Below the pieces are notes generated by a model. It saw only the letters and a list, made by a program, of their open reading frames with translations, did not search any database and was not told the origin of the DNA. This document shows positions 1-64,000 of a DNA stretch of 64,000 bases, piece by piece. Both the position numbers and the translations under genes were made by a program. Numbering within the stretch: the stretch's first letter is position 1; every line of letters begins with the position of its first letter. Source of the DNA: Pseudomonadota bacterium (lineage in GTDB: Bacteria; Desulfobacterota; Desulfobacteria; Desulfobacterales; Desulfolunaceae); NCBI GenBank assembly GCA_018818835.1, contig JAHIRD010000110.1, positions 1-64,000 of the forward strand. Reading direction: 5' to 3'.

Positions 1-60
1 GCAGACGGTGTTGGGATGTTCGAAATGGGGATCGCAATCGAAAAGAAAATGAAATGGTAA
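1..60 (+). CDS. 3' end of an unidentified gene (partial)
   Basis: An open frame runs in from the left edge and ends with TAA at 58-60. It encodes the tail ADGVGMFEMGIAIEKKMKW. A hairpin followed by a T-run starts about 40 bases later, as expected at the end of a plus-strand gene. Nineteen residues are too few to name a family. The frame could be chance, but its position before a terminator makes a real gene end likely. Confidence 0.4.
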   Translation, partial: ADGVGMFEMGIAIEKKMKW

Positions 61-89
61 AAGATATGGCGAGACATCGTCGCAACCTA

Positions 90-147
90 AAAAAATAACG
101 TCCAACGCTCAACGTCAAACTTCAAATGGTGGCGTTGGACCTTTTTT
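90..147. terminator. bidirectional intrinsic terminator
   Basis: The arms GTCCAACGC (100-108) and GCGTTGGAC (132-140) pair perfectly. The stem is followed by CTTTTTT on the plus strand (141-147). On the other side it is flanked by an A-run (90-96), which reads as a T-run on the minus strand. It can end both the plus-strand gene at the left edge and the minus-strand alcohol dehydrogenase that stops at 227. The GATAACGTCCA motif of the left arm recurs near 10192 and 62637. Confidence 0.65.
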
Positions 148-226
148 ATAGATCATAGCTCATCCAAGAGACGAATTCCGTCATGGGGTGTTGGACGTTA
201 AAACATTCACTTATGGGGTACGACTC

Positions 227-1258
227 CTATAACCAGGGACAAATCATGATTTTGATATCGTCCAGAGACCCTGATGAAAGATTCGCAAGGGTTTCCTGCA
301 CCTGATCCAGGGAAATGGACCTCGTGGCCAAAGGCCCCATGGGAAGCAGGTGCCGCGAGATGTAATCCTGAGCCATATCAAACTCATCGATGGTGTACCC
401 AAACGCCGTTTTAATAGTCAGTTCTTTGAGGGTACAGGACAGGGTGGATATCAGTTGTGGCTTGTAACTGATGCCGGTCAAAACCATGTGCCCTCTGGTT
501 TTAAGCGTCGTGATGGCCAGATGGATCCCTGCCTCCGAGGCCGATGTTTCAATGACCCTATCGAAGCCCCCTGAACCTTTTCGAAGGGTACGACCCAGAC
601 CGGGTTCTCTGGCATCCAGAACATCATCAATATAAGGTACCGTTCGAGCAAACTCTAAACGAAAGGGGTTCATTTCGGTCAGGGCCACACGGGATGCGCC
701 CAGTTGCTTGGCCCACATGGCACACATGAGTCCCACGGGTCCGCCGCCACTGATCAGAACCGAATGATCAGCGGAAATATCCGCCTGGTGAACCGCATGA
801 AGCGCCACGGATGCCGGCTCAATCATGGCTGCCTCCTGGTCCGTGATAGACTCGGGAAGTTTTCGAACCAGATCCGGCCGCACGGTGCAATACTGGGCAT
901 AACCTCCGGGGCTGCTCAAACCTGGAATGGGACGAACGGTTCCATCCTGGCAAAGATTGGGATGACCCTGGGTGCAGGAGCCGCAAACACCGCATGGATT
1001 GATGGGAATGACCGTCACACGGTCACCCGGTGACAGATCTGTCCGGCACCCCGGGTCCTGAACCTGACCGCAGAATTCATGACCCATGATCAACCCGGGC
1101 TTTTTGTCCATGCCCGCCCCATGCTTCCAAAAATGGAGGTCCGAACCGCATATACCGCAGACCGAAACCTTGATAATCACCTTGTCTCCATCACGTTCGG
1201 GCATGGGGCTTTCAATGACATGACATTGGCTTGGACCTTCTAATGAAACGGCTTTCAT
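227..1258 (-). CDS. zinc-dependent alcohol/polyol dehydrogenase (MDR family)
   Basis: Medium-chain dehydrogenase of 343 residues, a normal family length, expected to oxidise an alcohol or polyol with NAD(P)+ in the cytoplasm. Catalytic zinc ligands are visible in VCGICGSDLH (Cys37) and MGHEFCG (His60, Glu61). Structural zinc cysteines are Cys89, Cys92, Cys95 and Cys103. The Rossmann glycine motif GGGPVGL lies near residue 171. The start ATG overlaps the stop of the upstream molybdopterin gene (ATGA, 1255-1258), so the two are translationally coupled and probably act on the same compound. Closest general relatives are threonine/sorbitol dehydrogenases; the substrate cannot be read from sequence. 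Confidence 0.9.
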   Translation of the reverse strand: MKAVSLEGPSQCHVIESPMPERDGDKVIIKVSVCGICGSDLHFWKHGAGMDKKPGLIMGHEFCGQVQDPGCRTDLSPGDRVTVIPINPCGVCGSCTQGHPNLCQDGTVRPIPGLSSPGGYAQYCTVRPDLVRKLPESITDQEAAMIEPASVALHAVHQADISADHSVLISGGGPVGLMCAMWAKQLGASRVALTEMNPFRLEFARTVPYIDDVLDAREPGLGRTLRKGSGGFDRVIETSASEAGIHLAITTLKTRGHMVLTGISYKPQLISTLSCTLKELTIKTAFGYTIDEFDMAQDYISRHLLPMGPLATRSISLDQVQETLANLSSGSLDDIKIMICPWL

Positions 1259-3360
1259 GATGCAACCTCCATAACCTTTTTTTCAATGCGACAAAGCAGA
1301 GCCTTGATGGGGACCGAACCGGTCACCGGACAAAGCTTAGAGTCGTCGGTGATCATATTGATATTCAGCGTTTTCCAGCCCTCTTCCACACCATACCAGT
1401 AACCATGGGGCGCATGGACAACCGTGGGATGCAAGGCAGGGTCATAATCGATTCTTATTTCAACACGGCCTCTGGGAGAGACAAGATACACCCATTCACC
1501 CTGCTCAAGATCCATGGACTTGGCCGTATCAGGATGAATCTGAAGAAGGGGATCGGGAGATCGTTTTTTCAACGAAGGAATATTTCGATGGGACGAATGG
1601 TAATAAACAAGATTCCTTCCCCCGGTGGTCAAAACAAGGGGATATTTTTCCATCAGCTCCGGGCTGTTTACCGGGCCTTCATCCGGTTCCCTGAACACGG
1701 GCAGGGGAGAAATTCCCAGGGCGATGAGATATTCCGCGTAAAGCTCCACTTTCCGGGTGGGGGTTTTGAAACCGCCTTTCTTTTCATATTGTTTGTACTG
1801 AATCGGGGTTTTGAACCTACCCATGGTTTTGAAGGTTTCGAAATTGACGCCAATGGGCTCAAGCCTGAAATCCAGAGCCTCCTCAATGGTTGACCAGTAG
1901 CCTTCAAGATTCATTTTTTTTGAAAGATCGATAAGAATCTGCTTTTCATCCCGGCATTCGGGAACAGGCTCCAGGGCCTTGGTCTGGCAGAACACATGAT
2001 TCTTCATCAGCAGGTCTTCCACGTCATCACGCTCCACCCAGTGGGCCGGGGGAAGGATCACATCAGCCAGTGCGGTTGTAGGTGTGTGAAAATAATCCAC
2101 CGAGAAAAGAAAATCAAGGGATTGAAGCACATCCCGGACCCTGCCGGAATTGGGATAGGCACAGACACTGTTGTTGGCGAACAAACCCAGGGCCTTGACA
2201 GGATAGGGCTTACCCTCGGAAATCGCTGGCCAGACCGTTTGGGGGGGAGACGGTATGGGAATGAACTCAAGCAGGGGATAAGTATCCAGTCCGAGTTTTT
2301 TTTTGGCTTGTTCCCTGGGCAAATTATGAAAAGGACTGAAATCCGGGCCGTAGCAACTCCGTTTGCGTGTGGGCGGGATACAGTTCAGGTTCCCGCCGGC
2401 CACTTCCAGGTTTCCTGTAATGGCACTTAAAATGGTCAGTGCCCGGTTCAGATCAAAGGCATCGTTGGCTTGACAGACACCGCCCATGCCCGGGCCAATG
2501 CAACCGGGACGTGTTTTCCCAAAGGCGATGGCAGCGGCTTTGATCTTCTCTGCCGGTATCCATGTGATTTCAGAACATTTTTCCGGTGTATACCCTGCCA
2601 CATGCTCTTTAAGCTGATCAAATCCGCTGGTCCAGGTCTCCACAAAGTCCTTATCGTAAAGATTGTTTTCAATGATCACATGGATAAAGCCAAGAACCAG
2701 GGCCACATCGGTCCCAGGCCGGATCTGAAGCCAATGGTCGGCCTTTTTGGCATAATTTGTTTGCCTGGGGTCAACCACAATGAGGGTCGCCCCCTTTTCA
2801 AGCCCTTTTTTGATGTCATGGAGATACAGGCCAGGCCAGGAGGCTTCAGGGTTATGGGCCCAAAGAAGAATGCAGCGGCTTGAGGAGTAATCCGGATCAA
2901 TCATGCCGAATCCGCAGGTGGCGGAGCTTCCCACAACAATGGGGCCCCCGCTCATATTGGACGGAGCCATGAAATTGGGAGAGCCGAACACGGTCAAGAA
3001 ACGATTGAGATAAGGCGCCATGCCACGGGTGGTCCCCGAACCGAGAACCACGGATTCAGCACCCCAGGTCTCGCGACAAGCCAGAAGACGTTCTGCAATC
3101 AAATCCAGGGCCGTATCCCAGGAACAGGGTTCAAACCGGCTGCTTTGTTTTCCCCCGACTTTGATCAGGGGCTGTGTGATTCTGTCCGGGTGATAAATAA
3201 TCTCCATGGCTGCCCGGCCTTTGGGACAGGTATAGCCGTGACTAAAGGGATGATCCTTATCACCCTTGACACCCACAAGGGTTTTATCATCAATTTCAAG
3301 TACAACGCCGCAACGTGAATGACATTCAAAGCAAATGGTCTTTACGGTTTTTTTGGCCAT
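1255..3360 (-). CDS. molybdopterin (Mo/W-bis-PGD) oxidoreductase, DMSO reductase superfamily
   Basis: Catalytic subunit of 701 residues. The N-terminal [4Fe-4S] motif is C10-x2-C13-x3-C17-x27-C45 (CFECHSRC ... TCPKGR). The metal-ligand region reads NMSGGP around residue 137, which suggests a Ser or no Cys/Sec ligand rather than a formate-dehydrogenase-type Cys/Sec-His. The C-terminal molydopterin-dinucleotide-binding domain is present (LTTGGR near 585, HAPHGYW near 660). There is no twin-arginine signal, so it is probably cytoplasmic. No partner iron-sulfur or membrane subunit is adjacent; the only linked enzyme is the coupled alcohol dehydrogenase. Substrate unknown. It may be co-transcribed with the upstream TetR gene. 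Confidence 0.88.
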   Translation of the reverse strand: MAKKTVKTICFECHSRCGVVLEIDDKTLVGVKGDKDHPFSHGYTCPKGRAAMEIIYHPDRITQPLIKVGGKQSSRFEPCSWDTALDLIAERLLACRETWGAESVVLGSGTTRGMAPYLNRFLTVFGSPNFMAPSNMSGGPIVVGSSATCGFGMIDPDYSSSRCILLWAHNPEASWPGLYLHDIKKGLEKGATLIVVDPRQTNYAKKADHWLQIRPGTDVALVLGFIHVIIENNLYDKDFVETWTSGFDQLKEHVAGYTPEKCSEITWIPAEKIKAAAIAFGKTRPGCIGPGMGGVCQANDAFDLNRALTILSAITGNLEVAGGNLNCIPPTRKRSCYGPDFSPFHNLPREQAKKKLGLDTYPLLEFIPIPSPPQTVWPAISEGKPYPVKALGLFANNSVCAYPNSGRVRDVLQSLDFLFSVDYFHTPTTALADVILPPAHWVERDDVEDLLMKNHVFCQTKALEPVPECRDEKQILIDLSKKMNLEGYWSTIEEALDFRLEPIGVNFETFKTMGRFKTPIQYKQYEKKGGFKTPTRKVELYAEYLIALGISPLPVFREPDEGPVNSPELMEKYPLVLTTGGRNLVYYHSSHRNIPSLKKRSPDPLLQIHPDTAKSMDLEQGEWVYLVSPRGRVEIRIDYDPALHPTVVHAPHGYWYGVEEGWKTLNINMITDDSKLCPVTGSVPIKALLCRIEKKVMEVAS

Positions 3361-3407
3361 GTCTCTTTTCTCCGAAAAATGGTGATTAGTTTTTGTTTAA
3401 TTTTATT

Positions 3408-3516
3408 GATGAACTCTCAAAAAGTCGACGGATGGCTATGGAAAAAGGTCCATAGGCCAAACACTATAACGCCGCATATGGGACTTTTTACGACGCCATC
3501 TTTAATAAAACGTTAA
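3408..3516. repeat. dispersed repeat K, copy 1
   Basis: The segment between the molybdopterin gene and tetR begins GATGAACTC-TCAAAAAGTCGACGG and ends with a 30-bp block (3471-3500, GCCGCATATGG ... GACGCCATC). That block recurs exactly, in the opposite orientation, at 13710-13739. The GATGAACTC-type start also recurs there and, in weaker form, near 48006. No transposase frame is present. The element fills the 158-bp gap and leaves no obvious promoter, so tetR and the downstream pair may form one transcript. Confidence 0.7.
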
Positions 3517-3518
3517 GC

Positions 3519-4142
3519 TTAAACATCCTCTGCCTGTTTATGGGCAAGGGGCGTTTTAAGCATGCTCAAAGCTGCCATGATCATACTCTGATTATAGCCT
3601 GCCACATCCTTGGCTTTGACGTGGAAATGCCGGAAATGGCGGGAACCTTCAACCATGGATATCAGCACATCGGCTGTTTTTACGGCGTCCGGACAGGCAA
3701 TGACGCCCTCCCGGTGCAAGGCCTCGAGTTCCTTGATCAGGCGAGATTTGAACTGCTGGTAAAGGATCTGAATCTTTTTTTTAATCCGGGTGTTCCGAAA
3801 ACTGACGGATATCACCGAAAAGGCCACGGCGATATTAAACTTTTCATAATAGGCCCGGCTCCATAGGGTATTGAGCAGAGCCATCAGCCGTTTTTCCGGA
3901 TCCTCATGCCTGGGACTGAGCCTGTCCAGCAGATTTGAATATATAGTGATCACATGATCCACACCCGCTATGGTCAGGTTTTCCTTGGTCCCAAAATAAT
4001 GAATAATCAAGGTGGGCTTCATATCAATCCGCGCTGCGATCTTGGCGATGGATGTCCCTTCGAACCCTTCCTCGAGAATCGTCTGGTAAAAGCTCTCAAT
4101 GATTTTGGGCTTTTGGATATCGGCATTGAGACGTTTAGTCAT
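3519..4142 (-). CDS. TetR/AcrR-family transcriptional regulator
   Basis: A 207-residue protein with a typical N-terminal TetR DNA-binding domain. The helix-turn-helix falls around residues 30-52 (EGTSIAKIAARID followed by IIHYFGTKENL). The helical C-terminal ligand domain is divergent, as usual, so no ligand can be proposed. It is transcribed towards the molybdopterin and alcohol dehydrogenase genes, which are its most likely targets together with itself. A perfect inverted repeat 44-74 bases upstream of its start codon is a good candidate for its own operator. Confidence 0.88.
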   Translation of the reverse strand: MTKRLNADIQKPKIIESFYQTILEEGFEGTSIAKIAARIDMKPTLIIHYFGTKENLTIAGVDHVITIYSNLLDRLSPRHEDPEKRLMALLNTLWSRAYYEKFNIAVAFSVISVSFRNTRIKKKIQILYQQFKSRLIKELEALHREGVIACPDAVKTADVLISMVEGSRHFRHFHVKAKDVAGYNQSMIMAALSMLKTPLAHKQAEDV

Positions 4143-4185
4143 GGGCCATTTCCTTTATGAACGAACTGAATGGTTGGTAAACTAA

Positions 4186-4216
4186 ATATGTATACAAAAT
4201 AGTTATTTATACATAT
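4186..4216. promoter_or_regulatory. candidate TetR operator (9-bp inverted repeat)
   Basis: ATATGTATA (4186-4194) and TATACATAT (4208-4216) are perfect inverted arms separated by 13 bases. They lie between the divergent tetR and recD2 genes. A further half-site ATATGTATA lies at about 4369-4377, upstream of recD2. Assignment to this TetR protein is inferred from position and symmetry. Confidence 0.55.
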
Positions 4217-4264
4217 TGATATCACCAAAGCTTCTTTTGTGTCAAATATAAAATGATACCGGGG

Positions 4265-4323
4265 AATGAAATGGGACCCATAAGTCCCATAAGTCCCATA
4301 GGTCCTATGGGTCCCATTTCATT
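4265..4323. repeat. decanucleotide repeat R, copy 1 (palindromic)
   Basis: An 18-bp perfect inverted repeat, AATGAAATGGGACCCATA (4265-4282) against TATGGGTCCCATTTCATT (4306-4323), encloses AGTCCCATAAGTCCCATAGG-type units. The unit (variants of GGGACTTATG) has a 10-bp period. The same family occurs at 10131-10186, 47918-47986 and 62591-62630, always between genes. The RNA could form a long hairpin in either direction. Confidence 0.8.
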
Positions 4324-4436
4324 TTGCCATCACGATATAAGGGGTTTGCCTGAAAATGAATCATGATATATGTATACACCGTGATTCGCGTATTCTTGAT
4401 CCACTGAGGATAGCAAGGCCATTTCAGGAAAAAGGG

Positions 4437-6611
4437 ATGACAATGACAACACAACTCCATGGCCAGATTGAACGGCTCAGCTTTGAAAGCCTTGAAACCG
4501 GGTTTACCATTGCCCAGGTGAAATGCGATGACATGGCCGGGCTGGTGACCGTGGTGGGGACTCTGATGAGCCCTCCGGTGGGGACCCGGCTTGTGATGAC
4601 GGGAGAGTGGCAGACCCATGCCCGTTTTGGCCGGCAGTTCAAGGTTGTCGAATTCAGGGCCTATGCCCCCTCGTCCATTGGGGGAATAAAAAAATACCTG
4701 GGCTCGGGCCTGATCAAGGGGATCGGGGGAAAGATGGCCGATAAGATTGTCTCACACTTCGGCAAAGAAACCCTGACTGTCATTGAAAAAGAGACCCACC
4801 GGCTGGCCGAGGTGGGAGGGATTGGGAAAAAACGCATTGCCATGATTAAAAAGGCATGGGATGACCAGCACGAGATAAGGGATGTGATGATTTTTCTCCA
4901 ATCCCATGGGGTGGGCACAGGGTTTGCGACCAGAATATTCAAACGGTATGGCGGTGACACCATCCGGGTGGTCCAGGAAAACCCCTATGTGCTTGCCACG
5001 GAAATCACGGGCATTGGTTTTAAAACCTCGGACACCATCGCCGCCAGCATGGGATTTTCACCCACATCCCCATTCAGGGTGATGGCGGGGATTCTTTATT
5101 CCCTTCGGACCTCATCGGAAGATGGCCACGTTTATTATCCCTATACCGCCCTCCTTGGGCAGTGCTCAGAACTTCTGGGTGTGGACAAAGAATCGGTTGA
5201 CCCTGGCCTGCGTCAGCTCATTGCCGAAAAAAAAATCATTGTAGATTCTCATTCCATCCACCCTGACCATGGCCCCTCACTTTATCTCCCCCCTCTGTTC
5301 CACTCGGAGCGTGGCGTGGCCCTTCGGCTCCTGAACCTGATACAAAATAGCCAACCCCGTCTGATACCCGAAGCCCAGTCCGAACTGGCCTGGGTGGAGC
5401 AGCGGCTTTCCATAAGCCTGGCCCCCCGCCAGAAAGAGGCGGTGAAAACAGCCATGGAAAGCAAAGCCATGGTGATCACCGGTGGACCCGGAACCGGAAA
5501 AACCACCATCATCAATGCCATCCTGAAAATATTCTCCCGGCAGAACAAAAAAATTCTTTTGTGCGCGCCCACGGGAAGGGCAGCCAAACGCATGGGCGAA
5601 ACCACGGGCCGTACAGCCAAAACCATTCATCGTCTCCTTGAATTCAGCTACAAGGAGGGAGGATTCCAACGCAACGAAAGGCATCCCTTGTCCTGCGATG
5701 TCCTGGTGGTGGATGAAACATCCATGATCGACATTCTTTTGATGTATCAGTTGCTCAAAGCGGTCCCATTTGAATCGACTCTCATCCTGGTGGGTGACGT
5801 GAACCAGCTTCCATCGGTGGGTGCCGGGAATGTTCTGTCCGATATCATATCATCGGCAACCGTTCCCGTGGTGACCTTGAATGAAATTTTCCGCCAGGCA
5901 AGCATGAGCAAAATCATCGTTAATGCCCATCGGATAAACCAGGGCAAACTCCCATACACCGGCGAGGCCTCAGCCGGGGATGACTATTATTTCATCGAAC
6001 AGGAAGAACCTGAAAAAGTGGTTGAGATCATCATCGAACTTCTCAGCCACCGTATTCCAAGACGGTTCAATCATGACCCTGTGGATGATATCCAGGTCCT
6101 GACCCCCATGCACAAGGGGACACTGGGCAGTGAAAACTTGAATAAATGTCTCCAGGAGGCATTGAACAAAAACGGATTCACTCTGGAGCGGGGGGGGCGA
6201 ATCTTTCGGGTAAACGATAAGGTCATGCAGCTGAGGAATAATTATGATAAGGATGTTTTTAATGGGGATATCGGGAAAATAACAAAAATTGATCCGGAAA
6301 ACCAGAATGTGCGGGTGGCCTATGAGGGTAAAGAGGTGGCTTACGATTATATGGATCTGGATGAAATCCAGCTGGCCTATGCCATTTCCGTTCATAAATC
6401 CCAGGGCTCGGAATATCCGGCTGTGGTCATGCCCGTTTCAACCCAGCATTATATTCTTCTTCAACGCAATCTCATTTACACGGGAGTGACAAGGGGCCGG
6501 GATCTGGTGGTCCTTGTGGGCACAAAAAAAGCCCTGGCCATGGCCATCGGCAACGACAAAACACGTGAACGATATACCCATCTGGCTATGCGATTAAGCG
6601 AAAGGGCATAA
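4437..6611 (+). CDS. recD2: RecD2-type ATP-dependent DNA helicase
   Basis: SF1B 5'-3' DNA helicase of 724 residues, the usual length of stand-alone RecD2, which works without RecBC. The N-terminal OB-like region is followed by helix-hairpin-helix segments (around residues 85-200). Walker A GGPGTGKTT is at about residue 349 and Walker B (VVDETSM) at about 426. The C-terminal helicase motif HKSQGSEYPAVV is near 651. The start at 4437 is preferred because AGGAAAAAGGG lies just upstream; an in-frame ATG at 4356 lacks such a site and would add a non-conserved leader. Probable role is DNA repair or fork processing. The downstream methyltransferase is 29 bases away, so the pair may be co-transcribed. 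Confidence 0.93.
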   Translation: MTMTTQLHGQIERLSFESLETGFTIAQVKCDDMAGLVTVVGTLMSPPVGTRLVMTGEWQTHARFGRQFKVVEFRAYAPSSIGGIKKYLGSGLIKGIGGKMADKIVSHFGKETLTVIEKETHRLAEVGGIGKKRIAMIKKAWDDQHEIRDVMIFLQSHGVGTGFATRIFKRYGGDTIRVVQENPYVLATEITGIGFKTSDTIAASMGFSPTSPFRVMAGILYSLRTSSEDGHVYYPYTALLGQCSELLGVDKESVDPGLRQLIAEKKIIVDSHSIHPDHGPSLYLPPLFHSERGVALRLLNLIQNSQPRLIPEAQSELAWVEQRLSISLAPRQKEAVKTAMESKAMVITGGPGTGKTTIINAILKIFSRQNKKILLCAPTGRAAKRMGETTGRTAKTIHRLLEFSYKEGGFQRNERHPLSCDVLVVDETSMIDILLMYQLLKAVPFESTLILVGDVNQLPSVGAGNVLSDIISSATVPVVTLNEIFRQASMSKIIVNAHRINQGKLPYTGEASAGDDYYFIEQEEPEKVVEIIIELLSHRIPRRFNHDPVDDIQVLTPMHKGTLGSENLNKCLQEALNKNGFTLERGGRIFRVNDKVMQLRNNYDKDVFNGDIGKITKIDPENQNVRVAYEGKEVAYDYMDLDEIQLAYAISVHKSQGSEYPAVVMPVSTQHYILLQRNLIYTGVTRGRDLVVLVGTKKALAMAIGNDKTRERYTHLAMRLSERA

Positions 6612-6640
6612 TTGCCATTGTAGATGGACGACACTCTTAT

Positions 6641-7825
6641 ATGAAAAGGAAGGCCCCGTTGAAAAGTCAGCACCGATTCTATTTTAAAAATGCCTCATCC
6701 ATGGATGAAATTCCTTCAAACCACGTGAACCTGGTGGTGACATCGCCGCCCTACCCCATGATTGAGATGTGGGATCAGCTGTTTTCATCCCAAAGTAAGG
6801 ATATCGAAACCGCCCTTAAAAACCATGAGCGGATGACGGCCTTTGAGTTGATGCACAAAGAGCTGGACAAGGTCTGGGATGAAGTTTACCGGGTATTGAG
6901 CCCCGGTGGTTTTGCCTGCATCAACATCGGGGATGCCACCCGGACACTGGATGGTCATTTCATGCTCTATCCCAATCATGCCCGGATTTTGTCCTTTATG
7001 ATGACAAAGGGAATGACGCCCCTGCCTGAAATCATCTGGAGGAAACAAAGCAATGCCCCCAACAAGTTCATGGGCTCGGGCATGCTGCCTGCCGGGGCCT
7101 ATGTGACCCAGGAGCATGAGTATGTGCTTATTCTGAGAAAGGGTGGCAAGCGGGAATTCAAAAGCGATGAGGACAAGGAGCATCGGCGGGGAAGCGCTCT
7201 TTTCTGGGAAGAACGTAATTTTCTTTTCTCCGATGTCTGGTTCGATCTTCTGGGCACCCGGCAAGGCCTTGGGGACAAGGAGGTTCGCAAACGCAGTGCC
7301 GCCTATCCCTTTGAACTGCCTTACCGCTTGATCACCATGTATTCCCTTAAAGGCGACACCGTCTTGGATCCCTTTTTCGGCATGGGAACCACCATGCTGG
7401 CCGCCATGTGTGCCGGACGGAACAGCATCGGCTACGAACTTTCCGGTGAATTCAACGAGGCCATCACAGAACGGACCCAATCCATTATCAGCCTTTCCAG
7501 GGATCGTATCAACACCCGTCTTTCAGAACATCTCCTTTTTGTGGACAAACGAATCAAGTCGGAAAAGCCCTTCAAATACCTCAACCACCACTACCATTTC
7601 CCGGTGATCACCGCGCAGGAACAAGGCCTTTTGCTCAACGAGCCGGAAACGATTCAACAGACCGGTGACCATCAGTTTGAAGTGATCTACAACGCGTCGG
7701 CCCAGGACCATATCGTCTCTGTGTGGCAAGGGTTTTCATTGCCTACAAAACCCGGACGAATCACAGCTCCAAAACCCGGGAAAAAGAAGGGTGAATTGAT
7801 TCAGGTGGATCTTTTCTCTATTTAA
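6641..7825 (+). CDS. site-specific DNA methyltransferase (class beta, N4-cytosine type likely)
   Basis: SAM-dependent DNA methyltransferase of 394 residues. Catalytic motif IV is TSPPYP (residues 34-39) and the SAM-binding motif DPFFGMGTT is near 243, so the order is class beta. The TSPPY form is typical of N4-cytosine methylases, though N6-adenine activity is not excluded. No restriction endonuclease gene is adjacent, so it appears to be an orphan (solitary) methylase, linked only to recD2. The region between the motifs (about 60-240) should carry target recognition. The Shine-Dalgarno before 6641 is weak, but the start is consistent with the family N-terminus. Confidence 0.88.
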   Translation: MKRKAPLKSQHRFYFKNASSMDEIPSNHVNLVVTSPPYPMIEMWDQLFSSQSKDIETALKNHERMTAFELMHKELDKVWDEVYRVLSPGGFACINIGDATRTLDGHFMLYPNHARILSFMMTKGMTPLPEIIWRKQSNAPNKFMGSGMLPAGAYVTQEHEYVLILRKGGKREFKSDEDKEHRRGSALFWEERNFLFSDVWFDLLGTRQGLGDKEVRKRSAAYPFELPYRLITMYSLKGDTVLDPFFGMGTTMLAAMCAGRNSIGYELSGEFNEAITERTQSIISLSRDRINTRLSEHLLFVDKRIKSEKPFKYLNHHYHFPVITAQEQGLLLNEPETIQQTGDHQFEVIYNASAQDHIVSVWQGFSLPTKPGRITAPKPGKKKGELIQVDLFSI

Positions 7826-8222
7826 ACATAGGCCCTTTCCGCCAAAGAATCTGTGTTATTTATATCGCTGTAAATCACTGAAATGCCCGTCATTCAAGGG
7901 CGTATAAAATATATTTCCAAATTGAATATTGATGATTGACATCGTTCGCAATCAGGATATATAATTCATAATTATAAGCCTCGTTTGACTAAATAAACAT
8001 CGTTCTACATTGCTGACCTCCATACGATTATCGCCCCTGACGATTCTATTCGCACGGGTGTATTTTAGGGAGATCCCTATTGAAGAATGATCACAGCTTC
8101 CACAGGAAAGGGGGGGATCAGGTTGCTTAAGGGCGCATTCAAGTGTCTTAATCACATGCGTCCAGGCCCAGTGTCATGAAACGTGGAGAGAAGGACAAAC
8201 CCGCTAAAAAACAGAGGAAATT
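7826..8222. other. intergenic region without recognisable gene
   Basis: About 400 bases, AT-rich in the first half. A weak GCCC/GGGC hairpin around 7883-7903 follows the methyltransferase and could act as a terminator. No tRNA, riboswitch consensus or conserved frame was found. The promoter of the downstream lipoprotein gene must lie here, but no convincing -35/-10 pair was identified. Confidence 0.5.
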
Positions 8223-8975
8223 ATGAAACATTGTATATCAAAATTTGCCTTGGCGTTGGTGATGGTATGGATGAGTGCAGCTTTTTTAGGTTGCGGTGCA
8301 GGTACATTGATGAGCGTGGACCCGGTGACTGATGCGGACGACAACGGAATCGTAAACGTGGGGGATTCGATTTTCGCCTTGTCCGGAGATATTTATTCGG
8401 AGTTGGAAAACAAATCCGGTGAAACATGGCGACATTATGCTATTTCAGGCGCCCAGAGTGTTGGGGGTATATTGGCGGATCCGATTCCAGACCAATACGC
8501 CAATGCCAAAAGCGATGATCCCAATATCCGTGTCGTATACATGGACGGCGGCGGAAACGATATCCTGATTCCGGCCATCATGCTGGACCCCTACAGCTGC
8601 AAGAATTGCAATTACTGGTGGTGCGGAGATCTTTCAAGAAGCTGTAAGAACCTGATCGACGATATTTACGTGGCCACGGTGGATCTTCTCAATCAGATGG
8701 ACAATGACGGGGTAGAGCAGGTTGTTTTTCTGGGATACTACCATTTGAAATGGGGCCTTTTGGGTGATTTGCGACAACTTGATGACGCCATTGATTATGG
8801 CGATAAACGGTTGAAAGACGCCTGCACCAATTCCACTGTCAATGCCGTTTTTGTGGATCCTCGAAGTGCATTTGAAGGCAAAGAAAGCAATTATATTATC
8901 GTTGATGGCATCCATCCCACCGCCCAGGGATCAGCCGTTCTTGCTAACCTTTTATGGAACACCATTGATTATTGA
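8223..8975 (+). CDS. SGNH/GDSL-family esterase lipoprotein
   Basis: A 250-residue predicted lipoprotein: hydrophobic signal followed by FLGC with acylated Cys24. SGNH hydrolase blocks are present: GDSI with nucleophile Ser49, GGGND near residue 116 (block III Asn) and DGIHPT near 230 (catalytic Asp/His). It should hydrolyse carboxylic esters (lipids, short-chain esters or acetylated glycans) in the periplasm or at the outer membrane. The Cys-rich stretch CKNCNYWWCGDLSRSC around 120-135 probably forms disulfides and supports export. GAGGAAATT precedes the start. The next gene, 65 bases downstream, encodes a lipase-chaperone-like protein, suggesting a folding partnership. Confidence 0.88.
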   Translation: MKHCISKFALALVMVWMSAAFLGCGAGTLMSVDPVTDADDNGIVNVGDSIFALSGDIYSELENKSGETWRHYAISGAQSVGGILADPIPDQYANAKSDDPNIRVVYMDGGGNDILIPAIMLDPYSCKNCNYWWCGDLSRSCKNLIDDIYVATVDLLNQMDNDGVEQVVFLGYYHLKWGLLGDLRQLDDAIDYGDKRLKDACTNSTVNAVFVDPRSAFEGKESNYIIVDGIHPTAQGSAVLANLLWNTIDY

Positions 8976-9040
8976 TTACCTTGAACCCAACAAGGGGGAC
9001 ATTTTTGTTCCCCTTTCATTTAATTTGGAATTGATTTTAT

Positions 9041-10120
9041 ATGACCCCAAAAACCCTAAAAATATGGATAGTTCTTGGACTTGCCACCGGAGGGCTGATT
9101 CTGGGGGCAGGTATGTATCACCATGAAAAACAGACGCCCATGGCCGACCAAAAATCCAAGGCCCTATCCCGTGACATGGCCGCAGGTGAGACGTCTCAGC
9201 CCATTGAAAACAATGACCATCAAAAAACAGTAAAATCGGACAAGGGTCCTACGGCTCAAGGAGCGGCAGATTTTAACAGTTCCTTTGTGGACCAGGCCGT
9301 GGAAAGCCTGAGGGCGGAATTTCTTGACAAAATCGATATGAAAAGCAGCCAGGCATCCCTTATAAGGCTGCGGCAGTATCTGATGGAAACCTATCCGGAT
9401 TCCTGGAAACAGCTGTTCACAGAAATCATTACCAAGGCCTTTCCCGAGCATGCGGAATCAATTTTTTCAACCCTGGCCCTTTTGGATACCTACAACCTGT
9501 GGCTTGAGGCCAACAAGCCTAAACTGGCAAACCTGGATCATGATGACATCAAGGCCGCTCTCTGGGCCAAACGACGTGAACTGTTCGGACTTGACGCCAA
9601 TGAATTATGGGCCGAGGAAACCCGCACGGAAGCCATCATTGATGTCCTTGATATCCTTAGAGACGCTTACGATACAGGCCTTGACGAAAAACTCTCTATT
9701 TATGCCCATGCCATCGGTGAAACCTATGAGGATGACACCGATCCCTTTCTGCAAAATAAAAAATTTTATCTGTCCAGGGCCTTTTTAAGAATGGATTCAG
9801 TCCAGGAAAATCTCAAAGCCATGGATGCGGACACTCGCAGTCAAAGCATCCGGGACGTTCGAATCGCCATGGGATACAGTGAAGAGGATTCGAAAAAACT
9901 GGCTCATTCCGATGCAGAAAATGAAAAACGCTGGCAACAGGGATACCTGTATATGGATGAACGGGCAAAAATCCTTGCAGCGTTCCAGGGTGTTGAGCTA
10001 AAAGACAAACTTTCGGCCCTCCAGGACACCTATTTTTCGTATCAGGCCAAAACCATCCAGGCCGAGGAGGCCTCGGGTTTTTTTCGATTTGAGCGGCCAC
10101 GAGTCTATGGATGTAATTAA
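9041..10120 (+). CDS. lipase-specific foldase (Lif/LipB)-like membrane-anchored chaperone
   Basis: A 359-residue protein with one N-terminal membrane helix (about 8-27), a polar linker and an all-helical periplasmic domain. The layout is that of lipase-specific foldases, which fold secreted lipases before type II export. Family-like signatures are AKRRELFGLDANELWAEE near 180, the YMDERAKIL stretch near 307, and the terminal GFFRFERPRVYG. The classical RxxFDY motif of proteobacterial Lif proteins was not found, so it is a divergent member. It directly follows a GDSL esterase rather than an alpha/beta-hydrolase lipase, the usual client. The Shine-Dalgarno is weak. Confidence 0.7.
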   Translation: MTPKTLKIWIVLGLATGGLILGAGMYHHEKQTPMADQKSKALSRDMAAGETSQPIENNDHQKTVKSDKGPTAQGAADFNSSFVDQAVESLRAEFLDKIDMKSSQASLIRLRQYLMETYPDSWKQLFTEIITKAFPEHAESIFSTLALLDTYNLWLEANKPKLANLDHDDIKAALWAKRRELFGLDANELWAEETRTEAIIDVLDILRDAYDTGLDEKLSIYAHAIGETYEDDTDPFLQNKKFYLSRAFLRMDSVQENLKAMDADTRSQSIRDVRIAMGYSEEDSKKLAHSDAENEKRWQQGYLYMDERAKILAAFQGVELKDKLSALQDTYFSYQAKTIQAEEASGFFRFERPRVYGCN

Positions 10121-10130
10121 ATTTTGGAAT

Positions 10131-10186
10131 GGGTCTTATGGGACTTATAGGTCTTATGGGACCCATGGGACTTATGAGACTTATGA
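10131..10186. repeat. decanucleotide repeat R, copy 2
   Basis: Successive units GGTCTTATGG, GACTTATAGG, TCTTATGGGA, CCCATGGGAC, TTATGAGACT keep a 10-bp period. It starts 10 bases after the foldase stop codon and is followed by GGTGATAACGTCCA, the same flank seen beside copy 4 (62637). Confidence 0.8.
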
Positions 10187-10269
10187 ATAGGTGATAACGT
10201 CCAGCTCAACATCCTCCATTCACTATAGTCCTTGAAAATGTGTTTTATCAAACTTTTCCAAAAAGTTTG

Positions 10270-10345
10270 GCTCCCGGCAGGGATAATCTTTTGCCCTTCT
10301 TCGTGCTCTTCGTGTCCTTCAGTGAGCTGCGCGAACGGGTGGTGG
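10270..10345. repeat. dispersed repeat D, copy 1
   Basis: A 37-bp block (10270-10306, starting GCTCCCGGCAGGGATAATCT) recurs exactly in reverse orientation at 23569-23605. The adjoining block 10310-10343 (TTCGTGTCCTTCAGTGAGCT and on) recurs with few changes, reversed, at about 47267-47301. No protein is supported here. The gap from 10187 to 10512 otherwise holds the hairpin listed next. Confidence 0.7.
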
Positions 10346-10362
10346 ATAAAAAAGAAAACAAC

Positions 10363-10395
10363 GTTTCAATCCCAGGCGTTGCCTGGGATTGAAAC
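10363..10395. repeat. REP-like perfect hairpin
   Basis: GTTTCAATCCCAGGC (10363-10377) and its exact complement (10381-10395) flank the loop GTT: a perfect 15-bp stem. Similar hairpins with an xCCAGGC core lie at 23508 and 23623. With the A-rich run after it, it may also end minus- or plus-strand transcripts between the convergent foldase and TonB-receptor genes. Confidence 0.7.
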
Positions 10396-10512
10396 AAAAA
10401 GCAATTTTACCATGAAGTACATGGGGGTCATGAAGAAAAACATACCTCCGGCGGCCAGCTTCCCCTGTTATACGAATCATTGTTTCTCTTCTCATTCCCT
10501 TTTCCCAATTTT

Positions 10513-12675
10513 TTAAAAGGTAAGGTTAATCCCTGAGATAAATCGGAGGCCGTCATCGGGGTAGCCGAAATGAACCTGAAAATCAGTGTCGAACAGGTTG
10601 TTGACAGTCACAAACCATTCGGCGGCCATGGCTTTGATTTTAAAGGGTTGGATGGCTTTGACATCCACGGCCGTGTAATCTCCAAGTCGTTCGGCTTCCC
10701 GGTTTTCCATTTCGCTGTACTGTTCGCCGCAGTATCGCACGGAGGTTTCCAGACGAGTTCCAAGGTTCGGCAGGGTATACAGAGCCGTGAATGTTAATTT
10801 GATGTTCGGGGTATAGGTCATCTCGTTGCCGGTGCCCTTAATTTCAGAATCCTGGACAATAACATCGACGTCCACGGTCAGTCCCATGTCAAATCCGTGT
10901 TTCAAGGTGGCTTCCAGGCCCTGACGCCAGGACCTGCCGCCGTTGACCGGCCGGAAGATCAGGTCTGTTCCACGCTGGTAGAGGATGGTGTCCCGGGTGT
11001 CGGACCGGAACCCGGACAGTTGGATGGTCCGGGTTTTGCCCTGGCGGAACTCCAGGGTCAGGTCGTTGGACCAGACCTTTTCCTCGGAAAGATCCGGGTT
11101 TCCCCTGGCCTGGTCAATGCTGCCATGGCTGGGCTGGTAAAGCTGGCCAAAGGTGGGGATGTTGACGGTGAAGCCCGTATTGACTTTAAGGCAGACATGG
11201 TCTGTGAAGGCATAGGTCAGCCCCCCCGAATATCCGGGATTGAAATCAAAATCACTGACATGATCTCCCCGCACCCCCAGGGTTCCAGTGAGGGCGTTCC
11301 AGGTACGGTCGCCCTGAATGCCCATTCCGGCTGTGGTCCTCCGGTGGCTGCCCGAAAGAGTATGGTCAATATCGTCATGTTCTGCCAGGGTATGGGTCCG
11401 GATGGCCCACAGGTCACCGTCACCGCTCAGATTGTACTCTCCCTTGAGACCCAGCGTGGTGCTGTCCAGGGTGGAGACAAAGCCGGTCTGGCTTTCGTCC
11501 TCCAGGTCGACCCTGTCCCCGTAAACGTTCACGGTGTAATCACCGGAACCCGCGAGTCCTTTTAAACGGCTGTCCAGCGATGCCTTTTGATAGGATTGGC
11601 GGGCATTGGGTGTGGGATTGTCCAGGGGACCGGCCGATCCGTATTCGGACAGATAAAATCGACCGTTCACATCTATTTTCCGGTTGGACGGGAAACTCGT
11701 GCCCCAGTGTGACGACAGATTGCCGGAGGTCCGGTCACTGTTGGTGCGCTTACCGTCTGTACGGTTGCCTGAAGCGGAAACCATGGTTGATCCCGAGTCA
11801 CCTTCGCTGCGGTGGCTGACAGTCCCCTCGGCCAAGCCAAATGACCCGCCGGCCAGATGAACGCGGGTGGTGTGTTTTGTCTCTGTTTTTTTGGTGAGGT
11901 TCATATCCCTCATCACGATACTGATGGCCCCCTCACTGGCGCCGGCCCCCAGCCAGACCGGTACCGGCGGCTTGAACACGGTGATGGATTCCACCATGTC
12001 GATGGGCACAGATGACAGATCCACGGATCCGTACTGGCTGCTGTTCAAGGGCCTGCCGTTGAGCAGGACCAGGACTCCGCCTGATTTTCCCGAACCCCGG
12101 ATGGAAATGCGTGATCCGAACCCGCCACTTTGTTTCACATCCACCCCGGCCATGGCATTCAGGGCGTCATCCACACTGAGCAGGTTGCGCTGTTTGATTT
12201 CATCCTGGCCCATCAGCACCACCTGATTGGGATTGCTGGAGACAAAATCACTGATTCGGTCCGATGTGACCACCACCTCGTCCAGTGTGATCACATCCGA
12301 GCCATGGCTTTGGTCGGCATAAACAGGCCGACTGCCAGTAAGAATAAACAGAAAAGCCAAAGACCAGGCAATGATATGACTCAAAGGAAGAGGATAAAGC
12401 CTCCGGCGGCCGCTTCCCCGCCTTCGCGAGGACAAGTTTAAAAAGCTGGGTAAATGGGTTGGGAATTCGTGTCGTTGAAAAAACAATGCAACGGCCCGTC
12501 GAAGTGTTCTGAGTTTTTCCGCGTTCACGGAATGCCGTGAATGTAAAACCTGTTTTACACACGTTTTTAAACCGTTTAGAACCGTAAAAAATTCATTTTC
12601 GTTAGGTTTTTCATCCCCGGTGGGGGCTGGCCCCAGGCAGGATCGCCGAAGGCTTAAAGAAAGATGTGTGTCCAT
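10513..12675 (-). CDS. TonB-dependent outer-membrane receptor (corrinoid/tetrapyrrole operon)
   Basis: An outer-membrane gated channel: TonB-box-like TLDEVVVTS, then a plug domain (about residues 140-250, with a RISIRGSG motif) and a long beta-barrel ending in the terminal aromatic LTF. It is the last gene of the cobalamin-riboswitch operon, 18 bases after the DUF2149 gene, so a corrinoid or related tetrapyrrole is the likely substrate. The start is uncertain. ATG at 12675 has an AGGA site, but the first 100 or so residues are encoded by repeat DNA (12399-12632), and the hydrophobic signal sequence (IIAWSLAFLFILTGSRPVYA) comes only after it. A TTG at 12384 with GGAGG 15 bases upstream is an alternative. 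The mature part is about 590 residues. Confidence 0.85.
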   Translation of the reverse strand: MDTHLSLSLRRSCLGPAPTGDEKPNENEFFTVLNGLKTCVKQVLHSRHSVNAEKLRTLRRAVALFFQRHEFPTHLPSFLNLSSRRRGSGRRRLYPLPLSHIIAWSLAFLFILTGSRPVYADQSHGSDVITLDEVVVTSDRISDFVSSNPNQVVLMGQDEIKQRNLLSVDDALNAMAGVDVKQSGGFGSRISIRGSGKSGGVLVLLNGRPLNSSQYGSVDLSSVPIDMVESITVFKPPVPVWLGAGASEGAISIVMRDMNLTKKTETKHTTRVHLAGGSFGLAEGTVSHRSEGDSGSTMVSASGNRTDGKRTNSDRTSGNLSSHWGTSFPSNRKIDVNGRFYLSEYGSAGPLDNPTPNARQSYQKASLDSRLKGLAGSGDYTVNVYGDRVDLEDESQTGFVSTLDSTTLGLKGEYNLSGDGDLWAIRTHTLAEHDDIDHTLSGSHRRTTAGMGIQGDRTWNALTGTLGVRGDHVSDFDFNPGYSGGLTYAFTDHVCLKVNTGFTVNIPTFGQLYQPSHGSIDQARGNPDLSEEKVWSNDLTLEFRQGKTRTIQLSGFRSDTRDTILYQRGTDLIFRPVNGGRSWRQGLEATLKHGFDMGLTVDVDVIVQDSEIKGTGNEMTYTPNIKLTFTALYTLPNLGTRLETSVRYCGEQYSEMENREAERLGDYTAVDVKAIQPFKIKAMAAEWFVTVNNLFDTDFQVHFGYPDDGLRFISGINLTF
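12399..12632 (-). repeat. GC-rich element E at the 5' end of the TonB-receptor gene
   Basis: About 234 bp, beginning with GCCTCCGGCGG and ending near GGCTGGCC. It is clearly homologous along its length to 18717-18980, at the 5' end of the CobN-like gene. The copies differ by a 30-base insertion and scattered substitutions. Both are read in the same frame of the gene that follows, between the start codon and the signal sequence. Confidence 0.8.
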
Positions 12676-12693
12676 ATATTGCGTCCTATGTGT

Positions 12694-13077
12694 TTATTGT
12701 ATTGATGTCTTGGCAGATGTTGTATCGGGAACGTAGACCATGGATCCGTCTTCCAGTTGGTAGGCCACGCCCAGGCGGTTGCCGCGCCCTTTGGCCGATT
12801 CCCGGGTCACCTTGGTGGCCTTGATGCTGGCGCCGTCCTTGACGATAATGTCCATTTCTCCGTTTTCATACTGTTTCATGATGGTCATCTTGGATGACTC
12901 GTTGAACAGGTCCTGGAGACGGTAGGAACTGAACAGGGTCATAATGAGGCCCACGATGAAGACCAGGCCGATGTCGAACAGGTTGGCCACACCGGTCATG
13001 GGGTCATCGTCACGGAAGGCCTGATCCCCGAAGGCCCTACCCGCAGTCCGGGTCCGGCGTTTTTTAAGATACGTCAT
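12694..13077 (-). CDS. DUF2149 membrane protein (ExbD-like position in a CobN/Hmu-type operon)
   Basis: A 127-residue protein with a basic, Arg/Lys-rich N-terminus, one membrane helix (about residues 36-53, IGLVFIVGLIMTLF) and a small C-terminal domain with GRGNRLGVAYQLEDG, characteristic of DUF2149. Start ATG 13077 has GGAGG immediately upstream and overlaps the ExbB-like gene by 14 bases. The topology (short cytoplasmic N-terminus, one helix, periplasmic domain) resembles ExbD/TolR. In CobN-like operons of other anaerobes such proteins accompany an ExbB-like channel. Inferred role: partner of that channel in energising a periplasmic or outer-membrane step. Confidence 0.78.
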   Translation of the reverse strand: MTYLKKRRTRTAGRAFGDQAFRDDDPMTGVANLFDIGLVFIVGLIMTLFSSYRLQDLFNESSKMTIMKQYENGEMDIIVKDGASIKATKVTRESAKGRGNRLGVAYQLEDGSMVYVPDTTSAKTSIQ

Positions 13078-13684
13078 GATCCACCTCCGTGAACGGGGCC
13101 ATGGCCAGTTCCGTGGCCAGTTCCATATTCTTGACATCTTCCTCGATCCAGCGCCGACGCACCGTGTAAAAGAAAAAGGCCGAGGTTCCGATGGCCAGCC
13201 CCACCACTGTGGTGGTAAAGGCGATGACCAGATCCGTGGTCAACTTGGTCATGTCTCCCTGGCCCAAAGCGGCCAGTCCCGTTCCCATGGGAATCAGGGT
13301 GCCGATCAGACCCAGGGACGGGGCCACACGCACTAAAATCCTGAACCGGTCCATGGAAATCCACAAGGCCAGGGTGGTGGATTGCAGGTGATTTTCCACG
13401 GCAATGTCCCTGGGGCCATCTTGGGCCATGATCCGGTGTAAGGTTCGCACATAGGCGTTCACCCGGGCTGTCACCGACGGGGTGGGGCCTGTGCGGAGTT
13501 TTTCAGGCAAGTCCGACGGTGGGCATGGTGTGAGCCTGGCTCGCTCTACCCATTCGGCCAAAAAAGATCCGGCCTGGACCACTGTGACAAGGATAAGAAT
13601 GGCCAGCATCAAAAGCACCGGATAGAGCAGTGAGGATGAGACCAGGTAAATAAAGGTTTTCAGCATGGCTCCTAAATCGATCAT
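13064..13684 (-). CDS. MotA/TolQ/ExbB-family proton channel protein
   Basis: A 206-residue protein with an N-terminal membrane helix (about 12-36) and two further helices (about 115-140 and 155-180). The family's conserved region is visible: APSLGLIGTLIPMGTGLAAL, then TTTVVGLAIGTSAFF. It would use the proton gradient to drive a partner protein, here probably DUF2149. ATG 13684 is chosen because AAGGAG lies 6 bases upstream and it overlaps the stop of the DUF2162 gene (ATGA). An earlier in-frame ATG at 13732 falls inside repeat DNA and would add 16 unconserved residues. Confidence 0.88.
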   Translation of the reverse strand: MIDLGAMLKTFIYLVSSSLLYPVLLMLAILILVTVVQAGSFLAEWVERARLTPCPPSDLPEKLRTGPTPSVTARVNAYVRTLHRIMAQDGPRDIAVENHLQSTTLALWISMDRFRILVRVAPSLGLIGTLIPMGTGLAALGQGDMTKLTTDLVIAFTTTVVGLAIGTSAFFFYTVRRRWIEEDVKNMELATELAMAPFTEVDHDVS

Positions 13685-14478
13685 GAACGTCTCCTTGATG
13701 TTGAATAGCGATGGCGTCGTAAAAAGTCCCATATGCGGCGTCTTTTTATGAGTTCATCAGTCGTGTTCATCCACCACCCCCACCCAAAAGCGAGTGTGAG
13801 TGAAATTCCTGTTAATAAGGTTGGGACAATGTCCGGCCATGGGGTAGTGGAGCGGTATCGGGCAAGCCGGTAAACACTGTCCAGTTCCCCAACATGGGGC
13901 ATCACCGTCACTGAAATAATGAAATAGGCGGCAATCAACAGCATGGTTCCGCCTAAAAGGGATTCGGGCGACCTGTTGCCGCCAGGTCTTGTTTTTGTCA
14001 TCACCATGACGATCAGGCTGGTCATGACAAAAAACAGGTAAAGCACGATGATGGTGGACAGGTGACGGTCCGGGAACAAAGACAGGAAAAATGCCGCAGA
14101 AAACAGAATCGACGCGGCACACACGGGGCAGGGCACCACCAGAAGCAGCCAGCCCCGGCTTTGTTTTTCAGCGTGGCTGGTTTTTTTCAAAAGCACCAGT
14201 CCCCAGGCCGACATCAGTATGGCCATGATCCCATGAATCAGCATCCCGGACTGTAATAAATTCTGGATCTCATCCAGGTGGGCCAGGATATCCGGATGCC
14301 GGAGAACCAGGCCTGTTGCCAGAAAAACCAGGGCGTAGGCCAGGGCAAAGGCCGACATGCCCAATGCTTTGAATCGGACCCTTGTCCCCAGGGTCCCGAA
14401 GGCCATGCCCATTCCTCCTTTGGCTGCAAAAAGCCCCATGCTGAACACCATCCCGAGGATAAGACTTGGATAAGCCAT
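13681..14478 (-). CDS. DUF2162 putative transporter (polytopic membrane protein)
   Basis: A 265-residue membrane protein with about seven hydrophobic segments and a conserved PCPVCAAS motif near residue 131, resembling the DUF2162 family found beside CobN-like genes in anaerobic bacteria and methanogens. The start is well supported by AAGGAAGGAG. It is translationally coupled to the ExbB-like gene through ATGA. The last 20 or so residues (IKRRRIWDFLRRHRYSTS) are encoded by a dispersed repeat shared with 3471-3500, so the native C-terminus has probably been replaced. Function is inferred only from neighbours: part of the riboswitch-controlled metal or corrinoid system. Confidence 0.72.
   Translation of the reverse strand: MAYPSLILGMVFSMGLFAAKGGMGMAFGTLGTRVRFKALGMSAFALAYALVFLATGLVLRHPDILAHLDEIQNLLQSGMLIHGIMAILMSAWGLVLLKKTSHAEKQSRGWLLLVVPCPVCAASILFSAAFFLSLFPDRHLSTIIVLYLFFVMTSLIVMVMTKTRPGGNRSPESLLGGTMLLIAAYFIISVTVMPHVGELDSVYRLARYRSTTPWPDIVPTLLTGISLTLAFGWGWWMNTTDELIKRRRIWDFLRRHRYSTSRRRS
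13709..13757. repeat. dispersed repeat K, copy 2
   Basis: 13710-13739 is an exact reverse-complement copy of 3471-3500. The flank TGAGTTCATC (ending about 13757) matches the GATGAACTC start of copy 1. It lies inside the 3' end of the DUF2162 gene and supplies its terminal codons. The middle of copy 1 (about 56 bp) is missing here. Confidence 0.75.
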
Positions 14479-14579
14479 AGATTAAACTCCTTCCTTACAT
14501 TCATTTTTAAAAAAGATCCTTGGCTCTTTTTCTTCATGGTTCCAACTCATGACTCGCGCAACTTCACGGACTTTGGTTC

Positions 14580-14767
14580 TGCCTCCGGCGGTCCTGCCGG
14601 GGGCCAACCTTTTTGAAAAAGGTTGCCAAAACAGGTATCAAGATCCCGGCAAGCCGTGTTCATGATAAACGTCAAAGGAGTTACTCGGGCCAATGGCATT
14701 GTTCACTGACCCCCCCGTCTGCTCCCAACCCGTTTGTCCAGCTTTTTAAAAGCTGGCCGCCGGAGGC
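14580..14767. repeat. element E1 with 11-bp terminal inverted repeats
   Basis: A 188-bp segment bounded by GCCTCCGGCGG (14580) and CCGCCGGAGGC (to 14767). Inside are GGGGGCCAACCTTTTTGAAA paired as a hairpin at one end and CCAGCTTTTTAAAAGCTGG at the other. It fills the gap between the CobN-like gene and the DUF2162 gene. There is no coding potential. Related copies: 25229, 27689, 29759, 43645. Confidence 0.8.
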
Positions 14768-14796
14768 ACACGCCCAAGCATTTTACGGGATGGCCT

Positions 14797-17700
14797 CTAC
14801 ACATCGTCTGCTGACCTGCGCCGTATACCCCAGAAGAACAAGGCGAGCACGCCCAAAACAAAAAGAGCGGCGGCCCACTGGACCCCGGAGGAGGTCAGGG
14901 AGGGTGTTTCATCCTGATTGTTCATGTCCTCCATTTTGTAGCCTTCCACTTCCGGGGATTTATTGGCGGTTTCCTTTTCGGTGGTTTCATGCTGTGCTTT
15001 GATGCTTTCCTCCAACTCGGCCTGTCTTTCCTTGCCCAGTTTTTCATGGAGCTGGGCCAGAAATTCCTTTCGTTCGGACACCTGCTGCTCCAGGGGTTTT
15101 TCAGCCATTTTTTCAATGGCCTGCTTGAATTTCTCCGCCATTTCTGGTGGCAGAACACCGGGAACGGAAATCATGGTCAAGACCATCTGGTTGAGCATGG
15201 GGTTGTTGCAGGTGTGGTGGGAGCAGGCCACTTTCTTTTCCACCACGTTCACGGCATATTCCACGGCCAGTTTCTGCAAGGTGGCTTCATCGGCCTTCCA
15301 GTACCCTTTGCGGGCCGTTTCAAGCATGCGGGCCGTGATGGACTGATAGGCCCAGGGATTGTTTTCGTTGAAAAATTCTTTCAGGTCCTGGCCGTATTTG
15401 TCTTCCACATAAACCTCGTAGACCTGACGCCATTTTGCATCATCCACGGCGTCCTTGACCGTCACCTGCCAGCCCCAGAGGTTTTCGGTGAATTGAGCCA
15501 TTTCCCTGGCTCCGGCGTAATTGTCCTTTTTCATGCCTTCGATCCACTGGGGGTTCAAATAGCGGGTGCGCAGTTCCCGGCCAATGGTTTTGGCCACGTT
15601 CTCCACCATGACCTCGTCCTTTTTCCGGTGCATGGTCACCAGAGTGTCCGGGGCCTCGCCTTTCACGTGCTTGACAGCCAGGGACATGCCGCCCAGGTAC
15701 TCATAGAAATCATCTGTATCGATGATACCGATCACATTGCTGGACCGGGAATGCACGGCAATGTCCACCCCCCGGAGGTTTTCCGTGAAGGTTTGGGCGG
15801 CCGGTTCAGCCCATTTGCCCTGGCCCACGGCGTACTTGACCCGTTTCAGGTACTCGTCGCTCACGGCCTCATCCGAAGCCCACATGGCCGAGGCCTGAAC
15901 CCGATTGCTGACCCCGTTGCCGTAGGACCCGGTCTTTTCCGTGAAAATACGGAAGCGGGACTGGGTTTCAGCCCTGTCCTCATCCATGCCCGATGCGATA
16001 AGGGCCTCTTTGATGGTGGCCTTGTTTTTTGCTAACAGGTTTTCGATATCGGTCTGGACCATGGCTTTCTGGATGGCCTCGTCCAGAAAAATCAGCTTGT
16101 TGGGGAAGACATCCCGGTAAAGACCGGATGGATTGATCAGGACATCTATGCGGGGCCGGCCCAGTTCTGCGCCGGGAATCACCCGGCTGTTCTTGACCCG
16201 GCCCGTGGCGTCCCAGATGGGCTCCACGCCGATCAGATACAAAATGGTGCTTTCGTTGACCCCTTCGTTCCGGGTGGTCTCCATGGCCCAGAGCACCACG
16301 CCAACCTTTTCCGGATATTTTCCATCCTTTTCGAGCTTGGTTTTTATCATCTGGATGGCCGCCTTTTTCCCCACTTCCCAGGCTGCCTTGGATGGCACCT
16401 TGGCCGGAGAAAACCCGTAGAAATTCCGGCCCGTGGGAAGGCAGGCCAGGTTCCGCAAGGGATCGTTGCCTTCGCCGGGCGGAATGTATTCGCCGTCAAG
16501 GCCCCGGATCAGGTTGTCCATTTCCAGTGTGGGTGAGTCAAGCAGGTCTTTTTTGACCTGGCCGGGATCGGCATCGGGATTTTGCTTGGCGATGAGGCGC
16601 AGGGTCTCGTCCACCGCCTCGGGGGCATCGGGTCTGCCGTAGGTGTGAAGGCCATAAGGCAGGCTGTTGTCGTCTATCTCATGCAGATAAAGATGGATGT
16701 CTTCCATGGCCTTTTCGTTCATTTGCCCAATACCCAGATCCTTGGCAATCCCGGTTTTTTCAATCAGTACGTTGATTTGTTCCATGTACTCAGGCGCGGT
16801 TTCACTGCCGTTGGCATGGGCGACCTCGTATTTGTGATACAGCTCATGGATGTCGGCGTACTCACTGTAAAGGTCCGCCTCCTTCATGGGCGGGGTCAGG
16901 TAATCAAGAATCACTCCCCGTCCCCGGCGTTTGGCCTGCATTCCCTCACCCACGTCGTCCACGATATAAGGGTAAAGGTTGGGGATGTCTCCGCTCATGA
17001 TTTCCGGCGGGTCCGAGGGGGCCAGTCCGGCCTGCTTGCCCGGAAGCCACTCGTAGGTGGCATGGGTGCCCAGATGAATCATGGCATCGGCCTTGAATTT
17101 TTTGGTGATCCACAGATAAGCTGCGGTGTACTGATGGGAGGGATGAATGTAAGGGTTGTGATACAGTTTCATATCGTTTTCATCGGCCCCACCCCCGTCC
17201 CGGGTGGGCTCGGGCATAAGGATCACGTTGCCCAGCCGGACCATGGGGATATACAGGCGACCGTCTTTGGCCATGACGTGGCAGTTTTCAGGTGGCCCCC
17301 AGTCTTTGACGACCTTGTCTTTGAACGATGGGGGCAGGGTCTCAAACCAGGTGGCGTATTCGGAAAGGGCCACCCGTTCCACATCGGCCTCAGCCAGAAG
17401 ATTTTCCAGCTCGCCCGGCGCCCAGGAACCGATATTGCGTCCGCTGTTCAAAACCAGTGTCTTGATGCCCTCTTCCGTGAGTTTGTCCGTGTTTTCAACA
17501 CGGTATCCGTCCTGTTTCATCCGGGCGAGGATCAGTTGAAGGCTGCGAAACACGTTCAGGTAGGCTGCGCCGATGTTCTGTTTGCCCCCGCCGTGGTTGT
17601 AATAGATGATGACCACCTTTTTATCTTTGTTGGCTTTGCGCTGAAGAGCCACCCAGTTTTTCAGGCGTGGAATCAGGTAATCAATGGTTTCATCGATGGT

Positions 17701-19017
17701 GTCATGCACCATCAAGGGCCGCCCGGTCTCGGGGTCGGACACGGGGGTTTTGCCCATCAGGGGCGTGGGCTCGATGGCTCCTGAAAACTCAGGCGTTGAG
17801 AGGGCCCAGACCGTTTCAAAAGGGCCAAGTCCTATCTCACTTTTCCGCCATTCATCGATGGTTTCCTGGTAGGGTCGTATGACATTGAAGACCGGAACGT
17901 TCAGGTCCAAAAGGCCCTTCCTTACACCGTTGGTGAGGGTGGAGGCGAACTTCAGGCAAAAGCTGACCAGCACATCCACCGAGGGTTTGCCATCCACTCG
18001 GACAAACACCTCTTCCATGGCCCGGCTTTCCCGGACCAGGGAGGAAAGGACGTTAAATCCCGCCTTTTCAAACCGTTGGATCAACGCGTCCGAGGCCTCT
18101 TTATGCCCGATGTCCAGGCTGTCAACGGATAACATCACCCCCAGCCAGGGGTTTTGGGCATTGAAACCAGGGCGTTTGGCATACCAGGCCTTGTACGTGG
18201 GGATATCCAAAAACCGCGTGTTGCTGTCTGGATGATAGATGGGCCCTTCCTGTTTGTCTTGGACCGGTGGCTCGTAGGTCACCGATGGATCGATATGCCG
18301 GTGAACCGCCAGGCGGACCATATTGACGATGTTTTCCACAAACCGTCCCCTGTAATTCATGATCTCCGTATCAAAACGAAAGCCTTTTTCCCTGAGCTTT
18401 TCAGGGTCACTCCCGTGGTTGATGGCATAAACAACGTTCCCCTTCATGAGATCGTTGTCCACCATGTAATCGGCCAGTTCCTGCATCATTACATCCACAA
18501 AGACCACCGAACAGCCGGCAATATAGGCTTTTGCCTCCTCGTTGCCGTCGAGTTCCTGAAGGGAATAGGTCCGGGTTTCGATGGATTCGGGAAGGTTCAG
18601 CGCCTTGATGGCCTGGTAGATCTTATAGTTGTATAAATCCACTTCCAGAATGGCGATGGACTCGGCATGGGCCGATGCGGCCATTGAGCAAAATAAAGTC
18701 AAAGCAAAATAAAAGCGCCTCCGGCGGCGGCTTCCCCGCCTTCGCGAGGACAAGCTTAAAAAGCTGGGCCGGTCTTCGCCCAAGCTTCGCCCGACACGCA
18801 AATGGGTTGGGAATTTGTGTTGTTGAAAAAACCATGGAAGGGCCCATTGAGCGCCTTTGAATTTCTTCAGGTTCACGGTTTGCCGTGAAGGTACGACCTG
18901 TTTTACACACGTTTTTAAAATGTTTAGACATGTAGAAAATTTATTTTCGTGACGTTTCTTATCCCCGGAGGTGGCTGGCCATCGAAGGCTCATTTTTAAC
19001 CGATCAATAGACATCAT
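14797..19017 (-). CDS. exported, membrane-anchored CobN/HmuS-like chelatase
   Basis: A very large protein (1406 residues from ATG 19017, which has GGAGG 5 bases upstream and overlaps the previous stop as ATGATG). It belongs to the CobN/magnesium-chelatase-H family; HLGTHATYEWLPGKQ near residue 645 is the family hallmark. Unlike cytoplasmic CobN it carries a hydrophobic export signal (LTLFCSMAASAHA, about 100-115) and a C-terminal helix (GVQWAAALFVLGVLALFFWG) before Arg-rich residues. The body should therefore be periplasmic and tail-anchored, like HmuS, a CobN relative in heme-uptake operons. Expected chemistry is inserting or removing a metal in a tetrapyrrole. No ChlI/ChlD partners are present. 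The first 100 residues are largely encoded by a repeat (18717-18980), so the true start is uncertain. Confidence 0.85.
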   Translation of the reverse strand: MMSIDRLKMSLRWPATSGDKKRHENKFSTCLNILKTCVKQVVPSRQTVNLKKFKGAQWALPWFFQQHKFPTHLRVGRSLGEDRPSFLSLSSRRRGSRRRRRFYFALTLFCSMAASAHAESIAILEVDLYNYKIYQAIKALNLPESIETRTYSLQELDGNEEAKAYIAGCSVVFVDVMMQELADYMVDNDLMKGNVVYAINHGSDPEKLREKGFRFDTEIMNYRGRFVENIVNMVRLAVHRHIDPSVTYEPPVQDKQEGPIYHPDSNTRFLDIPTYKAWYAKRPGFNAQNPWLGVMLSVDSLDIGHKEASDALIQRFEKAGFNVLSSLVRESRAMEEVFVRVDGKPSVDVLVSFCLKFASTLTNGVRKGLLDLNVPVFNVIRPYQETIDEWRKSEIGLGPFETVWALSTPEFSGAIEPTPLMGKTPVSDPETGRPLMVHDTIDETIDYLIPRLKNWVALQRKANKDKKVVIIYYNHGGGKQNIGAAYLNVFRSLQLILARMKQDGYRVENTDKLTEEGIKTLVLNSGRNIGSWAPGELENLLAEADVERVALSEYATWFETLPPSFKDKVVKDWGPPENCHVMAKDGRLYIPMVRLGNVILMPEPTRDGGGADENDMKLYHNPYIHPSHQYTAAYLWITKKFKADAMIHLGTHATYEWLPGKQAGLAPSDPPEIMSGDIPNLYPYIVDDVGEGMQAKRRGRGVILDYLTPPMKEADLYSEYADIHELYHKYEVAHANGSETAPEYMEQINVLIEKTGIAKDLGIGQMNEKAMEDIHLYLHEIDDNSLPYGLHTYGRPDAPEAVDETLRLIAKQNPDADPGQVKKDLLDSPTLEMDNLIRGLDGEYIPPGEGNDPLRNLACLPTGRNFYGFSPAKVPSKAAWEVGKKAAIQMIKTKLEKDGKYPEKVGVVLWAMETTRNEGVNESTILYLIGVEPIWDATGRVKNSRVIPGAELGRPRIDVLINPSGLYRDVFPNKLIFLDEAIQKAMVQTDIENLLAKNKATIKEALIASGMDEDRAETQSRFRIFTEKTGSYGNGVSNRVQASAMWASDEAVSDEYLKRVKYAVGQGKWAEPAAQTFTENLRGVDIAVHSRSSNVIGIIDTDDFYEYLGGMSLAVKHVKGEAPDTLVTMHRKKDEVMVENVAKTIGRELRTRYLNPQWIEGMKKDNYAGAREMAQFTENLWGWQVTVKDAVDDAKWRQVYEVYVEDKYGQDLKEFFNENNPWAYQSITARMLETARKGYWKADEATLQKLAVEYAVNVVEKKVACSHHTCNNPMLNQMVLTMISVPGVLPPEMAEKFKQAIEKMAEKPLEQQVSERKEFLAQLHEKLGKERQAELEESIKAQHETTEKETANKSPEVEGYKMEDMNNQDETPSLTSSGVQWAAALFVLGVLALFFWGIRRRSADDV
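18717..18980 (-). repeat. GC-rich element E at the 5' end of the CobN-like gene
   Basis: 264 bp, beginning with GCCTCCGGCGG and ending GGCTGGCC. It is homologous to 12399-12632. Relative to that copy it carries a 30-base insertion, a multiple of three, matching sequence also present in element E2 (around 25435-25470). It lies between the ribosome-binding site and the signal-sequence codons. Confidence 0.8.
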
Positions 19018-21038
19018 GGCTGCCTCCTTTGGGCATCGCGTTCGAAGATTCCGGTGACCAGAGCCGAAAAGGCTCGGGCTGTCATGGGTGGTAAGGGGAT
19101 ATCCGGGGTTATGGGTGTCTCCGTTCCAGGCGTCCCTGAAATCCGTGAGACAAGGTCTTTGCACAGAATGTCGAAACAGGACGTATCCTGGATCTGCCCC
19201 TGCCGCAACGCATCATCCAGGCTCAGGGCCATTTCCACGAAGGACGCATAAAAAGGCTGGGCCAGAAGGGTTTCCAGACGTCCGGCCAGCATTGTTTTTT
19301 CCATGGGAGCATCAAACATCCCAGCCAGGTTTTCCAGGGTCAACTTCCGTTCGTCGAGCCGCTGGAGAATATTCCTGTTTTTGCGGATGCCGTTTTGTTT
19401 GAATATGGCCTCAACGACCCCGTCATAGGCGGCGCCCGCAATCATCTGACCCATGGCAGTGTGGCCTCCTGCCCAGAGGATCTCCTTTCCCTGGCCCTCG
19501 ACCACGAGGATTGTATCGGTACCCGTACCCGTGGCCTGGTGTTCCAAAGGTGTCCGTGTGCTCCGGATATCCATGTCCGACAGAGCCGCGGTTTTGCCTT
19601 CTGTGACCATGACCATGGCCCAGGCCATGGCGCTCGGGGACAAATGCCTGTTGGTCAAAACGATGACATTGATGGTTCCCGGGGTGTCGTGGGCCTGGAA
19701 TTCTTCGGCCACGCGCAGGGCGTTTCCCCGGACCCCGGCGGTGACGAGCAATGTCACGGTCAGGTCCCCCGATGTCCGGGTCTGGATAGACAGATTATCC
19801 ATGGAAGCACCGGTCATCAGACCGGCGTAGTGCTTTTCCTTGAATCCAAGATTTCGGGCAATGACCGGTTTCACGGCGTCAACGCCATGCATCATATGAC
19901 CCAGGCTGGCATGCATGGGCACATGGGTGTTACCCACGCCCCGAACGCCGCTACGCAGACCTTCGAAGGTGGATAACACGACCATGGGTTTCGACAGGTT
20001 GATTAAAACAGAGTGATAGGTGGCATCCCAGACCCGGTGCGTCACCACACTGGCCTCTTTCACATAGTCCAGGGGAATATTAAGGGGCTGTTTCGATAAA
20101 AATGTATCTTGGGTAACTGCCTTATGGGGATCGGTGAAAAGATCCGGATACAGGGTGGTGGCAAACCACTGGACAAAGGCTCCGGTCCGCACCGTGGCCC
20201 GGCATGTCAGATCACAGGGGAACATGGACACCGAACCGTTTTTAACGGCAGCCACCCGGTTATAGGGTTCCTTGTTGAGCAGTGCCTCCACCGCCTTTTG
20301 GTTGCGGTCACATCCGTAGACAAACTCAGGATCAAAGGTGGTCCACTCTTCCGGAGACACGGAAACGGCAAACCCGTTCCGGCCCCATTGGGGCGGAATC
20401 CCTCCTGCCGCCCGGATGACTTCGTTCTGGAAGCTGTCATCTCCCGGACAGGACAACGCCTGTCCCATCATGACCCGGACGACCCGCTTGCGTTTTAACT
20501 CCGGCTCGGCAGTAAGCCGGGCTTTGACCAGAGCGATCTGATTTTTGTTTTCTTCGATCACGTCCCGGGCTTTCTGTTCACAGTCAAACAGACGGCCCAT
20601 GTCGCCCATCACGGAAAAGGACTGGTCCAATGAGCGAATCTCCATGACCATCACAGGACAGTCACCCGAATCAACGCGTTGGATCACATCCTTTTGGGAC
20701 GGAAAGGCAATGATCAAATCCGGCTCGCACCGGGCGATGGCCTCCGTGTCCGGGCTAAAAAAAGAGCCCAGGTTTTTCACGGTAAGACCACTGTGCTCAA
20801 GCATGTCCTGACGGCACAGGCCAACGAGGGTCTCCTGTTTTCCGAACCGCACCATCATTTCGGTAACGGCCGGAAACAGACAGACCACCTTTCGGGGCGG
20901 CTTGGTAAATTTCAGCGCTTTACCCTGGGTATCGGTAAGGGAAACAAAATACCCCGAGCACTGCCCGTTGCCGGGCATGAGCAGGAGAAAGGCACCCAGG
21001 CAAATCAGCAAAAAAGGGGCGTTCTTCAGATTCAGCAT
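19014..21038 (-). CDS. exported fusion: BtuF-like corrinoid-binding domain plus CbiZ amidohydrolase
   Basis: A 674-residue protein. An N-terminal signal peptide (FLLICLGAFLLLMPGNGQCSG) precedes a periplasmic-binding fold typical of BtuF/FecB proteins (about 30-290; RKVVCLFPAVTEMMVRFG, then CEPDLIIAF). The C-terminal half resembles CbiZ, the adenosylcobinamide amidohydrolase that cuts the nucleotide loop during corrinoid salvage (ATGTGTDTILVVEG and AGGHTAMGQMIAGAAYDGV). CbiZ is normally cytoplasmic; here the signal places it in the periplasm. The start at 21038 has AGGAG 7 bases upstream; ATG 21053 overlaps the receptor stop but lies before that site. It is coupled to both neighbours. Inferred role: bind corrinoids delivered by BtuB and trim them outside the cytoplasm. 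Confidence 0.85.
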   Translation of the reverse strand: MLNLKNAPFLLICLGAFLLLMPGNGQCSGYFVSLTDTQGKALKFTKPPRKVVCLFPAVTEMMVRFGKQETLVGLCRQDMLEHSGLTVKNLGSFFSPDTEAIARCEPDLIIAFPSQKDVIQRVDSGDCPVMVMEIRSLDQSFSVMGDMGRLFDCEQKARDVIEENKNQIALVKARLTAEPELKRKRVVRVMMGQALSCPGDDSFQNEVIRAAGGIPPQWGRNGFAVSVSPEEWTTFDPEFVYGCDRNQKAVEALLNKEPYNRVAAVKNGSVSMFPCDLTCRATVRTGAFVQWFATTLYPDLFTDPHKAVTQDTFLSKQPLNIPLDYVKEASVVTHRVWDATYHSVLINLSKPMVVLSTFEGLRSGVRGVGNTHVPMHASLGHMMHGVDAVKPVIARNLGFKEKHYAGLMTGASMDNLSIQTRTSGDLTVTLLVTAGVRGNALRVAEEFQAHDTPGTINVIVLTNRHLSPSAMAWAMVMVTEGKTAALSDMDIRSTRTPLEHQATGTGTDTILVVEGQGKEILWAGGHTAMGQMIAGAAYDGVVEAIFKQNGIRKNRNILQRLDERKLTLENLAGMFDAPMEKTMLAGRLETLLAQPFYASFVEMALSLDDALRQGQIQDTSCFDILCKDLVSRISGTPGTETPITPDIPLPPMTARAFSALVTGIFERDAQRRQP

Positions 21039-21052
21039 GGTGTTTCTCCTCA

Positions 21053-22963
21053 TCAGTAGTCGTAACGCAGTGACATGTAAAAAGACCGGCCCGGTGAAGG
21101 ATAGCCCTGCACAAGGGCGTAATTTTCATTGAACAGGTTGCGGATATCCGCCTTGAGTGAGATTTCACCGGCCTTTCCCATGGAGAACAGGGTTTTGGAC
21201 ACGGTCAGATCGGCCACGGTAAACCCGTCCAGTTCGTTCGCTCCTGTACCTTCATTGTCTTTGATCCGCTGGTCGGACAAATAAGAGAAATTCAGTTTAG
21301 AGACAAATCCCTGGTCCCGCATGGCAAAAGACAGACCGAAGGAGGCACGCCAATCCGGTGTGTAAAAGAGATCTTCGTCGGTTTCGTCGTTCGTGTATTC
21401 GATTAGATGGGTGAAGGAGGTGTAGGGGGCCAGTTCAAAATCCCAGTCAAACATCACTCCCAGATCAAATCGCAGGTTTCCTTCCATACCGGCAAGGGTG
21501 GCCCCGGAGAGGTTTTCATAGGTCCAGTAGCCTGCCATAGGGCTGACATAGGCGATCTGGTCTTCAAAAGCTGTATGGAAATAGGTAATTCCACTTGATA
21601 AGGCGCCGTGGTTCACATCCAGACCGCATTCCCAGGTTTTGCTTTTTTCCGGTTTCAAATCCGGATTCCCTTCAAGAATGCCCATGGATCCGTAATCATT
21701 GTACCGGAACAGCTGTTCGGGGGTGGGGACTTTGAACCCTTCGGCGTAATTGGCCCGGATCTTCAGTTCTCCTGTTATTTTATAGGCAAACCCTACACTG
21801 GGCGTCACATTGCTGTCGTCGGTGCGTTTCGTATCACTACCGTCCATATCGTAGTTGTCTTGACGCACGGCCGCGGACAAGACCAGGCGTTCGTTTAGAA
21901 GCTGGGTTTTGGTAAGGATAAAAGCGGCTAAGTTTTCATAGGTGGTCGATTTTTTATAGTGGGTCCAGTCCAGGCCTGTGGTGGCACGGACCCGGCCCCA
22001 GTCTGCGGTAATCTGCCCCTGGGAGCCCTGCTGTTTATCTTTGGGGAAATTGTTGGCTGTATCGGAGTTGCGTTTGTTTTCTCCGTAATAATATTTCAGA
22101 TCCCAGGAGAGAAAACCGTTTTCCATCTGCCCGGTGTAATCCAGATCTGTTTTGTCTTTTTTTGAAAGCGTGATCGTGTTTGTCCGGTCAATGTCACTGA
22201 AGTATCCGGGGCTGCCCACGTTTTCAGCTTTATATCCGGAGTAACAGATACCGACCCGGTGCTTGGGAAGAAAGGTCCAGCCCGTGTTCAGGCTGTATCG
22301 TTCTTTGGATGTGAAACCCGTGTTGTAGTAAGTATCTCCCTGGGCCGTCTGATAATCGCCCTGGGTTTCGGTGGAGGCGCTCAAGGAAAAATCAACATCA
22401 TCGGCCCGGCCCGATGCTCCGGCGGATATTTTTGAAAAATCCCAGCTGCCTGTGGTTTGCTCCACATACACCGAGGGTTTTCCCCGGCCTTTTTTGGTGA
22501 TGACGTTGATCACCCCTCCCATGGCCGATGCGCCGTACTGAACCGATCCCGGACCCCGTATGATCTCTATCCGTTCAACATTGTCGATATTGATCTTGTT
22601 CAGAACTCCGGTGCCGGACCGGACCCCGTCAACAAGGATCAGCACGTATCCTTCCAGTTCGGAATCGTACAGATCGGTTTTAAACCCCCTAATATCCACC
22701 ACCACGATGGAATTAGGGTACTCACGAATCATGAATCCCTGTTCCTGGAGAAGGCCTCCCAGATCGTGGGCCGATGACTGGCCGATGAGATCCTCATCAA
22801 ATACCGTGATGTTGCTGGTCACATCTTCCGGTTTTTCCGCCACACGCCCGGCAGTGACCACAAGGGTGTCAAGCACCTTTATGTCATCGTTCTCCTTCTC
22901 TGCCCAACTTGGGGCACACAAGCCTAAAAACACCACACATAAAACAAGCCAAAACCGTTTCAT
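21053..22963 (-). CDS. btuB: BtuB-like TonB-dependent cobalamin/corrinoid receptor
   Basis: A 636-residue outer-membrane receptor: signal peptide (MKRFWLVLCVVFLGLCAPSWA), TonB-box-like VLDTLVVTAGR, plug domain (about 45-160, with IEIIRGPGSVQYGASAMGG) and a 22-strand-type barrel ending in aromatic RYDY. The start at 22963 is chosen for the GGAGGAAAGG upstream and the clean signal peptide; an upstream ATG at 23017 adds 18 unconserved residues. It is the first gene after a cobalamin riboswitch, so corrinoid is the strongest substrate prediction and repression by B12 the likely regulation. Its stop overlaps the next start codon. Confidence 0.92.
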   Translation of the reverse strand: MKRFWLVLCVVFLGLCAPSWAEKENDDIKVLDTLVVTAGRVAEKPEDVTSNITVFDEDLIGQSSAHDLGGLLQEQGFMIREYPNSIVVVDIRGFKTDLYDSELEGYVLILVDGVRSGTGVLNKINIDNVERIEIIRGPGSVQYGASAMGGVINVITKKGRGKPSVYVEQTTGSWDFSKISAGASGRADDVDFSLSASTETQGDYQTAQGDTYYNTGFTSKERYSLNTGWTFLPKHRVGICYSGYKAENVGSPGYFSDIDRTNTITLSKKDKTDLDYTGQMENGFLSWDLKYYYGENKRNSDTANNFPKDKQQGSQGQITADWGRVRATTGLDWTHYKKSTTYENLAAFILTKTQLLNERLVLSAAVRQDNYDMDGSDTKRTDDSNVTPSVGFAYKITGELKIRANYAEGFKVPTPEQLFRYNDYGSMGILEGNPDLKPEKSKTWECGLDVNHGALSSGITYFHTAFEDQIAYVSPMAGYWTYENLSGATLAGMEGNLRFDLGVMFDWDFELAPYTSFTHLIEYTNDETDEDLFYTPDWRASFGLSFAMRDQGFVSKLNFSYLSDQRIKDNEGTGANELDGFTVADLTVSKTLFSMGKAGEISLKADIRNLFNENYALVQGYPSPGRSFYMSLRYDY

Positions 22964-23175
22964 TATCGAGCCTTTCCTCCCCCTCGGGAGTCTAAGCATG
23001 TTAGCGGTTTTGCCCATGTATCCTGACTTAAGTCTTTATGCAGCACCGTCCCGTTTTTTTAGAAAACAGTGGCTTTAAACGCTGCAATCATCGCTATCAC
23101 AGTTGCGGGGCAGTGGACGATTCCCACGTCCTTCCATATCAGGCCGCATGAGATATATGCAGCCTAAGCAAAACC

Positions 23176-23217
23176 AAAAAAAAATCCCCGAACCGATACA
23201 ATATCGATCCGGGGATA
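23176..23217 (-). terminator. riboswitch expression-platform terminator
   Basis: On the minus strand a strong hairpin (ATCCCCG pairing with CGGGGAT, with TCGATA/TATCGG inside) is followed by nine T residues. It lies between the cobalamin aptamer and btuB, where a transcription attenuator would be expected. B12 binding would favour termination (family knowledge). Confidence 0.8.
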
Positions 23218-23280
23218 TCCCTTTTTTATCCTCAAAACCATAAGAGCGCATGCCTGTCCGTAGCAAAAGCGCCCATGCAT

Positions 23281-23440
23281 CCGGCAGGTCTTCTGACTTA
23301 CGGTTCGTCCTACTCTCCGCGCCTTCCCGTTTAAGGTGATTTAAACAGTGGCTTTGTTGCGGATTTTGTCCCCGTTCACAGCAGCGGGCCTGTCTCCGAT
23401 TTTCACGGAGTTCCCTATTAAGCTCTTATCGAGCACCTGG
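23281..23440 (-). promoter_or_regulatory. cobalamin (adenosylcobalamin) riboswitch
   Basis: Reading the minus strand, the element runs from CAGGTGCTCGATAAGAGCTT to CGTAAGTCAGAAGACCTGCC. It contains the B12-box core GCCACTG (23352-23346), the conserved GGGAA(C/T) segment near 23410 and the terminal AGTCAGAAGACCTGCC. All are hallmarks of the cobalamin riboswitch. It precedes btuB and, through the operon, the whole corrinoid gene set down to 10513. Confidence 0.95.
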
Positions 23441-23460
23441 ATACAAAATATGAATGGACA

Positions 23461-23489
23461 TGATTACTGAAATGAATATTGCCTGTCAA
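23461..23489 (-). promoter_or_regulatory. sigma70-type promoter for the riboswitch operon
   Basis: TTGACA (23489-23484), a 17-base spacer and TAATCA (23466-23461) lie just upstream of the aptamer. The -35 is perfect and the -10 is partial. Confidence 0.6.
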
Positions 23490-23507
23490 GAAAAAAAATC
23501 GGGGAAC

Positions 23508-23653
23508 CGTTTCCAGGCTTTGCCTGGAAACGACATAAAAAAACGGTTTAACCACGAAGAAACGAAGTGCACGAAGAAGGGCAAAAGATTATCCCTGCCG
23601 GGAGCGGGTGGGTGATAAAAATCATGTTCCCAGACTGGAAGTCTGGGAACATG
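23508..23653. repeat. two REP-like hairpins flanking repeat D, copy 2
   Basis: The first hairpin, CGTTTCCAGGC-TTT-GCCTGGAAACG (23508-23532), and the second, CATGTTCCCAGACT-GGA-AGTCTGGGAACATG (23623-23653), are perfect stems of 11 and 14 bp. Between them lies 23569-23605, an exact reversed copy of 10270-10306. The cluster separates the riboswitch promoter from the 3' end of mvhA. Palindromes of this style resemble REP sequences mobilised in trans by REP-associated tyrosine transposases; none is encoded here. Confidence 0.7.
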
Positions 23654-23741
23654 TATGATTTACCTTTGAACGCATACGATCGTTCTATATTTAATCATAT
23701 TAAGGCTATACACAAGAATCACGTGCATTATTGCGGGATTA

Positions 23742-25199
23742 CTATTTGCCGTGTGCCTTAGGCCATGATTCAACGAGATTTCTGGATGAATCATAGATGC
23801 TGATGGAAATGCCGTGATCGCCGTCCAGGCGATGCGTTGCACAGGACACTCAGGGGTCGTAGGCGCGCACCGCCATTTCGATTTTGTTCAGGGTGCCCTC
23901 GTCCACGTTTCCGTTTTTTATCAATAATCTGGCAGCCTGATTCACACTCATGTTGATGGGGCCCAGGTTGTGGGTGGTACCCACAATCATGTTGGCTCGG
24001 GTGATCATACCGTTTTCATCGGTGGAATAATCATGAATCAGGGTTCCCCTGGGGGCTTCCACGCAGCCTACGCCGCGTCCCGCACCCGGTACTGCTACGG
24101 CCCTGACGTTTTCATCGGTAATTTCAGGATCATTGAGCAGCTCGATGGCGTGCTCGCAGGCGTAGACCTCTTCAATCAGACGGGCCCAATGATAAAGCAG
24201 GGTGGCCTGGGCCGGGCGACCGAATTTTTCGCGGAATTCCTCCAGTTCGGCCTGGGCTTTGGGCGTGGTCATGTGATCCGCAACGTTGATCCTGGCCAGA
24301 CAGTTGGATCTGTAAATCCCTTTGGGCGCGTCAAGATCCAGTGAAAAGCCTTCTTCCCAGTTCCGGGCATAGGGGAATTTTCCGTAGGACCAGGGCACCA
24401 CCTGTTCACCGATATAGTCGGCATAGTCGTTTACATCAAAATCAGTGAAGGCCCCGTCCGGTTTCATAAGCCTGAGCTTTCCGTCATAAAGATTCATGCC
24501 TCCGGTGTCATCCACGGTTCCCAGGAAACCGGTGGTGATGACGCCCAGCACCTGAATGGTGTCCATGTATTTGGCAAAGATCTCTTTTTTTGCAAAATCA
24601 ATGGTAAAGAGGGCAAAGTCGAGAATTTCCTGCATTTCTGCAATCATTCCTTTGCGGTCCTCTTCTAAAAGCGGTTTGGAAAACCCACCCGTCACTCCGG
24701 CCACGGGATGAATGGCCTTACCGGCAAACTTTTCCAGAATCATTTTGGCTTTGAACCGCATCTGCACCACTTTTTTTGCAAGATCCGGGTTGGCCTTGGC
24801 AACGCCGATGACGTTTCTCACCGCATAATCACTTTCCGGGCCAATGACAAAATCAGCGGCTGCCAGAAAGAAAAAGTGAAGCAGCTTGTCTTCCGCATGG
24901 GCGATGGTCTGCATGAGTTCGCGTAGTTTTTGTCCGGCTGGCGGAGGTGTGACACCGAAGCACCGGTCCACGGCCTTGTTTGATGCAAGATGATGGTGCC
25001 AGGGACAGATCCCGCATATGCGGTTTACAATCCGGGGCAACTCCTCGGCCGGTTTCCCTTCCACAAATTTTTCAAACCCCCGAAGGGACTGAAAATGAAC
25101 CTTGGAATCCTTGACATTGCCGTCATCATCCAGATCAATGGCAATGGACGCATGCCCCTCAATCCGGGTAAGCGGCGAAATGGTGATGGTTTGACTCAT
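23742..25199 (-). CDS. mvhA: Mvh/Vhu-type [NiFeSe] hydrogenase large subunit, selenoprotein
   Basis: Catalytic Ni-Fe subunit of the cytoplasmic hydrogenase that feeds HdrA. The L1 motif RICGICPWHH is near residue 63. The C-terminal metal motif reads AYDP-UGA-VSCATH, that is DPUxxCxxH with selenocysteine 450 (UGA at 23852-23850) replacing the usual first Cys. The frame continues 35 codons to TAG at 23742, giving 485 residues. The tail after His (RLDGDHG and on) is the peptide normally removed by a maturation protease. Without readthrough the protein lacks both C-terminal Ni ligands. Start ATG 25199 has AAGGAA upstream; an earlier start at 25277 falls in repeat DNA. Last gene of the hdr/mvh cluster. 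Confidence 0.93.
23817..23852 (-). promoter_or_regulatory. SECIS-like hairpin of mvhA
   Basis: Sixteen bases after the UGA, ATCGCC pairs with GGCGAT around the loop TGGAC. The same 16-base spacing separates UGA and stem in the hdrC/B-like and mvhD genes. Bacterial SECIS elements lie directly 3' of UGA within the coding region (family knowledge). Confidence 0.75.
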
Positions 25200-25228
25200 A
25201 CGGATTTCCTTTATTGTTGATTTTGTTG

Positions 25229-25527
25229 GCCTCCGGCGGCCCTGCCGGGGGCCAAACTTTTTGTAAAAGTTTGACAAAACATGTTTTTTGTCTTGGAACG
25301 GATATCGTTCTAAGACACGTTATCTTATTCGACGTAACCTTTGCCCACATCCCGACCCATCCCAATTATAATTATCGTTCAAAGGGCCGATACGACCGTT
25401 ATTCAATCCACACCCACCCCAACCCATTTGCGTGTCGGGGCGAAGCCTTAGCGAAGACCGACCCAGCTTTTTAAGCTTGTCCTCGCGAAGGCGGGGAAGC
25501 TGGCCCCCCGGGAGGGCCGCCGGAGGC
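25229..25527. repeat. element E2 (GCCTCCGGCGG inverted ends)
   Basis: A 299-bp segment bounded by GCCTCCGGCGGCC and GGCCGCCGGAGGC, between mvhA and mvhG. It contains GGGGGCCAAACTTTTTGTAA with a complementary arm, an AACGGATATCGTT hairpin, and CCCAGCTTTTTAAGCTTGTC followed by CGCGAAGGCGGGGAAGCTGG. It is about three-quarters identical to E4 (29759) by eye. No gene. Confidence 0.85.
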
Positions 25528-25539
25528 TTGTGTTTCGGT

Positions 25540-26478
25540 TTAAACGCTTTTTGCCTTAAACGGCGGTCGCAGCAGCCTGTGTGCGCCGGAGAACCTGAGA
25601 AGGGAGGTTCGTTCCGGCAGGGACTTGATGTCGATGCCGTTGGAGGCCAGGGCGTTGAGCATATCCATCATCTGGTTGCCCTCGTGTTTCACAGGACCGT
25701 AGCACCCCCGGCACGGGACCCTGGCTGAAAGGCACCTCGGGATGATGCTGTTGCCCCCGCAACCGGCCCGGGTCACCGGCCCCATGCAGAGAAGGCCCTG
25801 CTCCAGAAGGCAGCGCATCGTGTCCAGAGGGGCCGACGGGCTGTCCTGTTTGGGGGCCTTGAGAAAGCGGACCAGTTTTTTTAAGTCACCTTTACCCTCG
25901 CGCCGCGTGGGACAGGTATCGCACACACTTTTGGTGGACAGGTCCGCTGGCCGTTGTTCGATCAGGGCCACCAAGGCCTCGAACACCTGGTCCGGGTGAG
26001 GCGCACACCCTGGCAGGTAGACATCCACATGGATTTTTTCATCCAGAGCATAGCAGGAGTCCAGCAGTTCGGGGATGCCCTGGGACGGATAACTCTCCGA
26101 CTTGTCGGTGGTTTCCGTGGAATAATAACGGTCTAAAATCTCGTTGTTGCCGTAGGAATTGGACAGACTGGGGATGCCGCCGTGGGTGGCGCAGGTGCCC
26201 AGGGCAATGACGATCTTGCACTTTTTGCGAATCTCAAGGGCCAGTTCCAGATGTTCCGCATTGCGGATACCACCGCTGACAATACCCACGTCCGCTTCCG
26301 GCAGGGACAGATGCGTTTGGTCTCCAAGCTGGCCGTAATATTTGTTATCCATAAGCACCGGGATATGAACAAAATCCACCAGATTCAGGACATCCAGGAG
26401 CCGCTCTCCCATATCCACAACGGCAATCTCACACCCGGAGCATGAGTTGAGCCATTCGCTTAACACCTTGACTTTCAT
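25540..26478 (-). CDS. mvhG: Mvh-type hydrogenase small (iron-sulfur) subunit
   Basis: A 312-residue electron-transfer subunit of the cytoplasmic hydrogenase. The proximal cluster motif SCSGCEIAV is at residues 12-20, followed by ALGTCATHGGIPS and LPGCAPHPDQVFEAL. C-terminal cysteines for medial and distal clusters are seen in CDTCPTRREGK, AGCGGNSIIPRC and PCRGCYGP. No Tat signal is present, confirming a cytoplasmic enzyme. ATG 26478 has AAGGAG upstream. It sits between mvhA (with E2 interposed) and the frhB-like gene, on the same strand as the rest of the cluster. Confidence 0.93.
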   Translation of the reverse strand: MKVKVLSEWLNSCSGCEIAVVDMGERLLDVLNLVDFVHIPVLMDNKYYGQLGDQTHLSLPEADVGIVSGGIRNAEHLELALEIRKKCKIVIALGTCATHGGIPSLSNSYGNNEILDRYYSTETTDKSESYPSQGIPELLDSCYALDEKIHVDVYLPGCAPHPDQVFEALVALIEQRPADLSTKSVCDTCPTRREGKGDLKKLVRFLKAPKQDSPSAPLDTMRCLLEQGLLCMGPVTRAGCGGNSIIPRCLSARVPCRGCYGPVKHEGNQMMDMLNALASNGIDIKSLPERTSLLRFSGAHRLLRPPFKAKSV

Positions 26479-26532
26479 AAAGACTCCTTTATTTTATCGT
26501 GTCCATCCAAAGATGCCATGTATGGGTGGGTA

Positions 26533-27648
26533 TTAGCTAACGACATTCACCCCTTTGGAACCCTGTGTTTTCAATTGCTTCCTGGCATTTTGTTTTTTTT
26601 CATTGGACGCGACACGGGTCGTGGAAAGGGCCTGGCTGGCATAATTGGCATTGTCCGCCACCGGGAATTCCTCCACGGATTTGTTCCGGGCATCCGCAAA
26701 GACGGCGCGCCCCAAAGGCGTTCGCGTAATGACGGTGGTCCACCCCTCGTCTGATCCGATTCCACCAAAGGAGATATCGGCGTATTCAGAGGCATAATCC
26801 ATGCAATATCTGCAGGCATGCCGTTTCATGAAATCCAGGTCGGATAGGGGGACTTCCCTAATTTTTCCTTCCTTGTCATGAACCCTGAAGGTGTCCTTGA
26901 CATTGATTTTCTTCACGGTATCCCAGTCAATATCATGGTTTTCCGAGAGTTTTTTTCTCTGGGCGTCCCCGAAAATGAAATTTCCGGAACAGAACAAGCC
27001 GAAACAGAATTTGATCGAATCCGAGGGAATGATCTCGAGCGCTTCCATCCGCCGTACCGACTGAATCTGACAGGGGGTTCCCACCAGGGCCACCCTGCGC
27101 AGGCCTTTCTGCATCATCGGGGCGAACTCTTCAATGGTCGAGTAGGTGAGATACCGGTCATTGATTTGATTCATCCCCTGGGAGGTGTCAAAATAAAAGC
27201 CTGCCGCCTCGAGGATTTGCTCCCGACCCGTGGCCAGGCTGGGACTGCGCTGAAACCGTCCCGTGGGCCTTGCCACAATGGCCCCGTCTATTTTGCCGGT
27301 ATCGAACAGATGCACCAACAGAGCCGTGATCACCCCGCCGTCCGTGGCACGGGCCCTGATCCGTTCATCCCTGGCCCTGGCGACGGTGGTTTCCATCACC
27401 CGCCCCATGGGGGAACTCCAGGCCAGCTTCCGCTTGACCTCTTCTTCCAGCTCATCAATGACCGGACAGATCGAGTAGCACAAACCGCACTCGATACACT
27501 TTTCAATTTCAAGATATTTCGGGGCCCCCCCCTTGTCCAGTTCCAGGGCACCATAGTTCACCGCCGTGCAAAAGGTCACGCATCCCCCGCACCGGTGACA
27601 CAGTCCGGGTTTTTGAACTTCCTGAATCAGGTTGAAAAACGTTTTCAT
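26533..27648 (-). CDS. FrhB-like flavin/iron-sulfur subunit (coenzyme F420 hydrogenase beta family)
   Basis: A 371-residue protein with two N-terminal ferredoxin-type clusters (CHRCGGCVTFC near 16-26 and CIECGLCYSICP near 48-59), then the FrhB/FdhB core: TDGGVITALLVHL, VGTPCQIQSVRRM, CFGLFCSGNF and HACRYCMDYASEYADISFGG. FrhB-type subunits carry FAD and exchange electrons with F420 or, in bacteria, with ferredoxin or NAD(P). The Met at 27648 is chosen because GGAGG precedes it. A frame reaching 27780 is formed only by element E3. It is probably an additional electron entry or exit for the Hdr-Mvh complex; the partner cofactor is unknown. Confidence 0.88.
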   Translation of the reverse strand: MKTFFNLIQEVQKPGLCHRCGGCVTFCTAVNYGALELDKGGAPKYLEIEKCIECGLCYSICPVIDELEEEVKRKLAWSSPMGRVMETTVARARDERIRARATDGGVITALLVHLFDTGKIDGAIVARPTGRFQRSPSLATGREQILEAAGFYFDTSQGMNQINDRYLTYSTIEEFAPMMQKGLRRVALVGTPCQIQSVRRMEALEIIPSDSIKFCFGLFCSGNFIFGDAQRKKLSENHDIDWDTVKKINVKDTFRVHDKEGKIREVPLSDLDFMKRHACRYCMDYASEYADISFGGIGSDEGWTTVITRTPLGRAVFADARNKSVEEFPVADNANYASQALSTTRVASNEKKQNARKQLKTQGSKGVNVVS

Positions 27649-27688
27649 ACTGCCTCCCGGTTTGTCATCTATCTGTTCCCAATTGAAC

Positions 27689-27893
27689 GCCTCCGGCGGC
27701 CCTGCCGGGGGCCAACCTTTTGAAAAGGTTGCCAAACAGATCTCACGGTTACGCCATGATGTGACCGTGTTTGTATTCAAACATTTTCGATGGGCCGCTT
27801 TATTCGTTTACGCGTTCGCCATCCCTTCCCAAACTATTTGCCCAGCTTTTTAAGCTTGTCCCCGCGAAGGCGGGGAAGCTGGCTGCCGGAGGC
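27689..27893. repeat. element E3 (GCCTCCGGCGG inverted ends)
   Basis: 205 bp between the frhB-like and hdrC/B-like genes, bounded by GCCTCCGGCGGCC and GCTGCCGGAGGC. Internal hairpins: CCAACCTTTTGAAAAGGTTG and CCAGCTTTTTAAGCTTG with CGCGAAGGCGGGGAAGCTGG. It encodes nothing recognisable and would be part of the polycistronic RNA. Confidence 0.85.
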
Positions 27894-27914
27894 ACCCTCA
27901 TTCAAACCGGTATT

Positions 27915-29216
27915 TTATAAGCCCACGCCAGCCAGATCCGGTCCCAGATAAGCCCGTTCATTTTCGCCCAGGTTCCCCATGGCCAGACAGATCAGTGTCC
28001 ATAAATGCACGGTGTGATAGCCGCCTTCAAAATGTTCCGACAAATCGTGAATCTGTGCATGGCAGTTATGGCAGGGCGTAATGCAATAGCCCGCACGGGT
28101 GTTGATGATCTGATCGAATTTCTGTTTGCCGTAAGCGTGCCGTTCTTCAGGCAAACCGGCCTGAAGAAATCCCCCGCCGCCCCCGCAGCAGAAGTTGTTG
28201 GACCGGTTGGGACTCATATCAATGAAATTTTCCTCACCAACCACAGACTTGACCACAAAACGGAGGTCTTCCGCAATGGGGTCTCCCAGGCTCTTACGAA
28301 CCAGCTGACAGGGGTCCTGAACCGTGAATTTTACTTTAAGGTTCCTGTTCCACTCTGAACTGACCTTGAGTTTGCCCTCACGAATCCAACGGGCGTAATA
28401 TTCAATAATGCTTTTGACTTCAAATGTGTGGGGAATGTTAAATTTTTTCAGTCCGGCCCGGACTGCGAAAAATTCGTGGCCTCATTCCGTATTAAGCCAG
28501 ACCTTGGCCCCAAGGTCCTCCACGGCTTTGGCCTTGGTCCTTATAATGGATTCCCAGTCTGCATTGTCTGCCAGGAACATGCAGTAATTTTCGGCGGCCC
28601 AGCCTTTACTGCCGTATGTCCAGTCCGCACCCACCGAGTGCAGAATTTTCCAGAGGGGCACCATCTCGTCGGGTTCGGTCACCGGCTCCCTGGAATTCTG
28701 ATTGAGAAAAAAGACGGCACCGGCCTTGTCCATGGGGGCCTCCATGCTTTGAAATTCCGGCTGATTTTCACGGACTTCCTCCAGCACATCTTCCACCACA
28801 TAAACCCAGTCTTCCTCGGTGGTTCCCATGGCGCTGCAGGTATCGTGTTTCAAGGCGAGGTCGCAGGAACTGAGAATACCCCTGGGCTTTTCATGGCGGG
28901 GCGTTACACTTCGCACATTGTAAATCAACTGGGGGATGTCAATCTTCATGGGGCACACATAAATGCACCGCTGACACATGGTGCACATCCACGCCCAGGG
29001 ACTGGAAAGGATCTCTTCATCCATGCCGAGAAAGGCCATGCGCAAAAATTTTCTCGGGTCCATATCTTCAAGCCCTGTTGCCGGGCACCCGGAGGAACAG
29101 ACACCGCAGGTCAGGCACATGTTCAGGTTGCCGCCGTCGGGCAGAATGTCCATCACGGCATCTTTGAACAGGCTCTTTTTTTTCTGTCCGAGTTTGATAA
29201 AAGGTTCAGTACTCAT
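27915..29216 (-). CDS. HdrC/HdrB-like iron-sulfur oxidoreductase fusion, selenoprotein
   Basis: A 433-residue protein reached by reading through UGA at 28484-28482 (Sec245). The N-terminal HdrC-type domain has two [4Fe-4S] motifs (CLTCGVCSSGCP near 34-45 and CTMCQRCIYVCP near 78-89). The rest is of the CCG/HdrB-HdrD type. The context NTE-UGA-GHEFF matches the TECGH motif of this family with Sec in place of Cys. Further on are DPCQLVRKSLGDP, NNFCCGGGGGFLQ and PCHNCHAQI. The stretch before the stop alone would end mid-domain. Expected role: thiol/disulfide-type or membrane-directed electron acceptor of HdrA. It lies 72 bases downstream of mvhD. Confidence 0.9.
28449..28484 (-). promoter_or_regulatory. 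SECIS-like hairpin of the hdrC/B-like gene
   Basis: Sixteen bases after the UGA, CAGTCCG and CGGACTG form a perfect 7-bp stem with a GGC loop. Spacing and size match the mvhA and mvhD hairpins. Confidence 0.75.
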
Positions 29217-29288
29217 ACGTATCCCTTATATATCTTATGGTATGCATCGCCCGGTCTTAAACGGGCTGATCGTTTTTGTTATCCGGTG

Positions 29289-29729
29289 TTACTGTTCAGC
29301 CTCAACGGGTAGGGCCGCACAGACCGGGTTCGGCCCCAAGGCTCTGATTTTTTCCGTAAACTCCGTCACGATGCGTGCAAAGCGCGGGGCTTCGGCCGAG
29401 GAAACCCACTGAAGGTCGAAACGCTCCGGGTCAATACCCGAATCCCCAAGCACCATACGGATGACCTCCGCTCTGTCTCTGGCTTTGTAATTACCTTCCA
29501 GGTAATGACATTCACCGAGATGTCAGCCCATCACCAGAGCACCGTCAGCCCCCCCGGTAAGTGCATTCACCACCAGCTCCGGGTGAACCATGCCTGAACA
29601 CATCACCCTGACGGCCTTCATGTTCGGGGGGTACTGGATCCGGGAAACCCCGGCAAGATCTCCACCGGCATAGGCGCACCAGTTACACAAAAACCCCACA
29701 ATCACTGGTTCAAAGGGTTGGTCCATCAT
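29289..29729 (-). CDS. mvhD: MvhD/VhuD [2Fe-2S] electron-transfer subunit, selenoprotein
   Basis: A 146-residue subunit that passes electrons from the hydrogenase small subunit to HdrA. The N-terminal half has FLCNWCAYAGGDLAG and VMCSGMVHPELV. The next motif reads ALVMG-UGA-HLGECHY, where the family has GCHLGECHY; Sec69 therefore replaces a cluster cysteine, as in VhuD of methanococci. Translation continues 77 codons past UGA (29525-29523) to TAA at 29289 with typical MvhD sequence (NYKARDRAEVI, DLQWVSSAEAPRF). Start ATGATG at 29729 has AAGGAG. Separated from hdrA by element E4. Confidence 0.93.
29490..29525 (-). promoter_or_regulatory. SECIS-like hairpin of mvhD
   Basis: Sixteen bases after the UGA, ATTACCT and AGGTAAT form a perfect 7-bp stem around GGA. 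Same geometry as in mvhA and the hdrC/B-like gene. Confidence 0.75.
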
Positions 29730-29758
29730 GTTGCTCCTTATTTATGGGTTTCGTTTGA

Positions 29759-30007
29759 GCCTCCGGCGGCCCTGCCGGGGGCCAAACTTTTTGTAAACGT
29801 TTGACAAAACATGTTTTTGTGTTGGAACGGAAATTGTTCCAACACATCTTATCTTATTGTCATTCCTTGGGCCAAAACGTCTTCTGTCTTAACCCACGCC
29901 CCTTCGTTCAGATTATATTGATCGTTCAAGGGGCCGATACGACCGCCATTCAATACACGACCACCCCAGCCCGTTTCCCGGGTTTTTTAAACCCGGCCGC
30001 CGGAGGC
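29759..30007. repeat. element E4 (GCCTCCGGCGG inverted ends)
   Basis: 249 bp between mvhD and hdrA, bounded by GCCTCCGGCGGCC and GGCCGCCGGAGGC. It shares with E2 the internal ACAAAACATGTTTTT, TTGGAACGG hairpin and GGGGCCGATACGACC segments. A GGGTTTTTTAAACCC hairpin is at the right end. No gene. Confidence 0.85.
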
Positions 30008-30024
30008 GCGTATTTTTTTCCCAA

Positions 30025-33000
30025 TTAGGATGCCTTGATCACCGCATTCACCTGGGCCATCAGCTGATCCATGGTAAACCCGTGGACCTGAACCCCGCCT
30101 TTGGGGCAGGTTGCCGAGCAGACCCCGCAGCCTTTGCACAGGGCCGTATCGGTTTCAATCCGCTTGAGCAGACCGGCCTTGCCCTGAAATTCCACCAGGC
30201 TGATGGCGTTGTAGGGACAGACATCCACACAAAGGGCACAGCCGTCACAGCTTTCAGTGACATAGGACGTGATGGGGTTCAGTTTCATTTCCGTTTTTGC
30301 TAGCAGTACACTGGCCCGGGACACGGCCGCCCGTGCCTGGGCAATGGATTCGTCCAAGGGCTTGGGATAATGGCAGAGTCCTGCCACAAAAAGCCCTTCA
30401 ACCGTCATGTCCACCGGCCTCAGTTTAGGATGGGCCTCGTTGACGAATCCGTCTTCATTTACCCCGAACTTGAACAGCTTTGAAAGATCCGAGGTCCCCG
30501 TAGCCTCAATGGCTGCTGCCAGCACGAGGTAATCCGCATAAATGGCAACGCGCTGCTGAAGAATATGGTCTTTGGCCAAAACGACAATCTTGGCCCCCTC
30601 ACGAGACACCTCAGGCTTATGGGCCGGATCATACTGCATGAAAACGACCCCCAGCTGCCGGGCCTTGTGATACCATGTTTCATTGAATCCATAGGTCCGG
30701 ATGTCACGATAAAGGACATACACCTGTTTGTCCGGGTCCATTTCTTTCAGCTCAATGGCTTTTTTAACAGTGTGGCCGCAACACACCCGGCTGCAGTAAG
30801 GCCGTTCCTTGGTCCGGGATCCCACACACTGGATAAACGCCACGCACTCGGCCTTGCGGACCGCATTGGTTTTTTGGGCTGCAAATGCGTCAAATTCCAG
30901 ATGGGTAAAAACGGCAGGATCATTGCCGTACATGTATTCGGACGGTTTGGTTTCAAGGCCGCCGGTGGCCACCACAGCCACACCGAAATCCACCTGGGTT
31001 GTGGTTTTTTTCCCGGTCTGAATCGTACCGGTAAAATTGCCCACAGACCCTTTGGCTTCGGTCAGGGTGGCCTGTCTCATCACGGCGATCCGCTCGTGAT
31101 TTTCAACGTCGACGATCATCTGTTCCAGTGCGGGGCGGACCGTCAGCCCGTTGGCTGTTTTGTCGAGAAAACAGGCATTGCCCCCCAGTTGGGCGCTTTT
31201 TTCAATGAGTACCGTATCGTATCCCATGTGTGCAAACCCCAGTGCGGCCGACATGCCCGACAAGCCCCCGCCGATGACCAGGGCTTTCTGGGTGACCGGT
31301 ACCGACCGGGAGTGAAGGGGCACGGCCTTGGCCACCTTGGCCACTGCCATGCGCACCTGATCCTTGGCTTTTTGTGTGGCCATCTCCGGGCTATGTTTAT
31401 GCACCCAGGAATTTTGATTCCGGATGTTGGCCATTTCCAGCAGGTAACCGTTCAGGCCTGAACCTTTCAAGGTTTCCTGAAACAGGGGTTCATGGGTCCT
31501 GGGTGTGCAGGCTGCGACCACAACCCGGTTCAGGTTCAGCTCCTTGACTTTGTCCCCGATGATCACCTGGGTATCGGTGGAACAGGTGAACAGATTATTT
31601 TCAACAAAAACGACACCGGAAAGGGTTTTGGCGTAGTCTGCCACGGCATTGACATCCACCACCCCAGCGATATTAATGCCGCAGGAGCAGACAAACACGC
31701 CGATACGGACCTCTCCGTCTTCCACATCCCGCTCCTCCGGATAGGTTTTCTCCCGGGCCAGGGTGCCTTTGGCCGAGGCCAGTTCCATGGCCACCTTGCA
31801 TGCGGCCGTGGAGGCCTGGGTCACCGCCCGGGGAATGGCCATGGGCCCGGAAAAACTTCCGCCGATACAGATGCCCGGCCGTGTGGACTGGGACGGCGCA
31901 AAGGGATCCGTCTTGGCAAATCCCCATTCGTTCAGACCGATACGGGCAACTTTGGACAACTGCTCCGCATCGGGTGACGGTTCCATGCCCACGGACAAAA
32001 CGACCAAATCGAAGTGTTCCGTGCGTTTCCCGCCGTCCTTATCCATCCAGGTGATGCTGACCCCGCAGCCTTCCGGACTTGGATCGATGGTGTGGGGCCT
32101 TTCCCGAATGAACCGGACCCCTTTTTCCACCGCATCTTCGTAATACCGATCAAAATCCTTCCCATGACTCCGGATGTCCATGTAGAACACGGTCTGGGAT
32201 GCCTGGGGCGGAAGATGATCGGCCGTGACAAGGCATTGTTTGACGGCATACATGCAGCAGACACTGGAACAGTAACTGCGGTCATGCCGGTTGATACTGC
32301 GGGACCCCACACACTGGAGCCAGGCAACACTCATGGGCTCCTGGTTGTCCGAAGGCCTGACCAGGTGCCCCATGGATGGCCCGCTGGCCGACAGCATCCG
32401 CTCATACTCCATGGCCGTGACCACATCGGGTATCCGTTTGTATCCGGTGTAATCGTATTGTCCGGGGTCAAAGGGCGTGTAGCCCGGAGAAAGAATCAGC
32501 GCACCGGCTTTGATCGTTTTGATCGTTTCCCTATCCTCGAAGTTGATGGCTCCGGTGGGACAGAATTTTTCACAGGCCCGGCATTTGCCTTTCTGTAGAA
32601 AAAGGCAGCGTGATTCGTCTATGGCATATTTGAGCGGCACCGTCTGACCATACAGGATGTAAGCAGCCTTTCGTTTGCCCAGACCCATATTGAACGCATC
32701 ATCAACCTTTTTTGGGCACTTTTCAGCACAACTCCCGCAGGCGATGCATTTGTCCATGTCCACATACCGGGGTTTCTGTTTAACTGTGACGGTGTAGTTT
32801 CCTTCGGAACCTGCAACATCCGTGATTTCTGACAAGGTATGAATTTCTATATTTAAGTGCCGACCGCACTCAACCAATTTTGGTGATATGATTCACATGG
32901 CGCAGTCGTTTGTGGGAAAGGTCTTGTCCAGCTTGGCCATGGCACCGCCAATGCCGGAATTTTTTTCAATTAAATAGACATAGTATCCCGAGTCGGCCAG

Positions 33001-33378
33001 GTCCAAGGCGGCCTGAATGCCTGAAATCCCCCCACCGGCAATGAGAACGGACCCGATTTGTTTCACGGCCATGGGCATTTCTTTTTGATTCGGTGTGGTC
33101 AGGATTTTATTTTTTCCCTTTCCATAGCGGTTTGAGGGACTGATCAGCTTTGCGGCACCCTTTGAAACCGATGTCGACGCATTGTTCACAAATTCCGACA
33201 CCAGGGATTCACTAATACCCTGGTCCACGAAAAACCGCACAAAATCAGTCACATCAATCAGATATTTTTTCCCTACCGTGGGTTTTGCAGGCAACACTCC
33301 TTTTTTTATCCAGTTCCTCACCGTATTGCGATGAATACCAAATATGTCAGCCACCGAGCCTACTTGAAATAGAAACAT
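30025..33378 (-). CDS. hdrA: HdrA-type flavin electron-bifurcating subunit with N-terminal HTH, selenoprotein
   Basis: A 1117-residue protein once UGA at 32895-32893 is read as Sec162. An excisionase-like helix-turn-helix (residues 3-50, [19 protein letters not shown]) comes first. The first HdrA FAD module follows ([11 protein letters not shown] near 117; [25 protein letters not shown], where HdrA has NDCxMC). Then come two ferredoxin motifs ([23 protein letters not shown]), the [11 protein letters not shown] region, a second FAD module ([12 protein letters not shown] with [11 protein letters not shown]) and terminal ferredoxins ([24 protein letters not shown]). It should bifurcate H2 electrons on FAD. 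Start 33378 has AGGGGG 5 bases upstream; ATG 33393 does not. Whether the HTH is translated is uncertain: internal Met at about 33073 would give plain HdrA. Confidence 0.9.
32853..32895 (-). promoter_or_regulatory. SECIS-like hairpin of hdrA
   Basis: Nineteen bases after UGA, TTGAGTGC pairs with GCACTTAA (one G-U) around the loop GGTCG, which resembles the GGUC apical loop of characterised bacterial SECIS elements. Confidence 0.7.
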
Positions 33379-33464
33379 TAAAACCCCCTGCATGAATAAC
33401 CGGAGTTCCCGTGCCTGAACCCCGTTAATATATTATATAAAAAAGCCCTTACAGTGACGCGGTC

Positions 33465-34013
33465 TTAAAACACAAAGGCCTCGGCAAGACCACCCTCTTG
33501 GGCTTTGACGTTTTCGTTTAACCGTTTCCCGCCCACGTCCCGGATCAGCTTTTCAGCTATCAAGGCCACGGCTTTCCTGACCGGTTCGGAAAGCCCGGGG
33601 GCAACCGTATCCGGCAATGATTCAAGCTGAACGACCATCACGGTGATATCAATGGCGGTATGGTCTTTGAGTTCTTTCAACATATTGGTGGTGGGAAACT
33701 GGTGAAGTGAAAAATCACTGGTTTTTTCCGGGCTTATCTGATCCACATCAATATCGAACAGTTCGCCCGGCATTCGGCCCGGCATGTCCACCGCGTCAAG
33801 AATGATAATCTTCTTGGGCCGCTGGTCACTTAAAATAATGTCAAACAAAAGGTCCCGGACAGAGGTCCCCACGTCAATAAACCCACAGCCATCCGCAGGC
33901 TCATAGCGGGTTTCCATATACTGTATGACGGCCGGGCCAAATCCGTCATCGCCGAAAAGGGGATTGCCGCAACCCAAAATCAGCGTATGACAGGTGTGAA
34001 TCAATTCAATCAT
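33465..34013 (-). CDS. hydrogenase maturation protease (FrhD/HycI family)
   Basis: A 182-residue nickel-dependent endopeptidase that trims the C-terminal tail of a hydrogenase large subunit. Signatures are LILGCGNPLFGDDGFGP (residues 8-24) and IIILDAVDMPGRMPGE near 90, with the Asp and Glu that probe nickel. It lies 87 bases upstream of hdrA, so its client is probably the selenocysteine-containing MvhA, whose tail follows VSCATH. Start ATG 34013 is chosen for AAGGAAAG upstream; an earlier ATG at 34118 adds 35 unconserved residues. Probably first gene of the hdr/mvh transcript. Confidence 0.85.
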   Translation of the reverse strand: MIELIHTCHTLILGCGNPLFGDDGFGPAVIQYMETRYEPADGCGFIDVGTSVRDLLFDIILSDQRPKKIIILDAVDMPGRMPGELFDIDVDQISPEKTSDFSLHQFPTTNMLKELKDHTAIDITVMVVQLESLPDTVAPGLSEPVRKAVALIAEKLIRDVGGKRLNENVKAQEGGLAEAFVF

Positions 34014-34118
34014 GGATGACTTTCCTTTGCTTTCAGGACGTGTGACTCGATGTGTCCAACCTGTGTCAACGACTGTGATAAGAGAAGAACAGGTTGTGAT
34101 TTTGAGAATTCCCGACAC

Positions 34119-34234
34119 GGATATGCCAATTGTGCAATTTCACCATTTTGATGGTCTTGTTAAATTTTTTTGCACAACCCTCCACCATTGTCAACCCAAA
34201 TAAATCGATCCGTGCAAACCCTTACCTGGAAATT
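34119..34234. promoter_or_regulatory. probable promoter region of the hdr/mvh cluster with TTGTGCAA sites
   Basis: AATTGTGCAA (34128-34137) and TTGCACAA (34170-34177) form an inverted pair. The same core occurs repeatedly in the hyb/hyp intergenic region (39925, 39971, 40031). No sharp -35/-10 could be assigned. Regulator unknown. Confidence 0.45.
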
Positions 34235-34777
34235 TTACCTGGTCCACCAGTAATCCGGTTTCACCGATCCCTCCACTTTTTTCGGGGCGATACCCTTTTC
34301 ATGAAGCCATGCCATGACCTTTGCCACGGCAGGGTCCAGGCTTGCCTCAACCTCAATGGAGAGTTCTGTGCCCACCCCCGTATCCTTGGGAATGATTCCC
34401 AGAATGGAGAACTCTTCCACGCCCTGGTCGTTCAGCTCCATCAGTTGAATCAGATCGAAAAAACCCACCTGATGGGGAGACATCTTCAGGTCCGCCGGCC
34501 TGCAAAGGATATCGTTCCCGGCAATCATGCGGATATCCCCCGGCTGCCCGGAAACATCAAGCGCATCAATGATCAGCAGCCAGTCTTTACCCAGGATCTC
34601 AGACTGGAGGGCCGCTCCGGCCGTTCCGCCGTCGACCAGATCCACATGGTCCGGAAACACATAGGCCGCTTCCAGGTATTTCAGGACTTTAATGCCGATG
34701 CCGTCGTCTTTCTGCAGAACATTGCCCACACCGACGATGACTCCCTTTTTATCACGTTCGTGTTTTTCCTTTTCCAA
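34235..34777 (-). CDS. hybD: HybD-type hydrogenase maturation protease
   Basis: An endopeptidase of about 180 residues for the adjacent HybC. GVGNVLQKDDGIGIKVLKYL carries the first metal-binding acidic residue, and LLIIDALDVSGQPGD the second region. Later EEFSILGIIPKD is typical of HyaD/HybD/HupD. The start is not fixed: TTG 34777 has AAAGGAAA 6 bases upstream and overlaps the hybC stop by 26 bases; ATG 34804 is the alternative. Fifth gene of hybOABCD in the same order as in E. coli. Confidence 0.85.
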   Translation of the reverse strand: MEKEKHERDKKGVIVGVGNVLQKDDGIGIKVLKYLEAAYVFPDHVDLVDGGTAGAALQSEILGKDWLLIIDALDVSGQPGDIRMIAGNDILCRPADLKMSPHQVGFFDLIQLMELNDQGVEEFSILGIIPKDTGVGTELSIEVEASLDPAVAKVMAWLHEKGIAPKKVEGSVKPDYWWTR

Positions 34778-36482
34778 TCTCGTTTCCTTTCGGATCAAAC
34801 GCATGTACCGCACAGGCCATGCATGGATCATAGCTGTGAACCGTTCTCAAGGCCTCCAGGGGTTCATGCAAATCGGCAATGGGATTGCCGATCAGCGATG
34901 CTTCCGTGGGGCCGGGATTGCCGTCCTTGTCCCTGGGGCAGAGATTCCAGGTTGAGGGAACCACGGCCTGATAATTGGCGATCTTGCCGTTTTTGATCAC
35001 CACCCAGTGGGACAGGAATCCGCGAGGTGCTTCATGTATACCAAAGCCGCTGATTTCACCCTTGGGGTAGACCGGAGGATTGCACACGGACAAATCCCCT
35101 GAACCGATGTTGTCCACCAGCTTCTGCCAGTTGGTCAGAGCCAGGTCGAGGATGGCCGCACAGCGGATTACCCGGGATCCATGGCGACCCATGGTCGACG
35201 GGATGGCATTCAAAAAGCCGTTCATGTCCAGATCGGCTGCGCTGCTCACCGAGGTTGCAGCACCCAGGGCGTTGACGTTATCCACAAACTGCTTGGTGTA
35301 TTTTTGGGTCAAGGGATCGCCCAGTTTGTAGCTGGTCAACACCTGGGCCGCCGGTCCCACTTGCATGCGCCGTCCGTCGAACCGTGGGCTTTTGACCCAG
35401 GAGTACTTGCCTTCATGGTCAAAGCCCGTAAAATTGGGCTCGGTGGTCTCTTTGTAAGGATGCAGTTCCCAATCGCCATCATACCAGGAATGGGCCACGG
35501 ATTCAGCGACATTTTTCTCGATGTATTTATCCCCGAAACCCTTGACCGCCGTGATCTTATTATCAATCAGCGTTCCGCCCAGAGACAAAAACTCCGTGCC
35601 GCGAGTGTCCATGGGGAATTCCGGTACTGCCAGCATGTCCGTCACGCCGATGCCGTATGTGGCCCAGGGCATGTACTGACTCATGATGGCGCAGACATCC
35701 GGAAAATAAACCTGAATAACAAAATCACGGACAGCGTCCAAATAGCCTTTGACTTTGAGAAGGGTGGTCATATTGAGAGCCGTTTCCTGATTCAGATCAA
35801 TGGCATTGGCCACACCGCCCACGGCAAGGTTCTGGATATGGGGCGTCTTGCTGCCCAGAAGGCCGACCACTTCATTGGCTTTCCGGAGATGCTCAAAGGA
35901 CTGGAGGTAATGGGCCACGGCCATCAGGTTCAGTTCCGGGGTTAGATGCATGGCCTTATGGCCCCAATATCCGTTGTTGAAGATGCCCAACTGACCGCTG
36001 TTCAAGACACCGGTGATTTTATCTTTGACCGCTTTGAACTCGGCTGCGGAATTGCCTTTCCAGTCGGGAGAAATCATCTGGGCGACCTTTGAAGCGGCTT
36101 TGGGATCGGCTTTGGCCGCCGAGGCCACATCCACCCAGTCCAGGGCGGATAAGGTATAAAAATGTGAAATATGGTCAAAAATCGAATGGGCAGCAACAAT
36201 GATATTCCGGATCATCTGGGCATTGATGGGGACATCCAGATCCAGGGCATTTTCCACGGCCCGCACTGATGCCAGGGCATGGACGGTGGTGCACACACCA
36301 CAGAACCTTTGGGTAAAAATCCAGGCTTCTCCCGGATCTTTTCCCATGAGAATCTGTTCGATCCCCCGGAACATGGTGCCCGCAGACCACGCATCAATGA
36401 TCCGACCATCCTTGACCTTGATATCAACTCTTAAATGGCCCTCAATACGTGAAATGGGGTCTATGGTTATAATTTTTGACAT
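34752..36482 (-). CDS. hybC: periplasmic [NiFe] hydrogenase large subunit (Hyb type)
   Basis: A 576-residue catalytic subunit of an H2-uptake enzyme. Nickel ligands are in RFCGVCTTVHALASVRAVE (L1, near residue 59) and DPCMACAVH (L4) near the C-terminus, with normal cysteines, in contrast to the Sec of the nearby mvhA. The tail after the final His (AFDPKGNEIGKGKTRT) is the peptide removed by HybD. It has no signal of its own, as the complex rides on the Tat signal of HybO. It is 3 bases downstream of hybB. Confidence 0.95.
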   Translation of the reverse strand: MSKIITIDPISRIEGHLRVDIKVKDGRIIDAWSAGTMFRGIEQILMGKDPGEAWIFTQRFCGVCTTVHALASVRAVENALDLDVPINAQMIRNIIVAAHSIFDHISHFYTLSALDWVDVASAAKADPKAASKVAQMISPDWKGNSAAEFKAVKDKITGVLNSGQLGIFNNGYWGHKAMHLTPELNLMAVAHYLQSFEHLRKANEVVGLLGSKTPHIQNLAVGGVANAIDLNQETALNMTTLLKVKGYLDAVRDFVIQVYFPDVCAIMSQYMPWATYGIGVTDMLAVPEFPMDTRGTEFLSLGGTLIDNKITAVKGFGDKYIEKNVAESVAHSWYDGDWELHPYKETTEPNFTGFDHEGKYSWVKSPRFDGRRMQVGPAAQVLTSYKLGDPLTQKYTKQFVDNVNALGAATSVSSAADLDMNGFLNAIPSTMGRHGSRVIRCAAILDLALTNWQKLVDNIGSGDLSVCNPPVYPKGEISGFGIHEAPRGFLSHWVVIKNGKIANYQAVVPSTWNLCPRDKDGNPGPTEASLIGNPIADLHEPLEALRTVHSYDPCMACAVHAFDPKGNEIGKGKTRT

Positions 36483-36485
36483 CGA

Positions 36486-37652
36486 TTATCTCCTTTCCTT
36501 CGCAATAATAGGAAATGTTTTAATGATCATAATGAAAAAGATAAGTTGCAGGCAGACCATGCCCAGGGATATGGACAGTTCGGGGACCGATGGGAAATAG
36601 GTCACACCCGGAACCGGATGGAATCCGATGATATAGACGTTGAGGCGGTACAGGGACCCTGCTGCCATGATCAGACAGCTCCCCAGGAAAATATTGTTCG
36701 GTTTCATCCGAACCTGATCGTTTCTCACACACCAGAGCCCGCCCACCATGAGCAGCATTTCCGTCCAGAACGAGATGCTGTCCAAATTACCTTTAAAGGC
36801 CAGGGCCATGGCCCCGGATCTGAGCACTTCGCTCATCCTCAGGACTAAAAACACAAACATGATCATGAACATGACCTTGGCCAGCTGGCTGAGGATTTCC
36901 ATGTGCTGGGTTTCCTTGTAATCGTGGGACACCAGCATTTCTGTCACGATCACGCAGCCGTATCCCATGGCCATGCATGAAATCAGGTGATGGAGGGAAA
37001 TCAGCGGGCTCTGCCAGAGCGGGCTGATTTTCTGGCCCATGACCACGGCCAGGCCGCCGAGACCCGATTGGTGCATGGTGGGAAGCAGGATTCCCAGGGA
37101 AATGATCAAAAACAAAAATCGATCAAGAAAGGCATAGAGTTTATCGAGAACGACCCGCAGCCGCCCCTCCACATGGGAAAACTTTTCAATGATGGCCGGG
37201 GCGATTTCCAGGGAAAGAACACCGATATAGGTCATGACGCAAAGCCCCACTTCGAAAAGCACCGAGTTTCCCTGCCAGTATTTGGGTATCAGAAAGTTGA
37301 ACAGGCCCCAATACCGCCCCACATCGTAAAACAGGGAAAAGCCGGCAAAGGAGTAGCCCAGCAAGGATATAAGCAGGGCCGGACGGACGTAACGATGGTA
37401 GTGCCCCTGGTTGAACAGGTACACGGTAAAGGCACAGGCATAACCACCGCAGACCAGGGCCGCCCCCACGATCACGTTGATCACTTTCCAGATCCCCCAG
37501 GGCATGTAATTGGACAGGTTGGATACGGCACCGATGCCGTAGATGTAACGAACGAACAGGAAGTAGATACCGGCCCCGGCGACGAACAGCATTAAAATCA
37601 CCGATGGTGTCAGTATTTTTCCCCCTAAGGGTTTGGCATTGACATGAGCCAT
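36486..37652 (-). CDS. hybB: HybB/NrfD-family integral membrane quinone-reactive subunit
   Basis: A 388-residue membrane protein with about ten helices and little else, of the NrfD/PsrC/HybB type. Charged conserved residues occur between helices (NYMPWGIWKVINVIVGAAL near 47-65; YDVGRYWG near 108). It takes electrons from the HybA iron-sulfur protein and reduces menaquinone, linking periplasmic H2 oxidation to the membrane pool. It lies 3 bases from both hybA and hybC. Confidence 0.92.
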   Translation of the reverse strand: MAHVNAKPLGGKILTPSVILMLFVAGAGIYFLFVRYIYGIGAVSNLSNYMPWGIWKVINVIVGAALVCGGYACAFTVYLFNQGHYHRYVRPALLISLLGYSFAGFSLFYDVGRYWGLFNFLIPKYWQGNSVLFEVGLCVMTYIGVLSLEIAPAIIEKFSHVEGRLRVVLDKLYAFLDRFLFLIISLGILLPTMHQSGLGGLAVVMGQKISPLWQSPLISLHHLISCMAMGYGCVIVTEMLVSHDYKETQHMEILSQLAKVMFMIMFVFLVLRMSEVLRSGAMALAFKGNLDSISFWTEMLLMVGGLWCVRNDQVRMKPNNIFLGSCLIMAAGSLYRLNVYIIGFHPVPGVTYFPSVPELSISLGMVCLQLIFFIMIIKTFPIIAKERR

Positions 37653-37655
37653 GGT

Positions 37656-38549
37656 TTATTCCTCCGTTTTCTTGTGCGATTTCCGGATATTCCGGAATGC
37701 GGCTATGGCCAGACCAATGTAAATCACAATGGGAGCAACCATATTTTGATAGATGGTATGTTGAATGCCTTCGCTGATTCGGGCCGACGAATACTCCGGA
37801 AGGTCCGGTAATCCCAATTTGTCAAAGGGCACGCCTGCCATATACAGGACACCCGTGCCGCCACTGTCAAGCTCGCCGTAAATTTTATCCTGAAAATACG
37901 TGCCGGGATTTTTGCGGATGCGGCTTTTGGCCGTTTTAATAAGGTCCTGCTGGATACCGAAGGCAATGGCGCCCGTAGGGCAGGCATTGGAACAGGCCGT
38001 TTGCCCCTTGTCAAGCAAGCCGTTGTTGGCGCACATCTCGCATTTACGTATCCGGCCATATTGAGCGTCAAATTCATATTTGGGGATGTTGAAGGGGCAA
38101 CCCATCTGGCAGTAACGACACCCCACGCAGGCATCAATATTCCAGGTCACCACACCGTTGTCTTGCTTGATCAGGGCCGACGTGGGACAGCCTGACACGC
38201 AGGCCGGATCCACGCAGTGCATGCACTGACGTTTGATAAACGATTGCTCCTGGTCCCCTGTGTAAAGTTTGACAATGGTCAGGGTTTTGTCCGAAAGATC
38301 GATGGGGGCATCCCATATTCCCTGGGGATCGTATTCAAAGGGCATGCCGTTGGCTTTTTTGCAGGCCACCTCACAGGAGCGGCACCCGATGCATTTGGTG
38401 GCGTCATAAAGCATCCCCACATCCTCGTCGTGGCGGGGCCTCAATTTCATGGCCACCGCGCTTTTGGCGGATAACAGAGGAGCCGCCATGACACCGACCC
38501 CGGCCAGGGCCATCCGTTTAAAAAACTGTCTGCGGTTAGTCGTCTTCAT
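37656..38549 (-). CDS. hybA: HybA-type 4x[4Fe-4S] ferredoxin subunit, Tat-exported
   Basis: A 297-residue periplasmic electron-transfer protein. A twin-arginine signal (TNRRQFFKRMALAGVGV) is followed by four ferredoxin-like motifs, among them CIGCRSCEVACKKANG, CMHCVDPACVSGCP, CVGCRYCQMGCPFNIP and CEMCANNG...CSNACPTGA. A C-terminal membrane helix (IVIYIGLAIAAF) anchors it to HybB. Met 38549 is preferred because GAGGATGATACCC lies before it; ATG 38558 is closer to the site than usual. It overlaps hybO by 14 bases. Confidence 0.93.
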   Translation of the reverse strand: MKTTNRRQFFKRMALAGVGVMAAPLLSAKSAVAMKLRPRHDEDVGMLYDATKCIGCRSCEVACKKANGMPFEYDPQGIWDAPIDLSDKTLTIVKLYTGDQEQSFIKRQCMHCVDPACVSGCPTSALIKQDNGVVTWNIDACVGCRYCQMGCPFNIPKYEFDAQYGRIRKCEMCANNGLLDKGQTACSNACPTGAIAFGIQQDLIKTAKSRIRKNPGTYFQDKIYGELDSGGTGVLYMAGVPFDKLGLPDLPEYSSARISEGIQHTIYQNMVAPIVIYIGLAIAAFRNIRKSHKKTEE

Positions 38550-39654
38550 GGGTATCATCCTCGCTGTTTTTAAGGCTGATTGTCTTGGTGGCCACGGCGG
38601 TCACAACAGACCCGAGGACAGCACCGGCGATCCCTGTGGCCAAGGGACTGATTTTCTTGTTCCCCGGTTCCACGGGCCGGGGATAGACTTGGGGCGGTGT
38701 GGCGGTGGTCACCATGTCGGAGACTTCAAACAAAGGCTTGGTGAAGCCCACACCCTTTTCAATGCATCCGAAGCAGGGGTGGCCAATGGACACCGGCCAC
38801 CTTTTTTCTGCATTGAACCCCTGTTCAGGGCAGTTGCCATAGGTGCTGGGACCTTTGCAGCCGAGTTTGTAAAGACAGTAGCCTTTCCGGTGGCCCTCAT
38901 CGCCGAAGGCGTTTGCAAACCGGCCGCTGTCAAAGTGGGCCCTGCGCTCACACTGATCGTGAATCAGGGTTCCGTAGGCAAATTTCGGGCGGTTTTGGCT
39001 GTCGAGGGTAGGGACGCCGTACATCAGATAATGAACCACCGTGGACAGAAAGTTATGGGGATTGGGCGGACATCCCGGAACGTTAATCACCGGCTTTTCG
39101 ATCTGCATCGCATTTAATGTGGTGAGCACACCCTGGGCTCCCGTGGGATTGGGACCCGCAGATGGGATGCCCCCCCAGGCCGCACAGGAGCCGATGGCTA
39201 TGATCGCCGCGGCATTGGTGGCCGTTTTTTTGAGAATGCTGGCAGCCGTCTGTCCGCTGATGGTGCAGTAATTCCCCCCGGCTTTCGTAGGAATGGACCC
39301 TTCCACCACCAGCACATATTTGTTTCTGTACCTCTCCATGGCCCGGACCAGATTATCTTCAATCTGATGGCCCGATGCGGCAAACAGGGTTTCATGGTAT
39401 TCCAGGGAAATAATATTAAGGATCAAATCCGCGACATCGGGTTCGGTGGACCGAAGCAGGGATTCCGTGCATCCGGTGCACTCCTGGAAATGCAGCCAGA
39501 TCACTGCGGGTTTTTCTTTTTTCGCAAACGCCTGGCACAAATCCGGAACCACGGCTGTGGATAGCCCGAGCACAGCGGCTGTCGTTGCGGATAGTTTCAT
39601 GAAATCACGGCGATTCATGGGTTTATTAAGAACCATTCGTCTATTACCAGCCAT
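38536..39654 (-). CDS. hybO: periplasmic [NiFe] hydrogenase small subunit (Hyb type)
   Basis: A 372-residue subunit with a twin-arginine signal (MNRRDFMKLSATTAAVLG), the proximal cluster motif ECTGCTESLLR, then GSCAAWGGIPSAGPNP and PGCPPNPHNFL. C-terminal distal and medial cluster cysteines lie in CERRAHFDSGRF, CLYKLGCKGPSTYGNCP and CFGCIEKG. A C-terminal hydrophobic helix (GIAGAVLGSVVTAVA) anchors it in the membrane. GAGAGG precedes ATG 39654. First gene of hybOABCD, divergent from hypA across 620 bases. Confidence 0.95.
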   Translation of the reverse strand: MAGNRRMVLNKPMNRRDFMKLSATTAAVLGLSTAVVPDLCQAFAKKEKPAVIWLHFQECTGCTESLLRSTEPDVADLILNIISLEYHETLFAASGHQIEDNLVRAMERYRNKYVLVVEGSIPTKAGGNYCTISGQTAASILKKTATNAAAIIAIGSCAAWGGIPSAGPNPTGAQGVLTTLNAMQIEKPVINVPGCPPNPHNFLSTVVHYLMYGVPTLDSQNRPKFAYGTLIHDQCERRAHFDSGRFANAFGDEGHRKGYCLYKLGCKGPSTYGNCPEQGFNAEKRWPVSIGHPCFGCIEKGVGFTKPLFEVSDMVTTATPPQVYPRPVEPGNKKISPLATGIAGAVLGSVVTAVATKTISLKNSEDDTHEDD

Positions 39655-40274
39655 AGAAACCTCTCAATGTATTAAAATTTAATAACAATAGGGAACTCCA
39701 CGGGACCAAGGCCAACTCGGGCCTCGATCCGGCCAAAATGTGCGGACATCACAGATTCCGGAAATCTGTGATCATCCATGATTGACCCATAGAGAGGCGT
39801 GCCTTTTCGGATTGACAACAGTCAGGCAAGGCCGCGCCTACTCAGGGAACATGCGGTTATTGGTGTTTTCCATCAGATATCGCAACATTTATTCTTTCCT
39901 CGCAGGTTGATAAAAAAAAATCAAGCGAATTGTGCAATGTAATCAAAATTATTTATTTTTGACATTTTATGCGAATTGTGCAACATGTGCAATATATGTT
40001 ATATTGTTAAACAAATTCAGAGAGTTGAAATTGTGTGCAATAAGGTGCGTGGGCCAACAGGCCTTTTCAGGGTAACTTCTGGCATTGACGTAAAAAACGA
40101 CTGGTGATAAAGATTAGAACGACACACCACCCAAAATCGAAAGATTTTGTTTTGAAATGTTTATCATCGGTATACCAAGGCTGTTAATCGTGCTGGGCAT
40201 TTCCGGTTTGGCAGAAGAGGGCATACATTTTCTCTAAATCGCTTTTATCATTTAATTTTTTGGGAAATAGTCAA
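39655..40274. promoter_or_regulatory. divergent hybO/hypA regulatory region
   Basis: The 620-base gap holds no gene. A palindrome, TCACAGATT-CCGGA-AATCTGTGA, lies at 39749-39771. A 13-base direct repeat GCGAATTGTGCAA occurs at 39925-39937 and 39971-39983 with a related TTGTGTGCAA at 40031. The stretch 39990-40010 is a small palindrome (CAATATA-TGT-TATATTG), and CAAAATC-GAAA-GATTTTG (40132-40149) is a hairpin. These are good candidates for operators controlling both hydrogenase structural and maturation genes. No sigma54 -24/-12 pair was recognised. Confidence 0.55.
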
Positions 40275-40625
40275 ATGCACGAACTAAGTATCGCAAGCAG
40301 CCTTATTGAAACGGCCGCAAACCATGTGCCCGAGGGCAACACCCTTCAAGGCGTCCATATCACTGTCGGCGATTTATCCGGTATATGCGCCGAATCCCTT
40401 GATTTTTGTTTTTCCATCGTTGCACGGGAAAAAGGCCACCCCTCAGCCCGGTTGATCATCACACCCATCCCGGCCCGCTTTCATTGCCGGATGTGCCTGA
40501 AAGACTATGAGGCAGCGTCCGTCTATCATACCTGCCCTTTTTGCGAATCACTGGAGAGAGATATTCTTGAAGGTGATCGATTCACCATTGACGCCATTGA
40601 TGTGGAGGAAATAAACCATGTGTGA
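40275..40625 (+). CDS. hypA: HypA nickel metallochaperone
   Basis: A 116-residue nickel insertion protein. It begins with the invariant MHEL, whose N-terminus and His2 bind Ni; this fixes the start at 40275 rather than at the ATG five codons upstream. The structural zinc is bound by two CxxC pairs (CRMCLKD near 75 and CPFCES near 93). It works with HypB to load Ni into hydrogenase large subunits. It overlaps hypB by 8 bases and leads the plus-strand hypABFCDE operon. Confidence 0.95.
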   Translation: MHELSIASSLIETAANHVPEGNTLQGVHITVGDLSGICAESLDFCFSIVAREKGHPSARLIITPIPARFHCRMCLKDYEAASVYHTCPFCESLERDILEGDRFTIDAIDVEEINHV

Positions 40626-41343
40626 AACCTGTGGATGCCCCGAAGCAAAAAACCCGACGTTTGGCCATGCCCATCATCACCCGGGCACCGCAACCATCAC
40701 CGTTGGTGAGGACGTGCTTTCGAAAAACAACCTCTATGCGGAAAAAAACCGGGCATTGATCTCATCGCGCGGTATATTTTCCATCAATATCATTTCCTCT
40801 CCGGGAAGCGGTAAAACCACGTTGCTTGAGGCTTTGGGACACCATTTCGGCCAGGACATGACGGTGATCGAAGGAGACGTTCAAACGACTCGGGATGCCG
40901 AACGGATCATCCGCTCAGGAAGCCGTGCCTATCAGATTCAAACCAACGGCGCCTGCCATCTTGACGCCCACGCCGTGGGGCATGCCATGGACGATCTGGA
41001 CCTTACCGGCTGCAGGCTGCTGGTCATCGAAAATGTCGGCAACCTGGTCTGCCCGGCGGGCTATGATTTGGGGGAACATGAAAAAATGGCCATCCTCTCC
41101 TTGCCGGAAGGGGATGATAAGGTCCTGAAATACCCAGCTCTTTTTTCCCGGATACAGGGCTTGATTATCAATAAAATCGACCTTCGTGACTATCTTGACT
41201 TTGATATGGAAAAGGCCATCAACGAATGCCGGAGCCTCAATCGGCAGTTTGACGTCTTTAAACTCTCCGCCAAAACCCATGAGGGTGTATCGAAACTCAC
41301 GGATTACCTTGAACAACGCATGGATTCGTTAAAGGCGTCATGA
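40618..41343 (+). CDS. hypB: HypB GTPase, nickel delivery
   Basis: A 241-residue GTPase. The N-terminal metal site CETCGCPEA is followed by a short His cluster (HAHHH). The G1 P-loop SSPGSGKTTLLEAL is near residue 61, with GDVQTTRDAERI as switch region and NKIDLRDYLDF as G4-type specificity motif. It supplies energy-gated transfer of Ni with HypA. Its stop overlaps the hypF start (ATGA). Confidence 0.96.
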   Translation: MCETCGCPEAKNPTFGHAHHHPGTATITVGEDVLSKNNLYAEKNRALISSRGIFSINIISSPGSGKTTLLEALGHHFGQDMTVIEGDVQTTRDAERIIRSGSRAYQIQTNGACHLDAHAVGHAMDDLDLTGCRLLVIENVGNLVCPAGYDLGEHEKMAILSLPEGDDKVLKYPALFSRIQGLIINKIDLRDYLDFDMEKAINECRSLNRQFDVFKLSAKTHEGVSKLTDYLEQRMDSLKAS

Positions 41344-43799
41344 AACACTCCGGATGGAATTTAACGATCACGGGGACGGTGCAGGGGGTTGGCTTCAGGC
41401 CCTTTGTCTATTGTACCGCCGGTGAGTTCGGAATCACGGGCTCGGTTCGAAACACATCGTCCGGCGTGGAGATTCTCGCCTTTGGTGACGATGACCGGGT
41501 GGAGCGATTTGTCCGAAAAATCAAAACATCCCCCCCCCCCCTGGCCGAGATCGTAACTCTTTCATCTGTTCAGCTTCAGGCAAGCACCCGTATCCCGTCA
41601 GAATTTACCATCGAAACCAGTCAGGAAGGCGCCGCCGCCCATGTCACCGTACCCAGGGATACCACGTTCTGCGAGACCTGCCTGACAGAATTATTGGACG
41701 AAAACAACCGGCGCTTCGCCCATCCCTTTATCAATTGCACACAATGCGGTCCGCGTTACTCGATTATCAAAAAACTGCCATACGACCGGCAACACACCAC
41801 CATGGCCTCCTTTGACATGTGTGAGACCTGTAAAAAGGAATACTCGGAACCCACCTCACGGCGCTTTCACGCCCAGCCCACATGTTGCCATGACTGCGGA
41901 CCAGTGCTTTCCTTTGTGGATAACGAGAACAAGCCCATTGAGACACACGATTGTATTTCAGCTACGGCGAAGGCCCTTTACGAAAACACCATTGTGGCCA
42001 TCAAAGGTGTGGGAGGGTTTCACCTGGCCTGCCGGGCAGATGCTGACGGTGTGGTCGAACGGCTCCGGCAGCGGAAAAGAAGACCGCATAAGCCCCTGGC
42101 CCTGATGGTTAAATCCCTGGAAGAGGCGAAACGGTTTGCCCACATCTCCAAAGCCGAAGAACGGCTGCTTCAAAGTCCCGAACGCCCCATCGTGCTTTTA
42201 CGGAAAAACGACCAGTGGGAAAACCACCTCTGTCCTGGCGTTACCTTTATGATTGACACCGTGGGCGTGATGCTCCCCTCCAGCCCGCTCCATTATCTGC
42301 TGCTGGAAAAAACATCCGATTTCCCGCTGGTCATGACCAGCGGCAACCCGTCCGGTGACGTGCTTTGCTGCGAAAATGATGATGCCCTTTCTAAATTAAA
42401 TAGTATTGCCGATTATTTTCTGCTCCATAACCGTCCCATTCATATGCGCATCGATGACTCTGTGATCAGAATCATCGACGACACCCCTGTCATGGTGCGC
42501 CACGCCCGGGGTTATGTGCCCAGATCCCTTCCGGCCCCGATTTCCTTAGACGGCCTGGTCGCCCTGGGGGGCATTCAAAAAAGCAGCATCGCCCTGGGCA
42601 GAAACAAAACCGCCTATGTTTCACAGTATCTGGGAAGCGCCGAACACATGGCCACCATTGCCCATGCCGATGGGGCCATGGCCCATTTGGAGGAACTCCT
42701 GGGTATCACACCCAAGGCCATGGCCCATGACAGCCATCCCAACAATCCCTTGCTCCATGTGAAACGGCCCCAAGGGCTCCCCTTGATCCCCATCCAGCAT
42801 CACCATGCCCATGCCGCAGCCTGCCTGGGAGAAAACAGCCACCCGGGACCTGCGATTTGTGTGGTCTTTGACGGGACAGGGTGGGGCGAAGACGGCACCA
42901 TCTGGGGTGGAGAGTTTCTCATTGCCGACTACAGTCACGTTTATCGTGCGGCGCATTTAAAGGACGTGCCCATGCCCGGCGGTGATGCGGCGGTTCGTTA
43001 TCCCGGTCGGATGGCGTTTTCCATACTGTATCAACGGCTGGGCGATCAGGCCAAGGACCTGATTGCCTGGATGGATGATTCCGAAAAAAACACCCTGGCC
43101 GCCATGCTGGATGCGAATCTCAATTGCCCCAAAACGACCAGCATGGGCAGGCTTTTTGACAGCGCGGCAGCCCTGCTTGATCTCTGCCGGGAGAGAACTT
43201 ACGAAGGGCAGCCGGCCATGGAACTGGAAGCCTTGGCAGACCCTTTCGAAAAAGGCGTTTACGACTATGACTGTGACTGGACAGGCCCCGCCTTTTTGAT
43301 CGACGGGGCATCCATTCTGATAAAGATGGTGCAGGATATCGCAGACGGGGTTGAACCACCCATGATAGCAGCCCGTTTTCATAATACCATCGCCGCCCTT
43401 GCGGCTGATATCGTTGGCCGTCTTGCCGAACAAACACAGATAAACACAGCCGCCCTGTCCGGCGGTTGTTTTGCCAACCGGTTCCTTTTCAAAGAGACAA
43501 AAAAACGCATCAACGCATTGGACATCCAGCTGCTTCATCATCACCATCTGCCACCGGGTGATGAATGCGTCTCCTACGGCCAGTTGCTCATTGCCGCTGA
43601 AACGCTGAAGGGTTCACAAAACGAACAACCGGATTGGTTTAAGGGCCTCCGACGGCCCTTCCGGGGGACCAGATCCCCGCGTTCACAGGGACAAGCTTTT
43701 AAAATCCGGACAAATGGGTTTCATTACGCGTCGGGGCACGGCGTGCTATACCCAACGGAACCTGTTTGTCAAACTTTTCAAAAGGCCTACCCAGCGTAG
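41340..43799 (+). CDS. hypF: HypF carbamoyltransferase (cyanide ligand synthesis)
   Basis: An 819-residue frame. The acylphosphatase domain (TVQGVGFRPFVYCTAGEFG near 12) is followed by two zinc-finger motifs (CETCLTELL, CTQCGPR; CETCKKEY, CCHDCGP), a YrdC-like domain (about 200-390) and a Kae1-like carbamoyltransferase domain (HHHAHAAACLGE near 481, SGGCFANRFLF). With HypE it makes the CN ligands of the Fe centre from carbamoyl phosphate. The conserved protein ends near residue 760. The last 50 or so residues are read from repeat element E5, so the natural stop has been lost or overwritten. Confidence 0.95.
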   Translation: MKHSGWNLTITGTVQGVGFRPFVYCTAGEFGITGSVRNTSSGVEILAFGDDDRVERFVRKIKTSPPPLAEIVTLSSVQLQASTRIPSEFTIETSQEGAAAHVTVPRDTTFCETCLTELLDENNRRFAHPFINCTQCGPRYSIIKKLPYDRQHTTMASFDMCETCKKEYSEPTSRRFHAQPTCCHDCGPVLSFVDNENKPIETHDCISATAKALYENTIVAIKGVGGFHLACRADADGVVERLRQRKRRPHKPLALMVKSLEEAKRFAHISKAEERLLQSPERPIVLLRKNDQWENHLCPGVTFMIDTVGVMLPSSPLHYLLLEKTSDFPLVMTSGNPSGDVLCCENDDALSKLNSIADYFLLHNRPIHMRIDDSVIRIIDDTPVMVRHARGYVPRSLPAPISLDGLVALGGIQKSSIALGRNKTAYVSQYLGSAEHMATIAHADGAMAHLEELLGITPKAMAHDSHPNNPLLHVKRPQGLPLIPIQHHHAHAAACLGENSHPGPAICVVFDGTGWGEDGTIWGGEFLIADYSHVYRAAHLKDVPMPGGDAAVRYPGRMAFSILYQRLGDQAKDLIAWMDDSEKNTLAAMLDANLNCPKTTSMGRLFDSAAALLDLCRERTYEGQPAMELEALADPFEKGVYDYDCDWTGPAFLIDGASILIKMVQDIADGVEPPMIAARFHNTIAALAADIVGRLAEQTQINTAALSGGCFANRFLFKETKKRINALDIQLLHHHHLPPGDECVSYGQLLIAAETLKGSQNEQPDWFKGLRRPFRGTRSPRSQGQAFKIRTNGFHYASGHGVLYPTEPVCQTFQKAYPA

Positions 43800-43834
43800 T
43801 GAGGGGTTTGGCCCCCGGCAGGGCCGCCGGAGGC
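43645..43834. repeat. element E5, inverted orientation, overlapping the end of hypF
   Basis: 190 bp bounded by GCCTCCGACGG and GGGCCGCCGGAGGC. The GGGGCCAAAC-type arm is on the right (43805-43818), opposite to E2-E4. The first 155 bases are translated as the HypF tail; the rest separates hypF from hypC. Confidence 0.8.
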
Positions 43835-43884
43835 ATAAAAATATATGAATCGGAAGATGAAACATCATAAGGAGGGAAAGCGCC

Positions 43885-44112
43885 ATGTGTCTGGCCGTAC
43901 CAGGTAAAATTATCGCCATCTCGGAAACCACCGCAACCATCGACATGGAGGGAAACAGCATCACCGCCGATATCTCCATCGTCCCGGATGCCGTTGTCGG
44001 GGACTGGGCCATTATTCATGCCGGCTTTGTCATTCAGAAATATGATGAACATGAAGCCCTGGAAACCCTGAAACTGCTTCGTGAAGCCGCTCAAATGGGG
44101 GAGGTTAAATAA
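43885..44112 (+). CDS. hypC: HypC/HupF chaperone
   Basis: A 75-residue chaperone. It starts with the invariant MCLAVPGKI, whose Cys2 holds the Fe(CN)2CO unit with HypD, and contains the typical VGDWAIIHAGFVIQKYDE core. AAGGAGGGAAAGCGCC precedes the start. The stop overlaps the hypD start by one base. Confidence 0.97.
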   Translation: MCLAVPGKIIAISETTATIDMEGNSITADISIVPDAVVGDWAIIHAGFVIQKYDEHEALETLKLLREAAQMGEVK

Positions 44113-45197
44113 TGGACCGGCGCCCTCAATTTAAAGATCCGGCACTGGCCAAGGCTCTTTTAACCAAGATCGGCATGCTGGCCAAAGACCTTCCGGAGGT
44201 CCGTATCATGGAAGTGTGCGGAACCCATACCATGGAAATCGGCCGACTGGGCCTGCGTCAGCGTTTGCCCGATAACATCCGGCTGCTTTCAGGGCCGGGC
44301 TGCCCGGTCTGCGTGACTCCGGGAGAGGTGATCGATTCGGCTGTTTCCTATGCCCAGATGCCGAACCATGTGCTGGCCACATTCGGTGATATGATCCGGG
44401 TCCCGGGCTCAGGCCAATCCCTTGAGCAGGTGAAAGCAAACGGCGCAGCCATCGCGATTGTCGCCTCCCCGCTGCAGCTGATCAAAATGGCCGAAGAACG
44501 GCCTGAGACGACCATCGTTTTTGCCGCAGTCGGGTTTGAAACAACGATTCCGGCCGTGGCCCGTACCATTGAGATTGCGGCTGAGAAAAAACTCCCCAAT
44601 CTTAAAATGCTTGTGGCCCATCGCCTCCTGCCCCCCGCACTTTCGGCCCTCTGTGGGGATGCGGACACGCATATCAGCGGGTTTTTGCTTCCGGGCCATG
44701 TCAGTGCCATCATCGGTGAAGAGGTCTACCGGACCATTGACGAATTAAACGTTCCCGGGGCCATCACCGGCTTTGAGGCCCTGGATATTTTAGGCGGTAT
44801 TCTTTCTGTTCTGGAGATGCTGATAAACCAAACAGCCCTCATTATCAATATGTATCCCCGGGTTGTGCGCCCGGAGGGAAACCCCCATGCCCGTGCCTTA
44901 ATCCATAAGTTTTTTACGCCCATTGACGCGGCCTGGCGGGGGATTGGCATCATTCCCCAAAGCGGACTCGCCTTGAGAGATGAATTTAAGGCATTCGATG
45001 CGCCCGTGCTGACCCAGGGTTCCTCGACCCTTCCCAAAGGATGCTCCTGCGGAAAGGTCCTTAAAGGACTGATCACACCCTCGGGCTGCAGTCTCTTCGG
45101 CAGCGCCTGCACCCCCCAGACACCCATCGGTCCATGCATGGTTTCCAGTGAAGGTTCATGCGCCGCTTATTACCGATATGAAAGGATAAACAGATGA
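44112..45197 (+). CDS. hypD: HypD Fe(CN)2CO assembly scaffold
   Basis: A 361-residue scaffold. Conserved blocks are MEVCGTHTMEIGRLGLRQ near 35, GPGCPVCVTP near 63, GFETTIPA near 140 and C-terminal [4Fe-4S] ligands in PKGCSCGKVLKG and CSLFGSACTPQTPIGPCMVS. It assembles the iron-cyanide-carbonyl moiety together with HypC and HypE. Its stop overlaps the hypE start (ATGA). Confidence 0.97.
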   Translation: MDRRPQFKDPALAKALLTKIGMLAKDLPEVRIMEVCGTHTMEIGRLGLRQRLPDNIRLLSGPGCPVCVTPGEVIDSAVSYAQMPNHVLATFGDMIRVPGSGQSLEQVKANGAAIAIVASPLQLIKMAEERPETTIVFAAVGFETTIPAVARTIEIAAEKKLPNLKMLVAHRLLPPALSALCGDADTHISGFLLPGHVSAIIGEEVYRTIDELNVPGAITGFEALDILGGILSVLEMLINQTALIINMYPRVVRPEGNPHARALIHKFFTPIDAAWRGIGIIPQSGLALRDEFKAFDAPVLTQGSSTLPKGCSCGKVLKGLITPSGCSLFGSACTPQTPIGPCMVSSEGSCAAYYRYERINR

Positions 45198-46204
45198 ACG
45201 ATGAACCGGTTCGTCTGCTGCACGGCAGCGGACAAGGCTTGCAGCTGTTACTCAATCAGGTCGTCTTGCCCTCGCTTCACATCCATGAAAAAGACGGCCC
45301 TCTGGAAGATGCGGCATTATTGACCGGCCTCACAGGTACCCTGGCCTTCACCACGGACTCCTTTGTGGTCAATCCGCTTCGTTTTAACGGCGGCGATATC
45401 GGTAAACTGGCGGCCTGCGGGACCATCAACGATTTGGCCATGATGGGGGCAAAGCCACACGCCCTGTCCGTCAGCCTGATTATTGAAGAAGGGCTGCTTT
45501 TTTCAGACCTGAAATCCTTTTTGAACTCTCTCCGTCAGGAATGCGAAACGGCCGGGGCCGCCATTGTCTGTGGTGACACCAAAGTGGTCGATGCCGGTAA
45601 AGGGGACGGTCTTTATATCAACACCAGCGGAATCGGGAGGGTGTCAACCCCGTACAATCTTTCCGCCGCCCATGCCCGGCCAGGGGATTGTGTGATTGTA
45701 TCCGGCCCCATTGGCCAACATGGAATCGCCATTTTAGCGGCCCGCCAGCAACTGGGGTTTTCATCCACGGTTGTTTCGGATTGCGCCGCGTTGGACAAGC
45801 TGGCGCTTACCCTTCTTGAAGCCGTCCCTGAAACACGTGTGCTCCGTGATGCCACGCGTGGCGGATGCGCCGCCGTGCTCAATGAAATCGCCGACGCCTC
45901 CAACGTGACTATTACCCTTGACCAGGCCGCAATCCCCGTCCAGCCGGGCGTGGCCGCCGCCTGTGATTATCTTGGCCTGGATCCCCTCCAGGTGGCCAAT
46001 GAAGGACGGTTTGTGGCCGTGGTGCCGGAAGCTTCGGCGGGAAAGGCCCTGGGTGCCCTGAAACGCCATCCTTTGGGAAAAGATAGTGCGCTGATCGGCC
46101 AGGTTGAACTCCGGGAACGCTTCGGCCTCCTCATCCAAACGGAAATCGGCGGAAAACGCATTGTTGAGATGCCCTCGGGTCTCCTGCTGCCGAGGATATG
46201 CTAA
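45194..46204 (+). CDS. hypE: HypE thiocarbamate dehydratase
   Basis: A 336-residue PurM-like ATPase that dehydrates the carbamoyl group placed by HypF on its C-terminal Cys to thiocyanate. The terminal RIC supplies that Cys. N-terminal DAALLTGLTGTLAFTTDSFVV and GGDIGKLAACGTINDLAMMG blocks bind ATP. Last gene of hypABFCDE; no strong terminator follows. Confidence 0.97.
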   Translation: MNDEPVRLLHGSGQGLQLLLNQVVLPSLHIHEKDGPLEDAALLTGLTGTLAFTTDSFVVNPLRFNGGDIGKLAACGTINDLAMMGAKPHALSVSLIIEEGLLFSDLKSFLNSLRQECETAGAAIVCGDTKVVDAGKGDGLYINTSGIGRVSTPYNLSAAHARPGDCVIVSGPIGQHGIAILAARQQLGFSSTVVSDCAALDKLALTLLEAVPETRVLRDATRGGCAAVLNEIADASNVTITLDQAAIPVQPGVAAACDYLGLDPLQVANEGRFVAVVPEASAGKALGALKRHPLGKDSALIGQVELRERFGLLIQTEIGGKRIVEMPSGLLLPRIC

Positions 46205-46396
46205 CCCTGAGCATTGACAAAGGGATTAACATATTTTACCTTCACGTCGATCATTTAAGCTTTTTCCGGGAAAATAACGTATTTTAAATCATGAGGACAT
46301 GGTTTTGCATAGAGGATGTCGCCCAGCCCATTTTCAGGCCACGAATGTATGCCATATCACTGTTCGAATAGTCATCGCTTAATCAGGAGTCATTGA

Positions 46397-47221
46397 ATGG
46401 AAAAATTGTTTGCTGATAAAGACAGGTTTATCGTTACAGTTGAAGTCGTCCCCCCCGCAGGGCCTGATGCGGGACCTCTCCTTTCTGAATTGAATTCTCT
46501 GAAGGATCTTTCCTTTGATGGGTTCAGTGTGGCCACTAATCCTGTGGCAAAGGCACGCATGAGCGCCATGGCTATGTGCAAACTTATCCAGAGCGAGCTT
46601 GCACGGACAGCTATTTTACATTGCACCATCAGAGACCATAACCGCATCGCTGTCCAGGGGGAATTCTGGGGCGCCAAGGCCCTTGGGCTCAAAACAGTCA
46701 TGGTGGCCACCGGTGACAATGTGGCGCTCAAGGACCGGGGCCTGGTCTCACGGGTGGGGGATGTTAATGTCTGCGACCTGATCACTATGGCCCGGGAAGC
46801 AGGGCTTTTCACGGGTGTGGTCCTTGATACCAAGCCCGAGTTGAGTGGAGGGTTTGAACGTGCCGTGCGTCGCCTTGAGGAAAAAGCCAAAGCCGGGGCC
46901 CAGTACGCCGTGACCCAGCCGGTGTATGATGAACAAGGGGCCAGGGCCATTGCCGATGCGGTGAAACATATCGGAATTCCCGTGATCCTGGGTATTCTGC
47001 CCTTGAGAACCTTTAAACATGCCGAATTTCTCCACACCAAGGTGTCCGGCATTGCCGTGCCGGATCAGGTGAGGAAACGCATGGAAACGGCCAAGGACCC
47101 TGTGGCCGAAGGAGCCAAAAACGCCCGGGAAGTTTTTGAAATCGCAAAGGACCTATTTAAAGGCGCCTGCGTCATGCCGCCCTTTGATCATTTTGAGGTT
47201 CTTTTTGATATTTTAAAATGA
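46397..47221 (+). CDS. metF: methylenetetrahydrofolate reductase-like protein (MetF)
   Basis: A 274-residue TIM-barrel flavoprotein of the MetF family: FIVTVEVVPPAGPDAGP near 10, NPVAKAR (substrate/FAD face) near 49, LHCTIRDHNR near 73, VMVATGDN near 97, and QYAVTQPVYD near 172. In acetogens and autotrophic sulfate reducers MetF converts methylene-THF to methyl-THF in the methyl branch of the Wood-Ljungdahl pathway. Its position after hydrogenase maturation genes fits H2-dependent CO2 fixation, although no metV or other pathway gene is adjacent. AGGAG precedes ATG 46397. The 190-base gap upstream probably holds its own promoter. Confidence 0.88.
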   Translation: MEKLFADKDRFIVTVEVVPPAGPDAGPLLSELNSLKDLSFDGFSVATNPVAKARMSAMAMCKLIQSELARTAILHCTIRDHNRIAVQGEFWGAKALGLKTVMVATGDNVALKDRGLVSRVGDVNVCDLITMAREAGLFTGVVLDTKPELSGGFERAVRRLEEKAKAGAQYAVTQPVYDEQGARAIADAVKHIGIPVILGILPLRTFKHAEFLHTKVSGIAVPDQVRKRMETAKDPVAEGAKNAREVFEIAKDLFKGACVMPPFDHFEVLFDILK

Positions 47222-47266
47222 TCAAAAAATTAAGGACGTTTAGTAAATACCCACGTCTATTTTTTA

Positions 47267-47374
47267 AACCACCCGTTCGCGTAGCTCACTGAAGGGCACG
47301 AAGAAAAGCAACAGCGCACAAAGCCTCCGGCTGCCCTCCGGGGGCCAGATTTAAGAAATCTGGACAAACGGGTT
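47267..47374. repeat. repeat D copy 3 joined to a partial E element (E6)
   Basis: 47267-47301 is a reversed, slightly diverged copy of 10310-10343. It is followed from 47323 by GCCTCCGGCTGCC and the hairpin CCAGATTTAAGAAATCTGG, a truncated E element without its right inverted end. Located between metF and the EVE gene. Confidence 0.65.
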
Positions 47375-47429
47375 AATGTCCTCGAATAAAGAGGCATAAG
47401 TCCTAATGATTTGTGAAATGGAGTGACCC

Positions 47430-47897
47430 ATGAATTACTGGCTGATGAAGTCCGAGCCCACCGTGTTTTCCATTGAGGATCTGAAGGCACGGCCCGGCCA
47501 GACCGAGCATTGGGATGGCGTTCGTAACTATCAGGCCCGTAATATGATGCGAGACCAGATGAAACTGGGAGACCGGATTTTTTTCTATCATTCCAACTGT
47601 GCTGTCCCGGGGATTGTCGGAGTGATGACCATTGTGCGCGAAAGCTACCCGGACCACACTGCCTTTGACCCCACAAGCAGGTATTTCGATGAAAAAAGTG
47701 ATATGGGAAACCCGCGCTGGTTCATGGTCGATGTCAGGTATATCCGAAATACCAATCGAGTCATCTCCCTTGCAGAATTAAAGGCCTATTCAGCCCTTGA
47801 AAATATGCCTCTGGTGCGTAAAGGCAATCGCCTGTCGATCATGCCCGTGTCCCAAGCCGAGTGGAATTGCATTCTTTCTCTCGAAAATGTCCCCTGA
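47430..47897 (+). CDS. EVE-domain protein (modified-nucleotide binding)
   Basis: A 155-residue single-domain protein of the EVE (thymocyte nuclear protein 1-like) family. It begins with the diagnostic YWLMKSEPTVFSIEDL and WDGVRNYQARNMMRD, followed by GDRIFFYHSNCAVPGIVGV. The PUA-like fold binds modified bases in DNA or RNA; EVE proteins often accompany restriction or RNA-modification systems, but none is adjacent (the orphan methyltransferase is 40 kb away). GGAGTGACCC precedes the start. Confidence 0.93.
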   Translation: MNYWLMKSEPTVFSIEDLKARPGQTEHWDGVRNYQARNMMRDQMKLGDRIFFYHSNCAVPGIVGVMTIVRESYPDHTAFDPTSRYFDEKSDMGNPRWFMVDVRYIRNTNRVISLAELKAYSALENMPLVRKGNRLSIMPVSQAEWNCILSLENVP

Positions 47898-47917
47898 TTT
47901 ATTTTCGAATAAAAATG

Positions 47918-47986
47918 GCATAGGTCCTATGGGTCCCATAGGTCTTATAAGACTTATGGGACATATAAGACCCATGGGACATATGA
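47918..47986. repeat. decanucleotide repeat R, copy 3
   Basis: Six to seven units: TAGGTCCTATGGGTCCCATA, then GGTCTTATAAGACTTATGGG, then ACATATAAGACCCATGGGAC. The 10-bp period is kept and internal dyads allow hairpins. It begins 20 bases after the EVE stop codon. Confidence 0.8.
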
Positions 47987-48085
47987 AGATTTTAACTGCC
48001 AACGCTGATAAACTCACAAAAAGTCGAGGGGTGGTTTTGGATATTTACTCTATCTTGTTCCCAGGCTGGATTCAGGAAAAGAAAT

Positions 48086-48107
48086 AAGGGGTACACAGGT
48101 ACCCCTT
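48086..48107. terminator. intrinsic terminator hairpin
   Basis: AAGGGGTAC (48086-48094), loop ACAG and GTACCCCTT (48099-48107) form a perfect 9-bp stem. It lies 12 bases past the minus-strand peroxiredoxin remnant. On the minus strand the following sequence is TATTTCTTTT, so it fits that gene's terminator. Confidence 0.7.
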
Positions 48108-48119
48108 AAAATTATATGA

Positions 48120-48578
48120 TCAATCAAAGGCCATTTCGGTTTTCCATTCTTTCCAGACATTTCCCACAAGAGCCGGTCCGGGTGTCAGCGTTTTTTTGCC
48201 CGGTTTCCAGCCGGACGGCGTGGCCTGAGTACCTTTGGACTCTCTCACAAGCTGGAAGGCTTGGACCTGACGCAGTGTTTCATGGATATTTCTGCCAACG
48301 GGCGGAGTCAGAACTTCATAGCTCTGGACCACGCCATCGGGATCAATGATAAAACGGCCCCGGGTTTCAACACCGGCATCTTCGTCGTAAATGCCGTAGA
48401 CCGTACCCACACGCCCGCCACCATCCGAAAGCATGGGAAATGGGACTCCGCCCTTAACCATCTTTGCCAGTTCATGGTCGTTCCACATCTTGTGAACGAA
48501 CATGCTGTCAATGCTCATGGACAGGACCTCTACTCCAAGTTTTTGATACTCTGGGTATTTTTCAGCAACTGCTGAATT
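48120..48578 (-). pseudogene. 5'-truncated peroxiredoxin (AhpC/1-Cys Prx family)
   Basis: The frame encodes the C-terminal two thirds of an AhpC-like peroxiredoxin: MSIDSMFVHKMWND, FPMLSDGGGRVGTVYGI, RGRFIIDPDGVVQSYE, and the tail LVGNVWKEWKTEMAFD. Family-matching codons continue upstream of the first ATG (48518) as AVAEKYPEYQKLGVEVLS. They end at an in-frame TAG (48579-48581) exactly where the peroxidatic motif FVCPTE should be. That motif, with its Cys or Sec, and the N-terminal 45 or so residues are absent from the AT-rich DNA upstream in any frame I could read. The remnant cannot be an active peroxidase. Terminator and C-terminus are intact, suggesting a recent deletion. Confidence 0.8.
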
Positions 48579-48973
48579 CTAATAATTTTACAGGATATCA
48601 TTCAAAAATCAAATAAATAATTTTACCATGAAGGATTGGTTTTATGGGAATCATGAATTTCCCCCTGCATCAGGGAATTTGACATCAAACCGGAAGCAGA
48701 TCGGCTTTGTTGTGAATAATTATTTGTTGGATTATTAATTGTAATATATCGAAATTATGCTTAAATATGAAATATATTTAAAAGTTGAGGATGGTTCTAT
48801 ATTCAAAATACATTGAAGCGCTTCCTAAAAAAGCGGTATTTTCAATGAAACACTTGATTTATTTGACTTTCGTTTCACGCAGGCATTAAGATGTCTTGTA
48901 AATTACAATCCAATATTGGTGGCATCCGCCTGCCACCCCTCCCCGGCACCGAGTTGATAAAAAGGAGATCGTG
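48579..48973. other. AT-rich intergenic region upstream of the aldehyde dehydrogenase
   Basis: About 395 bases with no supported gene. A weak TTGACT (48863-48868) stands 17 bases before TTAAGA, a poor promoter candidate. The left part is where the deleted 5' end of the peroxiredoxin gene would have been. Confidence 0.5.
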
Positions 48974-50626
48974 ATGATGGAACAGTACAAGTTATTTATT
49001 AACGGTGAGTTTGTTGATGCGAAAAGCGGCGAGACATTTGAATCCATAGATCCTGGAACAGGAATCCCCTTTGCGTCGGTGGCCAAGGCCGGCAAGGCTG
49101 ATGCCGAGGCCGCCATTGATGCGGCCCGGCACGCCTTTGACAGCGGGGTATGGAGCGGTATGAGCCCGTCCCAGAGGGCCGGCAAACTCAACGCCTTTGC
49201 GGACCAGATTGTCCAGCAGGCCTTGCGCATGACCATTGTCGAGTCCATGGATTCAGGTCAGATCATTGGACTTTCCAAGTACTGGAGCCTTTTGGGCTCC
49301 CAGCTTCTTCGCAATTTCGGGCACTATGCGGCCAGGAAATTTCCATGGGAGGAAGAAATCCCCTATGCCGGTAATGTGTTCGCACCGGGCCGGGATGTGA
49401 TCCGACGAGAGCCCATTGGTGTGTGCGTGGGCATCATCCCCTGGAACTTTCCCATGAGTATGGCCTTCTGGAAAATCGCCCAGGCCATTGCCATGGGCAA
49501 TACCATGGTGCTGAAACCGGCCACGGCAACACCCCTGGGCGCATTGATCATTGCCGAAGCATCCAAGGCTGCGGGTATACCGGATGGGGTTATCAATGTT
49601 TTGGCCGGACCTGGAGGAGAGCTGGGCAATACCTTGTGCACCCATCCGTCTGTGGATAAGATTGCCTTTACCGGAAGCACGGAGGTGGGCCGAAAGATCA
49701 TGAAGATGGCCGCCGATTCCATCAAAAAAGTGACCCTTGAACTGGGGGGGAAATCAGCCAATATTATCTGCCCGGATGCAGACGTTGACCTGGCTGTGGA
49801 AGGTGCGCTGTTCGGGACCTTTTTTCACCAGGGCCAGGTGTGCGAGTCAGGTACCCGTGTTCTGGTCGCATCCAACATCTACGATGAATTCATGGAGAAA
49901 ATGAAGGCACGGACCCAGGCCCTCAGGGTGGGCTATCAGCTGGATCCAAAATCCCAGCAAGGGCCCTTGGTAAACGCCACCCAGCTTGCAACGGTGGAAC
50001 GTTACGTAAAGCTTGGCCTGGATGAAGGGGCCGAACTTGTATGTGGTGGTAAACGGGCCCATGTGGACGGTCTGGATGGCGGTTTTTATTTTCAACCCAC
50101 CATGTTCGCCAATGTCAAAAACAGCATGCGCATTGCCCAGGAAGAGATCTTCGGGCCTGTGGTCTGTGTTCTCAAATACGAGACCGAAGACGAGGCTGTG
50201 GCCCTGGCCAACGATTCCATTTACGGCCTGGCCGGAGGCGTGTTCTCCCGGAGCAATGCCCGGGCAGAGCGTATTGCCCGACAGATTAAAACCGGCACCA
50301 TGTGGGTTAATACCTACCATTCATTTGGTGATTTCTGTCCCTTTGGAGGATACAAGCAGTCGGGTGTGGGCCGTGAATTAGGCCATGCGGGCTTGGCGGA
50401 ATATACCCAGATCAAGCGTGTTCATGTGACGGCCTGTGCGGATCATACCAGTAATTTTACCATGAAACTCTTTTCCGATGATCCTAAAATCCCATTTGTC
50501 CAGTATATCAGCCCCACCCTTGTTATTTCGGGCCATGGAAGTCTCTCGTCCATTTACAGGGAAGTTGTCAGGCTGGGAGGGCGGCGGGCCCTTATCTTAA
50601 CTGACCCTGGGGTCAGGGCATCCTGA
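48974..50626 (+). CDS. NAD(P)-dependent aldehyde dehydrogenase with a truncated Fe-alcohol-dehydrogenase tail
   Basis: A 550-residue frame. Residues 1-490 are a complete classical aldehyde dehydrogenase: IIPWNFPMSMAFWK (NAD site), FTGSTEVGRKI, LELGGKSAN with catalytic Glu, QGQVCESGTRV with nucleophile Cys, and SGVGRELGHAGLAEYTQIK. The last 55 residues (PFVQYISPTLVISGHGSLSS, then RRALILTDPGV) match the N-terminus of iron-containing alcohol dehydrogenases. Translation stops at TGA just after this first strand-helix unit, and no more Fe-ADH sequence follows before the convergent gene. It looks like a former ALDH-ADH bifunctional protein that lost most of its second half. ATG 48974 has GGAG 6 bases upstream. 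Confidence 0.88.
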   Translation: MMEQYKLFINGEFVDAKSGETFESIDPGTGIPFASVAKAGKADAEAAIDAARHAFDSGVWSGMSPSQRAGKLNAFADQIVQQALRMTIVESMDSGQIIGLSKYWSLLGSQLLRNFGHYAARKFPWEEEIPYAGNVFAPGRDVIRREPIGVCVGIIPWNFPMSMAFWKIAQAIAMGNTMVLKPATATPLGALIIAEASKAAGIPDGVINVLAGPGGELGNTLCTHPSVDKIAFTGSTEVGRKIMKMAADSIKKVTLELGGKSANIICPDADVDLAVEGALFGTFFHQGQVCESGTRVLVASNIYDEFMEKMKARTQALRVGYQLDPKSQQGPLVNATQLATVERYVKLGLDEGAELVCGGKRAHVDGLDGGFYFQPTMFANVKNSMRIAQEEIFGPVVCVLKYETEDEAVALANDSIYGLAGGVFSRSNARAERIARQIKTGTMWVNTYHSFGDFCPFGGYKQSGVGRELGHAGLAEYTQIKRVHVTACADHTSNFTMKLFSDDPKIPFVQYISPTLVISGHGSLSSIYREVVRLGGRRALILTDPGVRAS

Positions 50627-50669
50627 TGGTGCCATAAGTCTCATCTGTCCTATTATCATCCAAAAAACC

Positions 50670-52139
50670 CTAAAAATTCAACGTCATCACCAAACCCTTT
50701 CGGGAGCCATCAACAGACTCAATAATCTCTTTGTCAGGGCGTCCTGACAGATTCGGCCCAGCCTGGGTCCTGATCATTCGGATGGCGTTTTCAATATGGC
50801 TGACAAATTCATCCACGGGCATCATTTCGCCATAGGTCCGTGTAAATGAATAGATACACACATTTTTTTTGCCCATCTCTTTGGCTATATCAGCCGAATC
50901 CCTCAGTAGGCTAAGGGCCCGTTTGGCAAGACCCACCGTGCGAATCGGGAACAGGTCCCACCATGAAACAGCGGAACAGAAATAGGTCGTGGGTCGGTAG
51001 GCCTGCAAGGCAATGGAATCGTCATGACTTGCAGTGGTGAATAAGATAATGTTTTCAATGACGTCAAAAGGCTGATCCTGGGGCAGATCGTCTCTGAGCA
51101 ATCCCATCTGGCGTTGAAAGTCCAAGCAGGTCTCTTTGATCAGGTCCATGGGCCCGTCAATGGGTTTGCGACCATCAAGGAAAAGATCCCGGTTGTTGCT
51201 CAGGAGTGTTTTAAGGACCTTGACACTGTTCAAAAGATACATGGCGCGAATGCCGGTGGAAGAAACCATGATGCCCATACCCAGAAGTGACTCGGCCTGA
51301 TCAAGCCGGTCAAGAACCTGACGGGAAAGTTCCGGAACGTCTTGGGTGCTGCCCATGAGACCTGTTTCTGATCGCATATGGCGAAGGGCCAACATGGCCT
51401 GGGCCAGAAAAACCACGGCATATTCACAGTAAAAATCTTCCGAGTGGTAATCGCAGCGCTGTTGAATGTATCGAGCCTCCTGGTGGGATTGCTCAAACAA
51501 GCCCTGGGCAACCCTGTAAGACGGGGCCTCAATGGCCAGATTGCGTAACAATACCATTCGAAGGGCCCTGGCATTGAGATGGGTGGGGTCCAGACTCAAC
51601 ACGATCCTCAAGATTTCAAGGGCCTCCCTGAAATACCGCCGATAATAGAGGGTTTTGGCAATTTCCAGGCATAGAAGGGAATTGTGGGGGGACCGGAACA
51701 GGATGGAAATGGCATCGTTGTCATTTTTGTCTGGCCCGTATGCTGCATCGACCACCGAAGGCCAAAGCCTTGCGGCCAGCGCCACAACGGCATTGGCGCC
51801 ACTCCCCAGGATGGGGTCATCCAAAAGATCCGGAATAAAATCAAAGTAAAGGGTGCTCCAGAAACCCTCCACCCACCATACCGGCAGGGTTTCTCCGTTG
51901 AGTAGGGTAATCTCCACGGGCTTGCTGCAAAGAAGGGCCCTTATATCATTAATAAGAACACATTGGCGGGCATAATCCGTCAGGCGAATGACAGGGTCAC
52001 CAGACAGCCTGGCATTGAAAACGGGAATCAGATAATTATCCAGATTGGAAAAATCACCTGCGGCGATTCCGATGGACAGGAATCGGTTCTTGGAAAAATG
52101 GCTGGAGCAGAATTTCTTTATTCTCGAAAAGATCGTCAA
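50670..52139 (-). CDS. uncharacterised helical protein, TPR-like segment
   Basis: A 489-residue protein I do not recognise. The middle part (about 150-260) has repeated helix pairs (SLLCLEIAKTLYYRRYFREA, LEILRIVLSLDPTHLNARAL) in the style of tetratricopeptide repeats. No signal or membrane helix is seen. The assigned start is a TTG, and the first 28 codons overlap the upstream minus-strand frame (52054-52368). The two frames could be one gene with a frameshift around 52060-52139. Downstream it is convergent with the aldehyde dehydrogenase, 43 bases apart. Confidence 0.65.
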   Translation of the reverse strand: MTIFSRIKKFCSSHFSKNRFLSIGIAAGDFSNLDNYLIPVFNARLSGDPVIRLTDYARQCVLINDIRALLCSKPVEITLLNGETLPVWWVEGFWSTLYFDFIPDLLDDPILGSGANAVVALAARLWPSVVDAAYGPDKNDNDAISILFRSPHNSLLCLEIAKTLYYRRYFREALEILRIVLSLDPTHLNARALRMVLLRNLAIEAPSYRVAQGLFEQSHQEARYIQQRCDYHSEDFYCEYAVVFLAQAMLALRHMRSETGLMGSTQDVPELSRQVLDRLDQAESLLGMGIMVSSTGIRAMYLLNSVKVLKTLLSNNRDLFLDGRKPIDGPMDLIKETCLDFQRQMGLLRDDLPQDQPFDVIENIILFTTASHDDSIALQAYRPTTYFCSAVSWWDLFPIRTVGLAKRALSLLRDSADIAKEMGKKNVCIYSFTRTYGEMMPVDEFVSHIENAIRMIRTQAGPNLSGRPDKEIIESVDGSRKGLVMTLNF

Positions 52140-52368
52140 AGGTCAGATGGCCGGGAGGAATTCGGGCTTCCCTGAGGTCTGCATTGTCCCTGATAAAGTC
52201 TTCCAGGGCATGAGTCTCGTTGGTGGAAATGAGCCGGTTGCAGGAGGCAAAGGCGACCAGAGATTCAAGGACCTTGTGATTTTCCATGTCCTTTGAGAAA
52301 CGGTTAAAGCTCATAAGTGACGGGAAAACAGCCATCAGGGCGGAGGTTAGTCGATCCTTTTTATTCAA
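52054..52368 (-). CDS. small uncharacterised protein, possibly the 5' part of the next frame
   Basis: 104 residues from a TTG start with AAGGAG 7 bases upstream, a better initiation site than that of the overlapping 489-residue frame. The sequence (FNRFSKDMENHKVLESLVAF, DNADLREARIPPGHLTFDDL) has no family I recognise. It ends in Arg-rich NRRR as if out of frame. The overlap of 86 bases with the following gene is unusually long for normal coupling, so a frameshift, programmed or mutational, is likely. Confidence 0.5.
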   Translation of the reverse strand: MNKKDRLTSALMAVFPSLMSFNRFSKDMENHKVLESLVAFASCNRLISTNETHALEDFIRDNADLREARIPPGHLTFDDLFENKEILLQPFFQEPIPVHRNRRR

Positions 52369-52450
52369 CCCGCAACTCCTTATGTTTTTTTAATGGGATA
52401 TTCATTCATAACAGGCCCCCCCAAAGGCTGTCAATGTGTGAATGATGTGG

Positions 52451-53173
52451 TCAATTACCCTGGTGTGGTTCTTTATGAGCCTTAAAATATGAATCGAATA
52501 AATACCGCAGATCCCCCAGGGACTCTTCGATGACATAGGGCATGGCCTGGGCATGCAAGTTCAACAAGACGATTGAATTAACGGATGTATCGGATTTACT
52601 GGCCGCCCTTAATCGTTCCGCCACGGAGATATTCACCATTTGCATGTGATCATAGATCGTTCTGAGACCTTGCAATGTAAAATCGCCTGATTTCCCATCT
52701 TGCTGGAGAAAATATTGAGCCAGCAAGTACATGGACGCTGCACGGTAGAGTGTTTCTTCTTCATTGGCAAAGGGCAGGTGAAAACGTGCCATGGGCTTAA
52801 AGAAAACGGTATGGGGACAACCGCTTGTCGCAATGATGATTCCCATGAGGGAGCTGGCCCCTCTTTGGGCTGTCGTCTTTTGGGAAATGCAGCGGTCTTC
52901 CGTTAAAATCTCAACTTGGATTTCATCATAGGATAAGATGCGATCAAAATATCTGACGATATTCACCAGGTTAAGAGACAGGGGACAGTGGGGATGTGCC
53001 CGGCTGTCAAGGGGGCAGTGGGGACATTGGTGAAAACCCAGTCTTGTCCAGTCAGGTGGTATTTCCGGAGGGTTCGAGATCAGCTCAAGGCTCTGGCCGT
53101 CTATGTCCAGGTGAAACACCTCGTGGGTTTTATCGGCAAAGGTGAAGCTGTACTTTATCGTTATGCTTTTCAT
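52451..53173 (-). CDS. conserved uncharacterised protein with CPHCPL motif (DUF6901-like)
   Basis: A 240-residue soluble protein. The N-terminal beta-rich part (ITIKYSFTFADKTHEVFHLD) leads to a Cys/His-rich motif FHQCPHCPLDSRAHPHCPLS near residues 47-66, likely a metal or redox site. A mainly helical part with a GCPHTVFFKPMARFHLPFA motif follows. The pattern recalls the DUF6901 family (from memory, unverified). It is divergent from the hybrid kinase gene and 83 bases upstream of the 104-residue gene on the same strand, so these three minus-strand genes may be one operon. Confidence 0.65.
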   Translation of the reverse strand: MKSITIKYSFTFADKTHEVFHLDIDGQSLELISNPPEIPPDWTRLGFHQCPHCPLDSRAHPHCPLSLNLVNIVRYFDRILSYDEIQVEILTEDRCISQKTTAQRGASSLMGIIIATSGCPHTVFFKPMARFHLPFANEEETLYRAASMYLLAQYFLQQDGKSGDFTLQGLRTIYDHMQMVNISVAERLRAASKSDTSVNSIVLLNLHAQAMPYVIEESLGDLRYLFDSYFKAHKEPHQGN

Positions 53174-53412
53174 ATCGTTAAGTATATTCCATTTTTTTAC
53201 AAAACAAAGGAAGGTGAAGCTTCATTATATGGTTTCTACCATAGACCGGGATGAATCGAAATACCTTTAAGACATGCACATGAAAAATAGCCGTGCCGGT
53301 TCAGTCATGATATAAATTGGTGATAAGCCATTGCATGAACCTGAAGTGAATGGTAATATAGCATATATTTGAAAAATTTAATAATTTTCCTTTAGGGGTG
53401 AAGGGGATTTCC

Positions 53413-55344
53413 ATGGAACGTGTCCTGGTGGTGGACGATGAAAAAGCCAATCTATCCATGGTTCGACGAATTTTAAGGGTTCATGGTTATGAACTTGCCT
53501 TTGCCCAAAGCGGTGCGGAAGCCCTGGAAAAGATAGAAAACTTCAGACCTGACTTGATCATTCTGGATATCATGATGGCGGGCATGGACGGCTATGAAGT
53601 GTGTCGCCATGTTAAGGGGCATCCTGCAAGCTCAGGCATCATGGTTTTACTTTTATCTGCACGAAGCAGCCTCGCGGACCGACTGAAAGGATATGCGGAA
53701 AATGCAGATGATTTTCTGGCCAAACCCTTTGAAGAGGAAGAGCTGCTTGCCCGGGTACACATTCTATTACGCTTAAAAGCCGCCATAGATAAAGCCCATG
53801 GTGCTGAAAAACAAAAATCCGAGTTTCTTGCCACCATGAGCCATGAAATCAGAACTCCCATGGGCGGGATGATCGGTATGCTGGAGCTTCTGGAACGGTC
53901 ATCCCTTAACGAAGAGCAGGTGGACTGTGTCAACACCTTACGTTCAAGTGCCGATTCCCTCTTATCCTTGCTCAACGGGATTCTGGATTTTTCGAAAATT
54001 GAGGCCGGTAAAATTGAGCTGGATGCATCGGATTTTAATCTGATGACCTTACTGGACAACTTAAATGATATCCTTGGTATGTCGGCTGCGAAAAAGGGTC
54101 TGGACTATACCTGCATTGTCGACAGTGCTGTGCCTCTGGACCTCTGTGGTGATGGGGGGCGCATCAGACAGATTCTACTGAATCTGGGGGGAAATGCCAT
54201 TAAATTCACCCATTCGGGCCAGGTCTGTCTCCGCATAAAGCGCATTGAAGAAGGCAAAACGGACATTGTTTTGTCATTAAGTGTCGAAGACTCGGGTATA
54301 GGTATTCCCAAAAAGGCCATACCCCACCTGTTTGATTCCTATACCCAGGCAGGAAAAGAAATCACCGGGCAGTTTGGTGGAACTGGGCTTGGCCTTTCCA
54401 TTTCACGGGATCTGGTCCGCCTGATGGCGGGTGACGTTCACGTGGAAAGCACCGTGGGCGTGGGGTCTGTTTTCAGAGCAAGGATCCGCCTGGCCAAACA
54501 GGAAAACGCCCTTGGGGACAGCTCAGAAATCAAGGGGATGCGAATTCTGTATGCGGACCTGAACGAAAACAGCGCCAAGGCCCTGGGTGAACTATGTAAA
54601 CGATGGTCCTGTGAACTGGATGTCGTTTCTAACAGCTCTGATACTCTGTCTGCCATGGGCCTCGCACGAGAACAGGGCAAACCCTACCAGGCCGTTCTCC
54701 TGGGCTACAACCTCCATGCGGATGGATTGCTGCTGGACAGTATCCGCCATCAGGGGCTGATAGAGAAGAGTGCCATTGCCTGGGTGGTCCCCCATGGACA
54801 TGACCTTGAAAGAGCCATTGGCCCAGGCTTTTTCCCCAAACGCTTGTTTTACCCTCTGAAAATGAGAAAACTTTTTGACTGGCTGGCACAGTCACGGGCT
54901 GATTTATCAGGTAATATGGAAAAAAATGAAGCCGAGCCCCTTAAAGGTTCCCGGATTCTCCTGGCCGATGATAACGAGATTAGTCTGCGCGTTGCCATGC
55001 GAATGCTCGAAAAACTGGGATGTTCGGTGACCTCGGTGACCAATGGGAAAGAGGCTCTGGCCGCTTACAGAAACCAGGATTTTGATCTTGTTTTTGTGGA
55101 TAACCAGATGCCGGAAATGGACGGCCTTGAGACCACACAGCAGATTCGACAAAGTGAACGACTTAAGGAATCGGGGGCACCTTCCGGAGCAGAACCCAAA
55201 CGGGTTCCCATCATTGCATTAACCGGTAGTACCGTGAACGGGGAACGGGAAAAATTCATGGAAGCCGGTGCGGATGATTACATTTTAAAGCCGGTCACCA
55301 TAAAGAACCTTGAAGATCTTCTCACTCGAAACATCCGGTTTTGA
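53413..55344 (+). CDS. hybrid sensor histidine kinase: REC-HisKA-HATPase-REC
   Basis: A 643-residue soluble two-component protein. The N-terminal receiver (VLVVDDEKANLSMVRRIL; phospho-Asp in LIILDIMMAGMDGYE) is followed by HisKA (FLATMSHEIRTPMGG, phospho-His near residue 146). HATPase_c follows (NLGGNAIKFT N-box, DSGIGIP, GGTGLGLSIS), then a degenerate receiver-like domain (about 375-485) and a C-terminal receiver (ILLADDNEISLRVAM, VFVDNQMPEMDGLET). There are no membrane helices, so input probably arrives by phosphotransfer to the first receiver. Start 53413 is preferred over a GTG five codons upstream because of the GGGGA spacing. The target is unknown; the neighbouring GMC/Bcr-like operon is a candidate. 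Confidence 0.9.
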   Translation: MERVLVVDDEKANLSMVRRILRVHGYELAFAQSGAEALEKIENFRPDLIILDIMMAGMDGYEVCRHVKGHPASSGIMVLLLSARSSLADRLKGYAENADDFLAKPFEEEELLARVHILLRLKAAIDKAHGAEKQKSEFLATMSHEIRTPMGGMIGMLELLERSSLNEEQVDCVNTLRSSADSLLSLLNGILDFSKIEAGKIELDASDFNLMTLLDNLNDILGMSAAKKGLDYTCIVDSAVPLDLCGDGGRIRQILLNLGGNAIKFTHSGQVCLRIKRIEEGKTDIVLSLSVEDSGIGIPKKAIPHLFDSYTQAGKEITGQFGGTGLGLSISRDLVRLMAGDVHVESTVGVGSVFRARIRLAKQENALGDSSEIKGMRILYADLNENSAKALGELCKRWSCELDVVSNSSDTLSAMGLAREQGKPYQAVLLGYNLHADGLLLDSIRHQGLIEKSAIAWVVPHGHDLERAIGPGFFPKRLFYPLKMRKLFDWLAQSRADLSGNMEKNEAEPLKGSRILLADDNEISLRVAMRMLEKLGCSVTSVTNGKEALAAYRNQDFDLVFVDNQMPEMDGLETTQQIRQSERLKESGAPSGAEPKRVPIIALTGSTVNGEREKFMEAGADDYILKPVTIKNLEDLLTRNIRF

Positions 55345-55477
55345 GTTTACAGCCAAGAGCCCAAGCAATTCGTGTTAACATCTAAAAGCCCATAGGTGAT
55401 GGCGTTAAAAAAGTTTTCCCTGGCCTGCCTTATTAAATGAAAGGTGACAGGGAATTTTAACATATGGGAAAAAGGTA

Positions 55478-55504
55478 TTGACATCATCTTGGATTGTCGA
55501 CAAT
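55478..55504 (+). promoter_or_regulatory. promoter with overlapping 12-bp palindrome
   Basis: TTGACA (55478-55483), then 17 bases to the weak -10 CAATAT. The perfect palindrome ATTGTCGACAAT (55493-55504) covers the spacer and -10, an arrangement typical of repression. It lies about 90 bases upstream of the GMC oxidoreductase gene. Confidence 0.5.
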
Positions 55505-55595
55505 ATACAAAAATACAGTTATAAAGAAATGACGTTGTTATAAACACTAAACCCTATTCGGGAGGGCATCACAGGCCTCCGTCGAGGAGTTTGCC

Positions 55596-56894
55596 ATGGG
55601 AACAGACAGTTCAAAGAAATATGATGTGATCATCGTGGGTTCAGGGCCCGGAGGTGCTTCCGTGGCCAGGGAACTATCAAGAACAGGAAAAAAAATCCTG
55701 ATGCTTGAAATGGGGGATAACGCGCCAATCAAAGGCTCCCTGTTTCAAATGGCCATGAATGCCGGTATTCCCGGCCAGAGTCTTTTATTCACCGACAAGA
55801 GCCTGCTGGCCATGGTTCGCGGCGTGTGTACGGGCGGCAGCTCGGTTTTCTATTGTGCCACAGCCTTTGATCCGCCCTATGGGATGCTGGACTCCTATGG
55901 CATTGATGTCCGGGAAGAAGTCAAGGAATTGAAACAGGAGATTCCCATGGAACCCACCCGGGACCATTTGATGGGGGTGGGTGCCACGCGAATTATGGAA
56001 AGCGCACTTAATCTTGGCTATGACTGGAAGAAGCTCAACAAATTCATCGACCAGGATAAATGCAAAATCGATTGTGACAAATGCAGTTACGGCTGCCCCT
56101 ATGGGGCCAAATGGACGGCCAGGAATTTTGTGGAAGAATCCACAAAAGAGGGCATGGACCTTGTCAATGGCGCCAAGGTCACACGGATTCTCTTTGAGGG
56201 GGATACGGCCGTGGGGGTTCGGTATCGTAAGAATTTTTCAGACCATGAGGTCTTTGCCGATACCATCGTTGTTTCTGCAGGCGGTGTGGGCTCACCTGAA
56301 ATCCTCCGCCAGAGTGGTCTTTATCAGGCCGGGTATGATTTTTTCTTTGATCCCCTGACCATGATATTCGGCACTGTGGATGACCTTAAAAGTAAGGGTG
56401 AAATCCAGATGAGCGCTGGTTTCCACAACACAGAGAAAGGCTATCTGATGGTGGACCTTAATTTCCCCACCCCCATGTACTGGGCCCAGAGTCTGCCGAA
56501 ACTCAGGCTTCACAAAGCGTTTTCACGGGACAATACCCTGATGATCATGATTAAGATCAAGGATGCTCTGGGCGGCCGTATCACCTGGAACGGCGGAGTG
56601 CGGAAAAGCATTTCAGATGCGGACAAAAATAAACTCAAAGACGGCTACACACACGCAAAACGAATCCTTCAAAATGCAGGTGCCACAGGTATTTTCAGCG
56701 GATGGACCGTGGCGGCCCACCCCGGCGGCACCGTGAAAATCAATGACATGCTGGATTCCAACCTGAAAACACAGAAAGAAAATCTTTATGTCTGTGATTG
56801 CTCAGTCATTCCGGAAGCCTGGGGCCTGCCCCCCACATTGACCTTGCTTGCCCTGGGCAAACGTTTGGCCCGGCACCTGGAAACCCGGATGTAA
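55596..56894 (+). CDS. GMC-family FAD oxidoreductase
   Basis: A 432-residue flavoprotein. FAD-binding VIIVGSGPGGASVAREL starts at residue 11 and the second dinucleotide-binding strand is ILMLEMGD. The GMC substrate/C-terminal domain contains AAHPGGTVKINDML and CDCSVIPEAWGLPPTLTLLA. Between them lies a cysteine cluster, CKIDCDKCSYGCPYGAKW, which may bind an iron-sulfur centre and is a feature of some anaerobic relatives. It should oxidise an alcohol or a ring CH-OH. GAGGAG precedes the start. First gene of a six-gene operon ending at 62566. Confidence 0.88.
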   Translation: MGTDSSKKYDVIIVGSGPGGASVARELSRTGKKILMLEMGDNAPIKGSLFQMAMNAGIPGQSLLFTDKSLLAMVRGVCTGGSSVFYCATAFDPPYGMLDSYGIDVREEVKELKQEIPMEPTRDHLMGVGATRIMESALNLGYDWKKLNKFIDQDKCKIDCDKCSYGCPYGAKWTARNFVEESTKEGMDLVNGAKVTRILFEGDTAVGVRYRKNFSDHEVFADTIVVSAGGVGSPEILRQSGLYQAGYDFFFDPLTMIFGTVDDLKSKGEIQMSAGFHNTEKGYLMVDLNFPTPMYWAQSLPKLRLHKAFSRDNTLMIMIKIKDALGGRITWNGGVRKSISDADKNKLKDGYTHAKRILQNAGATGIFSGWTVAAHPGGTVKINDMLDSNLKTQKENLYVCDCSVIPEAWGLPPTLTLLALGKRLARHLETRM

Positions 56895-56923
56895 TTTTGA
56901 TGGCGTCTTAAAAAAGGGAGATT

Positions 56924-58384
56924 ATGAAACAAAACCAGGATCACACAGGGGGATCTCCGAAAAACAAAGATGACATGGCCCTTGCCTCTCTTCTTGTGGA
57001 TATTGTAAACACACCGGAAGTCAGACACGTTCTCACCCAGGTCAGCCGGGAATGGGTGAAAAACTGGTGCAAAAACAGTATTCTGAAACAAGGCATGGGC
57101 ATGCCTGTGAGATGGGCCCTGTCAAAAATTTTGACCGTTTCCGGGACAGATGATCTTCCAGGCGTTTTTGAAAAGCCGGAGCATATGGAAGCCCTGGCCC
57201 AGGAGCTTCCCCGGATGATAAAGGCCATGGGGCCGATCTTTCTTTCGGTGGTTCATGCTGTGGAAGCATTGCCCCCGGAACGGAAAAAATCATTGTTCAG
57301 CAGTTTTTTTCCCGGCCAAAAGACGGCTGTACCCGGTCAGGTTCTACCCTCTCTCTCACGCATCGCCGAAGCTATATACAAAGACGACCCGGTCTTTTTT
57401 TCGTCACGTATCCTTCCTGTTCTGGAAAATCTGATTGCCAGTACGGATTTCGGAGAATTGAGAAGCCTTTTCGATCTGATGAAAACGGATCTGGAAACCG
57501 TTTTAAGCGACGGTACAGGCCTTATTTTTGAATATCCTGCCAAACTTATCACCCTTTTGTCTCTTGTTCCGGACGGTGTCAATTTACTTTTGACCCTTAC
57601 GAATCATCTTCTGGGCCACATCACGGCTCTGCCCCCGGATATTTTCACGGATCTTCTTCTGTCCTTGTTCAAGCAGGTGGATGAAACCGTCATAGGTCAG
57701 GGTCTGAACAATGCCAATGAAGTGATCCGACAGATTCATACGGGCAGCACCTTGATCGGTGACATGGACGCCCCCCGTTTCACAACGGATCTTAAAGACA
57801 AACTTCGTAAGATCATGGCCCAAATCGATCCGGGCCTCGCCATCAAGGCCAGAGGCGCCCTGATCGACGGACGGGAAACACTGATCTCCGCCTTGATCGA
57901 TATGGCTGAAGATCATCCGGATGTGTTGAATCTCTGGCTCAAACAACTTTCGGTCAAACGGAATTCCAATATTCGGCTACTCAAGCGAAAGATCAGTGTC
58001 ATGGAAACCCTCCCCAACGATGATGTTGTTGAGGCTCTGTCCGCAGGTCTTTCCAGTTGGAATGCCTATGATCTTGCCGAGGTGGTCAACGCACTGAGCC
58101 GGATGATCAACCGGATCCACCATTTCAACCCCGGGGTGATCCAAGCCCTGGTCACAGAATTCGTGAATTCCCTGGATCTTTATGAACTGGAAGAAAGCAT
58201 GGGCTGGCTCAGTCGGGATCTGGGCCAGGCCGTACGTCCGGTATTCCGTATGGTTGCTCCGTCCATTGTCCGGGAAATATGCGGGTTTTTCACGCCGGGT
58301 GAGGATGATGACGGTTATGATGAGGCCATGAACCAGACACGTGACCTCCTAAGCCGCTTGATTCAGAAAAAGGAGAATTCATGA
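56924..58384 (+). CDS. uncharacterised all-helical protein in a BCR/HAD-like operon
   Basis: A 486-residue protein without recognisable family. Predicted almost entirely alpha-helical, with leucine-rich helices (LAEVVNALSRMINRIHH, LLSLVPDGVNLLLTLTNHLL). The latter stretch, near residues 205-230, is hydrophobic enough for membrane contact, but there is no clear transmembrane pair and no signal peptide. GGGAG precedes ATG 56924, and the stop overlaps the next start (ATGA at 58381-58384). Strict coupling to the dehydratase-like subunit suggests a dedicated partner, for example a membrane-association or assembly factor; this is inference. Confidence 0.75.
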   Translation: MKQNQDHTGGSPKNKDDMALASLLVDIVNTPEVRHVLTQVSREWVKNWCKNSILKQGMGMPVRWALSKILTVSGTDDLPGVFEKPEHMEALAQELPRMIKAMGPIFLSVVHAVEALPPERKKSLFSSFFPGQKTAVPGQVLPSLSRIAEAIYKDDPVFFSSRILPVLENLIASTDFGELRSLFDLMKTDLETVLSDGTGLIFEYPAKLITLLSLVPDGVNLLLTLTNHLLGHITALPPDIFTDLLLSLFKQVDETVIGQGLNNANEVIRQIHTGSTLIGDMDAPRFTTDLKDKLRKIMAQIDPGLAIKARGALIDGRETLISALIDMAEDHPDVLNLWLKQLSVKRNSNIRLLKRKISVMETLPNDDVVEALSAGLSSWNAYDLAEVVNALSRMINRIHHFNPGVIQALVTEFVNSLDLYELEESMGWLSRDLGQAVRPVFRMVAPSIVREICGFFTPGEDDDGYDEAMNQTRDLLSRLIQKKENS

Positions 58385-59529
58385 AAAGCACGCTTTTCAA
58401 TGATGCCGCACAAACCATCGACCTGTCATCGGTCCGAGAATTCAAAGAAAACGGCGGAAAGGTGGTGGGCCACACCTGTTCCTTTTTGCCTGTGGAGATA
58501 TTTTACGCCGCAGGAATGCTTCCTGTCAGGCTTCGGGGTATCAACACCGAAAGCCTGAACATCGGCGATGCCTATTACGGTCCATTTGTCTGCACCTTTC
58601 CCAAGGCTCTGCTCCAGCAGGCAGGGACAGGTGCCTATGATTTTATTGATGGAGCCATCATCACCAGCGGGTGTGACAGCATGCGACGCCTGGATGAATG
58701 CTGGCGTAAAATGGGCCAGGATATTTCGGGCACCCTGCCCTCCTGGTTCTATTATTTTGATGTGCCGAACAAACCCGACGGCGTGGCCTTTGAATGGTAT
58801 GAAAGCCGGGTAAGAAAACTGATCCGAGATGTGGAAAAAAAATTTAAGATCAGCATCAGTGATGAAGATTTAAGGAAGGCCATCCGGGACCAGAATGTAA
58901 TTCGAAAAGCCGTGTGGGACCTGGGTCTGCTCCGCTGTGAGGTGCCCACCTTTATAACCGGAACCGAAGCCTTTGAAGCCTTGATAGCCCGTACCGTGCT
59001 ACCCCGTGACCTTTATGCCGAGGAGCTGACCCGGCTCATTGACGACGTCAAGGCCCGCAAAGATCCGGTTTCAAACACTAAAAAACGTCTGTTTCTTGCC
59101 GGAAGCATCTGCGATGATCTGGAGCTGGTCCGTCAGATTGAAGAGGCCGGTGCCGTGGTTGTGGGCGAAACCGTCTGCTATGGCCAGAGAAACACTTGCG
59201 CGCAGGTGGAGGTCGAGGGCGATCCGGTCTCAGCCTTGGCTGACCATTATCTGTCAGGCTCCATTTGTCCCAGGATGTTCGGTTATTACCCTTTACGCCT
59301 GAACACCCTGGTTGATAGAATCAAACAGACCCGGGCCCAGGGCGTGATCATGCAGAACATTCGTTTCTGTGATCTCCATGGATCGGAAAACGGACTTCTG
59401 GAACGTGACCTTGAAAAACTTGGGATCCCCTCTTTGCGCATTGAAAAGGAATACGGGGCACTGAGCGAAAAAGGCCGTCTGAGAATGCGGTTTGACGCGT
59501 TCCTTGAACAACTGGATACTCAGGACTGA
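58381..59529 (+). CDS. BcrC/HgdB-like subunit, 2-hydroxyacyl-CoA dehydratase / benzoyl-CoA reductase superfamily
   Basis: A 382-residue iron-sulfur subunit of the superfamily that performs ATP-driven, low-potential one-electron chemistry on CoA thioesters. Cluster cysteines expected for the family are seen in GHTCSFLPVEIFYAAGMLPV (near residue 32), TSGCDSMRR near 97 and ETVCYGQRNTC near 263. It pairs with the next gene as a heterodimer. Two tandem activases follow, as in class I benzoyl-CoA reductases (bcrCBAD). Substrate is unknown; sulfate reducers studied so far generally use the ATP-independent class II aromatic reductase, so another acyl-CoA substrate is possible. Confidence 0.85.
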   Translation: MKSTLFNDAAQTIDLSSVREFKENGGKVVGHTCSFLPVEIFYAAGMLPVRLRGINTESLNIGDAYYGPFVCTFPKALLQQAGTGAYDFIDGAIITSGCDSMRRLDECWRKMGQDISGTLPSWFYYFDVPNKPDGVAFEWYESRVRKLIRDVEKKFKISISDEDLRKAIRDQNVIRKAVWDLGLLRCEVPTFITGTEAFEALIARTVLPRDLYAEELTRLIDDVKARKDPVSNTKKRLFLAGSICDDLELVRQIEEAGAVVVGETVCYGQRNTCAQVEVEGDPVSALADHYLSGSICPRMFGYYPLRLNTLVDRIKQTRAQGVIMQNIRFCDLHGSENGLLERDLEKLGIPSLRIEKEYGALSEKGRLRMRFDAFLEQLDTQD

Positions 59530-59595
59530 GTCGGGACCATTCGTCCCCTAACGATAGCTCAGCCCATGAATACATAAAAAAATAAGGACTCCGTC

Positions 59596-60996
59596 ATGAG
59601 ACCCGAACTCAAAGAATACCCCCTGGACAGCCTTTTTGCCTCAACCTTTGATATTGCACGGAAGGTCGGCCGTTCAACAGAAAAGGAGCGGGCTATTCTG
59701 TTGAAAAACGTCCCCTATGTCAGCGGGCTCCTGGGGCCCTTGCTGTCCCTGGGAAAACCCGCCACAACGTTTCTGGAGATCATGGCTGAATATTACGGCA
59801 ACCTGATTAACGCAAAAAAACAAGGGAAAAAAGTGGTGATGACCACCTTCTGCTTTGATCCCACCATTTTTTATGCCTTTGGCAACCTCGTGCCCGTGAC
59901 CCTGGAAGTGGGTACGGTGATCACCTCTATCCTCTGGAAACGAGGATCCTTTGATTTCATGGACTTCTGTACGGAAGTGGGATTTTCCGAAACGGGCTGT
60001 TCCTCCCAGAGGGGGGCCATGGGGGCTTATCTTGCAGGAGCAGGCGTGGATATCGATATGGTGGCCGTTAACATGGGCGGGGTCTGTGACACCAACAGCA
60101 ATGCCTACAGCTTTGCCGCCCAGTATTTGAACAAGCCTTTTTACGGGCTGGATTATCCGGCGGAACTGACTCCGGATGATGTCACCCAATACCACCGAAA
60201 GGATTACAGGGCCCTGATCCGGTTTCTTGAAGAACACGGCCAATGCAGCTTTGACATTGACCGATTACGGGAGCTTCTTGATGAAAAGAGACTCCAGGAA
60301 AGCCTGATGGATGAGCTGGAAGAGATGCAGCGGCTGGTACCCAATCCGGTGCCGGGTATTTTCCATCTCCTGATTTATGCGGCACGGTATACCTTTTCAG
60401 GCGGAAAAAAATTCACGCAAATGCTTCGGGAAATGATTGAAATTGTGCGCAACAATGCGGAAAATGGGTTGTCTGGACTGGGAAAACCTGAAAAGAGCCG
60501 GGCCTTTTTGTTTTATATTGACAATTTTTCCTTTAATGTGGGCATGTTTGACTGGCTGGAAAAGAATCAGGTGTCCCATATGGGGTGCATGCTGTCCCGT
60601 ACATTTTCAGAAACAGCGCCCTACCGGACAGGCGTTCCGGGCACGACCTTTTCCATCAACACGAAAAATCTGGACACCATGATCGACTCCCTGGCGGACA
60701 TCAATGCCCGCATGCCCATGACCCGGACCATCCGGGGGCCCTATGACGCACCCAATATGTGGCTGGAGGATTCCCTGTCCCTGGCAAAAATATACAAGGC
60801 AGACTGCTGCATATACAATGGAACACCCGGCTGTCGGAACACCTGGTCCAATGTCAAACTGATCATGCGGGACCTGGAAAAACACGGGTATCCAACCCAT
60901 CTTGTTTATGCCGATGCCTTTGACGGACGGGTTGAGAACTGGGAAACAACGGCCATGAGGCTGGATGAATTTTTCAAAATAAGGGGTTTGTTATGA
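59596..60996 (+). CDS. BcrB/HgdA-like subunit, 2-hydroxyacyl-CoA dehydratase / benzoyl-CoA reductase superfamily
   Basis: A 466-residue partner of the preceding subunit. Family blocks: FLEIMAEYYGNLINAKKQGK near 56, MTTFCFDPTIFYAFGNLVPV near 82, ETGCSSQRGAMGAYLAG near 136 and a C-terminal CIYNGTPGCRNTW near 411. It provides the second half of the active-site [4Fe-4S] dimer. There is a 66-base gap after the previous gene, and its stop overlaps the first activase (ATGA). Confidence 0.85.
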   Translation: MRPELKEYPLDSLFASTFDIARKVGRSTEKERAILLKNVPYVSGLLGPLLSLGKPATTFLEIMAEYYGNLINAKKQGKKVVMTTFCFDPTIFYAFGNLVPVTLEVGTVITSILWKRGSFDFMDFCTEVGFSETGCSSQRGAMGAYLAGAGVDIDMVAVNMGGVCDTNSNAYSFAAQYLNKPFYGLDYPAELTPDDVTQYHRKDYRALIRFLEEHGQCSFDIDRLRELLDEKRLQESLMDELEEMQRLVPNPVPGIFHLLIYAARYTFSGGKKFTQMLREMIEIVRNNAENGLSGLGKPEKSRAFLFYIDNFSFNVGMFDWLEKNQVSHMGCMLSRTFSETAPYRTGVPGTTFSINTKNLDTMIDSLADINARMPMTRTIRGPYDAPNMWLEDSLSLAKIYKADCCIYNGTPGCRNTWSNVKLIMRDLEKHGYPTHLVYADAFDGRVENWETTAMRLDEFFKIRGLL

Positions 60997-61796
60997 GTGT
61001 TGTTGCAGGATGTGATGTGGGATCCCTTGCCACCAAGGCCGTCATCATGGATAAACGTAGGATCGTTGCATCCGTTATCATTCGGTCCGGGCCACGGCCT
61101 GCCGAGTCGGCCCAAAAGGCCATGGATCAGGTTCTTTCTGAGTCCGGTCTTTTATCCGGGGATATTTCCTATTGCGTGGGGACGGGTTACGGCAGGGAAA
61201 AAATTCCCTTTGTGAACGAGAGCCTTTCCGAAATCTCCTGCCATGGCAAAGGGGCCATGTTTCTGGTTCCATCCACCCGGTCTGTCATTGATATCGGAGG
61301 CCAGGATTGCAAAGTGATCAAACTGGATGCCAAGGGAAATCTTGTCAAATTCATCACCAATGACAAATGCGCCTCGGGCACAGGGCGTTTTCTGGATGTC
61401 ATGGCCAAGGTCATGAACATCCCGGTTTCCGAGCTGGGGGACTTGTCCCTCACATCCAGGGAACCCATTACCCTGGCCTCCATGTGTACGGTCTGGGCCC
61501 AGGCCGACGTGATCAAGAACATCAATGCAAGACGTCCGGCCCAGGATATCTGTGCCGGGATCAATACGGCCATGGCCAACCGGGTGTCCATGCTGGCCAA
61601 TGCCATGAGTCTTGAAAACGACATCTGCATGACCGGCGGGGTGGCCAAAAACAAAGGGGTGGTCCATGCCCTGGCCCGGCTCATGGGAAAGCGGATCAAA
61701 GACATCCGTCAGGTTGACCCCCAACTGGTCGGTGCTGTGGGTGCGGCCCTGTTTGCCCATGAAAAAGCCGGAAAAACAAAGGAGGCACGATCATGA
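60993..61796 (+). CDS. BadF/BcrA-type ATPase activator, first copy
   Basis: A 267-residue activase of the ASKHA fold that injects an electron into the dehydratase/reductase using ATP. Phosphate-binding GCDVGSLATKAVIM near 8, DIGGQDCKVIK near 98, cluster Cys in NDKCASGTGRFLDVM near 122 and second cluster Cys in MCTVWAQAD near 160; GGVAKNKGV near 212. The homodimer (or the heterodimer with the next gene) should hold one [4Fe-4S] between subunits. Coupled to both neighbours through ATGA overlaps. Confidence 0.92.
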   Translation: MSVVAGCDVGSLATKAVIMDKRRIVASVIIRSGPRPAESAQKAMDQVLSESGLLSGDISYCVGTGYGREKIPFVNESLSEISCHGKGAMFLVPSTRSVIDIGGQDCKVIKLDAKGNLVKFITNDKCASGTGRFLDVMAKVMNIPVSELGDLSLTSREPITLASMCTVWAQADVIKNINARRPAQDICAGINTAMANRVSMLANAMSLENDICMTGGVAKNKGVVHALARLMGKRIKDIRQVDPQLVGAVGAALFAHEKAGKTKEARS

Positions 61797-62566
61797 TCAG
61801 CGCCGGATGCGATATCGGTTCCACCACAGCCAAAGCCGTGATTCTTGATCAACAGACTGTGCTTGCCTCGGCCGTGATACCGGCCCGCCTGGATCCCGTG
61901 ATCTCTGCCAAAGAGGTGATGGACCTCTGTCTTCAGAAGGCCGGGCTTTCCATGGATCGTTTGGAGAAGATTGTGGGCACAGGCTATGGCCAGCAGCAGA
62001 TCCCCTTTGTAACCCGCTGTGAATCAGAAATCACCTGCCATGCCAGGGGCGCGTTTTTTCACAATCCGGGCACACGGATGATCATTGATATTGGCGGCCA
62101 GGATTCCAAAGTCATTAAACTGGATGATACAGGGAAGGTGGTTCAGTACAGTTACAACGATAAATGTGCGGCTGGGACAGGCCGTTTTCTGGAGATCATG
62201 GCCGAAGCCCTGGGTGTTTCCCTGGAAGACATGGGCGAAATCGGACTGACCTGCAGGGAAAAACTCAGTATTTCCAATCAATGCGTGATTTTTGCCGAAA
62301 CCGAAGTGGTGTCCCTGGTCAACGAGGAAAAAGACGTAAGCGATATCCTGAACGCCTTGTTCCGGGCCATGGCCCACCGGGTGTCTTCCCAGGCCCGCAC
62401 CCTTTTTATAGAAAACGATGTACTCATGACCGGGGGGGTGGCCAAAAATGTGGGCGTTTTCCAGGCCCTGGGCCAGAGCCTGGGTGTGACCATTAAAACA
62501 CCCCAGGGACTGGATCCCCAGAGCAACGGGGCTCTGGGCGCGGCACTTTTGGCACAGGAATCATAA
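61793..62566 (+). CDS. BadG/BcrD-type ATPase activator, second copy
   Basis: A 257-residue paralogue of the preceding activase: GCDIGSTTAKAVIL near 6, TGYGQQQIPF near 64, IDIGGQDSKVIKLDD near 96, NDKCAAGTGRFLEIM near 121, NQCVIFAETEV near 160 and GGVAKNVGVFQALG near 212. Two non-identical activases back to back is the class I benzoyl-CoA reductase arrangement; dehydratase systems usually have one. Last gene of the operon. Confidence 0.92.
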   Translation: MISAGCDIGSTTAKAVILDQQTVLASAVIPARLDPVISAKEVMDLCLQKAGLSMDRLEKIVGTGYGQQQIPFVTRCESEITCHARGAFFHNPGTRMIIDIGGQDSKVIKLDDTGKVVQYSYNDKCAAGTGRFLEIMAEALGVSLEDMGEIGLTCREKLSISNQCVIFAETEVVSLVNEEKDVSDILNALFRAMAHRVSSQARTLFIENDVLMTGGVAKNVGVFQALGQSLGVTIKTPQGLDPQSNGALGAALLAQES

Positions 62567-62590
62567 ATTTACCGCCACACGAAGACATGG

Positions 62591-62654
62591 CATAAGCCCT
62601 ATAGGTCCTATGGGACTTATGGGACGTATGACGAGTTGATAACGTCCAACGCTT
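62591..62654. repeat. decanucleotide repeat R, copy 4, with shared flank
   Basis: CATAAGCCCTATAGGTCCTA, then TGGGACTTATGGGACGTATG (10-bp period), followed by GTTGATAACGTCCAACGCTT, the flank also seen at 10192 and 95-110. It separates the convergent activase and tonB genes. Confidence 0.78.
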
Positions 62655-62668
62655 GGGCCGGTCCATTT

Positions 62669-63331
62669 TCAGGTCAATTCAAAGGTAATGGTCAATTCCA
62701 TGTGGAGGGGGCCGTCAAACAGGTTGGATGGGGGCCGGGCAAAGGGGGAGGCATTTTCCACGGCCTTGAGGGCGGCCTGGTCCAGGGACCGGTGACCGGA
62801 ATATTTGAGGATGGCAAGGGAGGATACCTGGCCGTCCGGGGTGATGGTAAATCGCACGGTGACCCGTCCTTCGATCATACGTCCCCTGGCTTTTTCAGGG
62901 TATTGTTTGGCGCTTTCAATTTTCATCCGGACCATATCGTAGTAGTCATTCTTCGAAAAAAGTCCCTGGCCATCCCCGGAGAACAGTCCGGAGAGACCTT
63001 CCACCTGATCTGCTGTGCTTATGGGCGTCTGGATGGTTTCCATCAGGGCCTTGGCCAAGGTTTTGTCTTCGGTGGGCATGTCACATCGTGGCATGGCCTT
63101 GGGGATGGAGGGCAGGGTGACGGCCGGGGCCGGGGGCCTGATCCTGGGCCTGGGGATGGCTCGCCCAGAAGGTTCAATCCCATCTTTCATGCTCAGTTCA
63201 ATGACCGTCAGAGACTCGGACCGATAGATTCCGGATATATAGACAAGCAACACCCCATGAACCAGAACGGACACAGCGATCATGGCCTGCATCAGGCGGT
63301 TGGCTTTTTTTCGGGTCAGCGGTTCAGTCAT
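62669..63331 (-). CDS. tonB: TonB energy-transducing protein
   Basis: A 220-residue periplasm-spanning protein. A cytoplasmic basic N-terminus and one membrane helix (AMIAVSVLVHGVLLVYISGI, about residues 16-35) lead to a Pro-rich linker (RPRIRPPAPAVTLPSIPKA) and a C-terminal TonB domain (YPEKARGRMIEGRVTVRFTI near 143; SLDQAALKAVENASPFARPP). The second ATG is chosen as start because AGGA lies 5 bases before it. It forms an operon with exbD and exbB and probably powers the TonB receptors of the corrinoid operon among others. Confidence 0.93.
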   Translation of the reverse strand: MTEPLTRKKANRLMQAMIAVSVLVHGVLLVYISGIYRSESLTVIELSMKDGIEPSGRAIPRPRIRPPAPAVTLPSIPKAMPRCDMPTEDKTLAKALMETIQTPISTADQVEGLSGLFSGDGQGLFSKNDYYDMVRMKIESAKQYPEKARGRMIEGRVTVRFTITPDGQVSSLAILKYSGHRSLDQAALKAVENASPFARPPSNLFDGPLHMELTITFELT

Positions 63332-63347
63332 TGTCATCCTTCATTTT

Positions 63348-63749
63348 TTACTTTTCCGTTGCCAGGCAGAGCCGCTCAGCCCCAGCAGCCTTGGCCAGAT
63401 CCATGACCTTTACGGCGCGGTTCAGCTCAACCAGCCGGTCGGCCTTGACCATGACCAGCCGGTCCTTTTGACCGCCTATCATGGTTTTCAATTCCTTGAA
63501 CAGGGCATCTTCCCTGAATTCCTTGGTGTTGATAAAGGCCCGTCCTTCCCGGTCCACATAGACAGTGATCTCTTCACGGGTAATCGGGGCAGAGGCTTTG
63601 GCCTGGGGTAATTTGACCTTGATGCCTTCTTCCACCATGAAGTTGGTGGTCAAAAGAAAATAGATCAACAGCATGAAAACAATATCAATCAGGGAGGTCA
63701 AGGGTGTCTGGATGGCGTATCTGGGCCTTTTTTTCCTGTGAACCAGCAT
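63348..63749 (-). CDS. exbD: ExbD biopolymer transport protein
   Basis: A 133-residue protein: one N-terminal membrane helix (SLIDIVFMLLIYFLLTTNF, residues 19-37) containing the conserved Asp22 that carries protons, then a periplasmic domain (VYVDREGRAFINTKEF, VMVKADRLVELNRAVKVMDL). It lies 3 bases from exbB and 16 bases before the chosen tonB start. Confidence 0.95.
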   Translation of the reverse strand: MLVHRKKRPRYAIQTPLTSLIDIVFMLLIYFLLTTNFMVEEGIKVKLPQAKASAPITREEITVYVDREGRAFINTKEFREDALFKELKTMIGGQKDRLVMVKADRLVELNRAVKVMDLAKAAGAERLCLATEK

Positions 63750-63752
63750 GGC

Positions 63753-64000
63753 TTAGTCCTTTTTTTTCAACATCAGGGCTTTGATAAAAACCACCGACCC
63801 GTCTTGCAATCGTGCTTCGTAGGCATCCACCCGGGCTGTCAGGTAGCTGTGGGCCACCATGGTGGGAAGGGCCACAGCCAGACCAAGAGCTGTGGTGAGC
63901 ATGGCCTCCCAGATGCCTCCGGCCAGAACAGCGGCATTGACCTTTCCGCCCATATTCTGGATGACCATGAAGGCCTTTATCATGCCGATGACCGTTCCCA
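63753..64000 (-). CDS. exbB: ExbB/TolQ proton channel, C-terminal part (runs off the window)
   Basis: The final 82 codons of a MotA/TolQ/ExbB protein: GTVIGMIKAFMVIQNMGG, then GGIWEAMLTTALGLAVALPT, the conserved last two helices. The frame is open to the right edge, so the N-terminus lies outside. Confidence 0.93.
   Translation of the reverse strand, partial: GTVIGMIKAFMVIQNMGGKVNAAVLAGGIWEAMLTTALGLAVALPTMVAHSYLTARVDAYEARLQDGSVVFIKALMLKKKD

Follow-up and report, generated by a model that had tools for sequence, protein, structure and literature searches.

The stretch of DNA analysed here (the window, 64,000 nucleotides) carries a seven-gene operon at positions 10513-23440, all on the minus strand, in the order TonB receptor, BtuF-CbiZ, CobN-like, DUF2162, ExbB-like, DUF2149 and second TonB receptor, as read from the open reading frames (ORFs) and their Pfam matches (Table 1). 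Neighboring genes overlap or lie within ~20 bases of each other, the exception being a 318-base gap between the CobN-like and DUF2162 genes. A preliminary description had named this gene set, and all seven genes were found in place with Pfam matches. It had also put the operon under one cobalamin riboswitch; the riboswitch stands, but there are two in tandem, both above the RF00174 gathering score of 31.5 bits, with a strong terminator between them. Control by B12 is thus supported by the sequence, and the tandem riboswitch would provide the B12 regulation that marks the BtuS family of CobN-like proteins. The promoter candidate agrees with the consensus at 10 of 12 positions, and the regional count of one such site is not above that of shuffled sequences (mean 1.7). 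Directly after riboswitch 2 come a Shine-Dalgarno-like stretch and the start codon of receptor 1 (ATG, 22963); the mechanically called start at 23017, inside this riboswitch, is probably wrong.

Table 1. Features of the operon and its upstream region
Feature	Position	Strand	Evidence and remarks
Sigma-70-like promoter candidate, upstream of riboswitch 1	23460..23489	-	TTGACA, 18 nt, AATCAT
Cobalamin riboswitch 1	23266..23456	-	RF00174, 115.8 bits, full model 1-189
Intrinsic terminator, between riboswitches	23184..23216	-	Stem 23216-23184, 15 pairs, then 8 T
Cobalamin riboswitch 2	22996..23186	-	RF00174, 75.8 bits, full model
TonB-dependent receptor 1	21053..22963	-	PF00593, PF07715; mechanical ORF 21053-23017, ATG 22963 preferred
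BtuF-CbiZ fusion, N-terminal export signal	19014..21053	-	PF01497 + PF01955
Exported CobN-like protein (BtuS type), C-terminal membrane anchor	14797..19014	-	PF02514, 1024.6 bits; mechanical ORF 14797-19164
Interspersed repeat, in frame, n-region of CobN signal peptide	18700..18960	-	
DUF2162 integral membrane protein	13681..14478	-	PF09930, 121.3 bits
ExbB/MotA-like proton channel	13064..13732	-	PF01618, 46 bits
DUF2149 protein, ExbD-like layout	12694..13137	-	PF09919, 104.8 bits
TonB-dependent receptor 2	10513..12675	-	PF00593, PF07715; alternative TTG start 12435
Second repeat copy, same spot of receptor-2 signal peptide	12399..12609	-	73% identical

With 167.8 and 126.3 bits, both receptors fall short of the 599.7-bit cut-off of the BtuB equivalog model TIGR01779. 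TonB-hemin is the better-scoring model for receptor 1, at 194.8 bits, likewise under that model's cut-off. The name "BtuB" in the preliminary description is consequently a label from context, not from sequence. Near its mature N-terminus receptor 1 has the stretch DTLVVTA, which on reading by eye we take to be TonB-box-like; a similar reading of receptor 2 gives DEVVVTSD. In the window genome a repeat has been inserted in frame ahead of the export signals of the CobN-like protein and receptor 2, which leaves the start codons of both unsure; the CobN-like gene could start at ATG-ATG (19017/19014) or at TTG 18753.

The exported CobN-like and CbiZ proteins

The best solved relative of the CobN-like protein is HmuS (770.7 bits with the family profile), the haem dechelatase of the hmuYRSTUV operon of Bacteroidota (EMBO J 2025, PMC12583661). 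The two operons share an exported, membrane-anchored CobN relative accompanied by ExbB-like, DUF2149 and TonB receptor genes. The catalytic His538 of HmuS, in HFG(T/A)HG, has its equivalent in the window motif HLGTHA and is kept in 106/106 scorable sequences, and the head haem ligand M79 is Met in 98 of 100. Its partner in the neck, His254 of His254-Gly-Arg, is not kept, with CLKF in the window and SLKF-like motifs in relatives. Moreover, at His1209 (LSLDHxxEFMGG) the window has NVIGIIDTDDFYEYLGGM, and this second catalytic His is replaced by Asp, as in CobN, in 103/106 scorable sequences (Gly in three, His in none). The resulting D-x-D-D motif is common to CobN (LDSDD in S. meliloti), whereas LSLDH of HmuS and TTVDH of BchH differ. 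Because two His residues of the HmuS haem site are missing and the Asp is of CobN type, a corrin is favored over haem, and the residue signature agrees with the corrinoid substrate proposed in the preliminary description. At its C-terminus the CobN-like protein is extended by a further region, containing a Cys pair, that the CobN and BchH references lack.

A hydropathy rule found an N-terminal hydrophobic stretch in 95 and a C-terminal one in 89 of 103 CobN-like sequences; about half of the 14 C-terminal misses seem cut or short, and seven come from a single group of deltaproteobacterial MAGs. Both stretches are present in the window protein, the N-terminal one behind the repeat, consistent with the export and anchoring of the BtuS family. 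The BtuF-CbiZ protein combines PF01497 (residues 56-275) with PF01955 (residues 353-546; 163.6 bits against a cut-off of 27), that is, by sequence family, a predicted corrinoid-type solute-binding domain and an adenosylcobinamide/cobamide amidohydrolase domain (structure model pLDDT 88.1). For its BtuF part, the matches are class III binding proteins, V. cholerae BtuF and haem binders among them. The blocks TGA, GTIN, ATGTGTD and others of CbiZ are invariant in 33 aligned fusions; no solved CbiZ structure was found by sequence. A signal-like stretch precedes BtuF in 68/70 fusions, so that many relatives appear to secrete a CbiZ joined to a binding domain of corrinoid type. Stand-alone CbiZ genes have such a stretch in three of the six seen, and those of L069 and L135 have no export signal. 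The export signals claimed for the catalytic proteins are thus predicted family-wide.

Two genomes encode all three domains as one polypeptide, BtuF-CbiZ-CobN, which shows that these domains share one compartment and bears out the co-location of capture, CbiZ and CobN. These chains, one of 1968 aa from a Synergistaceae bacterium (L154) and one of 2024 aa from a deltaproteobacterium (L190), fall in separate clades; both are free of gap letters and have a hydrophobic stretch at the N-terminus and an anchor at the C-terminus, with nothing membrane-like between them. At the joint in L154 the CobN signal peptide is gone; in L178, a relative without the fusion, one gene stops at that point and another begins. 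In L190 about 85 residues of the BtuF part seem by eye foreign or frameshifted; the CbiZ-CobN joint lies elsewhere. A seeming DUF2149-BtuF-CbiZ fusion (L041/L150) was rejected, as it spans 34 unknown residues of an assembly gap.

The operon type is spread over several bacterial groups. CobN, ExbB and DUF2149 are together in 86 de-duplicated clusters; among those with at least 700 upstream bases visible, a riboswitch occurs in 29/34 with CbiZ and 14/27 without. The rule for scoring a riboswitch also let in L171 and L169, whose sole switch is inside the called cluster. CbiZ is absent from 39/86 clusters, and 13 of the 27 of these in view also have no riboswitch, which leaves room for other substrates of the CobN core. 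BtuF-CbiZ and DUF2149 occur together in 20 of 294 genomes (4.7 expected, p 2.6e-11), in 15 of these 20 within 10 kb on one contig. BtuC-like genes were found near the cluster in only 3/87 and BtuD-like genes in 6/87, which speaks against onward import by a neighboring BtuCD.

Membrane components and the motor question

DUF2162 proteins have invariant K20, H82, PCP-x-C (C117, C120) and M179 in 52/52 aligned sequences. For the structure model (pLDDT 86.7) Foldseek gave nothing at E 0.001 or better, and a second structural look gave background-level helical matches (best Z 8.5), with ferroportin-type and ZIP rows not above background. The hmu operon has HmuT where the window has DUF2162; profile comparison detected no relation of DUF2162 to HmuT (probability 1.8) or to a Runella permease (0.3), both weak tests with three sequences and one sequence, respectively, on the other side.

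The preliminary description, like the hmu literature, assumed that ExbB-DUF2149 energizes the TonB receptors of the operon. That the receptors with TonB-box-like motifs belong to the same operon fits this assumption, as does the ExbD-like membrane Asp of DUF2149, which stands at the start of the membrane helix in 84/85 aligned sequences; hhalign comparisons with ExbD were not significant (probability 6.6 and 1.5), with the Asp aligned in the same register both times. Moreover, no ExbD-like gene was seen nearby in 74/87 clusters, such genes lying within 9 kb in 13/87 and TonB-like genes in 5/87. However, DUF2149 has no Pfam match to a TonB domain, and DUF2162 and ExbB are fused in L172. DUF2149 and a CobN-family protein are also both present in the genome of Methanosarcina acetivorans, an organism without an outer membrane. 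The Trichlorobacter lovleyi plasmid pGLOV01 carries ExbB-DUF2149 plus an adjoining ExbB-ExbD-TonB set in the same gene run, and because of this separate set ExbB-DUF2149 may power the metallation or demetallation step and not the receptors. Five ExbD genes lie in the window genome outside the operon, one at window positions 63351-63707. A dedicated ExbB/DUF2149 import motor is therefore not upheld, and we consider receptor energization unlikely as the role of this pair. Two other candidate joints were rejected: a CobN-DUF2162 ORF in L127, whose DUF2162 piece is short (43 bits), and a "long ExbB" in L054, whose extra N-terminus seems a spurious frame beside a separate membrane-type ORF.

Proposed corrinoid processing and its alternatives

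Judged by their sequences, the envelope proteins of this operon probably catch B12-like molecules outside the cytoplasm, cut off the side arm and handle the metal. We hypothesize a B12-repressed operon for periplasmic corrinoid processing by capture, loop removal and then metallation or demetallation, a reading that seems to us about equally likely to be right or wrong. At low cobamide both riboswitches would open, one apparently acting on termination and the other on translation, with the B12 repression expected of this riboswitch class. The TonB receptors would bring cobamides into the periplasm, where the BtuF domain would hold the corrinoid and the CbiZ domain, acting as its family does, would cut the amide bond carrying the nucleotide loop, giving periplasmic cobyric acid. 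Membrane-anchored BtuS could then take the loop-less ring, which resembles the natural substrate of CobN, and act on its metal center. By analogy with HmuS the simplest such step would be removal; insertion or exchange would also be possible. Cobalt removal from an intact corrin is hard chemistry, and we know of no enzyme that performs it. DUF2162 may move the product, released cobalt or ring, across the inner membrane. Since the search for a CobT- or ChlD-type partner turned up none (zero matches to CobT in the window genome, which is 98% complete, and ChlD matches below cut-off only), the ExbB-DUF2149 proton channel could be what drives BtuS or DUF2162. By ORF reading the host also encodes, under other cobalamin riboswitches, btuCDF, cbi genes, cobT and bzaF/bzaC-like genes, and could therefore turn cobyric acid back into a cobamide of its own.

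These same genes suit a plainer remodelling, in which CbiZ strips the loop, BtuCD imports cobyric acid and the CobN-like protein only binds or hands over the corrin. The genome contains CbiZ, BtuF and, by ORF reading, btuCDF and lower-ligand genes, the Asp signature is of corrin type, and a kept M79 with a lost His254 is expected of a binding site with a changed ligand. On the other hand, the catalytic His is invariant in the scorable sequences, and the CobN-ExbB-DUF2149 core persists in the clusters without CbiZ; we regard plain remodelling as unlikely. Cobalt insertion, in which BtuS would metallate metal-free or wrongly metallated environmental corrins in the direction of true CobN, draws on the D-x-D-D motif. 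It is countered by the lack of a detected CobT- or ChlD-type partner and by the membrane protein adjoining the chelatase, which varies with context (DUF2162 here, others in haem operons and Runella, on the weak tests with three and one sequences given above); product removal fits this variation better, and we hold insertion to be improbable. Uptake of haem or another porphyrin as in hmu operons, with the riboswitch as a regulatory cross-link only, is highly improbable: HmuS as the best solved relative, the TonB-hemin score of receptor 1, the likeness to hmuRSTUV and the haem-binding matches of BtuF speak for it, but His1209 and His254 are not conserved, CbiZ and riboswitch are present, and three HmuY operons (L242, L244, L249) have no riboswitch match at E up to 1 and an HmuT without detected homology to DUF2162.

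If periplasmic corrinoid processing is correct, models of cobamide sharing would have to allow for remodelling outside the cytoplasm. The BtuF-CbiZ-CobN single chains offer one expressible, testable enzyme.

Relation to known systems

The core of the operon is already known, as the exported HmuS/BtuS branch has a B12 link in print. The BtuS family goes back to Rodionov 2003 as cited in PMC6460266, hmu-like operons led by cobalamin riboswitches appear in PMC10100974, and a pSZ77 CobN in PMC3403914. The window protein resembles BtuS in being CobN-like, B12-linked and, where stated, exported; the T. lovleyi plasmid operon, with tandem riboswitches, contains a member of the same family. "A new type of scavenging", as the preliminary description put it, is hence too strong for the core. 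In the literature BtuS has been studied for haem, and since the word CbiZ is absent from the main text of those three papers, none of them names a BtuF-CbiZ or triple fusion in that text. The corrinoid machinery around the core was not found in print. Compared with hmu operons, BtuF-CbiZ takes the place of HmuY (no Pfam match among the seven proteins) and a cobalamin riboswitch is present. The CbiZ of cobamide remodelling in Rhodobacter sphaeroides and archaea is of the same family, but the window protein joins CbiZ to a binding protein and bears an export signal; CbiZ work known to us concerns a salvage enzyme without export. The passages considered from PMC8620254 do not mention export. CobNST has the same fold family and D-x-D-D motif, but the window protein is exported and anchored, has the extra Cys-pair region and lacks a detected CobT in its genome.

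Tentatively, ExbB, DUF2149 and an exported CobN relative may form a proton-driven chelatase, with a membrane channel instead of the AAA+ ATPase of CobNST/ChlHID. This would be a general periplasmic module for removing metal from tetrapyrroles, with exchangeable capture protein and metal permease. With HmuY and HmuT it would take iron from haem, with BtuF-CbiZ and DUF2162 cobalt from corrinoids and, with the NicO-like permease inside the hyp operon of Runella, nickel. In the B12 form, secreted CbiZ would remove the loop before the cobalt. If so, it would be a new way of powering metal-ring chemistry. That iron, cobalt and nickel may share one module is hinted at by the Runella slithyformis plasmid pRUNSL01 (L243). 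Its version has no riboswitch match and comprises a TonB receptor, ExbB, DUF2149, an exported-type CobN-like protein and a membrane permease, NicO/DsbD-like below cut-off; unlike the window operon, it is flanked by hypABF and hypCDE and located next to a NiFe hydrogenase.

A known operon core and its tandem riboswitches

The core of the operon, an exported, membrane-anchored CobN-like protein (BtuS), belongs to a known but unexplained family; in the operon it stands with a BtuF-CbiZ fusion, DUF2162, an ExbB-like protein, DUF2149 and two TonB receptors. According to the accessible excerpts of the papers cited here, Rodionov proposed BtuS in 2003 as a third type of CobN (as reported in PMC6460266), Bacteroides fragilis carries hmu-like operons in which two receptor genes occur together with a cobalamin riboswitch, and HmuT and HmuV are held to be diagnostic of haem transport (PMC10100974). 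The presence of DUF2149 in the B12 operons described here argues against that view of HmuV. The excerpts further describe a T. lovleyi CobN without CobS/CobT, its exact role left unassigned (PMC3403914), and a Chlorobium cbiZ that adjoins cobalamin transporter genes (PMC8620254). Among the matches listed from the partly accessible open-licence literature, none mentioned export of CbiZ, its fusion to BtuF or a single BtuF-CbiZ-CobN chain. The new points are a predicted secreted CbiZ, the triple fusion, an apparently corrin-type active site, a second motor and a Runella version; we hypothesize a metal step for the BtuS operon.

The gene set of the preliminary description is real, each named part being confirmed by Pfam and Rfam. 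The single riboswitch it reported was also present, but as one of two in tandem, and the operon is somewhat richer than first read. A 15-pair terminator stem with a T-run lies between the two switches, and the second directly adjoins the point where translation of the first gene begins. The first of the pair would thus probably act on termination and the second on translation. Of the 43 clusters in which a switch could be seen, six others have two switches that lie ahead of the first gene or overlap it; T. lovleyi has two in tandem upstream of its receptor. Hydrogenase-like genes lie next to the operon (see table).

Positions of features in the window and in other loci
Locus	Position	Strand	Feature
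Window	23456-22996	minus	Two cobalamin riboswitches at the head of the operon
Window	10513	minus	End of the second TonB receptor and of the operon
Window	23850-26478	minus	NiFe-hydrogenase-like large and small subunit genes directly upstream of the operon (read from sequence)
Window	18700-18960		Repeat, in frame in the signal-peptide n-region of an operon gene
Window	12399-12609		Same repeat, in frame in the signal-peptide n-region of a second operon gene
L074 (own contig C93)	8614-9597		CbiK-like cobalt chelatase ORF with export signal, directly downstream of a cobalamin riboswitch (ORF reading)
L248 (Cupriavidus sp. EM10 plasmid)	6383-10456 and 11787-15569		Exported-type CobN relative with C-terminal anchor, adjoining an ordinary cytoplasmic-type CobN
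L197 (deltaproteobacterial MAG Gx485_bin53)	9746, 14625, 19285		Three consecutive CobN-like genes

The BtuF-CbiZ fusion is common in the window's phylum, which to judge by its named relatives is probably Desulfobacterota, with strong matches (≥277 bits) in 41 of 297 sampled genomes, four of them partial (G112, G159, G219, G241), and DUF2149 exceeded the cut-off in 34 of 294. The two occurred together in 20 genomes against 4.7 expected, a count that combines two non-identical genome draws, and 15 of these 20 had both within 10 kb on one contig. The loci examined were stretches of up to 20 kb from part of the sampled genomes plus 79 named loci from a contig scan. Because the scan was limited to the best 80 among 317 candidates, it is skewed to close relatives. 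Hosts in that best-80 set include Desulforhopalus, Desulfobulbus, Desulfocicer, Desulfonema, Desulfogranum and Desulfoluna, as well as Synergistaceae, a Planctomycete, a Mariprofundaceae and a Victivallales bacterium.

After removal of six duplicate contigs, 86 clusters combined CobN, ExbB and DUF2149; CbiZ was present in 47, in 46 of these as the BtuF fusion. Clusters close to contig ends, 25 in number, were left out of the riboswitch count. Where 700 or more bases upstream could be seen, 29 of 34 clusters with CbiZ and 14 of 27 without had a riboswitch, a tally that includes L171 and L169, whose sole switch falls within the called cluster itself. The five CbiZ clusters lacking a match within this scope were L042, L043, L129, L142 and L160; at L129 and L160 a switch lies about 6 kb further upstream. 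No riboswitch match was obtained at three haem operons with HmuY, nor at the Runella and Cupriavidus loci.

Compartment of CbiZ and the CobN-like protein

The strongest evidence on the predicted compartment, for which the preliminary description had proposed the periplasm, comes from two proteins that carry BtuF, CbiZ and CobN as one chain, from a Synergistaceae bacterium (L154, 1968 aa) and deltaproteobacterium S140_46 (L190, 2024 aa), both free of gap letters. In neither does any 19-residue segment that lies between the N-terminal hydrophobic stretch and the C-terminal anchor reach membrane hydropathy (maxima 1.27 and 1.49). In L154 CbiZ runs straight into CobN, whose signal peptide is missing; at the same joint L178, a relative without the fusion, shows a stop codon followed by a new gene start. 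This speaks against a frameshift artefact at the L154 joint, since a frameshift would leave the CobN signal peptide in place. The two fusions fall in separate clades of a tree built by a quick method.

By a hydropathy rule rather than a trained predictor, 68 of 70 fusions have a signal-like hydrophobic stretch ahead of BtuF. The exceptions are L141, which is truncated at a contig end, and L190, where the stretch is present at the protein's own N-terminus. Of six stand-alone CbiZ genes, three have the export stretch (L070, L071, L072), two lack it (L069, L135) and one is cut (L143).

The repeat found in two signal peptides of the operon has 42 matches genome-wide; near-full coverage of the 261-base query is confined to those two sites, the remainder being fragments of roughly 45-115 bases.

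Relatives and active site of the CobN-like protein

In sequence the CobN-like protein is closest to HmuS, the haem dechelatase of hmu operons, then to CobN and last to ChlH. A midpoint-rooted tree separates the exported proteins (three HmuS and 46 others) from three CobN and one BchH. The residues scored are those named in the available excerpt of the HmuS structure paper (PMC12583661). His538, kept across the superfamily, was found in all 106 scorable sequences and Met79 in 98 of 100; the His254 ligand of HmuS is absent from the aligned relatives. At the His1209 position the 106 scorable sequences have Asp (103) or Gly (3) and never His, and the Runella protein also has Asp. The three HmuS and one BchH references carry His at this site and the three CobN references Asp, so that in this small reference set Asp goes with corrin enzymes and His with porphyrin enzymes.

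Each outer Cys of a C-terminal ACC-x-H-T-C-NNP region was present in 105 of 109 relatives, the remainder being mostly gaps. The CobN and BchH references lack this region, whereas its Cys pair is common to two of the four HmuS sequences seen. The window protein is the only PF02514 member in the host genome, where profile searches returned no CobT and no ChlD match above the cut-off. Two loci carry more than one CobN-like gene (L248 and L197); the L197 proteins lack a hydrophobic C-terminal end, and Gly, Ala, Pro and Asp abound in their tails.

The motor, the permease slot and other B12 loci of the host

On T. lovleyi pGLOV01 the genes run cobT, bzaF, methyltransferase, receptor, DUF2162, ExbB, DUF2149 and CobN, followed by separate exbB, exbD and tonB genes and then a second receptor. 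Same-strand neighbours up to 9 kb away include ExbD-like genes in at least 13 of 87 clusters and TonB-like genes in at least 5, both lower bounds because neighbours were found by similarity to three query proteins; within this scope no ExbD-like gene was seen in 74 of the 87. The T. lovleyi set and these neighbours imply that ExbB-DUF2149 need not serve the receptors, and most clusters are indecisive between receptor and non-receptor use. All but one of 85 DUF2149 sequences have an Asp at the membrane helix, the exception being Runella with Glu, and this residue resembles the Asp in the ion path of ExbD; profile comparison of DUF2149 with ExbD gave similarity below significance.

In DUF2162 a Lys, a His, a Met and a PCP-x-C motif are invariant (52 of 52 sequences), plausibly as metal or thiol-redox residues, and in L172 the protein is fused to ExbB. 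The same slot holds HmuT, with no detectable relation to DUF2162, in three haem operons, and a NicO/DsbD-like protein (match below cut-off) in one Runella hyp operon. On Runella slithyformis pRUNSL01 (L243) the set of exported-type CobN-like protein, ExbB, DUF2149 and TonB receptor lies within a hyp/NiFe-hydrogenase operon, which suggests a nickel version of the module. A separate membrane protein for each metal context, at these few loci, would be expected of a metal-release module.

Three further riboswitch loci were found in the host genome, their genes named by ORF reading rather than profile search. One has tandem switches upstream of btuC, btuD, btuF and cbi genes. The L074 locus may supply a second exported chelatase under B12 control. 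At L075 (own contig C156) the switch is followed by cobT, a methyltransferase gene and a gene like thiC/bzaF, a set that suggests anaerobic benzimidazole lower-ligand synthesis. Should these readings hold, the host produces a benzimidazole-type cobamide of its own and so would have reason to strip foreign lower ligands.
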